NCBI GenBank assembly: GCA_944383265.1
Contig: CALWOX010000008.1
Span: 62,001 to 126,000 of the forward strand
Reading direction: 5' to 3'
DNA from: an uncultured Lachnospiraceae bacterium
GTDB lineage: Bacteria > Bacillota > Clostridia > Lachnospirales > Lachnospiraceae
Length of the DNA: 64,000 nt
Part shown: positions 1 through 64,000 of the stretch, piece after piece
Layout of the letters: every line of letters begins with the position of its first letter
How positions within the stretch are numbered: position 1 is the stretch's first letter
Translations under genes and position numbers: made by a program
The notes under the pieces: model-generated
The model's database searches: none
Told to the model about the DNA's origin: nothing
What the model saw: the letters and a program-made list of their open reading frames with translations, nothing else

Positions 1-24
1 AGCAAGTGGTTTATTGGATTTTTG

Positions 25-558
25 TTATACTACCCTAAATATTAACATCCGATCCAACTCTACATCCTCTATGGAACAATATACACCGCCTCGCAATGCT
101 AATTCCAGACGATAAAACTGCATACAACGGTTTATGTGTTGAAGCAACAGCTGCGATCTACGTTTATATCCATACTGTTTGAGTAGTGTTCTCAGTTTAA
201 TTCTCACATAATTGTTTCCATTTCCATACAAAATCCGAATACGCATGCTTTTAAAAAACAAATCTAAATCTGAGAAATCACTAATTAAAAGATCTGCATT
301 TAAATCCCTGTTTATATGAGACATATCTTTTTGTATTACGGGAAACTCTTTATCAATAGCCGGCTTATCATAAAGATACTGCATCCAATAAAATGTATCT
401 AAAATAAATTTCCGTTGATTAGTCCTGTATGAAATTGCAAGGAGTTCCTTCTCCCCCTTCCATATTAAATCAAGAATTCGGCTTTCATGCCGGCATCCGA
501 GTTGCATACTGTTGACGATTATAGCAATATCAAGCGCAGAATAGCATAACTCTCGCAT
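25..558 (-). CDS. Hypothetical protein, partner of the helicase-HNH gene
   Basis: 177 residues, not recognised. It starts with an ATG that overlaps the stop of the upstream helicase gene (TAATG), so the two are almost certainly translated together. The sequence is mostly helical in appearance, with basic stretches near residues 125-140 and no signal peptide or membrane segment. No catalytic motif is evident. Base composition is AT-rich like the helicase and unlike the housekeeping genes to the right, which fits joint acquisition. By context it may be an accessory or effector subunit of a DNA-targeting or anti-phage module, but that is inference only. Confidence 0.7.
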   Translation of the reverse strand: MRELCYSALDIAIIVNSMQLGCRHESRILDLIWKGEKELLAISYRTNQRKFILDTFYWMQYLYDKPAIDKEFPVIQKDMSHINRDLNADLLISDFSDLDLFFKSMRIRILYGNGNNYVRIKLRTLLKQYGYKRRSQLLLQHINRCMQFYRLELALRGGVYCSIEDVELDRMLIFRVV

Positions 559-2837
559 TACTGATCACCCTTTGTTCCATTGCAATGGCGGCAGAGAATC
601 TGCAAATTTTCTGCAACGCTTTTTCCACCATTATTCATCGGAATAATATGATCTACTTGGAAATATATACGGGATTTATGTGCTACGCCACAACAAGCAC
701 AGTGGTAATTTCCATTTGCATCCCTAGATTTTTCAAAAGCCTGATCTCTCAGTTTTTTTTCCATAGCAGGATTAATTTTCCCAATTTCATGCAAAGGCAA
801 ATCTTCTAAAACTCTGGTCCCATATTTTATATTATTTTCGTCATCATAAATATCAGGGTGAGACAATTTCATAAGCTCGATGTCCAACTGACGAAGGAAA
901 TATAGCTTTCTGCCAAAGAAAAGACGAAGCATATTATCGTCTCCTGACTCCCAGAGAGAATCAATATATTCCTTCCTTTTTCTCTCACCCATATCTTCGT
1001 CCCAAATACACTGAGCAATCTTACCCACATCAATCTTACTTCTATCCACCTCATCAAAGGTATAGAACCTGGGAACAGCTTCGTACTGAGCATAGTATTT
1101 CAAAATATTCAGTACATCTTTTCGTTCATACGGAGGAATCATTTCTCCGCAGAAGAAAGACTCCCTACACTGTGCTTCCATTTCATTGAGCTGTGTTTCT
1201 GTTAAATACTCTTCGGTTGCGCCAAAAGATTTAAACAGTGCAGGAAGCGCATCCATCAAGTTTTTGTAAGCATTTTGAGTACTATCATAAACCATTACCT
1301 GGTAAGCATGGTCCATACCACTTTCTTCAAGATATGTGAACGCATACATTCCAACGGGAATTCTCTGCTCAAAAGGAACTTTTTCCAATGCGGTAGTATC
1401 CACTGAATCATCCAAAATTGCCGCAAACTCCTCAATCTTGGAAATAGCAATCATACGCAGATCTCGTTTTGCACGCTCAGTGTCATTATCGCGAAAGTCA
1501 TTGTTCCCATCAAACAGACTTTCAGGGTTAACCCACGCAATGTGCTCGTTCCAGTGATCTACAAACGAAACAATGTATGCACTGGAGGTTCCGCCAGCAG
1601 CCGTACCCCTCAAAGCACGACCTACCATTTGAGTCATCAGTATTGAAGAAACAGTTGGTCTTGTCAAGAACACTGTCTTTGTTTTGGGAAGATCAACACC
1701 CTCAGTCAAAATATTGACATTGATTAAAACTTGTAACTTTCCTTTTCTATAATCATCCAATTTTCTTTCATTATCTTCTCGGCTGATTGTCGCACCTGTA
1801 ATTGCATCTTTAACAGAGGATACAATAAAATCCGCTTTAATATCGGCCTTCTTGAAAAGAGCTGTTAACTGAATTGCATGGATTACATTAACAGCAAACA
1901 ATATTGTCTGACCATATTCATCCTGCTTCGCTTTATATGTTTCGACAATCAGTTTATTGCGAACTGCACTATCTGCCATCTGCTGTGCAATTTCATCTGG
2001 AAGAATATCCAAATGCTGAATGTTTTCCCAAGCATCAACCCCAAGAGAATCTCCATATTCTTCATCTGTGTAAAAGCTTTCAAAAATAGGCTTTGCTAAA
2101 ATCTGTCTGTTGATCAACTCTTTCAGACCAATTTGGTATGTAATACCAATATCGCCATGGACAACTCGACCATTAATGATTCCGTCGGTATAGATTTTTG
2201 CCAGAAGGCCCTTTTCTTCCTCGGCAGTACGAAATGGAGTTGCAGTCAACCCAATCAACTTTAAGTTAGGAATCTTTGCCTTTACATAATCAATAATTTT
2301 TCTGTAAGTTTTTGCAATTGAATGATGGGCTTCGTCAACGATCAGATACAACTCATTTTCATCTTTGAGCCACTGATCCAAGCGTTCAATATTTCTTCCA
2401 ATGCTATCTTTGCTGACAATCAACAAATTATCACTTGGGCAAATATCTACGGTTCTATCATGATTTGATGCACCTGATATAATTCTGAAGCAAAAAGAAG
2501 AAATATGAGGGACAACCTCTGTATAAGCAAATTTTTGAAATGATTCGGCAGCTTGATCCAACAACATCTGACGATGAGCAATCCAAAGAATTTTCTTTTT
2601 TTTATCAATGGCATTTTTTAAGAGCCACATAGAAGCAGTATATGTCTTGCCTCCACCGGTAGGTAGAACTACCAACGTACTATAAGATGCCTCCCGATTC
2701 ATCACATCCAGTGATTCCATTGCATCTTTCTGATGCTCATAAGGGGTTCTGATATTTGTGCCTTTTTTTGGAAATATATCGCCAAAAGATTTTACCTCTA
2801 TATGATTCATAAAATCTTGCTTATCTGTTTCTCTCAT
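558..2837 (-). CDS. Superfamily 2 DEAD/DEAH helicase with C-terminal HNH nuclease domain
   Basis: 759 residues. The N-terminal half carries helicase motifs: Walker A (PTGGGKT, about residue 60), DEAH in LIVDEAHHS (about 167), TAT motif in GLTATPFRT (about 197) and motif VI in QMVGRALRG (about 405), as in type III restriction/RecG-like enzymes. The last 50 residues form an HNH domain with CACCG, DHIIPMNNGG and CRHCNGTKG, i.e. two zinc-binding CxxC pairs around the HNH core. The expected activity is ATP-driven DNA translocation coupled to DNA cleavage. It forms a two-gene unit with the overlapping downstream gene. The AT-rich composition differs from flanking genes. An anti-phage role is plausible; no named system could be assigned. 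Confidence 0.85.
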   Translation of the reverse strand: MRETDKQDFMNHIEVKSFGDIFPKKGTNIRTPYEHQKDAMESLDVMNREASYSTLVVLPTGGGKTYTASMWLLKNAIDKKKKILWIAHRQMLLDQAAESFQKFAYTEVVPHISSFCFRIISGASNHDRTVDICPSDNLLIVSKDSIGRNIERLDQWLKDENELYLIVDEAHHSIAKTYRKIIDYVKAKIPNLKLIGLTATPFRTAEEEKGLLAKIYTDGIINGRVVHGDIGITYQIGLKELINRQILAKPIFESFYTDEEYGDSLGVDAWENIQHLDILPDEIAQQMADSAVRNKLIVETYKAKQDEYGQTILFAVNVIHAIQLTALFKKADIKADFIVSSVKDAITGATISREDNERKLDDYRKGKLQVLINVNILTEGVDLPKTKTVFLTRPTVSSILMTQMVGRALRGTAAGGTSSAYIVSFVDHWNEHIAWVNPESLFDGNNDFRDNDTERAKRDLRMIAISKIEEFAAILDDSVDTTALEKVPFEQRIPVGMYAFTYLEESGMDHAYQVMVYDSTQNAYKNLMDALPALFKSFGATEEYLTETQLNEMEAQCRESFFCGEMIPPYERKDVLNILKYYAQYEAVPRFYTFDEVDRSKIDVGKIAQCIWDEDMGERKRKEYIDSLWESGDDNMLRLFFGRKLYFLRQLDIELMKLSHPDIYDDENNIKYGTRVLEDLPLHEIGKINPAMEKKLRDQAFEKSRDANGNYHCACCGVAHKSRIYFQVDHIIPMNNGGKSVAENLQILCRHCNGTKGDQ

Positions 2838-3125
2838 TACTTAGTCTCGTTCCTCTCTATAATATTCAAAGATATGCAAGCAATTCTCAGATTGCTTTAT
2901 CCATTTTCATCAGAGACCAGATATGTCTGTTCCCATCAGATTTTAACATAATTATAACTCTTAACAAATAGAGTCCCCTCTTTTCCATTTAATCTGTTGA
3001 ATATGCAGATCTGATAATCTCTACCTTTATATAATTCTTAACCTCTCAATAGTTTTCCAATTCAGGAATTCTGACTCTTCCATATCTTCCGAAGAAAGTT
3101 CAGCTCAAATCTTTTTCCGGGTGAT

Positions 3126-4418
3126 TTATCCCTTTGACAATAATACAACCGTCTCGACATTGTCCGTCCACGGGAACTGGTCCACCGCACATACCTTCGC
3201 CATTCTGTATCCGCTATACTGCAGAGGTCCCAAGTCCCTTGCGAGGCTCTGAGCCTTGCATGAGATATATACTATCCTGTCCACTCCGTAATCCACTATC
3301 TTCTTAAGAGCTTTAGGATTTATCCCGTCTCTCGGAGGGTCCAGAACTATGAGGTCAGGCTTTTCGGAGATATTATCGAGAGTTTTTAAAACGTCTCCCG
3401 CTATAAAGCTGCAATTATCAAGCCCATTTAACTTAGCATTTTCCCTTGCAGCCTCAACAGCCTCCTCCACTATCTCCACTCCGATTACTTCCTTTGCGCT
3501 CTGAGAGAGCACCTGCGCTATAGTGCCTGTACCCGAATAAAGGTCATATACTACTTTATCCGAAAGCTTCTCTTCAGGCGTGCCCTCAGATGAGTCGGAA
3601 AGCCTTTCTGCTTCAGAATCGCTTCCGTTCCAAAGCACGTACTCTCTCGCCTTCTTATAAAGAACCTCGGCGCCTTTGGAGTTTGTCTGAAAAAATGAGA
3701 AAGGAGTTATCTTGAATCTTAAGCCTAATATCTCCTCGTATATATGATCCTCACCGTATATTATGTCTGTCCTGTCATTTTTTATGGCGTCGGCCATACT
3801 GTCATTTATGGTGTTAAGTATCCCTCTTATATTTCCTGTAAGCTCAAGTCCCTTTATTATCTCGGCCCATTTATCAACTGTCTCGCGGGCATCATATACC
3901 TCGATTATCTTGTCCGGGGCATTTATGTCGCTGTGCTTTTCAACTCTTTTGGGGCTCTCTCCTGTAGTCACAAGGTCAATAAGTATATCCCCTGTATTTA
4001 CAGCCCTTCTTATCAAGAGATGTCTAAGATAACCTTTGTGGCTTCTCTTATCCTTATATGTGACTCCGAGCTCGGCGAAATACTCACGGGTAGCCCTCAC
4101 GATTTTGTTGAAATCATCGTGTACAAGAAGGCATGAATCACAGTTTATGACATCATAATAGCTTCTTTTCTTGTGGAGTCCCAAAGTGAGGGAGCCGTCC
4201 TTTTTCTCGTCTCCGAAGCTGTATTCCATCTTGTTTCTGTAGGCAAAAATAAGAGGGCTCTTGATGATGCCCTCATATTCGTAATCATAATCAACAGCAC
4301 TGTCCAAAAGTGACTTTACAAAATCATTCTTAAGCTTAAGCTGCTCATCATAGGAAACGGCGGTGTGTTTACACCCGCCGCATATCCCTGCAAGCATGCA
4401 GTTGTTGATATTCTCCAT
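3126..4418 (-). CDS. rlmD: 23S rRNA (uracil-5-)-methyltransferase, RlmD/TrmA family
   Basis: 430 residues. S-adenosylmethionine-dependent methylation of a uracil in 23S rRNA. The SAM-binding region is VYDLYSGTGTIAQVLS (about residues 290-305). The catalytic part has LDPPRDGINPKAL and the nucleophile cysteine in YISCKAQSLARDL. The N-terminus holds clustered cysteines (CGGC), compatible with the Fe-S site seen in RlmD-type enzymes, and the TRAM domain seems absent. The assignment between RlmD and close paralogues (RlmCD) is not certain. The gene starts four bases after the stop of the small membrane-protein gene upstream, so they are probably cotranscribed. Confidence 0.85.
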   Translation of the reverse strand: MENINNCMLAGICGGCKHTAVSYDEQLKLKNDFVKSLLDSAVDYDYEYEGIIKSPLIFAYRNKMEYSFGDEKKDGSLTLGLHKKRSYYDVINCDSCLLVHDDFNKIVRATREYFAELGVTYKDKRSHKGYLRHLLIRRAVNTGDILIDLVTTGESPKRVEKHSDINAPDKIIEVYDARETVDKWAEIIKGLELTGNIRGILNTINDSMADAIKNDRTDIIYGEDHIYEEILGLRFKITPFSFFQTNSKGAEVLYKKAREYVLWNGSDSEAERLSDSSEGTPEEKLSDKVVYDLYSGTGTIAQVLSQSAKEVIGVEIVEEAVEAARENAKLNGLDNCSFIAGDVLKTLDNISEKPDLIVLDPPRDGINPKALKKIVDYGVDRIVYISCKAQSLARDLGPLQYSGYRMAKVCAVDQFPWTDNVETVVLLSKG

Positions 4419-4421
4419 TTA

Positions 4422-4730
4422 TTACTCAGCCTCCGCACCGGCCTCGGCTTCAGCCTTATCCTCTATACTGTCAAGGAAATCGTCATCAAAATCGTCCTCA
4501 TAATCCTCGAGGTAATCGGGAGTGACAAATCTGTATACAGCATAGGATATAGCAGCTATAGCAGCCACGATTCCGACTATTGCAAATACAGCAATGATTA
4601 TCCTTCTTGTCTTTTCCTCCTCCTCGGTCTTTTCAAGCATCTCCTTCACTTTTATTCCGTGAATGAGCTCCTCCAATCTGTCGCCTGTATCCTGTCTGAA
4701 AGCCGAAAGCTTCTCATTGAATCTGTCCAT
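4422..4730 (-). CDS. Small single-pass membrane protein with acidic tail
   Basis: 102 residues, family not recognised. An amphipathic charged N-terminal helix (residues 1-45) is followed by one hydrophobic segment (about 45-67, rich in I, A and V) and a strongly acidic tail with runs of D and E ending in an AEAEAGAEAE-like repeat. There is no signal cleavage motif. It lies just upstream of the rRNA methyltransferase gene with four bases between them. Function unknown. Confidence 0.65.
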   Translation of the reverse strand: MDRFNEKLSAFRQDTGDRLEELIHGIKVKEMLEKTEEEEKTRRIIIAVFAIVGIVAAIAAISYAVYRFVTPDYLEDYEDDFDDDFLDSIEDKAEAEAGAEAE

Positions 4731-4904
4731 AACTTACCTCCTCTTCTCTACTCGAGACTAAGTGTCCCGAAGCTTCAATTCTTTTGTCCATTATAGCATT
4801 AAACCTGCTTTAAAACTACAACTATTTGTTGATATCCGCTTAATTTTTGCTTACTTCCGGTAGGCGCCACTTACGCAGTCTCTTAAAAATCCTGTTATTT
4901 TACA

Positions 4905-7301
4905 TCAGCATTTCTTGAGTTTTGCAAATCCCGCAAACATACGCTTTTCTCCGTAATTGTCAAAGTCCACTGTGACCTCGTAGTCCTTCGGTCCGTCAAC
5001 GATGCGCTTAACTGTCCCTATTCCGAATTTGATATGGCTTACTCTGTCTCCTTCCTTATAGTCAAGGCTTGCGGGCTTTTGCACGGAGAACTCCTTTCCG
5101 AAGGAAACTCTCTTTGAAGCGGGACGCTTGTTTGTCTTGTCAAGACTTCCGAAGCTACCGACCATTACATTTCTTCCGGGGACTCCTCCTTCATCCGCAT
5201 GGCTGCTTATTGATCCATAGGCAGTATCCGCTCCGTAGCTGTATTTTCCCGTTCCTGTGCCGAAGCCGTATTTTCCCGCAAAGCTTTCCGGGTCATTTTT
5301 GAAGCTCCTTGAACGAGGGATAGCCGACTCATAGTCGTCGTCATAGTCCTCCCATCTTGCGGGCCTCAGGCTTCTCATCTCCTTTTTTACAGTGTCATCC
5401 GGAAGCTCCGCCACAAAGCGTGAGGGCTTTTCATAGCGCATTTCTCCGTTTATCATGCGCTCTCTCGCAGATGACATCCTTAATATCTTTCTTGCCCTTG
5501 TGATTCCCACATAACAGAGCCTTCTCTCCTCTTCCACTTCAAGCTCCGGATTCTCCGAATTTATCGCGGAGGCTGAGGGAAAAAGCCCCTCCTCCATTCC
5601 CACAAGGTATACCTTGTCAAATTCAAGTCCTTTGGCGCTGTGAAGAGTCATAAGCGTGAGCCTGTCGTCCCCGAAATCCGCGTTATCAATGTCCGCCACA
5701 AGAGATACCTCCTCAAGGAAGCCCGCAAGGGACTTGTCATCATTATTGTAGTCCTCCTCATAGCCCACAGCCTTATTTATAAGCTCATCGATATTTTCTA
5801 TCCTTGTCTGAGCTTCTATCTCGTCATCCTTTTTCAGCTCATCCACATAGCCTGTATCATTCTTAACAGACTCAATAAGATCCTTTATACTTATCTGAGG
5901 GTCCTCCGATTTTTCCTTGAATCCCTCTATAACATCAACAAAGCCCTCTATCTTCTTTGCCGCGGCTCCGATCCCCGGTATCTCTCTTGCCTTTTTCAAG
6001 GCGTCATACATGCTTAAGGAATTGATCCTTGCATAATCCTTTACCCTTGATACGGTAGTAGCTCCTATTCCTCTTTTGGGGACATTTATTATCCTCTCCA
6101 CCGCAAGGTCATCGACTCCGTTTGCAGTAACCTTCAGGTAAGAAAGGACATCCTTTATCTCCTTTCTCTGATAGAAGTTCACGCCTCCCACCATCCTGTA
6201 GGGAACATTTCTCGCTATGCATCGCTCCTCTATAAGTCTCGACTGTGCATTTGTCCTGTAAAGCACTGCCTGATCCTTAAGAGGAATTCCGCAAGATGCC
6301 GCCTCGCTGACCACAGCGTCAGCTTCCGCTCCCGCTGTATCATATTCCTTAAAGGTAGGTTCCTCTCCCTCTTCATTATCTGTCCAGAGTCTTTTTTCTT
6401 TCCTTCCGTTATTGTTTTTTATGACCTCGTTGGCGGCATTCAGGATGTTCTTTGTGGAGCGGTAATTCTGCTCAAGCTTTATTACGCACGCCCCCGGAAA
6501 AGCCTTTTCAAAGCTCAGTATATTTTCAATATTTGCTCCTCTGAACTTGTATATGGACTGGTCGTCATCTCCCACAACGCAGAGGTTTCTGTGCCTTGCG
6601 CTGAGGAGCCTCACAAGCTCGAACTGCACCGTGTTTGTATCCTGATACTCATCCACCATTATATAGCGGAATCTCTCCTGATAGCCCATAAGGACGTCGG
6701 GGTTTTCTTTGAACAGTTTTACGGTTAAGAGCAAAATATCATCAAAATCCACAGCATTATTCGCTCTCAGTCTTGTCTGATATTCAATATAAAGGCGAGC
6801 AACATTCTTTTCATAGAAGTCTCCTGCTCTCTCCGCATAGAGCTCGCAGTCTGTCATTTCATTTTTCTGAGATGAAATGACTCCAAGCACTCCCCTCTCC
6901 CTGAATATCTTTGAGTCCATCCCCATGTCCTTTATTATCTGTCTCATGAGTGTCCTCTGATCGTCTGTATCATATATGGTAAAGTCTCTTCCGTAGCCGA
7001 GCCTCTCTATATTTTTTCTCAGGAATCTCACGCACATGGAGTGAAAGGTTGAAACGAATACATTTGCTCCGCTTCCTCCGAGCATAGCATCCACTCTTTC
7101 ACGCATTTCTCCCGCCGCCTTGTTTGTAAAGGTTATGGCAAGTATCTCCCAAGGGTAAACTCCCTTTTCAATAAGGTGGGCTATCCTGTAGGTAAGGACT
7201 CTCGTCTTTCCTGAGCCCGCTCCCGCAAGTATAAGGAGCGGCCCCTCTGTATGCTCTACAGCCTCTCGCTGTCTCTCGTTTAAAGAATTTAAATCAGGCA
7301 T
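4905..7301 (-). CDS. pcrA: UvrD/PcrA-type ATP-dependent DNA helicase
   Basis: 798 residues; 3'-5' superfamily 1A helicase for repair, replication restart and removal of proteins from DNA. Visible motifs: Q-motif LNERQREAV, Walker A AGAGSGKTR (about residue 27), DEYQDTN, GDDDQSIYKFRGA, LEQNYRST, VNLMTLHSAKGLEF-like motif V and VGITRARKIL motif VI. The C-terminus has the Tudor-like PcrA end (YKEGDRVSHIKFGIGTV). I chose the ATG at 7301 because GGAGG lies just upstream; the open frame extends 20 codons further without a good ribosome binding site. A second, shorter UvrD-like helicase lies at 45965-47878. Confidence 0.9.
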   Translation of the reverse strand: MPDLNSLNERQREAVEHTEGPLLILAGAGSGKTRVLTYRIAHLIEKGVYPWEILAITFTNKAAGEMRERVDAMLGGSGANVFVSTFHSMCVRFLRKNIERLGYGRDFTIYDTDDQRTLMRQIIKDMGMDSKIFRERGVLGVISSQKNEMTDCELYAERAGDFYEKNVARLYIEYQTRLRANNAVDFDDILLLTVKLFKENPDVLMGYQERFRYIMVDEYQDTNTVQFELVRLLSARHRNLCVVGDDDQSIYKFRGANIENILSFEKAFPGACVIKLEQNYRSTKNILNAANEVIKNNNGRKEKRLWTDNEEGEEPTFKEYDTAGAEADAVVSEAASCGIPLKDQAVLYRTNAQSRLIEERCIARNVPYRMVGGVNFYQRKEIKDVLSYLKVTANGVDDLAVERIINVPKRGIGATTVSRVKDYARINSLSMYDALKKAREIPGIGAAAKKIEGFVDVIEGFKEKSEDPQISIKDLIESVKNDTGYVDELKKDDEIEAQTRIENIDELINKAVGYEEDYNNDDKSLAGFLEEVSLVADIDNADFGDDRLTLMTLHSAKGLEFDKVYLVGMEEGLFPSASAINSENPELEVEEERRLCYVGITRARKILRMSSARERMINGEMRYEKPSRFVAELPDDTVKKEMRSLRPARWEDYDDDYESAIPRSRSFKNDPESFAGKYGFGTGTGKYSYGADTAYGSISSHADEGGVPGRNVMVGSFGSLDKTNKRPASKRVSFGKEFSVQKPASLDYKEGDRVSHIKFGIGTVKRIVDGPKDYEVTVDFDNYGEKRMFAGFAKLKKC

Positions 7302-7458
7302 TTTTCCTCCGAAAATCTTTCTTATGAATAATCTCGTGTTGACAAGTATAATCCATTTCAAATTTTAATTCTATATCTTTTTGATTTTAGCTTTTATCTC
7401 TTCGTCTCTTGTAATATAGTTTTCAATACTATATAATACCTGTGGAGGTAATGCTTTT

Positions 7459-8070
7459 ATGACAACTAACGATCGCAAATTTAATGAGCTTCTCAGATTT
7501 CTTGATACATTGAGCTACATAAAGCCGGAGCAGATTCCGTCCATCGACCTTTACATGGATCAGGTCACAAGTCTTATGGAAGAAAGACTTAAAAAGGTAA
7601 AGCGCCATCAGGATGACAAGGTGCTTACAAAAACCATGATAAACAACTATGCCAAGGCGAAGATCCTTCCCGCTCCCGACAAGAAGAAGTACTCAAAGGA
7701 GCACATGTTTATCCTTCTTTTTATATATTATTACAAGTCCGTGCTTTCCCTCGGAGATATAGCCACCATACTGGATCCGTTGATAAACAGATATTTTAAG
7801 AATCCCGAGGGGCTTAATGTAGAGGATATATACAGGGAAGCCTTCAACATGGAGTACTCCCAGATGAACGTACTTAAAAATGACATCAAGGAGAAATTCA
7901 AGCTTGCAAAGGCCACCTTCAGCGATGACGATAAAAAGATCGCCTCTCTGAGCGAGGAGGACAAGGAGGAGCTGCGCCTTTTTTCCTTTATCTGCGAACT
8001 GTCCTTTGATGTATATTTAAAAAAGCTTCTCATAGAGAAGCTTTGTGATTCCATTTCCGAGGAAAAATAA
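7459..8070 (+). CDS. DUF1836 family protein
   Basis: 203 residues, matching the DUF1836 family common in Lachnospiraceae and related Firmicutes. The N-terminal part (LTKTMINNYAKAKILPAPDKKKYSKEH region, residues 54-80) looks like a MerR-type helix-turn-helix followed by the family's helical domain. It is probably a DNA-binding regulator; targets are unknown. A good ribosome binding site (GGAGG, about eight bases ahead of ATG) supports the start. It is divergent from the pcrA-type helicase gene and convergent with the apbE gene, so it is monocistronic. Confidence 0.8.
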   Translation: MTTNDRKFNELLRFLDTLSYIKPEQIPSIDLYMDQVTSLMEERLKKVKRHQDDKVLTKTMINNYAKAKILPAPDKKKYSKEHMFILLFIYYYKSVLSLGDIATILDPLINRYFKNPEGLNVEDIYREAFNMEYSQMNVLKNDIKEKFKLAKATFSDDDKKIASLSEEDKEELRLFSFICELSFDVYLKKLLIEKLCDSISEEK

Positions 8071-8073
8071 TCA

Positions 8074-9258
8074 TCAGTCAATTATCAGAGCGGCGGATGC
8101 CTCATTCGCGGCGACAAGGCTTCCGTCCTTTTTAATAAAGTAGGCTTTATAGGCGTCATCACCTGAAAGGCCTCTTTTTTTGTTGAATTCATTAAGGAAG
8201 TCGGTCCCTTCCTCCTCACCCTTTATAAAAAGTGTGGTGCTTAGGAAATCGCACATAACGGACTCCTTCCCGACTATGCTCACAGCAGAAAGCTCGTTTT
8301 GCACAGGATACCCTGTTTTCGTATCAAGTATGTGGTGATAATGTACTCCGTTTTCCTCAAAATATCTCTCATATATTCCTGCTGTCACAACAGAGCTGTC
8401 GTCTACTGAAAGCTCCGCCAGATACTTGGAGCTGTTTTTTTCAGGTTCCTTTAAGCCTATGCGAAAATTTGTTCCATCAGGTCTCTTTCCCACGCAGAGT
8501 ACATTTCCCCCGAGGTTTATGACGGCTGATGAGACTCCGTTATCCGAAAGGACTTTTTTAAGCTCATCAGCTATAAATCCCTTTGCGAAGGCCCCCACGT
8601 CTATCCTAAGGTCGTCATGCTCTGTCACAAATATGCTCTCGTCCCCCTCTTTCTCTACGTTCCAACCTCCGAAATATACGTGGGACAGAGCCTCCTCTAT
8701 CTCAGACTCTTCAGGTACTGTTTTTCTCTCGTCAAAGTTCCAGAGACTGCTTAGGGGCTCCACAGCAATATTGAAATCTCCCCCCGCCTCCATTTCAGGC
8801 TCTCTTATACATTCAAGAAGCCTTGCTGTAGTCTCGTTTATAGTTACAGCATCACCTTCTCTATGGTTTATGCGCCATATATCCGAGTCCTCCTTTGACG
8901 GATTCAAAAGGTCGTCAAGCTCTGAAAGTCTGTCCATGCAGACCTCAAGCGCCTTCTTGCAGACCTCCTCATCTTCCTTTGAGGCATATATGTTCACCGT
9001 GCAGAAGGTGTCAAGCATGAAGGCATTATCGCTTAATACGGAATATCCGGCACTGCCTCCTGCGGCATTTTCATTATCATCAGAATCTTTAAGTCCTCCT
9101 ACACCTCTTACCGCCGCAAAGATAAACAGAGCTATTATTATCAGCAGTACAAGATCCTTTGCCCTGCTTCTCTTAACAACGCCTTCCTCAGTGCTTTCCT
9201 TAAGGCCGGAATCCTTTCTGTCCTTGTCTTTTCCCTCTGAAGTCATATTCGCAGTCAT
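8074..9258 (-). CDS. apbE: FAD:protein FMN transferase, ApbE family
   Basis: About 394 residues. It transfers FMN from FAD onto Thr/Ser of target flavoproteins (typically Rnf/Nqr subunits) on the outer face of the membrane. One N-terminal membrane anchor (about residues 33-50) precedes the ApbE domain with NAFMLDTFCTVNIYA, DIDVGAFAKGFIADEL-like, VINLGGNV and the metal-binding stretch HHILDTKTGYPV. I prefer the ATG at 9258 over one seven codons upstream because GGAG lies five bases ahead of it. The gene is downstream of pepT on the same strand with about 43 bases between them. Confidence 0.88.
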   Translation of the reverse strand: MTANMTSEGKDKDRKDSGLKESTEEGVVKRSRAKDLVLLIIIALFIFAAVRGVGGLKDSDDNENAAGGSAGYSVLSDNAFMLDTFCTVNIYASKEDEEVCKKALEVCMDRLSELDDLLNPSKEDSDIWRINHREGDAVTINETTARLLECIREPEMEAGGDFNIAVEPLSSLWNFDERKTVPEESEIEEALSHVYFGGWNVEKEGDESIFVTEHDDLRIDVGAFAKGFIADELKKVLSDNGVSSAVINLGGNVLCVGKRPDGTNFRIGLKEPEKNSSKYLAELSVDDSSVVTAGIYERYFEENGVHYHHILDTKTGYPVQNELSAVSIVGKESVMCDFLSTTLFIKGEEEGTDFLNEFNKKRGLSGDDAYKAYFIKKDGSLVAANEASAALIID

Positions 9259-9301
9259 ATTATCTCCGTCATTTTGCAAATGTTTTGCAATTTTTTATTA
9301 T

Positions 9302-10522
9302 CTAAGCAAATTTGGCCACCAGTCTCTCGAGGACCTCTGTCATCTTGTCCATCTTCTGAACCGAGATGCACTCATGCCTTCCGTGGCAGTTTGCTCCGCC
9401 TGTTCCGAGATTAGGGCAGGGAAGTCCCTCCCATGACATTCTTGCGCCGTCCGTGCCGCCTCTTGTGGCTACGGCCTTGGCATCTATTCCTGATTCTCTC
9501 AAGGCCTCGAATGCATTGTCAATAAGCTCTCTGTAATCGGATACTTTTTCGAGCATGTTGTAATAAGTATCCTTTATCTCCGCTTTAAAAGCATCGTAAC
9601 CGTACTTTTTATTGAGAAATTCTACAACAGAAGCTATATATTCCTTTCTCTTCTCAAACTTTTCTTTGCTGTGGTCTCTTATGATATACTCAAGCTTTGC
9701 GCTCTCAACTGTTCCCGACATGTTGTCAAGGTGATAAAAGCCCTCATAGCCCTCTGTGTACTCAGGCCTGTCAAACTCGGGAAGCATGGAATTAAACTCC
9801 ATTCCCATGAGCAAAGCATTCTTCATTACCCCCTTTGCCGCACCTGTATGGGCGCTGATGCCGCTGATACTTATGACCGCGGAGGCCGCATTGAAATTTT
9901 CATATGAAAACTCGTCTATAGCCTCTCCGTCCACTGTATAGCCGTAGGCTGCCCCGAGCCTCTTATAGTCAACATTATCCGCTCCTCTTCCGATCTCCTC
10001 GTCAGGAGTAAACATTATCTTAAGCTTGGGATGAGGGAGGCTTTTGTCCGAAAGCAGTCTCTCGCAGAGGGTCATGATCTCCGCAACTCCGGCCTTGTCA
10101 TCGGCTCCGAGAAGTGTGGTTCCGTCAGTTACGATAAGGTCCTCTCCTATATATGAGTTCATTACAGGATACTCGCTTACACGGGTAACGATGCCAAGCT
10201 CCTCATTAAGCACTATGTCACTTCCGTCATAATTATTTATTATGCGGGGTTTTATGTTGCTTCCGCTTGATGCGGGGGCCGTGTCCATATGGGCATTAAG
10301 GCAAAGCGCAGGCCTATCCTCTGCGCCTGAAGATGCCGGAATGACTCCGTAAACTATTCCTGTATCCGCAAGTATGACGTCCTCTGCTCCCAGTTCCGTG
10401 AGCTCTCTTTTAAGCTCCTCGGCAAGCTTAAGCTGCTTTTCTGTCGAAGGCACTGTCTTTGATTCGGCTTCCGACTGTGTATCATAGCTGATATATTTAA
10501 GGAATCTCTCATATGCTCTCAT
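9302..10522 (-). CDS. pepT: Peptidase T (tripeptide aminopeptidase, M20 family)
   Basis: 406 residues, full length for PepT. This cytosolic dinuclear zinc enzyme releases N-terminal residues from tripeptides. Metal and catalytic motifs are visible: LNAHMDTAP, the bridging GADDKAGVAEI, FTPDEEIGRGAD with the catalytic glutamates, YTVDGE and the dimerisation-domain SGISAHTGAAKG; the last metal ligand is in GANCHGRHE. The start is ATG MRAYERFLKY. It is followed by apbE on the same strand. Confidence 0.92.
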   Translation of the reverse strand: MRAYERFLKYISYDTQSEAESKTVPSTEKQLKLAEELKRELTELGAEDVILADTGIVYGVIPASSGAEDRPALCLNAHMDTAPASSGSNIKPRIINNYDGSDIVLNEELGIVTRVSEYPVMNSYIGEDLIVTDGTTLLGADDKAGVAEIMTLCERLLSDKSLPHPKLKIMFTPDEEIGRGADNVDYKRLGAAYGYTVDGEAIDEFSYENFNAASAVISISGISAHTGAAKGVMKNALLMGMEFNSMLPEFDRPEYTEGYEGFYHLDNMSGTVESAKLEYIIRDHSKEKFEKRKEYIASVVEFLNKKYGYDAFKAEIKDTYYNMLEKVSDYRELIDNAFEALRESGIDAKAVATRGGTDGARMSWEGLPCPNLGTGGANCHGRHECISVQKMDKMTEVLERLVAKFA

Positions 10523-10667
10523 TGTTCAATCTTTTCCTCCGTAATAGCTGACATTTTTAATTCAGGAGCATTGGTCTCCCGGGCTCCTTAAGGCTTCGTA
10601 TTCTTTGACTTTTTAGCCTTCTCTGATTTTATCACAAGACACGCTCTTTTTATATACATTACAGCAT

Positions 10668-10706
10668 AAAAAAGAGGAAATCCTTTTTCAGGGATCTCCT
10701 CTTTAT
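10668..10706 (-). terminator. Rho-independent terminator of groESL
   Basis: Stem AAAGAGGAGATCC / GGATTTCCTCTTT with a short A-rich loop and a T-run on the minus strand, about 95 bases after the groEL stop. It would end the groES-groEL transcript and may act in both directions. Confidence 0.75.
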
Positions 10707-10797
10707 ATTTCGTATTATAACGGTATTATATCTTATATTGATTTATGTCTTATTTCGATTTACACCGTCTTTTATATTTTTCCGGAATACTTTGAAA

Positions 10798-12456
<1,659 letters not shown>

Positions 12457-12487
12457 TTATTTTGTTCAATTGTCAAATATTATATTA

Positions 12488-12772
12488 TTATTCAATAACA
12501 GCGAGGATGTCGCTCTGCTTTACGATGAGATACTTCTCTTCCTCTATCTCTACCTCTGTTCCCGAGTACTTTGAGTATACGACCTTATCTCCGGGTTTAA
12601 CCTGCATCTTTACTTCCTTGCCGTCAACGACTCCGCCGGGGCCAACTGCAATGACCTCACCCTGTGCGGGCTTCTCCTTGTCCTGGCCGGGAAGGACGAT
12701 GCCGCTCTTTGTGGTCTCCTCCATCTGTAATTTCTTAAGAACTACCTTATCGTCAAGTGGAACTAATTTCAT
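12488..12772 (-). CDS. groES: Co-chaperonin GroES (10 kDa)
   Basis: 94 residues. Heptameric lid of GroEL. The family start [26 protein letters not shown] contains the mobile loop (TKSGIVLP), followed by [10 protein letters not shown] and the end [14 protein letters not shown]. It is the first gene of the groESL operon, with an AGGAGG ribosome binding site and a CIRCE operator about 105 bases upstream. Confidence 0.97.
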
Positions 12773-12860
12773 GATTCATACCTCCTGAAATATATAGAAT
12801 TAAGTATCCTCTGCGGCTGAATGTCCGTGTTGATATTTCTTTTCTTACTAACCGAAGCAT

Positions 12861-12889
12861 ATAATACCACCTGTTATTAGCACTGTCAA
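12861..12889 (-). promoter_or_regulatory. Sigma-A type promoter of groESL
   Basis: On the minus strand the -35 box TTGACA (12884-12889) and -10 box TATTAT (12861-12866) are separated by exactly 17 bases. The -35 lies inside the CIRCE inverted repeat, so bound HrcA would block RNA polymerase directly. Confidence 0.85.
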
Positions 12890-12903
12890 TATTTGAGTGC
12901 TAA
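12877..12903. promoter_or_regulatory. CIRCE operator (HrcA binding site)
   Basis: Nine-base arms TTAGCACTG and GAGTGCTAA around a nine-base spacer, one mismatch from the TTAGCACTC-N9-GAGTGCTAA consensus. It overlaps the -35 of the groESL promoter. The hrcA gene is not in the window. Confidence 0.93.
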
Positions 12904-12950
12904 TTTTTTTATAAAATATTTCTAAAGTATACTGCTCACACAAAGATCAA

Positions 12951-13005
12951 GAGGCCCTTTTAAGACATCGTCCTGTTCAGAACGTACTGTCAATAAAGGG
13001 CCTCT
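12951..13005. terminator. Hairpin between mntP and groES
   Basis: Arms AGAGGCCCTTT and AAAGGGCCTCT surround a loop of about 33 bases. It begins five bases after the mntP stop. The T-run is on the plus-strand side (CTTTTT), so as a terminator of mntP on the minus strand it is imperfect; orientation is uncertain. Confidence 0.45.
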
Positions 13006-13009
13006 CTTT

Positions 13010-13591
13010 TTATCCCAAAAATCCCAAGTGCTCCAATAATATCTTTGCTCCCATGAATATCAGTATGACTCCTCCCAGAAGCTCCGCGTAGGATTTGAAT
13101 CTCAGTCCGAGCTTGCTTCCCGCGCCTACTCCGACTGCCGAAAATGTAAATGTGGTCACTCCTATCAGGCATACCGCAGTAATTATATTAACACTCAGAA
13201 AAGCAAAGCTCACGCCTACGGCAAGGGCGTCTATACTTGTTCCCACAGCAAGGGGAAGCATAGCCTTAGGCCTGAAGAGCTCTGTTTTTTTACCGTCATC
13301 ACAACCGCATTCATCTTCTTTTTCACGGGATTCCTTTATCATGTTTGCTCCTATAAGGAAAAGAAGGATAAAGGCTATCCAGTGATCTATACTTGTTATG
13401 GCATCCTTAAATCCCGTGCCCAAAAGATAGCCCAAAAGCGGCATTCCCGCCTGAAAGCCTCCGAAATAAAGGCCTGTTATAAGCGCCTCCTTTAAGCTTA
13501 TCCGGGATGCGCTGAGTCCCTTGCAGACGGACGCCGCAAATGCATCCATCGAAAGTCCCGCACCGATTAAAAAAAGCTCTGATATTCCCAT
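13010..13591 (-). CDS. mntP: Manganese efflux pump MntP
   Basis: 193 residues with six predicted hydrophobic segments, matching the MntP/YebN (DUF204) family of Mn(II) exporters. The family hallmarks are the aspartate-containing helix GLSMDAFAASVCKG (about residue 13) and its repeat TSIDALAVGVSFAF (about 110), expected to line the metal path. A short stretch upstream leaves no room for the yybP-ykoY manganese riboswitch often found before this gene. Monocistronic. Confidence 0.88.
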   Translation of the reverse strand: MGISELFLIGAGLSMDAFAASVCKGLSASRISLKEALITGLYFGGFQAGMPLLGYLLGTGFKDAITSIDHWIAFILLFLIGANMIKESREKEDECGCDDGKKTELFRPKAMLPLAVGTSIDALAVGVSFAFLSVNIITAVCLIGVTTFTFSAVGVGAGSKLGLRFKSYAELLGGVILIFMGAKILLEHLGFLG

Positions 13592-13747
13592 ATTTTTTCT
13601 CTCCTTTGCCTCCTATTTTTCTTATATGAGCAGCGGAGAGTTTGTCAAGTCAAACTGTCTTATTTTTAACTGTTGCATATAAATTAATTGTTAAAATCAT
13701 CTCAATATGTTATTATTATATAAAACTTATTGAAGGAGGATTTTGTT

Positions 13748-14419
13748 ATGGGCTTAAAAAAGGGCATCGGTGGTCTTCTGGGTTTTACAGCTGTTGTTGG
13801 TGCTGTGGCTTTGGCTGTCAAATATCTGGTGGACTACACCGATTTTAAAGAAAAGGCAAGTGAGGACTTTCATGATATAGAGGGAGACAGCGGAGATGTT
13901 AAGGAAGCTGCAAAGAGGACCTATACCTCCCTCAATATGAAGGACAAGGCTGAGCTTAAGGAGGCTGCCAAGGAGCTTGCGGGAGCTGCGGGAAAGGTTG
14001 CTGTGGATGCAGGCTCCATTACCGTTGCTGCGGGAAAGAGCGCCGCGGATCATGTGAAGGATACCTACTCAAAGTATAAGGAGGATCCCGAAAACGCAAA
14101 GGCTGAGGTCATAGGCAATTTTAAGGGACTTGCAAAGGATGTGAGTTCAAAGGTCTCAACCAAGATAGGCGCACTCGGCGACACTATTACAGGCTTCAAG
14201 GACGAGTACAAAAAGAATCTTGAAGAGATAGAGGCCGAATCCGAAAGGAAAAAAGGAGAGATAGCGGAAAAGCTCTCTGCGGACCTCACTGAGGAAGCGG
14301 AAAAGCACAGCCATACCGTTTCTGAAGAAGAGAGTGATGAGATACCCGAGGAATGCTTGTACTCAGCCGAGGCCGATATCGACAGTACTGATGATACCAA
14401 GAGTGCAGAATTAAATTAA
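13748..14419 (+). CDS. Membrane-anchored protein with Ala/Lys-rich amphipathic helix (YtxH-like)
   Basis: About 223 residues. The start at 13748 is set by AAGGAGG ten bases ahead. One N-terminal hydrophobic helix (about residues 8-28) is followed by a long, low-complexity helical region with alternating K/E and A/G (residues 50-150), then an acidic tail rich in E, S and D. This resembles YtxH-like or LEA/apolipoprotein-like stress proteins. No enzymatic motif is present. It is probably a membrane-anchored envelope or stress protein; low certainty. Confidence 0.65.
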   Translation: MGLKKGIGGLLGFTAVVGAVALAVKYLVDYTDFKEKASEDFHDIEGDSGDVKEAAKRTYTSLNMKDKAELKEAAKELAGAAGKVAVDAGSITVAAGKSAADHVKDTYSKYKEDPENAKAEVIGNFKGLAKDVSSKVSTKIGALGDTITGFKDEYKKNLEEIEAESERKKGEIAEKLSADLTEEAEKHSHTVSEEESDEIPEECLYSAEADIDSTDDTKSAELN

Positions 14420-14439
14420 ATCAATTCAAACTCAATTGA

Positions 14440-14488
14440 AAATCCCCAAAGGATAAAGGAATATCTCCTTAACCCTTCGGGGATTTTA
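14440..14488. terminator. Bidirectional terminator
   Basis: Arms AAAATCCCC and GGGGATTTT enclosing a partly paired AAGG-rich loop, placed between the convergent 13748-14419 gene and the ABC exporter gene. T-runs are present on both sides. Confidence 0.75.
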
Positions 14489-14546
14489 ATATGCATTCCG
14501 GTTTTATCCGGTCCCGCAACTCTGTAATTCTGTAATCCTTTATTTT

Positions 14547-16454
14547 TTAATCAAGCTCCAGAGCTCCTGTATAAAGCTGGTAGTAAGTTCCCTTTAGCTT
14601 TATAAGGTCATCGTGGTCGCCTCTTTCTATTATGCGTCCGTGATCAAGGACCATAATGGCATTTGAATTCCGAACTGTTGAGAGACGATGGGCTATTACG
14701 AATGTCGTCCTTCCCTGCATGAGGGCATCCATACCCTTCTGAACTATGGCCTCGGTATGAGTATCAATCGAGCTTGTGGCCTCGTCCATTATCATTACAG
14801 GGGGATCCGCAACAGCAGCCCTCGCTATGGCAAGGAGCTGTCTCTGGCCCTGGCTTAAGTTTGCTCCGTTTCCTGTAAGCATGGTGTTGTAGCCGTCCGG
14901 AAGTCTTCTTATAAAATCATCCGCTCCCGCAAGCTTTGCCGCAGCTATACATTCGTTATCGTCGGCATCAAGATTTCCGTATCTTATATTTTCCATTACC
15001 GTTCCTGTAAACAGGTTTGTATCCTGAAGTACTATTCCGAGGCTGTGCCTTAAGTCAGCCTTCTTTATTTTGTTGATATTTATTCCGTCGTAGCGTATCT
15101 TTCCGTCGGCTATATCATAGAAACGGTTGATAAGGTTCGTTATGGTAGTCTTTCCTGCTCCCGTTGAGCCTACAAAGGCGATCTTTTGTCCGGGTTTTGC
15201 ATAGAGGGATATATTGTGAAGGACTATCTTTCCGGGCACATATCCGAAGTCCACATCATAGAAGCGAATATCGCCCTGAAGCTTTGTATATGTAATCGTT
15301 CCGTCATGATGAGGATGCTTCCATGCCCAGACATTGGTACGCTCCTTGCACTCTGTGATCTCTCCGTTTTCGTTCTCCTTTGCATTTACGAGAGTAACAT
15401 AGCCCTCGTCTGTCTCAGGCTCCTCATCAAGGAGAGTGAAGATACGATGCGCTCCCGCAAGTCCCATTACGATCATGTTTACCTGGTTTGATACCTGTCC
15501 TATAGCTCCCGCAAACTGCTTTGTCATGTTGAGGAAGGGCACTACTATGCTTATGCTCAAGGCCATTCCGGAAACGCTCAGGTTGGGAGCCTTCACAAGG
15601 AGAAGCATTCCTCCCACAAGAGCTACTACAACGTACATTACATTTCCGATATTTCCAAGGAGAGGCATAAGGATATTTGCAAAGCGGTTTGCCTTCTCCG
15701 AGTTATCAAAGAGCTCGTCGTTTACGGCGTCAAAATCGGCCTTGGCTCCTTCCTCGTGACAGAATACCTTTATGACCTTCTGTCCGTTCATCATCTCTTC
15801 CATAAAGCCTTCTGTCTTTGCTATGGTGATCTGCTGCTTTAAGAAGTACTTTGACGAATGTCCTGTCACATAGCGGACAACTACAGTCATTATTATTACT
15901 CCGCATACCACTACAAGTGCAAGCCATATGCTGTAGTAGAGCATGATACAAAATACTGTAAAGAGCGTTATACCCGATATGGTAAGCTGGGGAAGGCTCT
16001 GGCTTATGAGCTGTCTCAAGGTATCTATATCGTTAGTGTAAAAACTCATGATGTCGCCGTGGTTGTGAGTGTCGAAATATCTTATGGGAAGGCTCTGCAT
16101 GTGGTCGAACATCTTCTCCCTCATTTTTGCCAGCGTTCCTTGGGTGATTATCGCCATGAGCTGAGTGTATATGGTTCCCGCCACAAGGCTTATGATATAC
16201 ATTGTCACAAGGATGATAAGGAGCTTAAGTATGGGGCCTGAAGCCGCAGCCCAGTCTCCTGTGGCAAAGTTCTTCTCAACGATGGCAATTACATTCTGCA
16301 TGAATACAGAGGGTACCGAGCTTACAAGAGCATTGATAAATATACACAAAAGCGCCACAGGCAAAAGCACCGGATAAAATCCGAACACTGTCTTTATAAG
16401 TCTCCTGAGCACTCCCTTGGGAGCCCTCTTTCCTCTCATAGAGTTACTCTCCAT
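14547..16454 (-). CDS. ABC exporter, fused membrane/ATPase subunit (second half of a heterodimer)
   Basis: About 635 residues: six-helix exporter membrane domain (residues about 25-330) plus nucleotide-binding domain with Walker A GSTGAGKTT, signature LSQGQRQLLAIARA, Walker B VMIMDEATSSID and the H-loop AHRLST. It resembles MdlB/YheH-type half-transporters that pair with a partner half. Start ATG 16454 has AGGAGG eight bases ahead and overlaps the partner gene's stop by 11 bases. An insertion of about 35 residues sits between the membrane and nucleotide-binding domains (around residue 360). It probably exports a drug or peptide under control of the upstream MarR gene. Confidence 0.88.
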   Translation of the reverse strand: MESNSMRGKRAPKGVLRRLIKTVFGFYPVLLPVALLCIFINALVSSVPSVFMQNVIAIVEKNFATGDWAAASGPILKLLIILVTMYIISLVAGTIYTQLMAIITQGTLAKMREKMFDHMQSLPIRYFDTHNHGDIMSFYTNDIDTLRQLISQSLPQLTISGITLFTVFCIMLYYSIWLALVVVCGVIIMTVVVRYVTGHSSKYFLKQQITIAKTEGFMEEMMNGQKVIKVFCHEEGAKADFDAVNDELFDNSEKANRFANILMPLLGNIGNVMYVVVALVGGMLLLVKAPNLSVSGMALSISIVVPFLNMTKQFAGAIGQVSNQVNMIVMGLAGAHRIFTLLDEEPETDEGYVTLVNAKENENGEITECKERTNVWAWKHPHHDGTITYTKLQGDIRFYDVDFGYVPGKIVLHNISLYAKPGQKIAFVGSTGAGKTTITNLINRFYDIADGKIRYDGININKIKKADLRHSLGIVLQDTNLFTGTVMENIRYGNLDADDNECIAAAKLAGADDFIRRLPDGYNTMLTGNGANLSQGQRQLLAIARAAVADPPVMIMDEATSSIDTHTEAIVQKGMDALMQGRTTFVIAHRLSTVRNSNAIMVLDHGRIIERGDHDDLIKLKGTYYQLYTGALELD

Positions 16455-18201
16455 CCTGCTCACCTCCTGTCCTGTTCTGCGATGTGTAGATATCGCGATA
16501 TACGTCGCTGGTCTTCATAAGCTCCTCGTGGTTTCCTATGGCTGTGATGCGTCCTCCCTCCATAAGGATTATGCGGTCCGCATCCTGAACGCTGGCCACA
16601 CGCTGAGCGATGATTATCTTTGTGGTCTCGGGTATGAACTCCCTGAAGCCCTTTCTTATGAGAGCGTCAGTCCTTGTGTCCACCGCACTTGTGGAGTCGT
16701 CAAGGATAAGTATCTTAGGCTTTTTGAGAAGAGCCCTCGCTATACAAAGCCTCTGCTTCTGACCTCCTGATACGTTGGTTCCGCCCTGCTCGATATAGGT
16801 ATCATATTTGGCGGGGAACTGAGTTATAAACTCGTCAGCCTGAGCAAGCTTGCAAGCCTCAACAAGCTCATCATCCGTGGCATTGGGATTTCCCCAGCGA
16901 AGGTTGTCCTTTATGGTCCCCGAGAAGAGGACGTTTTTCTGTAATACTACCGCAACCTGATTTCTCAAAACCTCAAGGTCATATTTCCTTACGTCGATGC
17001 CGCCTACCTTTACGCTTCCCTCGGTTACATCATAAAGACGGGGGATAAGCTGTATAAGCGTGGACTTTGAGGAGCCTGTGCCTCCGAGTATTCCTATTAC
17101 CTCACCTGATTTGATATGAAGATCTATATCCGAAAGGGCCATGCGGTCAGCCTTCTTTGAGTATTTGAAGCTGACGTTATCAAAATCTATCGATCCGTCC
17201 TTTATCTCTGTAATAGCGTTCTCGGGGCTCTTTAAGGAGCTCTCCTCGCTTAAGACCTCAACTATACGCTCTGCCGACTCTGCCGACATGGTTATCATGG
17301 CAAATACCATAGAAACCATCATAAGGCTCATAAGTATCTGGAAGCTGTACGTCACCATAGCCGACATCTGTCCCACATTGATGTCCAGACCGCGGCTGGT
17401 GATTACCGCATATGATCCATAGGATAATACGAACACCATTCCCGCATATACGCAGAACTGCATCATGGGGCTGTTTATTGCCATGATCCTCTCGGCCTTT
17501 GTAAAGTCCTTCTTAACATCATCAGCTGCATTTCCGAATTTTTTCTTTTCGTAGTCCTCTCTGACATAGGACTTTACAACTCTCATTGCCTGAACATTTT
17601 CCTGTACGGAATCGTTTAAAGCATCGTATTTTTTGAATACGCTTCTGAAAAGAGGCATAGCCGTCCTTATTACAAGGAACAATCCTATTCCCAAGATAGG
17701 GATGGTAAAGAGGAATATCATGGCAAGACGTCCGCCCATAATGAAGCCCATGGCAAATGAGAACACAAGCATAAGAGGACATCTTATGGCTACTCTTATT
17801 ATCATCATGAAGGCCATCTGCACGTTTGTTATATCCGTAGTAAGACGTGTCACAAGGCTTGACACAGAAAACTTGTCTATGTTCTCAAAGGAATAATCCT
17901 GGATCTTATAAAACATATCCTTCCTTAAGTTTCTGGCAAAGCCCGCGGAGGCGGTGGCGCAGGTCGCTCCCGCCGCACCTCCGAAAATAAGTGACAGCAC
18001 AGACATTATTATCAGCACTATTCCATACCTTACAATGACCCCCATCGAACAGCCCGCCTGCATCTCATTTACCAGGTTTGCTATTACGAAGGGAATAAGA
18101 CATTCAAGGATGACCTCGACTATTACCAGTAGAGGTGTAAGGATGGAAGCCTTTTTATACTCGCGAATGCTTCGCGACAAAGTTTTCATCATTGATATCA
18201 T
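16444..18201 (-). CDS. ABC exporter, fused membrane/ATPase subunit (first half of a heterodimer)
   Basis: 585 residues. Membrane domain (about 1-310) then nucleotide-binding domain with Walker A GGTGSSKSTL, signature VSGGQKQRLCIARA, Walker B ILILDDSTSAVD and AQRVAS where the H-loop His is replaced by Gln. In Walker B the catalytic Glu position is Asp (LDDS), so this is likely the degenerate-site half, while the partner at 14547-16454 carries the catalytic Glu and His. This is the usual asymmetry of MdlA/MdlB or BmrC/BmrD-type heterodimers. It overlaps the downstream partner gene. Confidence 0.88.
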   Translation of the reverse strand: MISMMKTLSRSIREYKKASILTPLLVIVEVILECLIPFVIANLVNEMQAGCSMGVIVRYGIVLIIMSVLSLIFGGAAGATCATASAGFARNLRKDMFYKIQDYSFENIDKFSVSSLVTRLTTDITNVQMAFMMIIRVAIRCPLMLVFSFAMGFIMGGRLAMIFLFTIPILGIGLFLVIRTAMPLFRSVFKKYDALNDSVQENVQAMRVVKSYVREDYEKKKFGNAADDVKKDFTKAERIMAINSPMMQFCVYAGMVFVLSYGSYAVITSRGLDINVGQMSAMVTYSFQILMSLMMVSMVFAMITMSAESAERIVEVLSEESSLKSPENAITEIKDGSIDFDNVSFKYSKKADRMALSDIDLHIKSGEVIGILGGTGSSKSTLIQLIPRLYDVTEGSVKVGGIDVRKYDLEVLRNQVAVVLQKNVLFSGTIKDNLRWGNPNATDDELVEACKLAQADEFITQFPAKYDTYIEQGGTNVSGGQKQRLCIARALLKKPKILILDDSTSAVDTRTDALIRKGFREFIPETTKIIIAQRVASVQDADRIILMEGGRITAIGNHEELMKTSDVYRDIYTSQNRTGGEQDGE

Positions 18202-18250
18202 TGCTATCTTTTCTCCTTATCTCTGCATTTTCCCAAGTTGTTTCTTATAA

Positions 18251-18736
18251 TTATTTTATACAATTCTTCCAGGCCTTTTCTTCATGGAAATCGCATTTGG
18301 TCGTGTTAAGGTGCTCTTCAAGATTTTCTGTCATTATCTGAGCCACCTCCTTAAACTTAAGTATATCCTCCTCGGAAAGTCCTTTTGTCAGTATCCTGTC
18401 CGTCTCCCTGAAGCTCTCTCTGACCTTTGCATCAAGCTCCTCAGCCTTCTTTGTAGGTACAAGTCTTTTAAGCCTTCCGTCTGTGGATACGCTTTCTCTC
18501 ACTATAATACCGTTTTTTTCCATGAGATTGAGCACTCCTGTGGCGGTGGATCTGCCAATGCCGAAAACATTTTCAAGATCCCTCTGAAATACGGGGCCAT
18601 CCTTTGAATGATTTAAGATATAAAAAATAAAGCGGCTCTGTACTCCTGTTATGCCCTGATTCTGAATTGCCGAGTTAAGTCTCGCTTTAAGCCTGTTTGA
18701 CAGTATATGTATATATGCACCGCAGTCCTTTTCCAA
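18251..18736 (-). CDS. MarR family transcriptional regulator
   Basis: About 161 residues. Winged-helix repressor; the core IQNQGITGVQSRFIFYIL, RDLENVFGIGRSTATGVLNLMEKNGII and the wing RESVSTDGRLKRLVPT are typical. I chose the TTG at 18736 because GGAGG lies eight bases ahead (GGAGGTGTCACAA TTG); the frame is open for 28 codons upstream but without a ribosome binding site, and that stretch contains the operator palindrome. It precedes the two ABC half-exporter genes by 49 bases on the same strand, so it is probably the autoregulated repressor of the pump operon. Confidence 0.88.
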   Translation of the reverse strand: MEKDCGAYIHILSNRLKARLNSAIQNQGITGVQSRFIFYILNHSKDGPVFQRDLENVFGIGRSTATGVLNLMEKNGIIVRESVSTDGRLKRLVPTKKAEELDAKVRESFRETDRILTKGLSEEDILKFKEVAQIMTENLEEHLNTTKCDFHEEKAWKNCIK

Positions 18737-18769
18737 TTGTGACACCTCCTTTAAGTAAATACTGCTTCG

Positions 18770-18793
18770 ATATTGTTCGGGTGCGAACAATAT
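18770..18793. promoter_or_regulatory. Perfect palindrome, probable MarR operator
   Basis: Ten-base perfect arms ATATTGTTCG and CGAACAATAT with a four-base spacer. It lies 34 bases ahead of the MarR start codon, where a repressor would block transcription of the MarR-ABC exporter operon. Confidence 0.75.
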
Positions 18794-18852
18794 ATTACTT
18801 AGTCTTAAAAAAAATGTCAATAGAGACTTTCACGATTTCACAGATTTTTCAC

Positions 18853-18879
18853 AAAAAAAGGAGCTGCCAAAACAGCTCC
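18853..18879 (-). terminator. Terminator of the 6S RNA transcript
   Basis: Minus-strand stem GGAGCTG / CAGCTCC with loop TTTTGG followed by a run of seven T. It ends the 6S RNA transcript. Confidence 0.88.
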
Positions 18880-18884
18880 GTAAA

Positions 18885-19067
18885 TTCTATAAAGGCCCAA
18901 GATGCCGTATACCTGCAAGTGACTCCCAGCTATAAGCCAGGTGGGTTTCCTCGAAGACCGCTTCAACCATCCACTCAAAGGTGGCCCGATATCCACATCA
19001 TAATACCGGAATCCCGTATGTCAATTTGTGGAAGTAATTAAAACAGATACCTCGAACATCCCAGGTG
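18885..19067 (-). ncRNA. ssrS: 6S RNA (SsrS)
   Basis: About 180 bases. The closing stem pairs the 5' CCTGGGATG (about 19065-19057) with the 3' CATCTTGGG; both match the GAUGUUCG start and GGCAUCU end conserved in 6S RNAs. The middle folds into a long rod with internal bubbles, including CCACC/GGTGG-type pairing and the AGTCACTTGCAGG arm. 6S RNA mimics an open promoter and sequesters the housekeeping RNA polymerase in stationary phase. A promoter precedes it and a rho-independent terminator follows. Exact ends are estimated. Confidence 0.82.
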
Positions 19068-19072
19068 TCTTT

Positions 19073-19102
19073 ATTTTAACATAAGTGCTATATCCATTTC
19101 AA
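19073..19102 (-). promoter_or_regulatory. Promoter of 6S RNA
   Basis: Minus-strand -35 TTGAAA (19097-19102) and -10 TAAAAT (19073-19078) separated by 18 bases, predicting a start near 19067, at the base of the 6S closing stem. Confidence 0.7.
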
Positions 19103-19117
19103 CAGTAAGTTTAAAAC

Positions 19118-19582
19118 TTAAACCCCGAGATTTTCAGGCCCGAAGCTCTCCGGCAAAAGCTCGCAAAGCTTATATACCTTGTAGTCATCCTCGCTCTTTG
19201 CAAGTATTATCTCAAAATCAAGGGGATCCGTAAATTCCCTCATTACCTGCCGGCACACTCCGCAGGGCGGACAATAATCAGGAAGTATCCCGTTTTTATA
19301 TTCCTCTGTGGAAAGGTGCTCCTCCTTGCAGCCTACAACGGCAATAGCCTCAAATTCACGCTTTCCTTCACTGACGGCCTTGAAAATGGCTGTCCTCTCG
19401 GCACATATCGCAGGGCTGTAGGAAGAATTTTCGATATTTACTCCTGTCTCTATGCTTCCGTCCTTACACATAAGCGCTGCTCCCACATGAAATGCGGAAT
19501 AAGGCACATAGGACCTTACAAGCATAGCTGTGGCCTTTTTGACAAGGTCTCTGTAGACTTCATCCTTAAGCTTTCTGTCCAT
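19118..19582 (-). CDS. cdd: Cytidine deaminase
   Basis: About 154 residues. Zinc-dependent deamination of (deoxy)cytidine in pyrimidine salvage. The zinc/catalytic motif is present: CAERTAIFKAV (Cys-Ala-Glu) and PCGVCRQVMREF (PCxxC), with YVPYSAFHVGAAL and ENSSY for substrate binding. Start ATG 19582 has GGGAGG about ten bases ahead; six more codons upstream are open but less likely. Monocistronic, just upstream of the 6S RNA gene on the same strand. Confidence 0.92.
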   Translation of the reverse strand: MDRKLKDEVYRDLVKKATAMLVRSYVPYSAFHVGAALMCKDGSIETGVNIENSSYSPAICAERTAIFKAVSEGKREFEAIAVVGCKEEHLSTEEYKNGILPDYCPPCGVCRQVMREFTDPLDFEIILAKSEDDYKVYKLCELLPESFGPENLGV

Positions 19583-19755
19583 ATATACGCAACCTCCCAT
19601 GTCTTTTCTTTGATTATGTATCTTAGAATATATCAGGAAGCTACCCCTCAGTCAATAATTCCCGTTTTTGACCTTAAGCTTCATATTGTATTTTTATTTA
19701 ATTTGGTGATATATTATTTATGTTTTTTAAGAAGAATATATTCAGGACGTGTAAG

Positions 19756-21135
19756 ATGAAACAGATCGACTTTTCAAACGGTAAAACAGCTCAAAATATT
19801 TTTTTGGCGGCCTTCCCCATGCTGGTGGCTCAGGTACTCAACCTTATGTACAATATCGTAGACAGGATATATATAGGAAGGATACCGGGAGAGGGCGTGA
19901 CCGCCTTGGGCGGTGTTGGGGTATGCTTTCCCCTGATAACCGTCATAACCGCCTTCACAAACCTTTACGGAGTGGGAGGCGCTCCTCTCTGCTCCATAGA
20001 AAGGGGACGCAGGAACCTTAAGGGAGCTCAGGATATAATGAATACTTCCTTTATACTCCTTGTAGGCACCGCCGTCGTACTTACCCTTATGGGAGAAATA
20101 TTCTGCAGGCCTGTGCTTTATCTCTTCGGTGCGTCGGATACCACTATAGTCTACGCGGAGCCCTATATGCGGATATACCTTGCCGGAACAGTGTTTTCCA
20201 TGGTATCTCTGGGTCTCAACCCCTTCATCAACTCCCAGGGCTTTTCGTCTGTGGGAATGATGACTGTGTTCATAGGAGCTGCGGCAAATATAGTCCTTGA
20301 CCCCATATTTATATTTTTGTTTGGGATGGGCGTCTCAGGCGCGGCTCTTGCCACCATACTTTCACAGCTTTTATCGGCGATATTCGTGCTTCGATTTTTG
20401 ACCTCCGACACGGCGGAGCTTAAGCTTGACCTCAGGGGAGGCGTCAATTTAAAGCTTTCCACTGTAAAAAATATCATAGGCCTCGGAGTCTCAAGCTTTG
20501 TAATGCAGGTAAACAACAGCCTTATTCAGGTGGTAAACAATAATGTCCTCGGAAGCTTCGGCGGAGACATGTACATTTCCGCCATGACTATAATAAATTC
20601 CGTAAGGCAGATACTCGACACTCCCGCCCTTGCCATAACAGACGGAGCCTCGCCTGTCCTCAGCTATAATTACGGAGCGGGCAAATACAAGGATGTCAAA
20701 AAGGCTGTCTTTCTTGTCACAGGAGCCACCCTCTGCTATACCGGAATAGTATGGCTTTTGATATTCCTGTTCCCTGTATTTTTCATAAGTATATTTAATT
20801 CGGACAGCTCGCTGCTTTCTGTAGCTGTAACTTCAATGCACACATACTTTTTCGCCTACATCTTTCAGGCCCTCCAGTTCAGCGGCCAGATGGTGTTTAA
20901 ATCCTTAGGCAAAAAGAAGCAGACAATATTTTTCTCTATCCTGAGAAAGGTCATAATCGTTGTGCCTCTCACCATAATCCTTCCCCATGTGGCGGGACTC
21001 GGAGCCCGAGGCGTATTCATGGCGGAGCCTGTATCAAATGTAGTGGGCGGTACAGCCTGCTTTACGGCAATGCTACTTATGATAATGCCGGAGCTTAATA
21101 AAAAAAAGGAGCGGAATGCTCAGAATACTTTGTAA
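19756..21135 (+). CDS. MATE family multidrug/cation antiporter
   Basis: About 460 residues with twelve predicted hydrophobic helices in two six-helix repeats, matching the MATE family (Na+/H+-coupled extrusion of cationic drugs). The start region IFLAAFPMLVAQVLNLMYNIVDRIYIGRI is typical. I favour ATG 19756, preceded by AGGA, over an upstream ATG at 19720 with no ribosome binding site. It is followed by a membrane transporter gene on the same strand 33 bases later, so the two are probably cotranscribed. Confidence 0.88.
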   Translation: MKQIDFSNGKTAQNIFLAAFPMLVAQVLNLMYNIVDRIYIGRIPGEGVTALGGVGVCFPLITVITAFTNLYGVGGAPLCSIERGRRNLKGAQDIMNTSFILLVGTAVVLTLMGEIFCRPVLYLFGASDTTIVYAEPYMRIYLAGTVFSMVSLGLNPFINSQGFSSVGMMTVFIGAAANIVLDPIFIFLFGMGVSGAALATILSQLLSAIFVLRFLTSDTAELKLDLRGGVNLKLSTVKNIIGLGVSSFVMQVNNSLIQVVNNNVLGSFGGDMYISAMTIINSVRQILDTPALAITDGASPVLSYNYGAGKYKDVKKAVFLVTGATLCYTGIVWLLIFLFPVFFISIFNSDSSLLSVAVTSMHTYFFAYIFQALQFSGQMVFKSLGKKKQTIFFSILRKVIIVVPLTIILPHVAGLGARGVFMAEPVSNVVGGTACFTAMLLMIMPELNKKKERNAQNTL

Positions 21136-21168
21136 TGAATTTTTGTAATGAATTAAAGAGGAGATCTT

Positions 21169-22311
21169 ATGCTTAAAGGAATCAAAAAATTGTTTAAAGG
21201 AGAGACTGTGTTTTGTGTCTCCCTGATTTTGGCGATCATTTCATCCTTTGCCGTTCATCCGGATAAGGTCTGGTTTACCTACCCTGACTACAGGACACTG
21301 GCGCTGCTCTTCTGTCTTATGATAATTGTGGCAGGCTTCAAGTCATTGGGTGTCTTTGAATTTTTCGGAGGATATCTCCTGAAAAAGGCGGGAAATCTCA
21401 GAAGTGTTTCGATATTTTTGATGCTTTTATGCTTTTTTTCGAGCATGATAGTTACAAATGATGTTACTCTCCTTACCTTTATCCCTTTTACCCTCCTGAT
21501 ATTCAAGATGATAGAAAGGGAAGACCGCCTTCTTAAGCTTGTGGTCCTTGAGACTATAGCCGCAAACCTCGGAAGCATGGCTACTCCCATAGGGAATCCT
21601 CAGAATCTTTACCTCTTTTCCGTATCAGGTATAAGCATAGGGGAATTCGCATTTGCAGTGCTTCCCTATGCGGCTATATCTCTTATTATGCTTCTGACAG
21701 CACTTATTCCTGAAAAGAAGGATCCCGTACATGCAAAGGCCGCGATCAATGCGGGTGTATCCGCCGCTGTAAGTGAACACGGTTCTTTAAAAAAGCTGCT
21801 TCCCTACATATTTTTGCTTCTTCTTTGCCTCCTTGTGGTGTTCAGAGTGATATCCTACATCCCGGCTTTGATCTGTGTGTCTGCAGTGATTCTTGTGATA
21901 AACAGACGACTGTTTCGCTCGGTGGATTACTTTCTTCTTATGACCTTCCTTTGCTTTTTTGTATTCATAGGGAATTTAAAAAGGATACCCGAGCTCAATG
22001 AGCTCCTTATGTCCCTTGTTCACGGACATGAACTCACTGCAGGTATCCTTGCGAGCCAGATCATAAGTAATGTCCCTGCGGCCATACTCCTCTCGGGCTT
22101 TACCGACAGGCTTGATGTATTGCTTACCGCCGTAAACCTCGGCGGCCTCGGAACGCTGATAGCGTCCCTTGCAAGCCTGATAGCATTCAAGCTCTATACT
22201 GTCGAGTATCCCGAAAATAAGGGGGCCTTTTTAAAGGTATTTACTCTCTGGAACGTATTATTCCTTTTTGTCCTTATAATTGTCGCATGTATCCTCGGAA
22301 GCCTTAGTTAG
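21169..22311 (+). CDS. SLC13/ArsB-like ion transporter (citrate transporter superfamily)
   Basis: 380 residues, about ten hydrophobic helices. The pattern MIVTNDVTLLTFIPF and ANLGSMATPIGNPQNLYLF (about residues 130-150) matches the ion transporter superfamily containing ArsB, NhaD and SLC13 permeases, with the conserved NDV and GNPQN helix-break motifs. The substrate cannot be read from sequence: arsenite, dicarboxylate or sodium are possible. Ribosome binding site GAGGAG eight bases ahead of ATG. Its last 8 bases overlap the convergent dehydrogenase gene. Confidence 0.82.
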   Translation: MLKGIKKLFKGETVFCVSLILAIISSFAVHPDKVWFTYPDYRTLALLFCLMIIVAGFKSLGVFEFFGGYLLKKAGNLRSVSIFLMLLCFFSSMIVTNDVTLLTFIPFTLLIFKMIEREDRLLKLVVLETIAANLGSMATPIGNPQNLYLFSVSGISIGEFAFAVLPYAAISLIMLLTALIPEKKDPVHAKAAINAGVSAAVSEHGSLKKLLPYIFLLLLCLLVVFRVISYIPALICVSAVILVINRRLFRSVDYFLLMTFLCFFVFIGNLKRIPELNELLMSLVHGHELTAGILASQIISNVPAAILLSGFTDRLDVLLTAVNLGGLGTLIASLASLIAFKLYTVEYPENKGAFLKVFTLWNVLFLFVLIIVACILGSLS

Positions 22312-23179
22312 CTTCCGAGCTTTCTTTAAAGGGCTTTGCCGAAAGCTTTGCAACGGCTGTGTAGTTCTCGCCGTCATATACGGCCCCCTCCTTAAGTATC
22401 TCAAGGGCCATGTCCGAAAGAGGCGTATATATCCCCTCCTCAAGCATCGAAGCAAGTCCCACATCCTTTCTCATAAGCTCCATAGCAAAATTCGGAGAGT
22501 AATCCTCGTTTATTATCCTCTTAAAATTATTCTTAAACTGCGTGGATCCTCCCGAGCTCTCCATTACCACCGCCTCGAACACATCAGGATCTATCCTCTG
22601 CTTTTTGACGGTATTTGCCACCTCACATATGCCTATGGCATTTATGGCCGCAAGAAGGTTATTAAGGGATTTTACCATCTTGCCGTTGCCGAGTCCTCCC
22701 ACATAAAACAGCTTTTTCCCTATCTGTGAAAGTATAGGCTTTGCCCTGTCAAAAACCTCCTTATCTCCCGCGCACATCATAGTCATGGAAGCATTTTTTG
22801 CCGCCTTTACGCCTCCTGATACAGGAGCGTCAAGGACCGCCACGTTTCTTTTCCTGTATTCGTCAGCAAGCTTTATCACAGCCTCGGGAGAGCATGATGT
22901 CATTTCTATTATCATACTTCCGTCCTTTACAGAGGCTGTCATTTTTTCATCAAGCATGAGTTTCATAAGGGCATCATCGTCAGGCACTATGGTAAATATA
23001 ATATCAGCATCTTTTACAGCCTCAACAGCCGTGTATGATATAATACCTCCCGCAGCCTTTAAAGCCTCGGGGCCCTCAGTGCTCCTGTGTATAAAAGACC
23101 TGACCTCATGTCCGTTTTTTAATAGGTTTAAGGCTATGGGAAGCCCCATATTTCCCAATCCGAAGAAGGCTGTCTTCAT
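22304..23179 (-). CDS. NAD(P)-dependent 3-hydroxyacid dehydrogenase (3-hydroxyisobutyrate/tartronate semialdehyde reductase family)
   Basis: About 291 residues. Rossmann motif GLGNMGLPIALNLLKNG at the N-terminus, substrate-binding DAPVSGGVKAAKNASM (about 117) and catalytic lysine in GKMVKSLNNLLAAIN (about 165-175) define the beta-hydroxyacid dehydrogenase family. Start ATG 23179 is set by GAGGAG ahead of it; 33 upstream codons are open but lack a binding site. The exact substrate is not readable. It follows the lipoprotein gene on the same strand. Confidence 0.88.
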   Translation of the reverse strand: MKTAFFGLGNMGLPIALNLLKNGHEVRSFIHRSTEGPEALKAAGGIISYTAVEAVKDADIIFTIVPDDDALMKLMLDEKMTASVKDGSMIIEMTSCSPEAVIKLADEYRKRNVAVLDAPVSGGVKAAKNASMTMMCAGDKEVFDRAKPILSQIGKKLFYVGGLGNGKMVKSLNNLLAAINAIGICEVANTVKKQRIDPDVFEAVVMESSGGSTQFKNNFKRIINEDYSPNFAMELMRKDVGLASMLEEGIYTPLSDMALEILKEGAVYDGENYTAVAKLSAKPFKESSEAN

Positions 23180-23274
23180 ATATTTAATCTCCTCTTTATT
23201 TTTTATTTCAGCATAAAGGAAAACATTATCTTGGCATATTATTCGGTAAATTGTCCCGAATATTATCCGACAAA

Positions 23275-25524
23275 TCATCCCGCAAAAATCAGTCCGTCAA
23301 ACAATTCCTCTATATCCGTTCCGTCAATGGTATGGGGCCAATTCCCCCAATCTCCACTTACCTTTAACCGCACAAGCTCCCCTGTATCAGCACTTTGCAA
23401 TATGACATATTCCTTTTCATCCGTGGATACAGCATTAAGTACTGTGCCTGCAGGTATAGTTACCTCTTCACCCTTCAGCTCTCCTGATGCCGTGACCGCT
23501 TCCCCTGTGAGCTCCCGCTTTGCTGTAATGCTGAAATCATTATAGCTGTACACATCACTAAGTGCCTTTGGCATACCGTCATCTCCAAGGCTGTACTTCT
23601 TCGTTATCATTACTGTAGAGAGAAGATTTCCTCGGGTTTCAAGGCAAAATCCCTCTGATGATACAGGCACATTTTCATAGAAAGACTCGGAGTACCTTGA
23701 AGGCTCAACGTCTTCCCCGGTTTCTCCGGTGCATATAGCTGTCAGGTCGAGGACAGTCAGATATCTCCAATCATTGTCACTCGCGAATTCTCCGCAAAAC
23801 ATATATTTTCCTGAAGGAGCTTTCATTATATAAGCCTTATTGATGCCGTAGTAACAGTCTCCGCCTGCAGATACCTGCTTTTCTCCGTCAGATACAAAGA
23901 CTTTATAGTTTTTCATATAATCTCCGGCATCGCTGTCGTAGAGCTCATATCTTATGCTCTCCAAAGCTCCGTCTCCGTCCATGTCCAAGGGAAGCTCCTC
24001 ATAAGCTGAGATCTGCCAAACACTCCTCTCCCCTACAGGAAGATATTCAGCCTTAAAGCCTATGGACGCCTCATCATAAGGCACATCAACCGTAACTGTG
24101 CCGAGAGCATAGGGTCCTATAAGGTACGGAGCGAAATATACCTTCATACAGTCGTCAGCCATGGCAAAATTTATCTCGGGCTCGTTCCTTACTGTATCCT
24201 CCCATCCCTCAAAGAGATATCCGTCCGCCTCGAATCTTTCATTGAGATCGGCAATGATATAATCAGAAAGTGCATTTTTATCCGTCACCACATCAGAGAT
24301 GCCAAGTCTCTTTCCTGTCCTTGTGTCAAAGCTTACACCTGTCATATTCCCGTTGCCGTGGGCTCCGCCTGTATAATCATAGCCCTCGTCAGAAAAAGAA
24401 AAGACTCTCTCATCAGCTCTTAATATCTCCACATTGCTCTCGGAGCTATATCCTGAGAAGCTTTCCAAAAACTCCGCATCAGCCTTTGCCGCCTCAAGTA
24501 TCCGGGCGTATACAGCCTCCGCATCGGCCTCTCTCTCATTTCCGTAAGCTTCAAGGGCAGCCTTCAGCTCGGCATAGTCCTCCGATTTGTTTCTTATCCC
24601 CGGAAGGTCATACTCTACAGATGCCAAAAGCTCTCCAGCATCTCTGTACTCCGAGAGGTATTTTGTGTCAATATATGGGAAAAGTTCCTTACTATCACTT
24701 GCCTTATCCTCGGCTTTCTCAGCGCCAATATCGATATCGTCACCTGTGTTCTCACTTTTCTCTCCTGGTTTTGCAGCACCTTCCTCGGTCATTTCTTCTT
24801 CATTTGCCGAAGCTTTGGTCTCTGCCGTTTCGCCTTGCCCCGCATTTCCTGTAAGCCTTTCCGCATCCACAGCTACTCCGATCTTTTCAAAGGAAGCTTC
24901 TATCTCATCCTCCGAGCCGTATGCGAAATCATCTGAAATAATAAACGTGCCTGTGGCCGCTACCGCATTATCCTCTCCTGTTCTGAAAGCCACAGCAGCG
25001 GGATAACCGTTTTCAAATGTGTATATGTATATAATATCCTCCGAGATGCTGTCATCTGCAAAGATTTTTTCGGCAGTGCAGATATTTGCCGCAGCAAGAG
25101 GCTCTACTCCTTCACCATCCAGAGTGTTTGCAGAAGATATTATTGCAGTTATCCCTCTGTGCGTAAGAAAGCTCTTTAGTTCTTCAGACATAGAGTCATC
25201 CATTCCCGCCATCTCCATAAGGATGTCAAATGACTCGTCATCCTGCGAGACGGCATAAACTTCCGCAGGCTCATCATAACTTCCCTCTCCTACAGATTTA
25301 ATAAGTTCTTTTATCCTTCCATTCCCTACTACCTTATCCACATATGTATCCGAGTGGACCATCTCCGCCATGAGGTCTATTACCTCAAGCCCTCTGTCGT
25401 AGAGGCTTTTCTCTGTATCAGAAGAGTCCTTGGTTACCTTGTCGGTGTCAGTTTTCTCAGCCCCGCAGCCCAAAAGGCCCGTTGCAATAAAAATGCAAGC
25501 CGTGATCATCTTGATCTTTTTCAT
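23275..25524 (-). CDS. Large secreted lipoprotein with DUF4163/DUF3298-like domain
   Basis: 749 residues. Lipoprotein signal peptide with lipobox LLGC (about residues 17-20). Residues about 25-260 form an acidic region, including a low-complexity Glu/Lys linker. The middle has a DUF4163/DUF3298 (PdaC/RsiV-like) domain with the hallmark YTGGAHGNG (about 380) and a following cap region. The C-terminal part (about 500-749) is unassigned. It is probably anchored to the outside of the membrane. Role unknown; such domains occur in peptidoglycan-associated or lysozyme-sensing proteins. Confidence 0.75.
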   Translation of the reverse strand: MKKIKMITACIFIATGLLGCGAEKTDTDKVTKDSSDTEKSLYDRGLEVIDLMAEMVHSDTYVDKVVGNGRIKELIKSVGEGSYDEPAEVYAVSQDDESFDILMEMAGMDDSMSEELKSFLTHRGITAIISSANTLDGEGVEPLAAANICTAEKIFADDSISEDIIYIYTFENGYPAAVAFRTGEDNAVAATGTFIISDDFAYGSEDEIEASFEKIGVAVDAERLTGNAGQGETAETKASANEEEMTEEGAAKPGEKSENTGDDIDIGAEKAEDKASDSKELFPYIDTKYLSEYRDAGELLASVEYDLPGIRNKSEDYAELKAALEAYGNEREADAEAVYARILEAAKADAEFLESFSGYSSESNVEILRADERVFSFSDEGYDYTGGAHGNGNMTGVSFDTRTGKRLGISDVVTDKNALSDYIIADLNERFEADGYLFEGWEDTVRNEPEINFAMADDCMKVYFAPYLIGPYALGTVTVDVPYDEASIGFKAEYLPVGERSVWQISAYEELPLDMDGDGALESIRYELYDSDAGDYMKNYKVFVSDGEKQVSAGGDCYYGINKAYIMKAPSGKYMFCGEFASDNDWRYLTVLDLTAICTGETGEDVEPSRYSESFYENVPVSSEGFCLETRGNLLSTVMITKKYSLGDDGMPKALSDVYSYNDFSITAKRELTGEAVTASGELKGEEVTIPAGTVLNAVSTDEKEYVILQSADTGELVRLKVSGDWGNWPHTIDGTDIEELFDGLIFAG

Positions 25525-25730
25525 AATTCACCTTCTTTTCCCCGCCATTATAACGGCAAAAGCATATTGATTTCGTTTTTGTCCTTCTGAAAAATACGAA
25601 ACTTTCAATCATATCAAGTATATCACGAGGGCTGCCTCAAAGACTCTACAGCTCGGTTACATTTTTCTTAATAAATATTTTTCGTTCTGGTATATTTTTT
25701 GTCTTATTATTACAATAAACATTTTAGTCT

Positions 25731-28145
25731 CTATGCGTTTACTCCGGATCCTTTGTACAGTTTCATTATCTCCCGTAAAACCCCATCGATATCCGCTTCT
25801 TCCTCTGGGTAATTGCATATATGCTTCGGATATTTGCTGTTCTTAAGGCCTTCTATAAGTATTATGTCCGCATCGGGAAAAGCTGACATTAAAAGCCTCT
25901 CATCACAGGCCGTCTCCCTTGTAAGCATAAACCTTCCCGCAGAAAACACAGCGCAGCCTATAGCTCCGCTATCTCTGAAGGATCGACTGTCTGTCCCAGG
26001 AACATCAGGCTCAAAATCATGCCCGTCATGCTTTATGCAGGCCACCCGAAGCCCCATCTCGGAAAGCCTCGGTATCAGTGCATTTATGAGCCTTGTCTTT
26101 CCTGTATTTTTATATCCGCTTACAGCATATATTAAAGGCTTTTTCCTTTCATTATATATCTCTTTTGCCCCACATGAGCTGTCAGAGCTGTATCGGTTAC
26201 TTCGTACAGGTCTGTTTAGGGAATCAAAGGACAAAATATCCACGATGCTGCCTTTAGAAAGAGGCGGGCTCCCTTCCGATATGTCTATAAAACAATTGCT
26301 CCTTTCAAGCCCGCACAGGCTTCCCGATGAAAAGCATCCCTCGGGAAAGCTTACCGCTCCGTTTTCAAAAAATCCTCTAAGCAGTCTCCTCTTGGGACTC
26401 TTCTTTTTAATATCCTGTAAAAGTATGGCCTTCTTCCTTTCCCAAGGCTCGCCCTCACAGGCTCCATGAAGATACCTTAGAAAGGGCTTTATTATAAGCT
26501 CCATGTGGGTATAGGCCGCCGCAGGGTTACCTGAGAGACAAAATATAGCCTTGCCGCCGCATTTTGCACATCTTGTGGGCATCCCCGGCTTAAGATCAAG
26601 CCTGTGAAATACAGTCTCAGCCTTTATGAGCTCAAGCACCTCAGGCATGACATCCTTTTGCCCCACAGATACACCACCTGTTGTTATTACTATATCCGAA
26701 TCCTCAAGGGCAGTTTTTATCTTTTCCGCTATGAGCCCCGCATCATCCTTAAGATGCTCCGCCCTAACGACATTTTCATTGCAAAGCTTAAAAAGTGCCA
26801 CAGCGCCGTAAAGGTTTGAGTCATATATTTTTCCGTACTCAAGTGAACCTCCCGGACTTGTAAGCTCATCACCAGTAGAAAATACAGATATCCTTATTTT
26901 AGGGCTCACCTTTAATCTCATGAGCCCCGCAGAGGCAAGGAGTGCCACGCCTGCAGCCTCAAGCTGCTCTCCCTTCCTTAAAAGCAATTTCCCCTCGGTG
27001 AAGTCTTCACCTGCGTATACGATATTTTTTCCCGCCTCGGAGGAAGTAAATATCCTTACGTTTCCGGGAATGTATCCTCCATTTTCATCAGGCTTTCCTT
27101 CTCCGCAGTCCGTCTGCTCCTGCATAACAACAGTATCTGCTCCCAAGGGCAACGGAGCCCCCGTCATTATCCTTATGGCCTCTCCTTTTCCTATGCAAAG
27201 CCTTCTTGTATCTCCCGCGTAAGCCTTATCGATTACCTTAAGCACGGCAGGCGCGTCCTGTGACGCAGCCGCTATATCCTCCGACCTTAAGGCGTAGCCG
27301 TCAAGGGGTGATCTGTCAAAGGGAGGCTGTGCTATAGGCGCGCTCACATCCTCCGCTATATATCTCCCCACTGCATCCCAAAGTTCCACCGCTTCAGCCT
27401 TCATCTCCGTTTTTTCGACATCAAAGGCATTTTTAAGCCTGTCAAAGGCCTCCTCAAGTCCTAAGGACCTCCCTGCGGTATGATCACTTCGGCATTCAGA
27501 CTTTTCGCTTTTTTCAGCCTCAACAACATCCGACAGAGTGTTAAGATTTCTGAATATCCCGCCTTCTGTGCACCTTATGAGTTCTATACCGTTTTTTCGC
27601 GAATACTCTCTTATCACGCGGAATAGGCTCAGCTCGCCCTTCTCCAAAGAAGAGCTCATATCATGGAGCATGTCCTTTGTGTATATTCCGGGAATCGGGC
27701 TTATAATTCCCGACTCATTGCTGTAGAAAACAGGTCTCCCGGTCTCCAGAAAGCTTTTTATCAGAGGTAAAAGCGCATTCCCGGACTTGGTATAAAGGTC
27801 CGATGAAAGTACGATAAGGGCATCCTTTTTACTTAAACTGAGAGCTGAAAATATGCCTCCCACAGGGCCGCAGTCCTCTATGATATCCTCAATAAGAGGA
27901 AGATCCGCCGAATCATAGAGTTCCTTATCAGACTCTGTCATCCTTTCTCTTTTTGTGCATGAAAGAAAGACCTCTCTCCCGGAGACCTGCTCGTCTTTAC
28001 CCAAAGAGCTCTCTGTAGAACCAATAAGCCGTTTAAGCCGTTCAATTTGGCTTATGCCGTTTACCTCTAAAGTGAGCTTATTCTTTCGGTTCATCCTAAG
28101 GCCCTTGCCACCGCTTAATATAAGATATCCGTAATCTTGCACCAT
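25731..28145 (-). CDS. MobA-MoeA-MobB triple-fusion molybdenum cofactor protein
   Basis: 804 residues in three parts. Residues 1-200 are MobA-like (nucleotidyltransferase motif LSGGKGLRMNRKNK; GPVGGIFSAL), which attaches GMP/CMP to molybdopterin. Residues about 230-620 are MoeA (DRSPLDGYA, RIMTGAPLPLGAD, VFSTGDEL, TTGGVSVGQKD, LSGNPAAAY), which inserts molybdate. Residues about 660-804 are MobB (Walker A GYKNTGKT, CIKHDGHDFE), a GTP-binding helper. All steps of late cofactor maturation are thus in one chain. It lies 48 bases downstream of the molybdopterin oxidoreductase gene, presumably its client. Confidence 0.88.
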   Translation of the reverse strand: MVQDYGYLILSGGKGLRMNRKNKLTLEVNGISQIERLKRLIGSTESSLGKDEQVSGREVFLSCTKRERMTESDKELYDSADLPLIEDIIEDCGPVGGIFSALSLSKKDALIVLSSDLYTKSGNALLPLIKSFLETGRPVFYSNESGIISPIPGIYTKDMLHDMSSSLEKGELSLFRVIREYSRKNGIELIRCTEGGIFRNLNTLSDVVEAEKSEKSECRSDHTAGRSLGLEEAFDRLKNAFDVEKTEMKAEAVELWDAVGRYIAEDVSAPIAQPPFDRSPLDGYALRSEDIAAASQDAPAVLKVIDKAYAGDTRRLCIGKGEAIRIMTGAPLPLGADTVVMQEQTDCGEGKPDENGGYIPGNVRIFTSSEAGKNIVYAGEDFTEGKLLLRKGEQLEAAGVALLASAGLMRLKVSPKIRISVFSTGDELTSPGGSLEYGKIYDSNLYGAVALFKLCNENVVRAEHLKDDAGLIAEKIKTALEDSDIVITTGGVSVGQKDVMPEVLELIKAETVFHRLDLKPGMPTRCAKCGGKAIFCLSGNPAAAYTHMELIIKPFLRYLHGACEGEPWERKKAILLQDIKKKSPKRRLLRGFFENGAVSFPEGCFSSGSLCGLERSNCFIDISEGSPPLSKGSIVDILSFDSLNRPVRSNRYSSDSSCGAKEIYNERKKPLIYAVSGYKNTGKTRLINALIPRLSEMGLRVACIKHDGHDFEPDVPGTDSRSFRDSGAIGCAVFSAGRFMLTRETACDERLLMSAFPDADIILIEGLKNSKYPKHICNYPEEEADIDGVLREIMKLYKGSGVNA

Positions 28146-28193
28146 ACCAAAGCATCTTCCTTCCGCAACTCAACTCTGTTTAAGAATATCCTC

Positions 28194-30293
28194 TTATGCC
28201 TTTTTTATACGACAAGGGATCGATTTATAAGTGATAAAGCCCGAGACGGGATCCGCATATCTCATAGAGGCAAGCCTGTTGACGTTGCCCTCCTTCCAGC
28301 CGCCATGCATATATGGGCTTCCGCCTCCAAAGGGAATATGTACACATCCCTTCGCCATAAGACATATGTGAGCCTTAAAGCTGCCCTTTCCGAAGGCAGT
28401 CTCCACATAAACCGGATCTCCCTCCGAGATTCCGTATCTTTCAGCGTCTTCCTTACATATACTCATGAGAGGATCGGGCTCAGCCTTTGCTATCTCATCC
28501 ACATTGGGTCCGAAGCTCGCAAACCTTATCTTGCTTCTGGCTCCCGTGGTCATCATCATAGGAAAGTCCTCTTTTGAGCCAAATTCAGGGATCTCCCTTA
28601 TATCATGATAGACAGGCATACCGCAAAGGCCTGCTTTTTCTATCACACTTGAAATAATCTCAACTTTTCCGCTCGGTGTGGGAAATCCGGGCTTTCCGTC
28701 AGCTCTGAGAATTCCCTTCTCATATTTTTTCTCTTCCGTGCATACCTCGTCCATAACGCCATAGGGAGTAGCCTTAAGCTTCTCTATAAGCTCTCTGTCT
28801 CCGTCAGCAAGCCATAAAAGCATTTCTTCATCGTTTTCGGGGTAGGCATCTCCAAATCCAAGCTTTTCTGCGAGAGCCTGAAGGATGAAGGTATCGCATT
28901 TTGCCTCTCCCACAGGATCTATGATCCGCCTTCTCAGCTGTCTGCCTCCGGGGATATTTACTATGGCCTCATTCTCAAAGTATGTTGTGGCAGGGAAGAT
29001 GACATCAGCATAACGCGCGTCGTTAGTCATAAATCGCTCAAGGACAATAAATATGTCAAGCTTCCTGTACGCCTCCTCCCATTTTTCCTGCTCGGGAAAT
29101 GTGATTGACGTGCCTCCAGCACAGAGAAGATATCCCCTTATCGGATAGGGCTTATCATAAAGTACTCCTTCAAGGAACTCCTCACCCAACTGAGCCGAGC
29201 CGTTCATCATATAGTAAAGAGGATATTTGTCACAGCCTATAGGCCTTTTTCCCTCAGGTATATCATAGAGCTTTGCTTCCCCATATGACTTTCCGCTAAA
29301 GCGCATTCCGCCTTTTATATCAAGCTTCCCGCATATAGCCCACAGTATCCAAAGCGCCCTGTTGGTCTGTATTCCGGAGTACTGATACTCTGTTCCTGTA
29401 TATGCAATAAATACGGACTTTTTATTAAGAAATCCCTCAGTAAGCTCCCTTATCTTCTCCTCAGGTATCCCGCAGGTTTCCGAAAGCTTTGAGAACTCAA
29501 GACCTGAAAGATATTCGGAGAACTCCTTGAGTCCGGTTACATATTTCTCCGTAAATTCTTTATCATATCGGCCCGCCTCAATGACATATTTAAGCATAGC
29601 CATAACGAGGGCTCCGTCGGTCCCCGGGATTACAGGCACCCATTCGTCATATTCTCCGTTGTTGCAGTCTCCTCTCGGATCTATTGCTATGAGACGGGCT
29701 CCTCTTTTTCTTGCCTCCTTTATCCTGTGGTACAGAGCCTGATAGCCTGAATCTGTTGCAGGATTTTTTCCAATTAAAAATATAAGTTCGGCATTTTCTA
29801 TATCGGGAGCGACAGAGGGCTGCGATATTCCGAATACAGTCACAGGCGCCATTATATATGACGCGAAATTGCAGGTAGAGCTGCAGGTAGTATCATTTAT
29901 TCCTCCCATATGTCTGAAAAATGCGTCCTTTCCCCCAAAGCAGCGCATGGTCGAGGGCTCTCTTCCCGATGAGCCCACATATGACACGAGAGCGTCAGGC
30001 CCGTACTTTGCCACTACTTCCTTGATCTTTTCCGCAGCAAACTCTATGGCCTCCTCAAAGCTCGCCTCTCTGAATTCACCGCTGCCCCTCTCTCCTGTCC
30101 TTATAAGGGGCTTTAATATACGCTTTTTGTTGTAGATTATCTCAGGTGCCAGAGCCCCTCTGGGGCATACTCTTCCTCTATTTGATTCCCTGTCCGGCTC
30201 AACCTTTACAATCCTTCCGTCACAAAGCGTAGCCACTATGTCACACTTGTCAGGACATATTCCGCATATTCCCTTTACTTTTGTCTCTCCCAT
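28194..30293 (-). CDS. Molybdopterin-dependent oxidoreductase with N-terminal [4Fe-4S] site
   Basis: 699 residues. The N-terminus binds a [4Fe-4S] cluster (CGICPDKCD, then CPRG about residue 43). Next come bis-MGD binding segments of the DMSO reductase family: FFRHMGGIND followed by TTCSSTC, where a Cys probably ligates molybdenum or tungsten (no Sec here), LIGKNPATDSGYQ, IDPRGDCN and the C-terminal molydopterin dinucleotide-binding domain (TTGARSKIRFASFGPNVDE). Closest in layout to thiosulfate/polysulfide reductase-like or formate dehydrogenase-like catalytic subunits. No Tat signal is seen, so it is probably cytosolic. The substrate is unknown. Position between the Mo-cofactor fusion and the Sao locus is notable. 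Confidence 0.85.
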   Translation of the reverse strand: MGETKVKGICGICPDKCDIVATLCDGRIVKVEPDRESNRGRVCPRGALAPEIIYNKKRILKPLIRTGERGSGEFREASFEEAIEFAAEKIKEVVAKYGPDALVSYVGSSGREPSTMRCFGGKDAFFRHMGGINDTTCSSTCNFASYIMAPVTVFGISQPSVAPDIENAELIFLIGKNPATDSGYQALYHRIKEARKRGARLIAIDPRGDCNNGEYDEWVPVIPGTDGALVMAMLKYVIEAGRYDKEFTEKYVTGLKEFSEYLSGLEFSKLSETCGIPEEKIRELTEGFLNKKSVFIAYTGTEYQYSGIQTNRALWILWAICGKLDIKGGMRFSGKSYGEAKLYDIPEGKRPIGCDKYPLYYMMNGSAQLGEEFLEGVLYDKPYPIRGYLLCAGGTSITFPEQEKWEEAYRKLDIFIVLERFMTNDARYADVIFPATTYFENEAIVNIPGGRQLRRRIIDPVGEAKCDTFILQALAEKLGFGDAYPENDEEMLLWLADGDRELIEKLKATPYGVMDEVCTEEKKYEKGILRADGKPGFPTPSGKVEIISSVIEKAGLCGMPVYHDIREIPEFGSKEDFPMMMTTGARSKIRFASFGPNVDEIAKAEPDPLMSICKEDAERYGISEGDPVYVETAFGKGSFKAHICLMAKGCVHIPFGGGSPYMHGGWKEGNVNRLASMRYADPVSGFITYKSIPCRIKKA

Positions 30294-30392
30294 GCTCTTC
30301 TCCTTTTCCTGAACGATTGATTATATGCATTGCTTTTAACTTTTATTATAACAAATTTCACAAAGCTCATGGAGACGCCATGTTCTAATTTG

Positions 30393-30430
30393 AAAACGGG
30401 GAACCCGGCAATCGAGCCGTGCTCCCCTTT
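30393..30430 (-). terminator. Terminator downstream of the substrate-binding selenoprotein gene
   Basis: Minus-strand stem GGGGA-GCACGGC / GCCGGGT-TCCCC followed by GTTTTC, 27 bases after the stop of the 30457-31734 gene. It separates the Sao locus from the molybdoenzyme gene. Confidence 0.7.
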
Positions 30431-30456
30431 ATTTTCTTTCCTATTATCCTTATTAC

Positions 30457-31734
30457 TTACTCAAGGACAGGCCTGTCGGCAAGATCCTTGTTGAGATATG
30501 AGGTTGCTGTATCAGATATATCCACCTGCTCACTCTCAGGTATTCCGTCTACCTCAACGGCCTTGTTGTACCAATCCTCAAAGGTCATTCCTATCGGGAA
30601 TACAGGATCGATCTCTGTAGCAATAAATTCATCAAAGTCATCTGCACCGGTACTCTGAATAAGATCTGTTCCGAGGAATTCCTGAACATTTTCAAGCCTC
30701 GGTATCTCCTCCTCGGGGATCTGAGGATACTGTGTGAAATAGTGGATATAGTTGTCAATGTTCTGCTCCGAGAACTGCCATGTAATGGTACGTCCCTCTG
30801 CAACAGTCTTCATATAAATGGTACGAAGTCCTACATAAGGGTCTGTGTCAAATCCGTCGGCAAACATCATTGCCGCATTGTAAGGGTGTGCATACATATA
30901 TTCTATCGCCTTTGTGTGGGCGTATACAAGACGTCTTGCAAGCTCAGGACAATTCTCATAGAATTCCTGTGCCATTGCAACGATACAGCACATTCCCCAC
31001 TCATCAGCCTTTGATTCACTTGTAACACTGGCTGCGCCCCAGCCTATCGCCATAATATGTCCGAAACCTTCGAACTCGCATATAGATGCGTAGGGGTCTC
31101 AGCAGGTGAAGCCGTCAATCTGACCGGCTTTAAGAGCGAACATGGCATCCTGCTGTCCCATGCTTACGACATTGTAGGCTGATGACTCGTTAGGTATGCC
31201 AAGCTTATTTGACCAGGTGATCCACTCCGGATCTATCTCACCTTCAGCTGTGATCGCGAGTGTCTTTCCCTCAAGGTCTGAAGGGTCCTGAATGTCATTT
31301 GACGCTACAAAGTAACGTGATCCGCCAAGGTGGTTTGCCGCCGCCATGAAAATAGGCGCTCCCTGGTTTGCCGCAAGTATAGAGCCCTCTATGCCCTGAT
31401 ATCCCGCATCCATCTGTCCTGATGAAAGTCCGTTTATTATCTCCGCTGTCTTGGTAAGATTTACCTTAAGGCCAAGGGCATCATATATTCCCGCCTCCTG
31501 AGCAATGATACATGCAACCATGTGGTCACAGTTATTGTATCCGACCTCGATGGTGTAGTTTTTCTCTGTATCATTGAGCTCTCCGAATTCAAAATCCTTT
31601 ACCGCTTCCTCAGGGTCGTATCCTATCGCCTCGTTGGATACAGCAGCAGTTTCAGTTCCGCTGTTGTGACAAGCGGATAAGACCGGTGCCAGAAGCGAGA
31701 AAGCTAAAAGGCAGGCCAAAAGCCTTTTTTTCAT
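30457..31734 (-). CDS. ABC transporter substrate-binding lipoprotein, selenoprotein (in-frame UGA read as Sec)
   Basis: 425 residues when the UGA at 31099-31101 is read as selenocysteine (Sec212). Lipoprotein signal with lipobox LSAC (Cys22); the mature part is a SsuA/TauA/NrtA-like periplasmic-type binding fold. The Sec sits in GFTCU-DPYAS, the place where relatives have a conserved (W)EPYAS-type ligand-pocket segment, giving a vicinal Cys211-Sec212 pair. After the UGA the same frame runs 213 codons with clear family sequence (GWGAASVTSE, ARRLVYAHTKAIEYMY). A GU-loop hairpin follows the UGA. Strong GGAGG ahead of the ATG. It is probably the solute receptor of the SaoA/SaoP importer. A gene caller would show two truncated ORFs. 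Confidence 0.88.
31059..31075 (-). promoter_or_regulatory. SECIS-like hairpin for Sec212 of the substrate-binding protein
   Basis: Seven-pair stem GTTCGAA / TTCGGAC (one G-U) with apical loop GGU, loop starting 30 bases after the UGA. This fits the bacterial SECIS rule of a small G/GU-containing loop roughly 16-37 bases downstream. Confidence 0.75.
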
Positions 31735-31787
31735 ACTACTTCCTCCTTTTTCCTTTGCATAAAAATATTAATAAAAATTTATATTTT

Positions 31788-31801
31788 TATACTACCGGAA
31801 A
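31788..31801 (-). promoter_or_regulatory. TTTCCGGTAG-N-ATA motif upstream of the substrate-binding gene
   Basis: On the minus strand the sequence TTTCCGGTAGTATA, about 55 bases ahead of the ATG, is followed by an AT-rich stretch ending ATTAATATTTTTATG. The same arrangement (TTTCCGGTAGGATA, then ATTAATAAATATTTATG) precedes saoP at 41334, suggesting a shared promoter or activator site. Confidence 0.5.
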
Positions 31802-31873
31802 AATATACGTTTTACAACGAAGGAGGATAATTATAAGCTTTTATAATATTCCTTATTCTTTTTATAAAGAAAA

Positions 31874-33547
31874 TTAATAACATGGAAGCCCTGCCGTAAA
31901 TCTGCTCCCCTTCCCGGGCTCTGAAAATGCGTCTATATATCCTCCGTTTTCCTGAAGGAGCCTTGCCACTACAGTAAGTCCTATGCCGCTTCCCTCCTTG
32001 GGAGGCTTTGTGGTAAAGAAAGGCTCAAAGATGTGCCTTTGTATCTCATAGTCTATTCCCGTTCCGTTATCCTCGACTATAAGTGTCACAAAATCATCTC
32101 TGTCCTTACTCCTTCCGAAGGTTATCTCCAAAAGTCCCTCATCCTTGTCCTTCATGGCCCTTATGGCATTATTTGAAAGATTTATGATTATCTGGCTGAG
32201 CATGCCGACCTGCCCTAAAACGTAAAAGTCTCTCTTGCTGACAAAATACTTGAACTCTATATTTGACGGCACAAGCTTCTCCACCATTTTAAGGCTTAAT
32301 CGTACCTCCTCAGATGCATTGAACTTGACCTTTTTGCGCTCCGCTCTTCCCGCTCTCGAAAACTCCAGCATCTGCCTTGAAAGAGTTGAACAGTGCTCAG
32401 CAGCAAGATAAAGCTCCTCCGTCTCCTCAGGCATGAGCTCCGAGACCGCTTTATTGTTCTTGAAAAGTTCCGCATATATAAGTATAGGCGTCATCTGATT
32501 GTTAAATTCATGGGCAAGGGCTCCCCATAAGGATGTAAGCTCCTTATCTCTGTTGTAGACCCTCAGCACCTCGTCCTGCTTTGCAAGTCTCTCCCCGGCC
32601 TTGCTGAGCTCCTCCTCATATTTAAGGCTTACTCTCAATTCGGATTCCCTCTTTACCGATTTCATATAAAACCTGATAGAGACCAGGATCCACACAAAAA
32701 TCACCGCACCAAGCATGGAAAGACAGAAGGAAAGTCTCTCTATAGGCTTTACCAGAAGACCGTAGTCCTCAACGACATACACCGAAAAGATCTCATCTCC
32801 TATTTCCACGGAGGCAACTGCCGCCAGCTCATTTTTCCTTACAGGCACTCCGTTTTCAACAGTATATGACCAATAGCTTGTGACCTCAGCCTCTCCCGGC
32901 TGAGACTGTGCCTCCGGCTTTGAGATATCAGGGAATTCCCTGTCCGCTCCGTCCTCTGACATGACTGTCATTCCCGCACTGTTTTTCACATAGCAATAGC
33001 CGTCGTTATTTATTTCAAGCCCGGAGAGTGTCTCGGATTGATTAAATACACTGTTTAAATTCCACTCAAATTGAAGGACGCCTGCAATCTCTCCTGCTAT
33101 GCTTATAGCCTTCGTCATGTAAAATACATAGTAGCCGCCATATCTGTAAACTGTCGGCCCGCTTATCACGCTTTGAGGTTCCTGCACTGCCCTCCTGCAC
33201 TGCTCCCCGTTCCAATAAGGAAGATGTTCATAGTCATTCCTTGTATAAAACGCTTTGTCGCAAAATATCTTGTCAAGAGCCGCCTCAAAGTCCTCCTCTG
33301 AAGAGAAATCGTCTCCATATATGCTCAGGATCAGATTTTCCTTCTCCTCAAATTCCTCCTTAAGGCTTGACGCCCCTGTCTCCGCAAGGCTCTTAAGGCT
33401 CTCCGACTCACTCTCCACAAGGGCGTCCTTTACAGTATGATATGAAAAATACGCTGCCGCAACAGCAACAGCTATTCCTGCCACAGCTATTGCGGCATAA
33501 AGACCGAATCCTGTTTTATTATTTTTTTTATCTCCGTTTTTCTTCAT
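31874..33547 (-). CDS. Sensor histidine kinase with extracytoplasmic Cache-like domain
   Basis: 557 residues. Two membrane helices (about 15-35 and 270-292) flank a Cache-like sensor domain of about 235 residues. The cytoplasmic part has a phospho-acceptor His in LAHEFNNQMTP (about 347) and a HATPase domain with NLSNNAIRAM, VEDNGTGID and GSGIGLTVV. It is divergent from the response-regulator gene at 33717, and the pair lies inside the Sao locus, so it probably senses the locus ligand or a related stress. The sensor region contains several cysteines that could bind metal; this is inference. Confidence 0.88.
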   Translation of the reverse strand: MKKNGDKKNNKTGFGLYAAIAVAGIAVAVAAAYFSYHTVKDALVESESESLKSLAETGASSLKEEFEEKENLILSIYGDDFSSEEDFEAALDKIFCDKAFYTRNDYEHLPYWNGEQCRRAVQEPQSVISGPTVYRYGGYYVFYMTKAISIAGEIAGVLQFEWNLNSVFNQSETLSGLEINNDGYCYVKNSAGMTVMSEDGADREFPDISKPEAQSQPGEAEVTSYWSYTVENGVPVRKNELAAVASVEIGDEIFSVYVVEDYGLLVKPIERLSFCLSMLGAVIFVWILVSIRFYMKSVKRESELRVSLKYEEELSKAGERLAKQDEVLRVYNRDKELTSLWGALAHEFNNQMTPILIYAELFKNNKAVSELMPEETEELYLAAEHCSTLSRQMLEFSRAGRAERKKVKFNASEEVRLSLKMVEKLVPSNIEFKYFVSKRDFYVLGQVGMLSQIIINLSNNAIRAMKDKDEGLLEITFGRSKDRDDFVTLIVEDNGTGIDYEIQRHIFEPFFTTKPPKEGSGIGLTVVARLLQENGGYIDAFSEPGKGSRFTAGLPCY

Positions 33548-33659
33548 ATTTTAATATTTTATTCTGTTTTCTTGATAAAGCTTCATGGCTCAGGTATAAT
33601 TTTGACCGGATATAATTATTCCTGACTTTAGCCTCGAATATCATTATATATCATATTTC

Positions 33660-33685
33660 CTCACTAAAGAACATTCTTTAATGAG
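33660..33685. promoter_or_regulatory. Inverted repeat upstream of the response regulator gene
   Basis: Arms CTCACTAAAGAA and TTCTTTAATGAG, one mismatch in twelve, with a two-base spacer. It lies 31 bases ahead of the response-regulator ATG, in the divergent promoter region shared with the kinase gene. Likely operator, perhaps autoregulatory. Confidence 0.55.
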
Positions 33686-33716
33686 ATGATTTAATACCTT
33701 GGGAGATCATAACATC

Positions 33717-34409
33717 ATGGAAAAAATATCAGTACTTGTAATAGACGATGAAAAGCCGGTCCGCACCGCCATAAAGGCGGCTTTGTCCTCGGAGGGCATG
33801 AATATTACCGCGGCAGGAAATGCGGATGAGGCCCTTGCTGTCCTAAAGACCGGAAACTTTGACGTTGTCCTTTTGGATATATTGATGCCGGGTACCGACG
33901 GTTTTTCTCTCCTTAAGGACATTAGAAACCAAAGGCTCTTTGTGCCTGTCATAGTATTGAGCGGCCTTGATGAGGACAGCACTATGGTAAAGGGCTATGG
34001 CCTCGGAGCGGATGACTATGTCACAAAGCCCTTCAGTGCTGCTGTGCTTGCCTCAAAAATAAGGGCTCTTTGCAGAAGGAATCGCGAATACAAGCCTGAG
34101 GAGCCTGTGCGCTCCGAGCTTAAGGCGGGGGATTTTGTCTTACGTCTCGATGTTCAAAAGGCTATCTGTAAGGGTAAGGAAATATCTTTGACCTCAAAGG
34201 AATTTTCCATACTTTGTAAGCTCATGGAAAAGCCGGGAGAGACCATCTCCAAGGAGGATCTGTACAGAGAAATATGGGGAGAGTCGGATTTTGACAGGAC
34301 AAAGATGCTTGTATACATAAAGCGTATAAGAGATAAGATAGAGGATGACCCCTCGAATCCGAAGCACCTGCTTACAGAATGGGGAAAGGGGTATTACTTT
34401 AAGGCTTAA
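33717..34409 (+). CDS. OmpR-family response regulator
   Basis: About 230 residues. Receiver domain with acidic pocket VIDDEK, phospho-acceptor Asp in VVLLDILMPGTDG (about residue 51), conserved Thr/Ser region and Lys in DDYVTKPFS. A C-terminal winged helix (SLTSKEFSILCKLMEKPGETISKEDLYREIWG) binds DNA. I chose ATG 33717, preceded by GGGAG. Divergent partner of the histidine kinase at 31874-33547; together they are candidates for controlling the neighbouring Sao genes. Confidence 0.92.
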   Translation: MEKISVLVIDDEKPVRTAIKAALSSEGMNITAAGNADEALAVLKTGNFDVVLLDILMPGTDGFSLLKDIRNQRLFVPVIVLSGLDEDSTMVKGYGLGADDYVTKPFSAAVLASKIRALCRRNREYKPEEPVRSELKAGDFVLRLDVQKAICKGKEISLTSKEFSILCKLMEKPGETISKEDLYREIWGESDFDRTKMLVYIKRIRDKIEDDPSNPKHLLTEWGKGYYFKA

Positions 34410-34441
34410 ACAGTTACTTATCTGTTATCTCCATAAGCTGC

Positions 34442-34486
34442 AAAAAGCCCCGCAAAGTCTATATATCATCTTTGCAGGGCTTTTTG
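34442..34486. terminator. Terminator downstream of the response regulator
   Basis: Arms AAAAAGCCCCGCAAAG and CTTTGCAGGGCTTTTTG with a 12-base loop and T-runs on both strands; likely bidirectional between the response regulator and the convergent pseudogene. Confidence 0.85.
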
Positions 34487-34554
34487 TTATATTCTATGAT
34501 GATTAAGTTAAGTCAGTTTTCATTCTCTAATGCGGTGAGCCGATCACCGGTTTT

Positions 34555-35072
34555 TTATTCTCTCACCACGCTTATGCGCTTACCTATGTTATTTCCGTTT
34601 ATAGCCTCATCCACCATTGCAATAGCATAATCGGCATAGCTGATGATGCTCTCTCCCTTTGAATTGAGCTTAAGCTCCTCACCGCCAAGGATATATTTTC
34701 CTGTGCGTTCACCGTCTGCCTGAAGATCTCCTGCGGGGCTGATATATGTCCATTTTACATCCTTGCGCTCACGAAGCTCTGAAAGCGCCTTTCCCATAGC
34801 GGCAGCCAAAGGCTTGAAAATATCAGGGAAATCAGGGCCGTCAGCCACACACATGGTATGCTCAGGATCAACATACAGGCTTCCGGCACCGCCTACAATG
34901 AGAAGTCGAACATCAGTACCTGGGTAAGGTCGAACAGATCCTTTTTTTTACCTTATCAGCTTGTAGTATTATCCTCGCGTACAACTGCAGTCACATCCTG
35001 ACCTCTGTTTACAGCTTCCTTTACAATAAGCTTACCTGCTTTTCCGTTTGCACAAACTACTGCGATCTTCAT
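34555..35072 (-). pseudogene. Decayed NmrA-like NAD(P)-binding oxidoreductase
   Basis: The start at 35072 has a good AGGAGG site and encodes MKIAVVCANGKAGKLIVKEAV, a Rossmann start with GxxGxxG-like spacing. The frame stops at TGA-TAA after about 38 codons. A second frame then shows KKDLFDLT, and the C-terminal half (34555-34854, WTYISPAGD, YADYAIAMVDEAI) is in yet another open stretch. Intact relatives have about 210 residues, so part of the middle is lost and the frame is shifted. The stop is not a Sec candidate because the frame does not continue beyond it. Confidence 0.75.
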
Positions 35073-35233
35073 TTTTAATTCCTCCTATAATATATCAGAC
35101 TGTCATTTTATTTTTTATTGAGCTTCGGTTCGGCCGTTTTCCTCATCTCTTGTCTGTATTATAGTCGGAAGAGTTTCTTATGTTAAGTAAGCACTTTATT
35201 GTGCTGTAGTTACCGAAAGGATACTATATAGGC

Positions 35234-36028
35234 TTAATTTATCTTTAAGAATTTTATGCGCGTATTCTCGGGGAGCTCAAAGGCTTCACCCGTATAGCTT
35301 TCCACAGCGGAGATGAGCTCCGAGTCCTCCGACAGCCTTTCCGCCACCCTGTCGCAGCATTCGATAAAGCTCTCAAAGGCCTCCGTCCCCACTATATCAT
35401 TATTAACCAGAAGTACATATGAAATATAATCATTATCGGTAACAGGATAAAAGCTGCAGTCATGCATTGTTGAAAGCTTTGTAATATCCAATACCACAGA
35501 ATCTGTGTTACCTGTGATGAGTGCAAACTGCAGGCTTGATGAGTTGATCTCCACCGCCCTTTTAATATTCGGATATGTCTCCATAACAGAGTCCGCAAGA
35601 TATTTTCTGTTTTGCCCTATTGCCACTGAGCTGACCTGAGCTATGTCCTTTTGTGCGGCAAGAAATTCTGAATTCATTATTATAGGCGCATATATGGAAA
35701 AATCATCATTTTCCTCTATGAGATGCCTTGCCATATGCGCACAGCTGAATGCGGCATCTATTTCGTCTGAGCTCAAGGCCCATTGCGCTGTGTTGCTTCA
35801 GCAGTCCTTAAACTCGTAGCCCTCCATAAAATCATCAGAAAGGATAAGGCCTCCCTCGGATTCGGTCTCGACCTCCTCCAAAAAAAGGCCGGAAATATCA
35901 TCCCCCGCCCCGATTCTCAGCATTACATCAGGATTTTTCGGTTCCTCCTTCGGAAGCAGGAACCCTGCAAAAAAGAGGGCCGACACAAATGCGGCCCCGC
36001 ATATAAAGCTTTTTCTGATAATATCCAT
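35234..36028 (-). CDS. saoB: SaoB-like ABC substrate-binding selenoprotein (in-frame UGA read as Sec)
   Basis: 264 residues when the UGA at 35798-35800 is read as Sec77. One N-terminal hydrophobic anchor (about residues 8-25) is followed by a type-2 binding-protein-like fold. The Sec lies in FKDCU-SNTAQWAL, giving a vicinal Cys76-Sec77 pair; the downstream frame continues with DAAFSCAHMARHLIEEN for 187 codons to a normal stop. The start ATG overlaps the SaoC stop by one base (TGATG). The hairpin after the UGA is weaker than in the neighbours. The symbol rests on my recollection of the Sao families and is tentative; the 30457-31734 protein is the other candidate. Confidence 0.75.
35770..35789 (-). 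promoter_or_regulatory. Possible SECIS hairpin for Sec77
   Basis: Stem AGC-G-CAA / TTG-A-GCT with one internal mismatch and loop TGGGCC beginning 15 bases after the UGA; an alternative five-pair stem (TGGGC/GCTCA) starts slightly later. Less convincing than the other SECIS candidates. Confidence 0.4.
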
Positions 36029-36579
36029 CAACAGCAGTCTTCCATTCCGGCACCGAAAAGGTCAGTGGGCACTCCATCTATCATCCTGTAGATAGCGTAG
36101 CCTGACTTTCCGTCCTTCTCTCCTGCAACAATAAACTCCATCTCCGCTTCGTCATCTATATTTTTAAACTGTATGCCCTGATTTTCTATAGGCGCGGGGA
36201 TAGGCTCTGTATAGACATAGCTTCCGTCAGACTGAACCACACATACCACAAGCCTCGTTATCTCCTCCGTCTCTCCCTCATGTGTATGATCCTCCTTGTA
36301 GATCACAAGGAGGTCGGCTATACCGTCGTCCGTCACGTCGTTCTCACAGGCCATGACTACACGCCTCTCGGGAAACGCCGCCTTAAAGTCCACCAGTGTC
36401 TTATTATCCTCCGGCACCATAGGGTCATATACAAATCCTCTTCCTGAGCTCTTTTGCTCCTCCTCCTTTGAGAGAAGGAACTGATGCAGGGCAAAGGCGA
36501 CTACAAGCGCCAAGAGCACCGCTATCACCCTTATCGCTATGTATCCGGGTGTTATTTTCTTTTCTTCATTTTTCTTCAT
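36028..36579 (-). CDS. saoC: Small membrane-anchored protein ending in Cys-Cys (SaoC-like)
   Basis: 183 residues. One N-terminal hydrophobic segment (about 10-30) then a soluble extracytoplasmic domain rich in Asp/Glu (PERRVVMACENDVTDDGIADLLVIY), resembling FG-GAP/VCBS-like folds. It ends in EDCC, so the last two residues are vicinal cysteines at the free C-terminus. This matches the family I recall as the Cys-Cys-COOH (seleno)protein SaoC; this copy has Cys at both positions. The TGA after CC is a true stop: it overlaps the next start codon and the frame beyond it is only a shadow of that gene. It may pass a metal between carriers; inference. Confidence 0.75.
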   Translation of the reverse strand: MKKNEEKKITPGYIAIRVIAVLLALVVAFALHQFLLSKEEEQKSSGRGFVYDPMVPEDNKTLVDFKAAFPERRVVMACENDVTDDGIADLLVIYKEDHTHEGETEEITRLVVCVVQSDGSYVYTEPIPAPIENQGIQFKNIDDEAEMEFIVAGEKDGKSGYAIYRMIDGVPTDLFGAGMEDCC

Positions 36580-36605
36580 CGTATTCAGCGAAAATCCTCC
36601 CTTAC

Positions 36606-37712
36606 TTATACCGCCTTGGCCCTAATGAAATTCTTCTTAAACCAAAGAAAGACAGATACGCATGCATAGCCTATAAGTATAAAGCTGCATACATACTGAA
36701 ACCACTCGGGCATAGGCACGATAAAGTGGTTGGCCACCTCTATCGTCTTGTGGGTAGTATCAAAATCCACAACAGGCTTAAATCCCGGCATTAAAAGCTG
36801 ATTTGCAAGGTAACCCACACAGTTGGATATGAGAGTCACCATGAAAAAGTACATAAATGCCGCTCTTTTTCCTATAGTCTTTGATATAGTTATAAGCTCG
36901 GGAATATTTGTGGAGGCTCCCGCCATAAGGAAGGTTATGGCAACTCCGGGCGCCGCTCCGCTTGCAACAAGAGCCGCGATAAAGGGCATATGTCCCACAG
37001 CGCATACATACATAAGCGCGGCTATCACAGTTATTCCGAGAAGAGATATAAATCCGGGATTTCCCAGATAGTTTTGTATAAAGGACTGAGGGACTATGCT
37101 GAACAAAAGCCCCGCAATGAGCATTCCCGATACAGTGTATTTTGCAACTGTGAGAGCAAGCTCCGTAAATGACCAGTGGAGTCCCGAGATTATCTGAGAT
37201 ATGATGCTGCGCTTTTCCTCCTCAAGCTTTATCCCGGGCGCTTCATCAGGCTTTCCCTCCAGCCCGAAAATACATATCTCATCTCCCGCAAATTTATTGG
37301 CTATGGTTCCTATTATCAAAGGAGCTATGAGTCCTGTAAGAAAGTATATTATCCATATCTGCGGTCCCAAAAGCCCGAAGGCAAGTATTACCGCCATGGG
37401 GTTTATCATAGGCGAAGAGGTCATAAAGGCAAGCGTCGGTCCCAGAAACGCACCTGAATAGTAAAGGCTTATACCAAGAGGAATGGTTCCGCAGCTGCAT
37501 ATGGGTATCAGTGCTCCGGAGAGAGTGCTCCAAAGGACGCCCGCAAACTTTTTAGTGCCTATAGAGCTCCTTCTGAGTCTCTCGGGGCTCAAAAATTCAT
37601 GTAATGCTCCCGCTATCATAAAACTCACTATCATCCATCCGGATGACCCGCAAAGCATGTTGAAGGACGAGTATATGACCTCCGGAACAAACTTAAAAAA
37701 TTCTTCTAACAT
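36606..37712 (-). CDS. saoE: ArsP/DUF318-like efflux permease SaoE (copy 1)
   Basis: 368 residues, about eight to ten hydrophobic helices in two repeats, matching the DUF318/ArsP permease family whose characterised members export organoarsenicals. The conserved PICSCGTIPLG (about residue 70) carries the Cys-Ser-Cys site; a second repeat has CAVGHMPFIAALVASGAAPGVAITFLMAGASTNIPEL. A further Cys sits at residue 21 in LCGSSGW. The start overlaps the saoT stop by seven bases. It is expected to expel the product of the lyase step or free metal. A paralogue lies at 39993-41156 in the same operon. Confidence 0.82.
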   Translation of the reverse strand: MLEEFFKFVPEVIYSSFNMLCGSSGWMIVSFMIAGALHEFLSPERLRRSSIGTKKFAGVLWSTLSGALIPICSCGTIPLGISLYYSGAFLGPTLAFMTSSPMINPMAVILAFGLLGPQIWIIYFLTGLIAPLIIGTIANKFAGDEICIFGLEGKPDEAPGIKLEEEKRSIISQIISGLHWSFTELALTVAKYTVSGMLIAGLLFSIVPQSFIQNYLGNPGFISLLGITVIAALMYVCAVGHMPFIAALVASGAAPGVAITFLMAGASTNIPELITISKTIGKRAAFMYFFMVTLISNCVGYLANQLLMPGFKPVVDFDTTHKTIEVANHFIVPMPEWFQYVCSFILIGYACVSVFLWFKKNFIRAKAV

Positions 37713-37963
37713 GTGCTTATTGCCTCCTCAAACGCCTTGGCTATAGTAGATCTGTTTAAATTTTTAATGGCTTTGGACTCATTTATGACAAGCATGCTCT
37801 TTGATACGGCCCCGTATTTTTTTATGTAGTCAAAGTCCTTGCCCGCCTTATAAATAACGGTTTCGACACGACCCTTATATTTTTCCTTAAGAGATTCAAC
37901 GAATCCCACATATACCTCACATCACGCACATGCACAGATATATTCAACACAAGGCTTATTCAT
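37706..37963 (-). CDS. saoT: Thioredoxin-like small selenoprotein SaoT (in-frame UGA read as Sec)
   Basis: 85 residues when the UGA at 37922-37924 is read as Sec14; ignoring it, a caller starts at a later codon and loses the active site. The N-terminus MNKPCVEYICACAUCE carries Cys5, Cys10, Cys12, Sec14 and Cys15, a dense thiol/selenol cluster, followed by a thioredoxin/glutaredoxin-like alpha-beta fold. The chain ends in STC, so a Cys is C-terminal. GGAGGGAAATT precedes the ATG. A perfect GU-loop hairpin lies after the UGA. It overlaps saoE. It probably hands off a soft metal or reduces partner Cys-Sec pairs. Confidence 0.85.
37891..37907 (-). promoter_or_regulatory. SECIS-like hairpin for Sec14 of SaoT
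   Basis: Seven-pair stem GGGATTC / GAATCTC (one G-U) with loop GUU, loop beginning 21 bases after the UGA. Nearly ideal for a bacterial SECIS. Confidence 0.82.
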
Positions 37964-38065
37964 AATTTCCCTCCCTTGATCTCAAAACTTAATAACGATA
38001 AAGAGTAAAAGAAAGGAGCCCTGCCATGTCTTAAGCATCAGCAGCGCTCCATTCTGTTGTGCTTT

Positions 38066-38398
38066 TTAAAGTGTTATCACCTGATCCACCCCTGCAGGCG
38101 CAAGTGCCGCATACACATTAGGGAAGCAGCCTATTCCGCAGGGAGCGATGAGCTTGTCCGCTATGTCTCTCTGATAGCAGCATCTGTCACAGCACATAAG
38201 GAGTATTCCGAGCTTATCCGCAAGCTCCGCTATCCTCTCACCGAGGTCAGAGCCCTCCTGCATTATAAAAGTATTGTCGTAAAAGAACATCATTCCCGCC
38301 ACCTCGGCCACATGTCTTCCCTCCTCAAGCTGGGGGACTATCATGTTCTCAAGAATATCCCTTACATTATTCGACTCCAACAAATAAGCAACCTTCAT
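38066..38398 (-). CDS. saoD: DsrE-related protein SaoD
   Basis: 110 residues. A DsrE/DsrF/TusD-like alpha-beta protein: it starts MKVAYLLESNN and has a cysteine-rich mid segment, LLMCCDRCCYQR (about residues 66-77), and a Gly-Cys loop PCGIGCFP (about 86-93). DsrE-like proteins carry sulfur as persulfide on a conserved Cys; here the paired Cys could relay sulfur, selenium or a soft metal. No in-frame UGA. It sits between the lyase gene (40 bases upstream) and saoT (about 100 bases downstream). Confidence 0.75.
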   Translation of the reverse strand: MKVAYLLESNNVRDILENMIVPQLEEGRHVAEVAGMMFFYDNTFIMQEGSDLGERIAELADKLGILLMCCDRCCYQRDIADKLIAPCGIGCFPNVYAALAPAGVDQVITL

Positions 38399-38438
38399 TT
38401 TGCTTCCTCCTTAAGATATGTATATTATTAATTAAAGC

Positions 38439-39071
38439 TTAATCTACTGAAAATATATCCTTAGCCGCCTCAAGAGCCTTTTTTGCATCACACTTTATTA
38501 TGACATCCTTATCAAGCTCCATGTCCTTTACATACTTGTCGAATTCTGCAGAACTGCAGAAGAAATTCATGGTATTTCAGCAGCTTCCGGACCAGTTTGA
38601 TATCTCCCCCAAAGGGAAGGTCAAAGCATGAAGCTCCTCGGGATAACAGGAAGCTATCCTTCCGTCCTTTATCTCAACATGCACAGGCTCTCCGCATACT
38701 GCACACACGGAATCAACTATCGTATCCGTGTGCAGTGTGAATGCCGCACCCATCGAATCTATGGCGCACATAGCGCAGAACTCTCTGCCGTCAGCAGTCT
38801 TTACATGATGATTCGTGGGAAGCGCCGACACAGGATATATGAAGTCCACATTGTTGTCCTCGTCAGTTACCATTCCGTCCTGAAATTTGAGTACCTCCAC
38901 TGCCTCGTCATATTCCTCTCGTGACATGTTGAGAGCTCTCATAGCGGCTTCCCTGTTTTTTTCTGTGTTAAACGCCTTCTTGTCAATGACCTTATTTATA
39001 ATGTAAAGCCTCAGCTCATTCTGTCTTTCGTTAAATTTTTTGTGTACATTTTGTTCCATTATCTTTTCCAT
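38439..39071 (-). CDS. saoL: MerB-like organometal lyase SaoL, selenoprotein (in-frame UGA read as Sec)
   Basis: 210 residues when the UGA at 38577-38579 is read as Sec165. The N-terminal winged-helix-like part (about 1-80) is followed by the MerB fold. The catalytic pair of organomercurial lyase (Cys96 and Asp99, spaced C-x2-D) appears as Cys102 and Asp105 in MCAIDSMG. The second catalytic Cys (Cys159, 63 residues after the first) aligns by spacing with Sec165 in SGSCU-NTMNFF. After the UGA the frame gives 45 more residues. It probably cleaves a carbon-metal bond. GAGGAGGG precedes the ATG; it follows the ATPase gene in the operon. Confidence 0.88.
38541..38568 (-). promoter_or_regulatory. 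SECIS-like hairpin for Sec165 of SaoL
   Basis: Stem TTCTGC / GCAGAA (extendable by GAA/TTC below a bulge) with loop AGUUCU beginning 21 bases after the UGA. The GU in the loop and the spacing fit bacterial SECIS elements. Confidence 0.75.
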
Positions 39072-39157
39072 AATTTTCCCTCCTCATTATCTCCTTTTTT
39101 ATCCTTTCCCCGATATACCTCCTTTTTGACCTTCTCCCACTGTCTTATGCCTTTATA

Positions 39158-40003
39158 TCAGCACGCGATATTTTCCTTATTTTCCTCAGACTCTCTGTTT
39201 TTTATAAATTCCATAATGTCCTTGTCCTCCTGAGTTACCACATCTCCGTTTAATGCGGACTTGAGGATCTCGGTGATATGCTCTATATATTCGTGGTATT
39301 TCTCGCTCTCCCTGTCTCTCGGACGAGGAAGGTCTATCTTTACATCCTCCAATATCCTTCCGTGATCTCTGGACATTATCACGACTCTGTCGCTGAGATA
39401 TACAGACTCGTCCACATCATGAGTAACCATTAATGATGTACAGTTTTTCTGCATAAGTATGTTCTCAAGCTGCTGCTGGAGCATATGCCTCATCTGAAAG
39501 TCTATGGCTCCCAAGGGCTCGTCCATCAGAAGTACCTCGGGATCGCATGCAAGAGCCCTCAAAAGAGCTACTCTCTGCTTCATTCCACCCGATATCTCAT
39601 GGATATAGTAATCCTTATAGTTTTCCATCTGAGCTATGTGGAGGAGTTCCATGAGCTTTTTCTCCCTCTCAGCCTTCGGCAGTTTCTTCTTTATCATCGG
39701 ATATTCGATATTTTCTCCTACCTTCAGCCAAGGAAAGAGAGCATAGTTCTGGAACATGAATGCTCTGTCAGGTCCGGGCTTTGAGACCTCCTTACCCTTT
39801 ACCACTATCTTTCCCTCGTCAGGCTTCTGAAAGCCGGCTATTATGGTGAGCGTAGTAGTCTTTCCACAGCCTGAAGGCCCCAGAAGGCTTACAAACTCGC
39901 CGTCATTTACATCAAAGGAGATATCCTTTAAAACAGAAAGTCTCTCCTCTCCCTTTCTTCTGGCCTGAAAGCTCTTTGATATATTTTCTACCTTAATCGA
40001 CAT
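39158..40003 (-). CDS. saoA: ABC transporter ATP-binding protein SaoA
   Basis: 281 residues; SsuB/TauB-like importer ATPase. Walker A GPSGCGKTT (about residue 42), Q-loop MFQNYALF, signature EISGGMKQRVAL, Walker B VLLMDEPLGAID and H-loop MVTHD are all present. It energises the permease at 41407-42234. The last codon before TGA is Cys (ENIAC), a Cys-stop arrangement like SaoC and SaoT. The frame after the TGA stays open for 34 codons, but they overlap the ribosome binding site and start of saoL, read as basic low-quality sequence and have no good hairpin, so I treat the TGA as a stop. Starts within the end of the saoE copy 2 gene. Confidence 0.85.
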   Translation of the reverse strand: MSIKVENISKSFQARRKGEERLSVLKDISFDVNDGEFVSLLGPSGCGKTTTLTIIAGFQKPDEGKIVVKGKEVSKPGPDRAFMFQNYALFPWLKVGENIEYPMIKKKLPKAEREKKLMELLHIAQMENYKDYYIHEISGGMKQRVALLRALACDPEVLLMDEPLGAIDFQMRHMLQQQLENILMQKNCTSLMVTHDVDESVYLSDRVVIMSRDHGRILEDVKIDLPRPRDRESEKYHEYIEHITEILKSALNGDVVTQEDKDIMEFIKNRESEENKENIAC

Positions 40004-41156
40004 TTTTTACTCCTTTAATCTTTGTACGTTCGTAAGAAATTGTTTTCATTGATCCCAAGAGGGCCAAGCCCAAAATAATTACAGAGCATATGCCCTGAAG
40101 CCAATCCGGGAAGTCTATAATAAGCATGTTTGCATTGGCTATAGTGTTTTTTGTAACATCGTAGTCCGGCACAGCCGAGAAATCGTGACCGAGTACAATG
40201 TTTGTAATATATCCCACCGCCACAGCAAGTATCGTCACAGGAAGAGCATACAGGAGCGCGGCTCTCTTACCCATTGTCCTTGCTATTGTTATGAGTTCAG
40301 GTATATTCGTGGCGGCTCCCGCCATAAGGAATGTCACAGCAAGCCCCGGCTCCGCTCCTGCAGCTATCAACGCCGCTATAAACGGAATATGTACTACAGC
40401 GCACACATACATAAGGGCCGCTACCACAAGTATCCCCAGGGGAGTTATACTTTCCGGTTCCGAGAGATAGGCCTGTATGAAGGATTGAGGGACTATGCTT
40501 AATACAATACCTGCAACAAGCATACCTGATACGGTATATTTACTTATCAGTAATGAGTATCTTCCTGCCGACCACCTGAGCCCTCTTAAAATACGCTCTG
40601 CTAAAGCGGGCCTGTCCTCAGGCTCGGGCTTAATAAGATCTCTTCCGTTTCCCATTTCCGAAATACTGCTGCTTTTATCAGAAAGCTTCCCGAAAGAGCC
40701 GCTTTTGCATTCTCTTATACAAAGACTTTTACCTGCAAAACTGTTGGCAAGTACACCCACGATAACAGGTACAGTCAATCCCGTTATAAGGTATACCACC
40801 GCTATCTTCTTTCCCAAAAGCCCGTATATAAGCACGAGAGCAATAGGATTTATCATAGGCGTGGAGGTCATAAATGAAAGGGCAGGGCCAAGATAGGCTC
40901 CCGTATAGTACATCAGTATCCCCAAGGAGGCTGTGCCGCAGCTGCATATGGGAAGCAGCATTCCGCACAGAGTTGTCAATATGATTCCCTTTATGCTTTT
41001 CGAGCCTACTGAAATCTTTTTCAAAAGTTCAGGGCTTACAAATTCATGAACTATGCCTGCTATAATAAAGCTGAATATAAGCCATACTGATGAGCTGCAA
41101 AGTATTCCCCAAACAGAGTCTGCTATCTTTGTCAAAAATAAAAAAAACGGAGTCAT
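39993..41156 (-). CDS. saoE: ArsP/DUF318-like efflux permease SaoE (copy 2)
   Basis: 387 residues; paralogue of the permease at 36606-37712. The same motifs occur: LCSSSVW near residue 20, PICSCGTASLG (about 72) and CAVVHIPFIAALIAAGAEPGLAVTFLMAGAATNIPEL. A longer loop between the two repeats (about residues 145-185) is rich in Ser, Lys and Asp. Start: an ATG at 41156 with GGAGG ten bases ahead, or a GTG two codons upstream. First gene of the leftward Sao operon; its end overlaps saoA by eleven bases. Two exporters in one locus suggest different substrates or a heteromer. Confidence 0.82.
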   Translation of the reverse strand: MTPFFLFLTKIADSVWGILCSSSVWLIFSFIIAGIVHEFVSPELLKKISVGSKSIKGIILTTLCGMLLPICSCGTASLGILMYYTGAYLGPALSFMTSTPMINPIALVLIYGLLGKKIAVVYLITGLTVPVIVGVLANSFAGKSLCIRECKSGSFGKLSDKSSSISEMGNGRDLIKPEPEDRPALAERILRGLRWSAGRYSLLISKYTVSGMLVAGIVLSIVPQSFIQAYLSEPESITPLGILVVAALMYVCAVVHIPFIAALIAAGAEPGLAVTFLMAGAATNIPELITIARTMGKRAALLYALPVTILAVAVGYITNIVLGHDFSAVPDYDVTKNTIANANMLIIDFPDWLQGICSVIILGLALLGSMKTISYERTKIKGVKNVD

Positions 41157-41406
41157 TACCACATTGCCTCCTCAAAGGCAGCCCTGATATAAAAAAATAA
41201 TTCCACCCTTGCATATTTTTTCACTTTTTAAATATACCCTAAATCCGGGGATTATACTTATGTTTATTACAAAAGCAAATATCCCCCTAAGTGTTTATTA
41301 ATTTTTTTGATATTACTATTCTGAACAAGAGCATTTCCGGTAGGATATGTTCAGCAAATATTAATAAATATTTATGTTCAAAAACTGAATAGAAGGAGGA
41401 GATATT
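41157..41406. promoter_or_regulatory. Divergent control region of the Sao locus
   Basis: This 250-base AT-rich gap holds the promoters of the leftward saoE-saoA-saoL-saoD-saoT-saoE-saoC-saoB operon and of rightward saoP. It contains a TTTCCGGTAGGATA motif (41334-41347) shared with the 31788 site, an inverted repeat CTGAACA-N20-TGTTCAG (41321-41354), and a T-N11-A element TTCAAAAACTGAA (41377-41389) resembling TTCAACAGTTGAA ahead of the LysR gene. On the minus strand GGGTATATTT may serve as a -10 for the leftward operon. Confidence 0.55.
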
Positions 41407-42234
41407 TTGAGTGAATCGGCAAGTTCGGTGAATCGGCAGATTGCCGCTTCCCGGAATTCTGACAGACGCCGCTGGCGCAAGATGGGCGGAAGGAACTACA
41501 ATCTTCACGCAATAATTGCTCTGGCTGTCATCTGTCTTATTTGGACTGTAGCTGCCCATATCGTAGATCAGCCGTTTATTTTTCCTTACTTTGAGGACGT
41601 CGTAGGTCAGGTGGTATATTCCCTCACAGACCTTTATGTGCTGGAAAATCTGGGAATAACCATGAGACGAGTTCTCATCGGAGCCCTTATTGCTTTTATA
41701 ATAGGTTATCCCTTGGGAATGCTTATGGGATTTTTCCCGAAGGTCCTTACCACCATGTCGCCCTTTATCAACTCACTCAGGCAGGTTCCCATAATGGCTT
41801 GGGTGCCTCTTGCGATAGTATGGTTCGGAATAGGCGACGGTCCCACTATCTTTCTGATAGCCTTCAGCGGTATCTTTACAATAATACTTAATACCGTTGC
41901 GGGAGTTCAGGATATAAGCAAGGATTTTTATAATGCCGCAAGATCCATGGGCGCAAACACCCTTGGAGTGTTAAAGGATGTGGTGCTTCCCGCATCTCTT
42001 CCCGGAGTGCTTACAGGCATCAGGCTTGCTATAGGCCTCGGCTGGATGTCCGTCATATGAGCGGAGTTCATAGCTACCAGTGCCGGTTTCGGTTACTGCA
42101 TGGTTGAGGCTCAGGGGCATATGCAGACAGAGACTGTTATTGCCTACATGGTCATTGCAGGTATCATAGGATTTCTTATAGATATCATTATGGTGATGGT
42201 CGAGAGAATTCTCTTGAAATGGAGAGAGGCATAA
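41407..42234 (+). CDS. saoP: ABC transporter permease SaoP, selenoprotein (in-frame UGA read as Sec)
   Basis: 275 residues when the UGA at 42058-42060 is read as Sec218. SsuC/TauC-like importer permease with about six helices and an EAA loop (AARSMGANTLGVLKDVVLPASLPGV, residues about 180-204). The Sec lies in GWMSVIU-AEFIATSAG, in the helix following the EAA loop where relatives have a small or hydrophobic residue, so the selenol would face the translocation path. The frame after UGA continues 57 codons with the expected GLGY-like and AYMVIAG sequence. TTG start with AAGGAGGAG ahead. Partner of SaoA and the binding proteins. Confidence 0.87.
42079..42097 (+). promoter_or_regulatory. SECIS-like hairpin for Sec218 of SaoP
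   Basis: Stem AGTG-CCG / CGG-T-TACT with a single bulged T and loop GUUU starting 25 bases after the UGA. A bulged U plus a GU loop recalls the E. coli fdhF SECIS. Confidence 0.82.
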
Positions 42235-42260
42235 AACATAAAAAGAGCTATATATCAGGA

Positions 42261-42298
42261 GAAGGACCGCTTCTAAGAAAGCGGCCCTTCTTTTTTTC
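42261..42298 (+). terminator. Terminator of saoP
   Basis: Stem GAAGGACCGCTT / AAGCGGCCCTTC (one mismatch) with loop CTAAG-like and a run of seven T on the plus strand, 27 bases after the saoP stop. It overlaps the end of the convergent LysR gene. Confidence 0.88.
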
Positions 42299-43202
42299 TG
42301 TTTCTTTTTTTGCAAAACTCCGAAAGCTCATTTAAGGTTATGGCGGCAGCCTGGTCAAGTATCCTTTCCCTGTGGTGAACGATATAAAAACTCCTCTTGC
42401 AATTTACCTCGGGGAACTCAAACATAAGTACTTTTCCCGCCTTCACATAGTCCATAGCCGCAAGCTTTGATATAAAGGCACATCCCACCCCGGCAGCCAC
42501 AGTTCTCTTTAAGAGCTGTGTGCCGTCCACTTGAGCGACTATATTCATATTTCTGTCCGAAAGTCCGAGGGAATGTTCAAGATTGTGAGCGGCTATACCT
42601 GTGCCGCTTCCCATCTCCCTTGTTATAAATCTCAGGGACGGCAGCGCCTCAGGCTGTATCCTCCCGGAAAACTGTGAAAAATAAGGATCCTTGGGGGTTA
42701 TGAGTACTATATCGTCAGAAAACAGCTCCTCATAAAGACATTTCTTGTTTTGGATACTGAATCCGCATATACCTATCTCGGCGTCAAAATGCAGCACATC
42801 CTTTATTACCTCCGAGCTGTCTCCCTCCATTATCCTGAAGCATATGTCCTGATATTTATTTCCCATATAGGATACAAAGTCCGGGAGTATATAGTTTGCA
42901 GGAACTGAGGAGGCGGATATCTGCACCGTGCCCTTAAGTGTATTTTTGCGCCCGTGCAAAGCAAACATAGCTTCGCTCTCCGTAAGGATGAGCCTCTGAG
43001 CATACGGATAGAAGGAAAGCCCCGCCTCGGTGAGATGCACATTTTTTGTCGATCTCGTCAAAAGCTGTACTCCCAACTCCTCTTCAAGCTGTTTAATATG
43101 TGTGCTGATGGCAGGCTGTGACAAAAACATCCTCTTGGCCGCCACTGAAAAGCTCTTGCTCTCCACAACCGCTACAAAGCTCTTTAAAAATTCTGTTTTC
43201 AA
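42273..43202 (-). CDS. LysR-type transcriptional regulator, flanking the Sao locus
   Basis: About 309 residues. N-terminal winged helix (FVAVVESKSFSVAAKRMFLSQPAISTHIKQLEEELGVQLL) then a substrate-binding co-inducer domain (residues about 90-300). I chose the TTG at 43202 because AGGGG lies eight bases ahead and the protein then begins four residues before the first helix, as usual for LysR proteins; 25 codons upstream are open. It is convergent with saoP. A T-N11-A palindrome (TTCAACAGTTGAA) lies upstream and a similar one is in the saoP control region, so it may regulate the Sao locus. Confidence 0.85.
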   Translation of the reverse strand: MKTEFLKSFVAVVESKSFSVAAKRMFLSQPAISTHIKQLEEELGVQLLTRSTKNVHLTEAGLSFYPYAQRLILTESEAMFALHGRKNTLKGTVQISASSVPANYILPDFVSYMGNKYQDICFRIMEGDSSEVIKDVLHFDAEIGICGFSIQNKKCLYEELFSDDIVLITPKDPYFSQFSGRIQPEALPSLRFITREMGSGTGIAAHNLEHSLGLSDRNMNIVAQVDGTQLLKRTVAAGVGCAFISKLAAMDYVKAGKVLMFEFPEVNCKRSFYIVHHRERILDQAAAITLNELSEFCKKRNRKKEGPLS

Positions 43203-43299
43203 CTCCGCAACCCCTTGATTCTTAATATGTCTTTTTTTTCTTACACTGAAAGAAATTTTATACAGTATTAAGTGCATTATAAAACAGATTCAATAATAT

Positions 43300-43312
43300 T
43301 TCAACAGTTGAA
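43300..43312. promoter_or_regulatory. LysR-type T-N11-A box ahead of the LysR gene
   Basis: Perfect palindrome TTCAACAGTTGAA, about 100 bases upstream of the LysR start. It resembles TTCAAAAACTGAA at 41377-41389 in the Sao control region. Confidence 0.5.
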
Positions 43313-43343
43313 GGTTTTTCGTTGTTTTATCTGTCATGCAACG

Positions 43344-43382
43344 AAAAAAACCCTGAATACCGTCTTTTCACGATATTCAGGG
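43344..43382 (-). terminator. Terminator downstream of tRNA-Pro
   Basis: Minus-strand stem CCCTGAATA / TATTCAGGG with a 14-base loop and a T-run of seven, 24 bases after the tRNA 3' end. Confidence 0.8.
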
Positions 43383-43405
43383 CCTTTCCCTTTCGTTCTT
43401 ATGAG

Positions 43406-43480
43406 TCGGAGTGACAAGATTTGAACTTGCGACCTCCCGGTCCCTAACCGGACGCTCTAGCCAAACTGAGCCACACCCCG
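43406..43480 (-). tRNA. tRNA-Pro (anticodon AGG)
   Basis: 75 bases fold into a full cloverleaf: acceptor CGGGGTG / CACTCCG with discriminator A, D arm GCTC/GAGC, anticodon stem TCCGG/CCGGG with loop TTAGGGA (anticodon AGG), and T arm GCAAG-TTCAAAT-CTTGT. C1-G72 and the AGG anticodon assign proline (CCU codons). CCA is not encoded. It is followed by a terminator. Confidence 0.93.
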
Positions 43481-43521
43481 AACAAGTGTTGTTCTCACGA
43501 ACGATAGATAATATATCACAC

Positions 43522-45282
43522 TTATTTGTCTGCGTCAAGCGTAAAATCAAATTCTACTCCATTTTTTTTATTTTTTACGCTGCAGGTCTGATTATGGGAC
43601 TCAATTATGGCTTTTACTATGCTCAAGCCTATTCCGCTTCCGCCATAGGCTCTCGTTCTCGCCTTGTCAACCTTATAAAATTTCTCCCAGATCTTGTCAA
43701 GATCCTCTTCAGGTATATTTTCACCTGTATTAAATACGCTTACCCTTATTATCCTTTTTTCATGGAGGACCTCATCATCCCCATCGGCTTCTCCGGGCTT
43801 TTTCTCCTCTCTTACGCTTATGATTATTTCCCGTTCTCCGTCAAGATGATTCAGGGCATTTGTAAAGTAGTTGGTTATGACCTCTTCTATCTTAAACTCA
43901 TCAGCCCACACATAGGCATGCTCAGGAGCTATGAGCTCAATTTTTGCCTCCTTCTTTTTTATGACCAGCTTTTGGTTTTCAAGAAGGCTCTTTATAAGCT
44001 CAACTATATCAAAGCGCACAAACTCAGTCTTATCATCTCCGAATTCAAGATTGTTCAGGGAAGTCAGCTGCTTTACCATCGTATTCATCTTTACAGCCTC
44101 ATCGACTATTACATTGCAGTAATAGTCTCTGCTTTCGGCATCCTCTGCCATTCCCTCCGTGAGGCCCTCGGCATAGCCCTGTATAAGAGCTATAGGAGTC
44201 TTCAGCTCATGGGAGACATTTGCGATGAAGTCCTTCCTCATGGCGTCGATCTTATTCTTCTCGTCAATATCCTGCAAAAGCTTGTTGTTTGCCGTCTTTA
44301 GCTCAGCTATGGTCTTTTCCAGCCGGTCTGACATAGTATTCATACTGTGTCCCAGTATTCCTATCTCATCCTTTGCATTGCCTTCGTACTTGGTTTCAAA
44401 ATCAAGGGCAGTCATTCGCTCAGATATTTTCGCCAGTCTGTTTATGGGCCTTGTGATTATGCCTGTGGTTATATATACTATGGCACTTCCCAAAATAAGG
44501 ACTATTATTCCCACTATGAGAAGGAATTTGTTGGTTATTCCGACGCTGTCGTGAATAAGGGATACCGGCATGGACATAAGAAATTCCGTCCCTCCGTCTG
44601 TAAAATATCCCCAGCTTTCCAGATATACAGTATTCGACCTTCTGTCAAAGGTCCTCTGTATTCTGTAAAAATCATTTTGATATATTATTTCCGCATTCTC
44701 AAGAGGATCAAACACCGGGTCGGAGAGAAGTCTTCCGTTTTCTGCAGTACCTGATGAAAAGCCTATATTGTTGAAGCTGTTTTTAAGATGGTAGAAAAAC
44801 GGGAACCTTATGCTGTTATCCTCGATCCCTGATCCATCACCGGCCTCGTTGCCGTTACCGGCTGTTCCGTTACTTTCTCCGTTGCTCCCCTCATCCTTGC
44901 TTCTGCTGAGATAATATCTGAGTTTATCCGCCATGAAGTCTCCCTCTCTGCTGGCGGCTATGACTTCATTTCCCTCGGAATCTATCAATACTATATTTAT
45001 ATTTGATTTGTCATTAAGCTCTCTGAAGGATGCCACCGTCCTTGAGTCCTCAATATTTTTTCCGAATTCCTCCGCAATGACATCCGTTATGCTTTTTCCC
45101 TCTCTCTGTATGGCAAGAAGGAGCCTGTCTATGGTAATGTAGGCTCCCTTCAATACCTCTACCTTGTTGCTCATGTAATAGTCCTCAAGGAAATACTTGT
45201 TGACCCCGTACATTGCAAACAGGATAAAAGCCATTATTCCTATAAATATCAGAGTAAATCTTGTCCTGATAGAATGCTTCAT
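43522..45282 (-). CDS. Sensor histidine kinase (HAMP, HisKA, HATPase)
   Basis: 586 residues. Two membrane helices (about 8-28 and 252-274) flank an extracellular domain of about 220 residues with a Gly/Asn/Glu-rich loop. Then HAMP (about 275-330), HisKA with phospho-acceptor in NVSHELKTPIALIQGYAEGL (about 360) and HATPase with VRVSVFNTGENI and GGSGIGLSIV. It lies 32 bases downstream of its OmpR-type regulator gene, a PhoR/VanS-like operon. The signal is unknown. Confidence 0.9.
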   Translation of the reverse strand: MKHSIRTRFTLIFIGIMAFILFAMYGVNKYFLEDYYMSNKVEVLKGAYITIDRLLLAIQREGKSITDVIAEEFGKNIEDSRTVASFRELNDKSNINIVLIDSEGNEVIAASREGDFMADKLRYYLSRSKDEGSNGESNGTAGNGNEAGDGSGIEDNSIRFPFFYHLKNSFNNIGFSSGTAENGRLLSDPVFDPLENAEIIYQNDFYRIQRTFDRRSNTVYLESWGYFTDGGTEFLMSMPVSLIHDSVGITNKFLLIVGIIVLILGSAIVYITTGIITRPINRLAKISERMTALDFETKYEGNAKDEIGILGHSMNTMSDRLEKTIAELKTANNKLLQDIDEKNKIDAMRKDFIANVSHELKTPIALIQGYAEGLTEGMAEDAESRDYYCNVIVDEAVKMNTMVKQLTSLNNLEFGDDKTEFVRFDIVELIKSLLENQKLVIKKKEAKIELIAPEHAYVWADEFKIEEVITNYFTNALNHLDGEREIIISVREEKKPGEADGDDEVLHEKRIIRVSVFNTGENIPEEDLDKIWEKFYKVDKARTRAYGGSGIGLSIVKAIIESHNQTCSVKNKKNGVEFDFTLDADK

Positions 45283-45314
45283 AAGCCGTGTTCATCTCCC
45301 GATGGGCCCTTCGG

Positions 45315-45986
45315 TCAGGCCTCAAATTTATATCCCATTCCCCAGATCGTCTTTATTGCCTCTCCCGCAGGTCCGAGCTTTGCCCTGAGCTTCTTTACAT
45401 GGGTATCTATAGTCCTTGCATCGCCGAAATAATCATAATCCCAGACGTTATTTAAAATATTCTCTCTGGAGAGGGCAATTCCCTTATTCTGCATAAAATA
45501 GTCCAAAAGCTCAAATTCCTTATAGCTAAGATCCACCTGTTTTCCGTTTACCTTTACCTCATGGGCAGTCTTGTTGATGCTTATGCCGGCGCACTCTATG
45601 ACATCTGATTTGCTCTTTCCCGTGCGCCTTAGTATTGCATCCACTCTCGCAGTCAAAATCTTCGGTGAGAAGGGCTTTGTGATATACTCGTCCACTCCGA
45701 GCTTAAATCCCTGAAGCTCGTCCTGCTCCTCGCCCCTTGCCGTCAGCATTATTATGGGTACCTTGGAAATCTTCCTTATGGATTTAAGCACCTCCCAGCC
45801 GTTCATCTTGGGCATCATGACATCAAGAAGTATGAGGGCGATATCCTTCTCAGAACAGAAGATATCTATCGCCTCCTCTCCGTCTGCAGCCTCATATACC
45901 TTGAATCCCTTGGCTGTGAGGAAGTCATTCACCAGCTTTCTCATTCTCTCTTCATCATCTACTATCAAAACCTTAAGTTCTTCCAT
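45315..45986 (-). CDS. OmpR-family response regulator
   Basis: 223 residues. Receiver domain with LIVDDEERM, phospho-acceptor Asp in ALILLDVMMPKMNG (about 55), and KPFSP; C-terminal winged helix with DLSYKEFELLDYFMQNKGIALSRENILNNVWGYD-like sequence and RTIDTHVKKLRAKL. It begins inside the last codons of the upstream UvrD-like helicase gene (22-base overlap) and precedes its kinase gene, so the three are likely cotranscribed. Confidence 0.92.
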   Translation of the reverse strand: MEELKVLIVDDEERMRKLVNDFLTAKGFKVYEAADGEEAIDIFCSEKDIALILLDVMMPKMNGWEVLKSIRKISKVPIIMLTARGEEQDELQGFKLGVDEYITKPFSPKILTARVDAILRRTGKSKSDVIECAGISINKTAHEVKVNGKQVDLSYKEFELLDYFMQNKGIALSRENILNNVWDYDYFGDARTIDTHVKKLRAKLGPAGEAIKTIWGMGYKFEA

Positions 45987-47878
45987 GGCAATCTGAATCT
46001 CTCCTCCGTGATCTCCGAAACAAACCTTGACTTTTTACAGGGCTTATTGTAATGATTTTTTGTGTAGAATATGTGAAGAACATTCCGGGCTCTGGTCATC
46101 GCCACATAGAACATCCTTCTCTCCTCCTCAATGGCTTCAGGGCTCTCAGCCTTCTTATAGGGCGCTATCCCTTCTATGGCATTTATTATATACACTATAT
46201 CAAACTCCAAGCCCTTTGAGGCATGAAAGGTCATAAAATTTACAAAATTTTTATCTTTTTCTTTTTTCTCCGATGCGGCCTCCTTTAAGGCTCTGCCGTA
46301 TTCCTCCCTGTATGCCTTCAGATCTCTGAAGCTCTTAATCCCCTCTGCGTGAGCAGAAAGCGAGTCAAGGCTGTCCATAAGCGCAGACTTATCTTTCTCC
46401 TTTGAGGAGCTTATGAGCCAGTCCTCATAGCCTATCCTTTTATTTATAAATTCAATGGCTTTTTCAGGCCTTAGCACTGAGAGTTCCGAAAGCTCCGCAT
46501 AAAGTTTCCTTATAGCCTGTCTCATATCGGTCCGCTTTCCGTAAAAACCGGAAAGTGTTTTAAAAAAGCTGTTTATATCCCTCCTGTCGGCATTCATCAC
46601 CGCATCCCTGCTTATATATCTCAGAGGCCTGTTCATTATCCTGAGAAAATCCGAGACCGAAACCTCCTTCCTTATTCCGCGCTTTAAAAGAGAAATATTC
46701 TCCGCAAGGCCGAGATAAGCAAAAATATCCGCCGCCTGACAGCTCTCAAATATATTGAGACTTTTTTCCTTAAGGGAAAATCCTATCCCCTCCTTTATAA
46801 GCCTTGAGCAGAGCTTTTCAGGAGTTCTGTTTGTCCTGTAAAGAATGCATATGTCAGAAAGCTTCCGCCCTGACGCAATATAGGACTTAAGCTCCTTTAT
46901 GATAAAGCGTATCTCCTCATCCTCACTGTCAAAGCCCGCAATATTTACAGGCTTAAGCCTTCCTCTGTGGGAGACAAGCTGCTTTTTATATCTGTTTTTG
47001 TTGTGTGAGATAAGTTTGAGAGAGGTCTCAACGATATCTGATGAAGACCTGTAGTTTGATGCCAGAAGGACTCTTTCGCATCCGGGATAATCCTTCGGAA
47101 AGTTCAGCATTATTCCGGGTCTTGCCCCTCTGAAGCTGTAGATGCTCTGATCGTCATCCCCTACTATAAAAAGATTGTTGCTTGGAGCTGCAAGAAGCTT
47201 TACCGTGTCGTACTGAATACCGTTTATATCCTGAAATTCGTCAACCAGGATGTATCTGTATTTTTTCCTCCAATATTCAAGTATATCAGGCCTTTTACGG
47301 AACATTTCCCTGCACTTTAAAAGCATATCGTCAAAGTCAAGTCTTCCGGTCTCCGAAAGTATCCTGTTGTAATCCGAGTACAGCTTCAGGAATTCTCCCT
47401 TTTTCATGGAACTGAAGCTATCCTCGCAGAGAGTATTCGGATCCTCGCCCAGGTTTTTAATATAGCTTATTTCCGAAAGTATGGCCTCTAAAAGCTCATT
47501 TCCTCCGGACAATGCTTTTTCTTTCCTTGATATGAGCTCCTTTATTATTTCTCTTTTCTTTGATCCGTCCGCAATGCTTGAATGAGTATAGGAGCTGTGT
47601 TTCATAAGTATCTTGAAAAATATAGAGTGGAAGGTTCCGAAGCTTATACTGCCCGAATTGTCTCCACTCTTTTTTATATATCTCTTTTCCATTTCATCCG
47701 CTGCAGCAGCGGTAAAGGTTATTACAAGTATGCTTTCCGGAGAGACACCCGCCTTTTCCGTGAGATATTTAAGTCTCTCCGTGAGCACTGTAGTCTTGCC
47801 TGAACCCGGGCCTGCAAGAACCATCATAGGCCCGTTTTTATGTCTTATCGCCTCAAGCTGTGCACTGTTGAAGTCCAT
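45965..47878 (-). CDS. UvrD-like ATP-dependent DNA helicase (short)
   Basis: 637 residues, shorter than UvrD/PcrA. Superfamily 1A motifs: FNSAQLEAIRH, Walker A AGPGSGKTT (about 23), DEFQDIN, GDDDQSIYSFRGA, LASNYRSS, MTFHASKGLEFDIVYI and VAMTRARNVL. The 2B region is reduced, and the PcrA C-terminal Tudor domain is absent. This subgroup is common in Clostridia in addition to PcrA; its exact repair role is unclear. It overlaps the downstream response-regulator gene. Confidence 0.88.
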   Translation of the reverse strand: MDFNSAQLEAIRHKNGPMMVLAGPGSGKTTVLTERLKYLTEKAGVSPESILVITFTAAAADEMEKRYIKKSGDNSGSISFGTFHSIFFKILMKHSSYTHSSIADGSKKREIIKELISRKEKALSGGNELLEAILSEISYIKNLGEDPNTLCEDSFSSMKKGEFLKLYSDYNRILSETGRLDFDDMLLKCREMFRKRPDILEYWRKKYRYILVDEFQDINGIQYDTVKLLAAPSNNLFIVGDDDQSIYSFRGARPGIMLNFPKDYPGCERVLLASNYRSSSDIVETSLKLISHNKNRYKKQLVSHRGRLKPVNIAGFDSEDEEIRFIIKELKSYIASGRKLSDICILYRTNRTPEKLCSRLIKEGIGFSLKEKSLNIFESCQAADIFAYLGLAENISLLKRGIRKEVSVSDFLRIMNRPLRYISRDAVMNADRRDINSFFKTLSGFYGKRTDMRQAIRKLYAELSELSVLRPEKAIEFINKRIGYEDWLISSSKEKDKSALMDSLDSLSAHAEGIKSFRDLKAYREEYGRALKEAASEKKEKDKNFVNFMTFHASKGLEFDIVYIINAIEGIAPYKKAESPEAIEEERRMFYVAMTRARNVLHIFYTKNHYNKPCKKSRFVSEITEERFRLPWKNLRF

Positions 47879-47897
47879 ATTTATGCGAATCTCCTCC

Positions 47898-48782
47898 TTA
47901 ATCGGAATGTCCGCTCAAAAATACCGCAAAGAACAGCTCTCCGTCCTTCTCCTCGCAGCCTACGCCTATATCGGTAAATGAGAATATCTTTCCTCCCTGA
48001 GAAAAACTGTTTGTAAGGATCAGGCTCTCAGAACTATCCGCTTTAAACCAGTTCTCAATGGTCGCCTCAGGTGATAAGGACCTGTCCTTTATCTCCACAA
48101 GGGCGGTATAATTCTCCCATCCGTTTATGGCATATTTTGACTTGTTTCCGTCAGGCCTTAAGCTGCTGTAGGATACTGTAAGCTCTTTGGCTCTCGTCTC
48201 CGCTCCCGCCTTAAGATTTTCGTCCACATTAAACTCCGGAAGTCCCTCTGACCTTCTCTTTTCATTTAAAAGTGAGACGAGTTTTGAGGCATAAGCTTCA
48301 TTGCTTTCATTTTCAGTCTCCGGTACAGCCGCCTCTGTCTCTTCTGTAGCGTTTACAGCTTCCGATCCGTCCTTCGATTCTTCCGGCTCTCCGGTTACGG
48401 ATACTTCCGCGATCTCCGTTTCTTTTCCGTCCTTAAGCCATACTCCGTCTTTATTTACATAGCTTCCGTCGGGGGTCGTCGAATCCGTCCACATAGCACC
48501 GGTTTCTTCATCAAAGAAGTAATAGTGGCTCGCATTTCCGTTTTCCTCAGGTATCTCCCTCCAGCCTGTGGTCATATTTCCTGTCTCAGGGTCAAAATAA
48601 TACCAGTAATTTTTGTCTCCGTTTTCCTCCTTTATACTCTGCCATCCCTTGAGTATATTTCCTTCCTCATCTGTATATCTCCAGACATTTTCCGTCTGCT
48701 CCCAGCCTGACGCCTGAGCGCTCACTGAAAACAGGACCGAAAAAAGTCCTGCGGTCAAAAAACTTACAAAAGATCTCTTCAT
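47898..48782 (-). CDS. Secreted protein with cell-wall-binding repeats and CAP (SCP-like) domain
   Basis: 294 residues. Signal peptide ending ...SAQASG (about residue 25). Residues 26-115 contain choline/cell-wall-binding-type repeats with the Trp/Tyr-Gly pattern (WRYTDEEGNILKGW, YWYYFDPETGNMTTGW, YYFFDEETGAMW). A Glu-rich linker (about 125-165) leads to a CAP domain (YASKLVSLLNEKRRSEGLPEF to the end) resembling YkwD/SCP proteins. It probably sits on the cell surface. It lies 19 bases upstream of the UvrD-like helicase gene. Confidence 0.8.
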   Translation of the reverse strand: MKRSFVSFLTAGLFSVLFSVSAQASGWEQTENVWRYTDEEGNILKGWQSIKEENGDKNYWYYFDPETGNMTTGWREIPEENGNASHYYFFDEETGAMWTDSTTPDGSYVNKDGVWLKDGKETEIAEVSVTGEPEESKDGSEAVNATEETEAAVPETENESNEAYASKLVSLLNEKRRSEGLPEFNVDENLKAGAETRAKELTVSYSSLRPDGNKSKYAINGWENYTALVEIKDRSLSPEATIENWFKADSSESLILTNSFSQGGKIFSFTDIGVGCEEKDGELFFAVFLSGHSD

Positions 48783-48927
48783 ATTTTCTCTGCCTCTCTT
48801 CTGAAAATTTTCCGATAATATCCTACAATATCCTCAGTATTACATATAATTTAACACAATTCTTTTTTATATATTTTACAAAAAATGTATTTTACACTTA
48901 CATTTCCATTAACAGCTTAATATAAGC

Positions 48928-48963
48928 AAAAGGCCGAAGACACATTTTATTATGATCTTCGAC
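48928..48963 (-). terminator. Terminator downstream of gltX
   Basis: Minus-strand stem GGTCGAAGA / TCTTCGGCC with a loop of about 17 bases and TTTTG after it, about 80 bases beyond the gltX stop. Confidence 0.65.
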
Positions 48964-49041
48964 CGATTGACTTTTATACTTCAGGTTTTATATTTTTAAC
49001 TTTGCCTTGCAGACTTATATCCGAACATTCTCCTGAAACAT

Positions 49042-50508
49042 TTACTTTTCGGGCATCTCTTGCTCAAGCTTTTCCACAGCTGCCTTAAGCCTCTTCAGGG
49101 ATTCGTCCTTTCCGAGGACCTCCATTATCTCTGTAGCTCCCGCAGGTGTCATCTCTCTGCCCGAAAGAGCTGTACGTATAGGCCACATTATAAAGCCTGT
49201 CTTGTATGTCTTCTCCTCTCCGTACTTCTTTAAGGTCTCAAAGAGAGCATCATTACTGAAATCATCCTGTGCCTCAAGAAGGGGAATCACATCATTAAGC
49301 ACCATAAGCGAGGTCTCAGGTGTGGATTTCATCTTTTTGTGGTTGTACATTGAGATATCATACTCAGGCATAGCTTCAAAGAAATCTATATGTCCCTCTA
49401 TATCGGGAAGTACCTCTATACGGGTCTTCACCATGTTTGCGATCTTTTTAAGATCATAGGGCTTTGTTATCACCTTTTTAAGGTAAGGCTCGGCAAGCTT
49501 ATAGAATCTGTCAAAATCCATCGCCTTGATATACTCTCCGTTCATCCATGACAGCTTTACCATGTCAAATACGGCAGGGCTCTTTGATATCCTGTGGTAG
49601 TCGAATTCCTTTACAAGCTCCTCAAGGCTAAATATCTCTCTGTCAGACTCGGGAGACCATCCGAGAAGCGATACGAAATTTACCACCGCCTCAGGTATGT
49701 ATCCCTGATCTATCAGATCTTCAAAGGATGAATGTCCGCTTCTCTTGGAAAGCTTCTTGTGATTTTCATCGGTGATTAAGGGACAGTGAATGTACACAGG
49801 AACCTCCCATCCGAAGGCCTCATAGAGCCTGTTGTACTTGGGGGCGGATGAAAGGTACTCGTTTCCTCTTACCACATGGGTTATACCCATGAGATGATCG
49901 TCAACCACATTTGCAAAGTTATAGGTGGGGAAGCCGTCAGACTTTATCAGTACCATGTCGTCAAGCTCGGAGTTGTCCACTGTTATATCTCCGTAAAGCT
50001 CATCATGGAAGGTGGTCTTTCCCTCTCTGGGATTGTTCTGCCTTATGACATAGGGAACCCCTGCCTTGAGTTTCTCCTCGACCTCCTCCTTTGAAAGTGA
50101 AAGACAATGCTTGTCATACTGCATTATCTCCTCTCCGTTAACAACGGTCTTCAAGGATTCAAGCCTCTCCTGAGTACAGAAGCAGTAATAAGCCTCTCCC
50201 TTTTCCACAAGCATTTTCGCATACTTTAAATAAATTCCCTGAGCCTGTCTCTCGGACTGGACATAGGGTCCGCAGCCCCCGTCCTTATCAGGTCCCTCGT
50301 CATGGATAAGCCCTGTCTGTCTCAGAGTGTCATAGATTATATCTACGGCCCCCTCAACCTCCCTCTCCTGATCGGTGTCCTCTATCCTCAAAAGAAAGTC
50401 TCCGCCCTCATGCTTTGCAATAAGATAAGCATAGAGAGCTGTCCTCAAATTTCCGACATGCATGCGTCCTGTAGGTGAAGGTGCGTAGCGTGTTCTTATC
50501 TTTTTCAT
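49042..50508 (-). CDS. gltX: Glutamyl-tRNA synthetase
   Basis: 488 residues, full length. Class I synthetase charging tRNA-Glu (and possibly tRNA-Gln for amidation). The HIGH-type motif is in [19 protein letters not shown] (residues about 7-25), and the KMSKS-type motif is KLSKRSG (about 250). The C-terminal anticodon-binding part carries the usual conserved helices. It follows the M14 carboxypeptidase gene with 32 bases between them. Confidence 0.95.
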
Positions 50509-50540
50509 ATTAGTTCCTCTTTAATTTAAAGTGTATATTT

Positions 50541-51746
50541 TTAATATTGATAATATCCTTCAGCTGCATATTTGAGAGCATAAAGCCAGACAAACTTATT
50601 TTGTGCCCATATACTCTCCATCTGCTCGGAGGGCACAGGTGCCTCTCCCTTTCCTACCTCAAGAGTAACAGAAGGCGTGCCGGAGCCGTACAGCTGCACA
50701 TAATCCTTAAATCCGCCTCCCTCTCCGGAGTACAGCATTTGATACCCGGTAAGGGCCAACATGTTATTGGCGAGAAATCTTGATTTTTCTCTCACCTTAT
50801 TATTCTCTATGTCCCAATATATGACCTCGCCCATAGAGTGATAATTTATTACAGCCTTATAACTCCTGCTTCTGAAAAGCCTTGCCAGAGCACTGCTCTC
50901 AAGCTCCGATTCCGGATAGGCTCCGCTGTAATATGAATATGAGGGAACCTCTGCAGAGCCTTTAGCCTCAAGCCAGTTTGCATCAAAGTTCTGATTAAGA
51001 TTAACTCCCCTCGCATTGGCCTTCCATCTGACAAGGTATTTATCCAAGGGGTCAGCTGTCCTTCCCGCCGCAAGGTCATCCGCATATATCTTTTCTATGC
51101 CTTCCCTCAGTTCCTCATTCCTTATACCGTCAAGTCCGAACTGACTTATGCTTACGCCGTCAGGATTTGCCATAGGCACAAAATGCAGGCAGGTGTCCTC
51201 AAACATGTCCGAAAGCCGCTTCCCGTCCCATCCGCCTGTGTCATAATAATAAAGGGCATACTCTATCTGCTTCATCACAAGATTAGTCGTTATATACTCT
51301 CTGGCATGAATAGCTGCAGGTATTAGCACATGGTTTTTGGCATTAGGATTTCCTACTGTGACCTCGTAAATATTGCGTCCGTCATAGGTTGAGCCTATGC
51401 TTCTGTAGGACATATGGTCGGAATATTCCTTCCTCAGCTCCTCCAGATCATGCACCATAAAGTCATATGTGTACATATCGGCAACCTTCACTATAGGATC
51501 AGGCACCTCCATGGAGGTGAAATTCACCGTTCCTTTAGGAATACTCGGATCTATGGTCATTGCCCCCCGGGCCACCTTGCTCCAATCCGTCTCTCCTGCT
51601 CCCCCTCCCACAGCTCCGGGACCCGAGGACTGCGATGTTCCCGGCGCCCAAATAACTGCGGCATATGGATTTACCATGGGAAGTGATCCCATGGTAAATA
51701 TCAATGAAAAAGCCAATATTTTATTTTTTGTTCTGTTTTTAATCAT
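50541..51746 (-). CDS. Secreted M14 family zinc carboxypeptidase
   Basis: 401 residues. N-terminal signal peptide (about 1-30). Zinc ligands are visible in IHAREY (His-x2-Glu, about 155) and in VINYHSMGEVIYW (His, about 300); the catalytic Glu is in TLEVGKGEAPV (about 365). FVPMANPDGV and the Arg-Asn substrate clamp (RGVNLNQNFDANW) fit the family. Such Firmicute enzymes cleave peptidoglycan peptides (gamma-D-glutamyl-diamino acid) or other peptides. Its ATG overlaps the pnp stop (ATGATTAA), so it is the last gene of that operon or read through from it. Confidence 0.88.
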   Translation of the reverse strand: MIKNRTKNKILAFSLIFTMGSLPMVNPYAAVIWAPGTSQSSGPGAVGGGAGETDWSKVARGAMTIDPSIPKGTVNFTSMEVPDPIVKVADMYTYDFMVHDLEELRKEYSDHMSYRSIGSTYDGRNIYEVTVGNPNAKNHVLIPAAIHAREYITTNLVMKQIEYALYYYDTGGWDGKRLSDMFEDTCLHFVPMANPDGVSISQFGLDGIRNEELREGIEKIYADDLAAGRTADPLDKYLVRWKANARGVNLNQNFDANWLEAKGSAEVPSYSYYSGAYPESELESSALARLFRSRSYKAVINYHSMGEVIYWDIENNKVREKSRFLANNMLALTGYQMLYSGEGGGFKDYVQLYGSGTPSVTLEVGKGEAPVPSEQMESIWAQNKFVWLYALKYAAEGYYQY

Positions 51747-53931
51747 TATTCTCCGTCTGATCCGATTCGAAGTTCTTCTCGCGTCTCACTCTGTTTCCGG
51801 CGTTTATATCCGAGGGTCTCATGCTGAGGTTGATCCTTCCCATCTTGTCTATCTCAAGGACCTTCACTGTGACCTCGTCACCGACCTTTACAACATCCTC
51901 TACCTTTCCGACCCTCTTATCGGCAAGCTTTGAGATATGAATGAGTCCCTTCTTATTATAAAGGAATTCAACCTGAGCTCCGAAGCTCATAATGTTGAAT
52001 ACGGTTCCTGATACTACCATTCCGGGCTCAACCTCTGTAACTATACCCTCAATGATCTCGATAGCCTTCTCTATCATCTTCTCATCAATTCCGCATACGG
52101 ATACTCTTCCGTCATCCTCTATGTCTATGGAAACTCCGGTCTCCTCAATTATCTTGTTGATGGTCTTGCCCTGCTTACCAACCACATCACCTATCTTTGA
52201 AGGATCTATAGCGGTCATTCTTATCTTGGGAGCGTACTTTGAAAGCTCCTTTCTGGGCTCAGCTATAACAGGCGCCATTATCTCATCCATTATGTAGAGA
52301 CGAGCCTCGTGAGTACGTCTTATGGCCTCCTCAACTATAGGTCTTGTAAGTCCGTGGATCTTTATATCCATCTGGATAGCAGTGATTCCCTTGTGGGTTC
52401 CCGCTACCTTAAAGTCCATGTCTCCGAAGAAATCCTCAAGTCCCTGAATATCTGTAAGGACGATATAGTCATCATCTGTGTCGCCTGTCACAAGTCCGCA
52501 GGAGATACCTGCAACCATAGTCTTTATGGGAACACCCGCAGCCATAAGTGAAAGAGATGAGGCGCATACGGATGCCTGAGATGTGGAACCGTTTGACTCC
52601 ATGGTCTCAGATACAGTTCTTATTGCATAAGGGAACTCCTCCTCAGAGGGAAGTACAGGTATAAGTGCCTTCTCGGCGAGAGCTCCATGTCCTATCTCAC
52701 GTCTTCCGGGTCCTCTTGAAACCTTTGTCTCACCTACAGAGTATGAGGGGAAGTTATAGTGGTGCATGTATCTCTTCTGAGTAATATTTTCGTCAAGCCC
52801 GTCAACCTTCTGTGCATCCGAAAGAGGAGCAAGAGTACATATGTTAAGTATCTGAGTCTGTCCCCTTGTAAACATTCCGGAACCGTGTACTCTCGGAACG
52901 ACATCTATCTCAGCCGCAAGAGGTCTTATCTCTGATATACCTCTTCCGTCAGGTCTCTTTCTGTCCTTGAGGATCATCTTTCTTACGGTCTTCTTCTCAT
53001 ACTGATAAATAGCGTCTCCGAGAAGTCCGAGCCACTCCTCGTTTTCTGCAAATTTCTCCTTTAGGCGTGCTGTTATCTCATCAATATTCTTATCTCTCTG
53101 CTGCTTATCATCGCAGAATACAGCTGTTTCCATCTCCTCAGCAGGGACCTCAGCCTTTATAGCATCCATGAGCTCATCGGGGATAGCGCAGGACTGATAG
53201 CTGTGCTTTGCCTTTCCGACCTCTGCAACTATCTCATCCATCCATGCTATTATCTTCTGATTTATCTCATGAGCCTTATAGATAGCATCGATCATCACAT
53301 CATCAGAAACCTCGTTTGCTCCTGCCTCGATCATTATTACCTTGTCTCTTGTGGAAGCAACTGTAAGTGAAAGGTCAGACTTCTGCTTCTCATCATTTGT
53401 GGGATTGAATACAAATTCTCCGTCTATAAGCCCTACCATAGTCGCCGCACAGGGACCGTCAAATGGGATATCAGATATTGCTGTGGCAAGAGATGCTCCG
53501 AGCATAGCTGTGACCTCAGGCGCACAGTCAGGATCAACACTCAAAACAAGATTGTTCAAAGTAACATCGTTTCTGTAATCCTTGGGGAAAAGAGGCCTCA
53601 TGGGACGATCTATTACTCTTGATGTAAGTATAGCATGCTCGGAGGGCTTTCCCTCTCTCTTATTGAAGCCGCCGGGAATCTTTCCCGCAGCATATAATTT
53701 CTCTTCGTACTCAACACTTAAGGGGAAGAAATCGATACCCTCTCTGGGCTCCTTTGAAGCCGTAGCTGTTGAGAGAACTGTTGTATCTCCGTAATGCATC
53801 AATGCGGCCCCGTTCGCCTGAGCCGCCACTCTGCCTATATCTACCGACAATGTTCTTCCGCAGAGTTCCATGGAATAAGTCTTGTACTCCTTTACCAGTG
53901 GCTTGGAGTACGTATTGAATTCATCGTACAT
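51739..53931 (-). CDS. pnp: Polyribonucleotide nucleotidyltransferase (PNPase)
   Basis: 730 residues, full length. Phosphorolytic 3'-5' RNA degradation. Two RNase PH domains (KIPGGFNKREG and FTRGQTQ; GSTSQASVCASSL, GDMDFKVAGT), then a KH domain (IGDVVGKQGKTINKIIEETG) and an S1 domain (MVVSGTVFNIMSFGAQVEFL). It lies downstream of rpsO, the conserved order, separated by a terminator-like hairpin. Confidence 0.97.
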   Translation of the reverse strand: MYDEFNTYSKPLVKEYKTYSMELCGRTLSVDIGRVAAQANGAALMHYGDTTVLSTATASKEPREGIDFFPLSVEYEEKLYAAGKIPGGFNKREGKPSEHAILTSRVIDRPMRPLFPKDYRNDVTLNNLVLSVDPDCAPEVTAMLGASLATAISDIPFDGPCAATMVGLIDGEFVFNPTNDEKQKSDLSLTVASTRDKVIMIEAGANEVSDDVMIDAIYKAHEINQKIIAWMDEIVAEVGKAKHSYQSCAIPDELMDAIKAEVPAEEMETAVFCDDKQQRDKNIDEITARLKEKFAENEEWLGLLGDAIYQYEKKTVRKMILKDRKRPDGRGISEIRPLAAEIDVVPRVHGSGMFTRGQTQILNICTLAPLSDAQKVDGLDENITQKRYMHHYNFPSYSVGETKVSRGPGRREIGHGALAEKALIPVLPSEEEFPYAIRTVSETMESNGSTSQASVCASSLSLMAAGVPIKTMVAGISCGLVTGDTDDDYIVLTDIQGLEDFFGDMDFKVAGTHKGITAIQMDIKIHGLTRPIVEEAIRRTHEARLYIMDEIMAPVIAEPRKELSKYAPKIRMTAIDPSKIGDVVGKQGKTINKIIEETGVSIDIEDDGRVSVCGIDEKMIEKAIEIIEGIVTEVEPGMVVSGTVFNIMSFGAQVEFLYNKKGLIHISKLADKRVGKVEDVVKVGDEVTVKVLEIDKMGRINLSMRPSDINAGNRVRREKNFESDQTENND

Positions 53932-54046
53932 TTTAATTATTCCTTTTCCTTTCTTATCTTTCCAACTCTCTTCTAAGTCCTATATTATTTTAAACTATTT
54001 ATGGATATTTACAAGAGAATTTTATATTAAAATATATCCTTAAGTA

Positions 54047-54087
54047 CAAAAAACGCCCTCGGGAAGTTTTTCCTTCCTCAGGGCGTC
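54047..54087 (-). terminator. Terminator between rpsO and pnp
   Basis: Minus-strand stem ACGCCCTGAGGAAG / CTTCCCGAGGGCGT with an AAAA-rich loop and a run of six T. Partial read-through would give pnp expression from the rpsO promoter. Confidence 0.85.
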
Positions 54088-54166
54088 ATCTTTTTTGTAA
54101 TTTATTGCTTTATACGAAGCTGTTATATATTTCCTTACATTTATCGCTCTTATAAGATCCGGACAA

Positions 54167-54433
54167 TTACTTACGAATTCCAAGCTTTGCGATAAGTGCT
54201 CTGTATCCCTCAAGATCCTTCTTTGCAAGATAGTCAAGAAGTCCTCTTCTGTGACCTACCATCATAAGAAGTCCTCTTCTTGAGTGGTGATCCTTAGGGT
54301 TCTTTTTAAGGTGCTCTGTAAGCTCGTTGATCCTCTCTGTAAGAACTGCGATCTGTACCTCGGGTGATCCAGTATCTCCCTCCTTACGTCCGAAGTTCTT
54401 CATGATCTCCTGCTTCTTCTCTTTGCTTATCAT
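54167..54433 (-). CDS. rpsO: 30S ribosomal protein S15
   Basis: 88 residues, full length. Binds the three-way junction of 16S rRNA. Typical sequence [25 protein letters not shown] and [22 protein letters not shown]. Start ATG 54433 is set by AGGAGG ahead of it. A structured leader and its own promoter precede it. Confidence 0.97.
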
Positions 54434-54567
54434 TTTCTTTTCCTCCTGAATTTTACTTTTCGCGGCAGGCCCAGTCAGATCGAAGCCGGCCCTCCTTATT
54501 CCGCGAATACCTGCCTCAAACAAAGCCTCCGGTGGAGTACCTAAAGACCGTGCTCGGGCGATTCAAC
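54434..54567 (-). promoter_or_regulatory. Structured rpsO leader, candidate S15 autoregulatory element
   Basis: A GC-rich leader of about 130 bases in an AT-leaning intergenic region. GGCAGG pairs with CCTGCC, and CGCGG with CCGCG; a GGAGGGCC/GGCC arm lies between, so a multi-helix junction or pseudoknot near the start codon can form. Firmicute S15 leaders often bind S15 and repress translation. Confidence 0.5.
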
Positions 54568-54573
54568 TGTTAG

Positions 54574-54602
54574 AGTTTAACACTCATGTGAATTTTTGTC
54601 AA
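54574..54602 (-). promoter_or_regulatory. Promoter of rpsO
   Basis: -35 TTGACA (54597-54602) and -10 TAAACT (54574-54579) with a 17-base spacer, predicting a start near 54567. Confidence 0.75.
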
Positions 54603-54630
54603 TTCCTTTATTCATACCGCAGAATTCGCA

Positions 54631-56310
54631 TCAATTATTCTTATCGCTCGATTCATCGGAATCAGCGAGTCCCAGTATTTCCCGGGCTTTTCCTATGTCT
54701 TTTGTAAGAAGCTGCTCCCTTACCTCCTCCAGACTGTTGAACTTTCTTTCCGGCCTTATGAAGCTTATGAGTTCAACTCTTATCGTCTTTCCGTAAGCAT
54801 CCTCGGAATAATCAAAGACATTTGTTTCAAGATCTATTCTTTCAGGATCGTAATCGGGCTCGTCAGATACTGTGGGCTTAAGTCCGAGATTCGCTATGCC
54901 GTAATGCACTTTGGCCTCGGAACTGTCTTTATTTTCCTTCTTCATGCTGTCAGGGTAGATAAACACCTTTACCGCATAAACTCCAAAAGGCGGTAGAACT
55001 CTGTTTTTATCTACTATCAGATTCATTGTCGGAAATCCGAGCACTGTCTCACCGAGATGCCTTCCGTGAACCACTGTTCCTGTAAAGGAATAATTGTAGC
55101 CCAAAAGTTCATTTACCCGCTCAATATTTCCCTTTATAAGTTCTTCCTTTATAAAGCTGGAACTTACTTCTCTGTTATACTCTGTAAGCTTATCTATAAT
55201 GTGGACACTGTAGCCGTATTTCTCGGAAAGAGCCTTTATGAGCTCAACATTTCCTTCCTTATTATATCCGAAGCTTATATCCGGTCCTGCCGTTATGGCC
55301 TTCATCCTGAACCTTCCGACAAGTATATCCCTTACAAAGTCTTCTGCTCCCATATTCCTGAGTTTTTCTGTGAAAGGCAGCTCTATAACATAATCTATTC
55401 CCAACTCATAAAGCTCTTTCTTCCTGTCTGCGGGACTGTTGAGGTTTTTCTTGTTTATATCAAGTATGACCACACATGTCCTGAGCTTTTTTGCCGCCGC
55501 ATCATTTATAAGCTCCTTCAAAAGCTTCCTGTGTCCGCAATGGCTTCCGTCAAACTTTCCTATAGCTACAGCTGTATCGGCCTCTATGCTCAGAACCTCG
55601 TCTATCCTGCCCTCGTCTCTAAGTCTTTCTATATCTGAAAGCTTCAGCGCATCCTCTATACGAAACTTTCCGACACGGCTCCTTATAAGTGACTCCATGC
55701 ACGCACCGACACCGAGCTTTTCTCCGATATCATGGCAAAGAGTCCTTATATAAGTGCCCTTACTGCAGGTTACAGTCATAACAACATGCGGAAAATCAAT
55801 TTTTTCTATTACAATGCTTTCAATATTGATCTTTTTCTTTTTTCTCTCGACCTCTTTGCCTTCTCGTGCATATTCGTAAAGCTTTCTCCCGTTTACCTTC
55901 CTCGCAGAGTACATAGGTGTGAGCTGCTCATATTCTCCCTCAAAGCTTTTTAAAATATTCCTTAATATCTCCTCGTTTTTTTCGCTTTCGACGTCCCACC
56001 TTGATTTAAGCTCGGACATTTCAGTGTCAGAAAGTGAAGATATCGTCTTTCCTGTTATATCCTGAGTATCAGTCACTGTTCCTATGAGCATACCGCATAC
56101 ATAAGTCTTTGTTCCCTCAGTCACAGGATCTATCTGCTTTGTCGCCCTTCCCAGTGCTACAGGAAGGACCCCCTCCGCCATAGGATCGAGAGTCCCGGCA
56201 TGACCTATCTTTCGCATGCCGAGTATGCCTCTTAGCTTTGCCACCACGTCCATGGAGGTCCAGCCCTTTTCTTTATAAATATTTAAAAAACCATTGTAAT
56301 TATTTTTCAT
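54631..56310 (-). CDS. TruB-RibF fusion: tRNA pseudouridine-55 synthase plus riboflavin kinase/FAD synthetase
   Basis: 559 residues in one frame. Residues 1-240 are TruB (GWTSMDVVAKLR, catalytic Asp42 in HAGTLDPMAEGVLPVALGRATK, KGTYIRTLCHDIG), which makes pseudouridine 55 in tRNA; the usual C-terminal PUA-like part is missing. Residues about 243-559 are RibF: FAD-synthetase domain (AIGKFDGSHCGHRKLL, ITAGPDISFGYNKEGN) and riboflavin kinase domain (GTVVHGRHLGETVLGFPTMNL, PPFGVYAV). In most Firmicutes truB and ribF are adjacent separate genes; here no stop or start signal separates them. Located between nrnA and rpsO. Confidence 0.88.
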   Translation of the reverse strand: MKNNYNGFLNIYKEKGWTSMDVVAKLRGILGMRKIGHAGTLDPMAEGVLPVALGRATKQIDPVTEGTKTYVCGMLIGTVTDTQDITGKTISSLSDTEMSELKSRWDVESEKNEEILRNILKSFEGEYEQLTPMYSARKVNGRKLYEYAREGKEVERKKKKINIESIVIEKIDFPHVVMTVTCSKGTYIRTLCHDIGEKLGVGACMESLIRSRVGKFRIEDALKLSDIERLRDEGRIDEVLSIEADTAVAIGKFDGSHCGHRKLLKELINDAAAKKLRTCVVILDINKKNLNSPADRKKELYELGIDYVIELPFTEKLRNMGAEDFVRDILVGRFRMKAITAGPDISFGYNKEGNVELIKALSEKYGYSVHIIDKLTEYNREVSSSFIKEELIKGNIERVNELLGYNYSFTGTVVHGRHLGETVLGFPTMNLIVDKNRVLPPFGVYAVKVFIYPDSMKKENKDSSEAKVHYGIANLGLKPTVSDEPDYDPERIDLETNVFDYSEDAYGKTIRVELISFIRPERKFNSLEEVREQLLTKDIGKAREILGLADSDESSDKNN

Positions 56311-56311
56311 C

Positions 56312-57289
56312 TTAACCTATCTGAAGTCTTATTTGTTCTGTAAGTTTTTTAATTATATCCTCAGGATTTCCCGGAAGCGAGCAGCCCGCAGCCCGCACAT
56401 GTCCTCCGCCGCCGAAATGCGAAGCCACCTTGCTGACGTCAAGCTTGTCTGTGTTTGAACGGAGGCTTACCTTATATTGTCCTGTGATCATCTGATACAT
56501 AAACACGGCACAGACAATGCCCTTTGTAGTCCTCAGTTCATCTATTATTCCATCCATATCCTTTTTCCCGACTCCGTAAAGCTTCATGGCTGAGGCCGGT
56601 ATATATGTGGATATGATCCTTCCATCCTCGGACAGTCTGCTCTCCATAAGAGCTCTCGCAAGGATCTGCTTTTGAGTATATGTCATGGCAAAAAAGCCGT
56701 CGTCTATAATACCTCCGAAATCTATGCCCTTTTCCATGCACTCCCCTGCTATTTCCATAGTATGCTTTGATGTGCAGGAATATCTGAATACCCCGGTATC
56801 ATGAACCAGGCCTGTATATATACACTCCGCGATCTCCTTGTTTATAAGCTCCTTATTGAAAAGGTCATAAACGACCTCGCAGGTGGAGGAGGCATCAGGC
56901 ATTATTACATGATGATCCCCGAAGCCTGTATTTGTAATATGATGATCGGCACAGAATATCTTTTTTGCCTCTTTTGCGTAGCGCATGAACTTTCCCATTC
57001 TCGCAAAATCACCGCAATCGCATACTATCGCAAGCTCATAGCTCTCATTCTCATCCGGTTCATGACATATTTCATCATAACCGCAAAGGTAAGAGAATTT
57101 GTCCGCAAGCTCTTCAAGATAGACTCTGATCCTCTTTACGGTCCCGCAGCTTTCACACATGGCCTTTATATAATTATATACTCCCAAGGTAGAACCCGCA
57201 CAGTCTCCGTCAGGGCTTATATGTCCGAGTATACATATGCTTTCGGACTCTCTGATGAGTTCGTTAAATTTCTCCTTCATCTCCCTCAT
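56312..57289 (-). CDS. nrnA: DHH/DHHA1 phosphoesterase, nanoRNase/pAp phosphatase (NrnA-like)
   Basis: 325 residues. Degrades short oligoribonucleotides and 3'-phosphoadenosine 5'-phosphate. DHH motifs: GHISPDGDCAGSTLG, CDCGD, ADHHITN with the DHH signature, and GLVHDTGVF; the C-terminal DHHA1 has SHFGGGGHVRAAGCSL. It overlaps rbfA by 26 bases, and its stop is next to the truB-ribF start. An alternative start is three codons later. Confidence 0.9.
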   Translation of the reverse strand: MREMKEKFNELIRESESICILGHISPDGDCAGSTLGVYNYIKAMCESCGTVKRIRVYLEELADKFSYLCGYDEICHEPDENESYELAIVCDCGDFARMGKFMRYAKEAKKIFCADHHITNTGFGDHHVIMPDASSTCEVVYDLFNKELINKEIAECIYTGLVHDTGVFRYSCTSKHTMEIAGECMEKGIDFGGIIDDGFFAMTYTQKQILARALMESRLSEDGRIISTYIPASAMKLYGVGKKDMDGIIDELRTTKGIVCAVFMYQMITGQYKVSLRSNTDKLDVSKVASHFGGGGHVRAAGCSLPGNPEDIIKKLTEQIRLQIG

Positions 57290-57674
57290 CTCCCGAATCC
57301 GCCTTGTTTTTCTTCATGTCATCTTCCATAGCAACCACATCTATCATATGGCTCATATTTACTCCATACTCTATGCTTCTGTCGGCTATAAATTGTATTA
57401 TAGGAGTCTTTCTCAAATTTACCCTGTGGGCAAGTTCTCTCCTTATATAGCCCTCAGCATTTTTAAGTCCCTCGATAGTCCTCTTAAGCCCCTCATCGCT
57501 TCCCAGTGTGGATACGAAGCACTTGCAAAACTGCAGATCCGGAGTTACCTCCACATGTGTAATACTTAAAAGCGGATCGATCCTCGGATCCTTCACATCA
57601 TCTCTTATTATACAGGAGAGCTCGCGCATTACCTCTCCGTTTATCCTGTTATTTTTTATGCTGCCTTTTTTCAT
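57264..57674 (-). CDS. rbfA: Ribosome-binding factor A
   Basis: 136 residues. KH-fold factor for late 30S maturation. Family pattern: MRELSCIIRDDVKDPRI near the N-terminus, LLSITHVEVTPDLQFCKCFVS, and RRELAHRVNLRKTPIIQFIADRSIEYG. The C-terminal tail is acidic. Between infB and nrnA, overlapping nrnA. Confidence 0.93.
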   Translation of the reverse strand: MKKGSIKNNRINGEVMRELSCIIRDDVKDPRIDPLLSITHVEVTPDLQFCKCFVSTLGSDEGLKRTIEGLKNAEGYIRRELAHRVNLRKTPIIQFIADRSIEYGVNMSHMIDVVAMEDDMKKNKADSGDEGDEGEI

Positions 57675-57760
57675 ATCAATTTCCTTTTTACGTTGCCTGA
57701 AGCGCTGTCAGGGCAATTTATATGTCTGATTATCGTCCCGCAGCGCTTCATAAAATATTA

Positions 57761-60340
57761 TCAATCCTTATTTTTCATCGTTCTGGGCACTTCAACCATC
57801 TTAAATGCCTCTATATTGTCATCAACAGCAAGCTCCGAGAAGCCTTCAAATACAAGTCCGCACTCAAAGCCTGTCTTGACCTCCTTGACGTCATCCTTAA
57901 ATCTCTTTACAGAAGCTATGGGGCCCTCGAATATCTTGTCGTTTCCTCTGAAGATTCTGGCACTTGAGCCTCTCTCTATGACACCATCTGTCACATATGA
58001 TCCTGCTATGGTTCCGACTCCCGATGCCTTGAACAGCTGCCTTACTATGGCATGTCCTGTCACTTTCTCCTCATATACAGGTGCAAGCATTCCGGTAAGG
58101 GCCGCCTCAATGTCCTCTATTGCCTGATAAATTACCTTATAGAGCCTTATGTCAACCTTTTCCTGCTCCGCAATGCTCTTTGCCGTAGCGTCGGGCTTTA
58201 TATTAAATCCTATGATAATGGCATTTGACGCTGAAGCAAGATTTACGTCAGACTCGTTTATAGCACCTACTCCCGAGTGGATAACATTTACTGCAACCTC
58301 CTCGTTTGAAAGCTTATAGAGAGACTGTTTTACCGCCTCAACGGATCCCTGAACATCGGCCTTTATTATTATAGGAAGCTCCTTGACATTTCCTGCCTTG
58401 ATCTGATCAAAGAGATCATCAAGGTTCATCTTCTGCTTTGTCTCCTCAAGAAGCTTGTTCTTGTTTTCCGAGATAAAGGTTTCCGCAATATTTCTTGCAT
58501 CCTTCTCGTTGTCGCATACCATGAAGACCTCTCCCGCATTGGGAACATCACTGAGGCCCAATATCTCAACAGGTGTGGAAGGGCCTGCCTTCTTTGCTCT
58601 GCCGCCCTTGTCGTCGATCATGGCTCTGACCTTACCGTAGGAAGCTCCTGCAACAATGTTGTCTCCTACCTTAAGTGTTCCCTTCTGTACAAGGACTGTG
58701 GCAACAGGGCCTCTTCCCTTGTCAAGCTCAGCCTCGATGACGATACCTCTGGCCTTTCTGTTTGCGTTTGCCTTGAGCTCAAGCACATCGGCCTCAAGGA
58801 GTATCATCTCAAGAAGGTCTCCGATTCCCTCCTTAGACTTTGCGGACACTGGAACCATGGTCGTGGATCCTCCCCAGTCCTCGGAGATAAGTCCCTGCTC
58901 GGCAAGCTCCTGCTTTACTCTGTCTATATTTGCTCCGGGCTTGTCGATCTTGTTTATGGCTACCACGATCTCAACGCCTGCCGCCTTTGCATGGTTTATG
59001 GCCTCAATGGTCTGAGGCTTTACACCGTCATCCGCCGCAACTACAAGTATCGCTATATCTGTTGCCTGAGCACCTCTGAGTCTCATGGCTGTAAAGGCCT
59101 CATGTCCGGGAGTATCAAGGAAGGTTATCTTCCTGTCTCCGACTCTTACAACAGATGCTCCTATATGCTGAGTGATTCCGCCTGCCTCTTTAGCTGTAAC
59201 ATTTGTCTGTCTTATGGCGTCAAGCAAGGAGGTCTTTCCGTGGTCTACATGTCCCATTACGCAGACTACAGGGCTTCTTGAGGTCATATCCTTCTCATCC
59301 TCCTCATCCTCCTTGAGGAGCTCGGCTATGACGTCTACCTTTTCCTCCTTTTCACAGAGTATATCGTACTCCATGGCGATCTCCTCCGCCTCCTCGTAGC
59401 TGAGGTCTGTATTCGGAGTTACCATCTTTCCCTGGAGGAAAAGCTTCTTTACTATTATTGAAGGCTGTATCTTTAATTTCTCCGCGAGCTCTCTTATAGT
59501 AAGGCTCTCGGGAATGACGATCACCTTTATGTCATCCTCAGGCTTTTCCTTCTTGGGCTCGGGTTTGATGAAGGCTCCCTTTCCGGGCTTCTGAAGCCTT
59601 ACATCACTTATATCATCCTTATACTTATCCTTCTTGTCATGCTTTTTGTCATTGGAATGAGTATTTTTATTTCTTCCTGCAGAGGGCTTTGCTGCGGGCT
59701 CCTCGAATGCAGGGGCGTTATCTCTTGAAGCGGGCTTTGTACCTCTTCTCTGCTCCCTGTTCTTTCCGTCGCCTCTTCTCTGAGGATCAGACTGTCTCTG
59801 ACGTGAATTGTCACCTGTCTGCTCAAACTGTCCTTGACCATGACGGTATCCGCCGCCCTGTCTCTGGGGTCTGTCGCCTCTTTCTCCCGAAGCTCTGTTC
59901 CCCTGTGCAAAACGATTTTCTCTCTGCTCCCTGTTCTCAAAGCGGGGCTTTGATCCGTCTCTCTGCTCTCTTGCCTCTCTGCCGTCTCTTCCTTCTGATT
60001 CAGCTCTTCTTCCGTCTTGATTTCTCTTGTTGTCGGAGAAGTTTTTCTTAAAGCCGTCATTCTTTCTCTCAACAGGCTTTTCCTCTCCGAATACAGCGGG
60101 CTTTACAGGCTTTGTTCCCGGAGGAAGAGGTCTGGGGCCCTTCTTTACAGGTTCCTTTCCGCCCTCCTTTGACTTGGGGTTCTCACCTGAGACAGCCTTC
60201 CTCAATCCCTTCGGAAGCTCCTTCATGCTCTGTGAGTTCTGAGAACGGAATACTACGCTGAGTTTTTTCTTCACAGGTGCTTTGGCTGCATTATCCGCTC
60301 CCTGCGGCTTCTTTATTTCTTCATTCTTATCTGTTCCCAT
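57761..60340 (-). CDS. infB: Translation initiation factor IF-2
   Basis: About 859 residues. GTPase that places initiator tRNA on the ribosome. The N-terminal 270 residues are low-complexity and rich in R, G, E and Q; then the IF2N domain ([24 protein letters not shown]), GTPase motifs [19 protein letters not shown] and NKIDKPG, and C-terminal beta-barrels. Start ATG 60340 has GGAGG ahead and overlaps the ylxQ stop. Confidence 0.96.
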
Positions 60341-60665
60341 TCTCATTTCCTCCATCAATCAGCGATAATATATTTTTGGCAAGTCCCGCATCCTCCACTG
60401 CAAGAGATGCTCTGAACTCTCTTCCTATAATGTGGCCAAGTGTATCCTTGTCGCACAATTCCGAATTAAAGGGGATCTTTCTGAATCCTGCCATATCGGA
60501 AAATCTCTTCTTTGTTTTATCCGATGCATCGTTTGCAACTATGACAAGCTTAGCCTTCCCGCTCTTTACAGATTTTTCTGTGCTGAACTCACCTGAACGT
60601 ATCTTTCCTGCCTTGGCACAGAGGCCTATGAGCCCGTACACTCTCTTTCTTTCTATATCATTCAT
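60327..60665 (-). CDS. ylxQ: L7Ae-family ribosomal-type protein YlxQ
   Basis: 112 residues. L7Ae/L30e/S12e/Gadd45-like RNA-binding fold: [32 protein letters not shown] and the end of the fold with [12 protein letters not shown]. It binds kink-turn-like RNA in relatives. Standard position between ylxR and infB. Confidence 0.85.
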
Positions 60666-60683
60666 ATAAAATTTTATTTCCTC

Positions 60684-60989
60684 TTAATCAGCTTTCCGCT
60701 CTTCCCCGAAATTTACCTTGAAATACTCTATAAGTCTCTCACAATCGACCTTCCCTGATGACAGCTTAAGAGCTCTGTCGATAGCCTTTGTTTTAATAGC
60801 CTTCTCAAGGCATCCGACATTCTTGCATATATATGCTCCTCTTCCCTGTGCTCTCATGCTCTCATCCGGTGTCACACTTCCGTCAGAGCCTGCTGTCAGT
60901 CTCAAAAGCTCGGATTTATCCTTTTCCTCTCTGCAGCCTATGCAGGTCCTCTGAGGAATATGTTTTTTTATCTTGCCGTTATTTTGCAT
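60684..60989 (-). CDS. ylxR: YlxR family (DUF448) RNA-binding/nucleoid-associated protein
   Basis: 101 residues. Hallmark PQRTCIGCREEKDKSELLRL at the N-terminus, then ARGAYICKNVGCLEKAIKTKAIDRAL-like sequence. Family members bind RNA or act as regulators; located between nusA and ylxQ as in other Firmicutes. Confidence 0.88.
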   Translation of the reverse strand: MQNNGKIKKHIPQRTCIGCREEKDKSELLRLTAGSDGSVTPDESMRAQGRGAYICKNVGCLEKAIKTKAIDRALKLSSGKVDCERLIEYFKVNFGEERKAD

Positions 60990-61023
60990 GTTTTATCTCA
61001 CCGTAAATGCCGCTTATGCCGCC

Positions 61024-62331
61024 TTACTCTTCATCCTCCAAGGCTCCTGTTTCCTCTTCGCTATAGTCGTCTGATATCTCCTGCTCCTCGTCCGAGTTAT
61101 ACTCATCATGGATACCTGCCTCATATGCGCCATTTTCATCAGGCTCATTGTTCTCGATATCAGCGTCAGTGTCTGCATCTGTCTCCGCCTCTTCGTCCAT
61201 TGAAGCCTCAAGCTTTCTTGCAAGAGTCTCCGCATAGTACTCGTCCTCTTCGCCTGACTGAGGCACTTCCATTCCGAGCTCCTCAAAAAGTCCTGACTCC
61301 TGAGCCTGAGTTTCAGATTTTATATCGATCTTATAACCTGTAAGCTTTGCTGCAAGTCTTGCATTCTGTCCCTCTTTACCTATAGCAAGAGAGAGCTGGA
61401 AGTCGGGCACTATTACCTTTGCCTCCTTATTGTCCTCATCGGCAACAACGCAGATTACCTTAGCAGGGCTCAATGCGTTCTCTATCAAATATGCAGGATT
61501 GTCATCCCAGTTAATGATATCTATCTTCTCTCCATGGAGTTCATCAACAACAGCATTTACCCTGACTCCGTTTACACCGACACATGCTCCTACAGGATCT
61601 ACATTCTCGTCATTTGACAGAACAGCCATCTTTGTCCTTGAGCCCGCTTCTCTCGCGATAGCCTTTATCTCAACAGTTCCGTCCTTTACCTCGGAAACCT
61701 CCTGTTCAAAAAGGCACCTTACAAGATCGGGATGAGTACGCGATACGGAAATTCTGGGACCTCTGGGATTATTCTTTACCTCAAGTACATAAACCTTGAG
61801 CCTCTGCTGAGGTCTGTATGTCTCCCCCTTCACCTGCTCGCTTTCAGCAAGTATCGCATCCGCCTGTCCGAGGTTTATCGAGATGTTCTTTCCGAGGAAC
61901 CTCTGAACTATTCCTGTCATGATGCTGTGCTCATGTGAGGCGAACTCATTGTAAACAGAATTCCTCTCCTCCTCCTTTATCTTCTGAACTATAACTCCCT
62001 TGGCATTCTGAGTAGCTATACGTCCGAATTTTCTGGAGTCGATCTCAATATTGATGACATCTCCGAGCTCCGCCTTGGGCTCTATCATTCTGGCATCTGC
62101 AAGGCTTATCTGAAGGACAGGATCTTCAACAGTTTCTACCGCCTCCTTCTGCTGGAGTATCTTATACTCATATGTGTCCGGATCGATATTTACGATAATG
62201 TTATCAGACTTTCCGAAATGGTTCTTGCAGGCAATCAGAAGCGAATTCTGGATAGCCTCAAGAAGCGCCTCCTCCGGAATATTCCTTTCCTTTCCCAATA
62301 ATTGTAGTGCTTCTTTAAGTTCGGTGTTCAT
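61024..62331 (-). CDS. nusA: Transcription termination/antitermination factor NusA
   Basis: About 435 residues. N-terminal RNA polymerase-binding domain (MNTELKEALQLLGKERNIPEEALLEAI), S1 domain, and KH domains (GACVGVNGVRVNAVVDELHGEKIDII and LAIGKEGQNARLAAKLTGYKIDI), then an acidic C-terminal tail of about 80 residues rich in D and E, longer than in Bacillus. Start ATG 62331 is set by GGAGG. Confidence 0.95.
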   Translation of the reverse strand: MNTELKEALQLLGKERNIPEEALLEAIQNSLLIACKNHFGKSDNIIVNIDPDTYEYKILQQKEAVETVEDPVLQISLADARMIEPKAELGDVINIEIDSRKFGRIATQNAKGVIVQKIKEEERNSVYNEFASHEHSIMTGIVQRFLGKNISINLGQADAILAESEQVKGETYRPQQRLKVYVLEVKNNPRGPRISVSRTHPDLVRCLFEQEVSEVKDGTVEIKAIAREAGSRTKMAVLSNDENVDPVGACVGVNGVRVNAVVDELHGEKIDIINWDDNPAYLIENALSPAKVICVVADEDNKEAKVIVPDFQLSLAIGKEGQNARLAAKLTGYKIDIKSETQAQESGLFEELGMEVPQSGEEDEYYAETLARKLEASMDEEAETDADTDADIENNEPDENGAYEAGIHDEYNSDEEQEISDDYSEEETGALEDEE

Positions 62332-62373
62332 TCTTCTTTCCTCCGCCTTATCGGCAATTCCTTTCAAAGATAT

Positions 62374-62691
62374 TTATAAGCTTTCGGATGATCCTTCTTC
62401 TGATGTCTCATTTTCACATTCCCTGAGAAATCCGGGGGAGCATACCTCAAGGGTATATGCTTCTTTTATAAAGTCCTCCTTGTCAAGCCAGTTGCTGAGG
62501 CGCCTCGATACCTTAACGCAGTCCTCTATAGCAACGCCTTCCTTATCCTCAGTCTTTTCCTTAAGGTCTATATATGCCCTAAGATACCAATTCATGTCCT
62601 CTTCTACGAACTCTGTCTTTATAAGGACATACCCTTCCTTTGCAAGGTAGGGTAAAAGAAAATTATCAATTTTTTCCAAGTAGTTTTTCAT
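62374..62691 (-). CDS. rimP: Ribosome maturation factor RimP, C-terminal domain missing
   Basis: 105 residues instead of the usual 150-170. The N-terminal domain is clear (EGYVLIKTEFVEEDMNWYLRAYIDL, DCVKVSRRLSNWLD, YTLEVCSPGFLREC matching the SPGLDRPL motif). The chain then ends in an acidic, Ser-rich tail, so the C-terminal SH3-like domain is absent. The stop is TAA, not UGA, and only 42 bases separate it from nusA, leaving no space for a frameshifted remainder. First gene of the operon. Confidence 0.8.
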   Translation of the reverse strand: MKNYLEKIDNFLLPYLAKEGYVLIKTEFVEEDMNWYLRAYIDLKEKTEDKEGVAIEDCVKVSRRLSNWLDKEDFIKEAYTLEVCSPGFLRECENETSEEGSSESL

Positions 62692-62737
62692 TTTTCTCCT
62701 ATTCGGATCTTACCGGATATAAATTAAAATACAAACT

Positions 62738-62768
62738 TTAAGGAGTGAACTCCTGTCCACTCCTTAAA
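62738..62768 (-). terminator. Terminator downstream of ftsH
   Basis: Stem TTTAAGGAGTG / CACTCCTTAAA with a nine-base loop, followed on the minus strand by a T-rich stretch. Between ftsH and rimP. Confidence 0.65.
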
Positions 62769-62897
62769 TAAACTTACATATCATGTTTATTATAGCACTT
62801 ATTTCATCAAAATCAAGGGCTATATTGGATTTCAGGCCCCTTTTTATTAGATTTCAGGTCCCTTTTTACTTTTCGCTTCAGCTTTTTTACTTACTTT

Positions 62898-64000
62898 TCA
62901 GCTGTTCATCTCTCCGGTCCCATTCTCATTGGCACCCTGATTTTTTTCGCTTATAACTCTTTCTGTTTCCTCCGTACTTTTTGTCAGAGTATTTACTTCA
63001 GAGTTAAGGATGCCCATAAATTCCTCACCTGTTATAGTTTCCTTCTCATAAAGGTACTTAACTATCTCATGAAGCTTCATAAGATTATCCTTAAGTATTA
63101 CTACAGCCTTCTCATGCTGCTTTTTGACAAGCTCCACAACTTCCTTGTCTATAAGCCTCATAGTCTCAGGCGAGCATGCTACAGATGCATCTCCTCCCAA
63201 ATATTGGTTGCTGACATTTTCCATTGCAACCATATCAAAGTCCTTACTCATTCCGTAGCGCATTACCATCTGCCTGGCAATCTTTGTCGCCTGCTCTATA
63301 TCGTTGGAGGCGCCTGTGGTGCAGGTATTAAATATTATCTCCTCTGCGGCTCTTCCGCCTGTAAGTGTGGCTATCTTGTTCTCCAGTTCCTCCTTGTTGA
63401 GAAGATAGTGGTTTCCGTCATCATCCACCTGCATAGTGTAACCTAAAGCACCTGACGTCCTCGGAATTATGGTAATCTTATGTACAGGTGCCGAATTTGT
63501 CTGCTTTGCGGCAACCATAGCATGTCCTACCTCGTGGTAAGCCACTATAAGCTTTTCCTTATCAGAAAGTACCTTATTTTTCTTCTGGTAGCCTGCGATA
63601 ACCACCTCTATACTCTCTTCAAGATCCGACTGGATGACTCTTTCTCTTCCTGCTCTTACAGCTCTTAAAGCAGCCTCATTTATGATATTGGCAAGCTCCG
63701 CACCGCTCGCTCCGGGGCACGCCTTTGCTATAGCCGTAAGATCTACATTCCCCGCCATCTTGACGTCTTTGGCATGGACCTTCAGTATATCCTCTCTTCC
63801 GATCATATCAGGAAGCTCTACAGGTATCCTTCTGTCAAACCTTCCGGGACGAAGCAAAGCGGGATCCAGTGCATCAGGTTGGTTTGTTGCCGCCAGCACC
63901 ACTACTCCCTTTGTTCCGTCAAATCCGTCCATCTCCGTTAAAAGCTGATTCAGTGTCTGCTCTCTTTCGTCATTTCCCGATATTCCGTTAGCACCCCTCT
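62898..64000 (-). CDS. ftsH: ATP-dependent zinc metalloprotease FtsH, 5'-partial
   Basis: The 5' part lies beyond the right edge; about 367 codons are present. Frame from the edge: RGANGISGNDEREQTLNQLLTEMDGF, the AAA+ second region of homology (ATNQPDALDPALLRPGRFDRRI) and the zinc protease site AYHEVGHAMVAA (HExxH) with the third ligand in the downstream ASNDIEQAT region. Membrane-bound quality-control protease. The C-terminus has a Glu/Asn-rich tail. Follows upstream of rimP on the same strand. Confidence 0.95.
   Translation of the reverse strand, partial: RGANGISGNDEREQTLNQLLTEMDGFDGTKGVVVLAATNQPDALDPALLRPGRFDRRIPVELPDMIGREDILKVHAKDVKMAGNVDLTAIAKACPGASGAELANIINEAALRAVRAGRERVIQSDLEESIEVVIAGYQKKNKVLSDKEKLIVAYHEVGHAMVAAKQTNSAPVHKITIIPRTSGALGYTMQVDDDGNHYLLNKEELENKIATLTGGRAAEEIIFNTCTTGASNDIEQATKIARQMVMRYGMSKDFDMVAMENVSNQYLGGDASVACSPETMRLIDKEVVELVKKQHEKAVVILKDNLMKLHEIVKYLYEKETITGEEFMGILNSEVNTLTKSTEETERVISEKNQGANENGTGEMNS

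Follow-up and report, generated by a model that had tools for sequence, protein, structure and literature searches.

A Sec-assisted organometallic (SAO) operon with five in-frame UGA codons in an uncultured Lachnospiraceae bacterium

Are five neighbouring genes that are each interrupted by a single in-frame UGA broken genes or selenoprotein genes, and, if the latter, what might they handle together? The question is raised by an 11.8 kb interval (positions 30457-42234) of the window, a 64,000-nucleotide stretch of contig CALWOX010000008.1 (assembly GCA_944383265.1). The interval had been proposed to be a selenoprotein-dense locus of the Sao type, and this identification holds: in a profile search 10/10 operon proteins scored above the curated NCBIfam cut-offs, the Sec machinery of the genome is complete and homologues swap Sec and Cys. 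The following genes were assigned NCBIfam names:

30457..31734, minus strand: saoX, ABC substrate-binding protein, UGA read through (NF040735, 480.6 bits, cut-off 300)
35234..36028, minus strand: saoB, UGA read through (NF040727, 217.1 bits, cut-off 140; score computed from start 36031)
36028..36579, minus strand: saoC, Cys-Cys-COOH protein, no Sec (NF040734, 171.7 bits, cut-off 80)
36606..37712, minus strand: saoE copy 1, ArsP-type exporter (NF040736, 540.3 bits, cut-off 325; ArsP_1)
37706..37963, minus strand: saoT, thioredoxin-like, CACAUC motif, UGA read through (NF040730, 105.8 bits, cut-off 65)
38066..38398, minus strand: saoD, DsrE-related (NF040732, 171.5 bits, cut-off 169)
38439..39071, minus strand: saoL, MerB-like lyase, UGA read through (NF040728, 196.9 bits, cut-off 140)
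39158..40003, minus strand: saoA, ABC ATPase (NF040729, 432.7 bits, cut-off 360)
39993..41162, minus strand: saoE copy 2, ArsP-type exporter (NF040736, 440.2 bits, cut-off 325; ArsP_1)
41407..42234, plus strand: saoP, ABC permease, UGA read through (NF040733, 390 bits, cut-off 295)

We are thus nearly certain that the locus is a Sec-assisted organometallic (SAO) operon. As judged by sequence, it is a fresh copy of an already described and published system, with ligand and chemistry predicted only. The system was reportedly first described by Haft and Gwadz (J Bacteriol 205:e0025922, 2023). SaoC, the stop codon of which overlaps the saoB start, is an addition to the gene set of the original prediction. 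Genes for a histidine kinase and a response regulator also lie in the interval, as does a small gene of broken appearance. An Rfam scan of positions 28000-44000 gave two matches, with only a tRNA exceeding the gathering score. A viral carrier was considered and rejected: a pattern was matched in 20 viral-contig stretches, and a SaoL relative is encoded in 0/20.

All five UGAs of the original prediction are present, one apiece in saoX, saoB, saoT, saoL and saoP. Reading with the standard code splits these genes; upon readthrough the frame carries on with family-consistent sequence on both sides of each UGA, and the NCBIfam models cross all five. The codons, with the residues found at the same position in the other rows of homologues (U, Sec), are:

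31099..31101, minus strand: saoX UGA (Sec212); 2 U, 14 C, 1 not covered
35798..35800, minus strand: saoB UGA (Sec77); 6 U, 9 C
37922..37924, minus strand: saoT UGA (Sec); 7 U, 3 C, 4 S, 1 G
38577..38579, minus strand: saoL UGA (Sec165), at the MerB Cys159 position; 19 U, 2 C
42058..42060, plus strand: saoP UGA (Sec218); 16 U, 1 C in SAO-type rows, S in two other permeases

The genome encodes the Sec machinery that the reading calls for, with selA, selB, selC and selD all found above the cut-off. The expected alternation of Sec with Cys at the UGA held for SaoX, SaoB, SaoL and SaoP, the SAO-type homologues of which carry one or the other, and did not hold for SaoT: 5/15 homologues have Ser or Gly, with 4 of those 5 carrying Sec two residues earlier, i.e. 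Sec shifts within the motif. Exchange of Sec and Cys is also seen inside the genus, as the UGA is absent from SaoX and SaoB of genome G411.

Four well-formed hairpins and one weaker one had been predicted downstream of the UGAs, and the same five were recovered, although with an ordinary score for SaoP:

38544..38561, minus strand: saoL hairpin ttctgcaGTTCtgcagaa, loop starting 22 nt after the UGA
37888..37910, minus strand: saoT hairpin tgtgggattcGTTgaatctctta, loop 21 nt after the UGA
31059..31075, minus strand: saoX hairpin gttcgaaGGTttcggac, loop 30 nt after the UGA
42082..42093, plus strand: saoP hairpin gccgGTTTcggt, loop 25 nt after the UGA, score ordinary
35770..35789, minus strand: saoB weak hairpin, of poor quality

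A hairpin with a loop G at the right distance is good in SaoL, SaoT and SaoX and ordinary in SaoP and SaoB; among the 2633 codons of the ten SAO genes, 3.1% (SaoL), 4.1% (SaoT), 5.2% (SaoX), 28.5% (SaoP) and 13.0% (SaoB) score as high. Taken alone, the hairpins are modest evidence. Across homologues, Sec sites score higher than non-Sec sites in four of the five families, and the summed difference was reached in 0/10000 within-family permutations; in the SaoP comparison the hairpin score did not differ between Sec and Cys rows. The apical-helix score took the place of a folding-energy test that failed to separate the UGAs from shuffles (32/60 shuffles reached the observed value for SaoX, 13/60 for SaoB, 50/60 for SaoT, 6/60 for SaoL and 23/60 for SaoP); the short SaoT hairpin was missed by the energy test because the latter demanded at least 18 bases. 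SaoA was considered as a sixth selenoprotein, given a UGA (39158-39160) after a Cys codon, and rejected: there is neither a conserved extension nor a hairpin, and the SaoA proteins of the nearest relatives, L025 and G411, end there or earlier without an extension. This UGA is most likely a plain stop, as suggested by the sequence comparison.

The Sec residues of the two binding proteins belong to conserved Cys/Sec sets. Cys69, Cys/Sec212 and Cys250 are kept in 17/17 rows of SaoX, a protein closest to taurine- and sulfonate-binding proteins (predicted model, pLDDT 86.5), and SaoB has Cys or Sec at all three positions of its Cys76-Sec77 and Cys96 set in 16/16 rows. In SaoP, Sec218 sits in a membrane helix of the predicted model (pLDDT 81.8), with the importer permeases CmpB and NrtB as the nearest folds. 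Conserved Cys/Sec sets are present in SaoX, SaoB, SaoC, SaoD and SaoE; these include Cys70, Cys73 and Cys91 of SaoD (16/16 rows) and the terminal Cys-Cys of SaoC (15/15 rows).

In SaoL, Sec165 falls on the metal-binding Cys159 column in 4/4 aligned MerB chains, and Cys102 and Asp105 align with Cys96 and Asp99 of 1s6l (the roles of MerB Cys96, Asp99 and Cys159 are as given in the part of PMC4525700 available to us). Several results count against the mechanism set out below: the alignment with 1s6l around Sec165 has a low posterior, SaoL falls far under the cut-offs of the curated MerB models (44.8 vs 193 and 43.5 vs 200 bits), and the hairpins of SaoB and SaoP score as ordinary, with that of SaoP being no better in Sec than in Cys rows. 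Furthermore, MerB chain 5c17 has Ser at the Asp99 column, and thus the MerB fold leaves the chemistry unfixed.

A pathway of import, binding, cleavage and expulsion fits the families and their conserved Cys/Sec residues, as far as sequence can suggest. Family membership, the Sec machinery, Sec/Cys exchange and the alignment of Sec165 with the MerB cysteine are observed. An ABC importer composed of the binding proteins SaoX and SaoB, the permease SaoP and the ATPase SaoA would take up a soft-metal or metalloid compound, with Cys69, Sec212 and Cys250 of SaoX holding it and Sec218 of SaoP, within the membrane helix, passing it on. Inside the cell SaoL would work like MerB, with the metal bound by Cys102 and Sec165 and Asp105 aiding protonation of the carbon. 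SaoT and SaoD, through their own conserved Cys/Sec sets, would transport the released metal or reduce it, the SaoC Cys-Cys tail may pass metal on at the membrane, and the two ArsP-type SaoE pumps would expel it. We infer the ligand class, the direction, the order of steps and every transfer; overall, we hold this mechanism of organometal import, MerB-like cleavage by SaoL, metal transfer and expulsion to be probable, with moderate confidence. In the literature searched, no ligand is established for SAO.

How do the other explanations fare? That the UGAs are genuine stop codons, or reflect gene decay or sequencing errors, has practically negligible probability: while the standard code does split the five genes and the SaoB and SaoP hairpins are ordinary, UGA recurs in 19/21 SaoL rows and in 16/17 SAO-type SaoP rows, with Cys as the alternative and some rows being close kin, and a complete Sec machinery is encoded in the genome. 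Furthermore, the UGAs recur in other assemblies and are therefore not sequencing errors. A more serious contender, which we nevertheless consider unlikely, is that the substrate of the locus is an inorganic soft metal or metalloid, with SaoL being a MerB-fold metal-binding or metal-transfer protein that cuts no carbon-metal bond. The conserved Cys/Sec sets would suit metal transfer, SaoE also matches a Cu/Zn efflux model, SO_0444 (171.6 and 170.1 bits, short of the cut-off of 300), and SaoL is below the MerB cut-offs; however, the complete Cys/Asp/Sec set of a MerB active site is retained in SaoL, and the importer belongs to the taurine/sulfonate/nitrate class, which carries small organic or oxo-anion solutes.

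Finally, SAO could be a nutritional or energy route that reduces the imported compound or makes use of its metal, a reading that we regard as quite improbable and that brings in molybdopterin and double-cubane enzymes as partners. One of these is next to the operon:

28194..30293, minus strand: molybdopterin oxidoreductase, candidate partner, adjoining saoX (on neighbourhood and genus distribution)

Relatives of this oxidoreductase at 72% or more are found in exactly the 4/25 genus genomes that have SaoD, and in G415 molybdenum-cofactor genes sit between saoL and saoD. In the draft assembly of G411 the molybdopterin gene lies on a different contig, and hence its separation from the SAO genes is not shown. 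Of 21 SAO-type loci, 11 have double-cubane reductase genes nearby or within them, in three cases inside the gene row. On the other hand, the 6/25 genus genomes with double-cubane matches at E <= 1e-50 (at least 42% identity for the best match of each genome) are the very six that have selA above the cut-off, the gene is absent from the SAO stretches retrieved for G411, G418 and G415, the four SAO genomes may form one clade, and the two exporters point to disposal. The co-occurrence with selA, the three absences and the presence of the close orthologue (91%) in one other genome only weaken the double-cubane reductase as an SAO-only partner. Both redox-gene links to SAO, which may be new to the literature, are confounded by ancestry or by the selenium trait, and we deem it quite improbable that the SAO pathway for organometal(loid)s is reductive, with double-cubane (Fe8S9) reductases and, in this genus, a molybdopterin oxidoreductase as redox partners. 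If it were, the partners would act on the imported compound or the cleavage product, SAO would be a metabolic route beyond resistance alone, and the molybdopterin oxidoreductase of the genus would be dedicated to SAO, with its own cofactor genes.

Regulatory genes accompany the operon:

31874..33547, minus strand: sensor histidine kinase, candidate SAO regulator (HATPase_c)
33711..34409, plus strand: response regulator (Response_reg and Trans_reg_C)
42273..43277, minus strand: LysR-type regulator, convergent with saoP (LysR_substrate and HTH_1)

Relatives of the histidine kinase adjoin SAO genes in L025, L073 and L085, and the LysR-saoP arrangement is the same in L025 and L028. The locus is a compact test bed, with five Sec proteins of one pathway and Sec at the MerB metal-binding position: the genus relative G411, the SaoX and SaoB of which have no UGA, allows direct Sec/Cys comparison, and the two candidate redox partners suggest reactions to assay.

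How does the locus compare with known systems? In the available part of a review (PMC13188914), the SaoX, SaoB, SaoT, SaoL and SaoP families of the SAO system are given as selenoproteins, the Sec residues being termed predicted and the roles said to need more study; here all five have Sec at the UGA. SaoC, in contrast, terminates in Cys-Cys without Sec, and this locus has two saoE copies, kinase and response-regulator genes as well as a LysR gene alongside, and a molybdopterin oxidoreductase adjoining saoX. Both SaoE copies match Pfam ArsP_1 of the ArsP exporters and, while matching the SO_0444 model below its cut-off, are above that of SaoE. SaoX, SaoP and SaoA are homologous to the TauABC, SsuABC, NrtBCD and CmpBCD importers, yet all three score below the cut-offs of those models; the binding protein SaoX differs in having Sec212, and NrtB and CmpB have Ala where SaoP has Sec218. 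SaoL belongs to the same fold family (Pfam MerB) as MerB (PDB 1s6l, 5c17), and the active-site set Cys96/Asp99/Cys159 corresponds to Cys102/Asp105/Sec165, with Sec in place of Cys159.

Between 30457 and 42234, five genes are each crossed in frame by a single UGA, read as Sec, and continue in the same frame beyond it, confirming what had been read from the DNA alone. The stretch comes from contig C8 (bases 62001-126000) of a 2.3 Mb genome that is 97.5% complete. The proposed Sao-type identity is likewise borne out, as all operon proteins exceed the curated NCBIfam cut-offs for the families of the Sec-assisted organometallic (SAO) system.

NCBIfam scores of the operon proteins in bits, with the curated cut-off in brackets
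SaoX, binding protein: 480.6 (300)
SaoB, putative binding protein: 217.1 (140)
SaoC, Cys-Cys-COOH protein: 171.7 (80)
SaoE, ArsP-type exporter, two copies: 540.3 and 440.2 (325)
SaoT, thioredoxin-like: 105.8 (65)
SaoD, DsrE-related: 171.5 (169)
SaoL, MerB-like lyase: 196.9 (140)
SaoA, ABC ATPase: 432.7 (360)
SaoP, ABC permease: 390 (295)

Pfam matches among these proteins are to NMT1, ArsP_1 (twice), MerB, ABC_tran and BPD_transp_1; SaoB, SaoC, SaoT and SaoD are without a Pfam match. The search for selA, selB, selC and selD suggested by the original prediction found all four over cut-off in this genome: selA (594.1 versus 267.9), selB (360.9 versus 242.25), selD (366 versus 125; itself with one in-frame TGA) and tRNA-Sec at C2:270109-270201 (61.3 bits versus a gathering score of 47). 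Because a tRNA-Sec search at a looser E-value threshold was positive in 14 of 14 control genomes, this call was judged by the gathering score alone. The operon is real, was rightly recognised, and adds one more copy to a system that is published and predicted.

A SaoL scan of the named genomes yielded 37 loci (L025-L061); column counts used the 21 taken as SAO-type (L025-L045), leaving out the remaining 16 and the window's own row, and, with close kin such as L038 and L044 present, the rows are not independent events. At the position of the window UGA, SaoL has Sec in 19 rows and Cys in two, SaoB Sec in six and Cys in nine, and SaoX Sec in two (both from one genome, L030) and Cys in 14, with one row uncovered. 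SaoP has Sec in 16, Cys in one and Ser in two, the Ser rows being other permeases of the same loci. SaoT has Sec in seven, Cys in three, Ser in four and Gly in one; two residues upstream, the five Ser or Gly rows carry Sec (four) or Cys (one). The expected Sec/Cys alternation holds for SaoX, SaoB, SaoL and the SAO-type SaoP rows; in SaoT, where 5/15 are Ser or Gly, the position of Sec moves within the motif. Among relatives in the same genus, G418 keeps the UGA in SaoB, SaoT, SaoL and SaoP, and G415 in SaoX and SaoL; in G411 it is absent at the site in SaoX and SaoB.

Downstream hairpins, measured as the mean apical-helix score with the two SaoP Ser rows excluded, score higher at Sec than at non-Sec sites in SaoX (14.3, n=2, versus 6.9, n=14), SaoT (12.4, n=11, versus 5.3, n=4), SaoL (15.2, n=19, versus 7.8, n=2) and SaoB (12.2, n=6, versus 9.5, n=9), but not in SaoP (10.8, n=16, versus 12.3, n=1). 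The summed difference was reached in 0 of 10000 within-family label permutations, a figure that kinship keeps from being a clean probability. Within the window, the hairpins of SaoL, SaoT and SaoX alone stand out, at 3-5% of codons.

A double-cubane-cluster reductase (NF040772) was detected by tblastn in 11 of the 21 SAO-type loci, and in 10 of the 16 of those with at least four Sao families; its gene lies within the Sao gene row in L027, L031 and L045. The same screen found none in the 16 loci L046-L061 or in the stretches taken from the genus, L073, L074 and L085. Five matches occur in this genome, four of them over cut-off; two are an adjacent reductase-type pair (G000:C8:58052-60293), which lies 1.7 kb to the left of the window, ~32 kb from saoX. 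The pair is related to copies that adjoin SAO genes of other genera. In a tree built without copies from SAO-free genomes, one gene of this pair groups with the L031 and L026 copies with full support (61-63% identical). In the genus, the reductase genes track selA, and the family is already tied to selenium metabolism in a paper on methyltransferase clusters (PMC10418091). The link to SAO may be new.

Two genes lie beyond saoX:
25731-28145, minus strand: fused MobA/MoeA/MobB-like gene, accompanying the oxidoreductase
28194-30293, minus strand: molybdopterin oxidoreductase, directly beyond saoX

Of the 25 genus genomes, this one counted, four have SaoD over cut-off, and exactly these four contain matches to the oxidoreductase at 72-100% identity. 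By hand calculation, this split (4/4 with SAO versus 0/21) has a chance of one in 12650 if the genomes are independent, but of just one in 15 when the comparison is confined to the six with selA, and the four may form a single clade. In G411 the oxidoreductase and SAO genes are on different contigs of a draft assembly and may still be linked. L035 carries, immediately before its SAO genes, a relative at 40% identity that spans two reading frames. In the G415 SAO row (L085:671-17642, on C20), saoL and saoD are separated by molybdenum-cofactor genes plus one for a solute-binding protein, and saoX is followed by a pair of molybdopterin oxidoreductases and an iron-sulfur protein. This link, too, may be new, and both enzymes are candidate redox partners of SAO, worth testing.

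A kinase and a response regulator adjoin SAO genes also in G418, G411 and G415, and a LysR gene is convergent with saoP in L025 and L028 as in the window, where a tRNA gene (43406-43480, minus strand) adjoins it. Between saoB and the response regulator, fragments in different frames (34555-35070, minus strand) by eye resemble a broken NAD(P)-binding-type gene; the larger is without a Pfam match. Outside the window, a second SaoX of this genome (G000:C2:32355-33371; L084:9158-10474) is 73% identical and has its own in-frame UGA (KTUDPYAS); in 19.5 kb around it, none of the other SAO-type genes scores above 100 bits. L025 has SaoT twice: the second copy (L025:7735-8031), which contains a UGA of its own, lies immediately before the second saoE; none was seen at the corresponding window position.

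Among 398 genomes of the phylum, this one counted, four have SaoL over cut-off. In the 24 other genus genomes its model has three matches at E <= 0.001, two over cut-off; the third, on C2 of G415, is a different MerB-like gene, the SAO row and a SaoL stretch with UGA being on C20. That distant gene (L075:8954-9826) is 28% identical to SaoL, off the SAO row, with UGA in the same context (FNCUNVMNFF). Three adjacent short genes at L021:610-1996 (G090:C47) include a MerB-like one with an in-frame UGA (GCTUPQINFF); the other two also have in-frame UGAs and, by motif, are presumably like mercury-transport and heavy-metal-binding proteins.

The simplest reading is a soft-metal route through the Sao proteins, in which we infer each transfer: the metal would pass from an outer binding protein across the membrane to the lyase, and leave via ArsP-type pumps. 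Invariant Cys/Sec sets occur in SaoB, SaoC, SaoD and SaoE, and SaoX keeps Cys69, Cys/Sec212 and Cys250 in 17/17 rows; its predicted structure (pLDDT 86.5) places residue 212 between strand 208-211 and helix 215-222. In MerB with mercury bound, the conserved active-site residues are Cys96, Asp99 and Cys159 (PMC4525700). By hand-counted alignment columns, SaoL Cys102 and Asp105 align to Cys96 and Asp99 of 1s6l, and in 4/4 MerB chains found Sec165 shares a column with the active-site Cys (Cys159 in 1s6l numbering), the 1s6l part around Sec165 being of low posterior; SaoL would have Sec where MerB has Cys159. In the SaoP model (pLDDT 81.8), Sec218 lies within helix 185-223, and the nearest structures, CmpB and NrtB, have Ala at that position.
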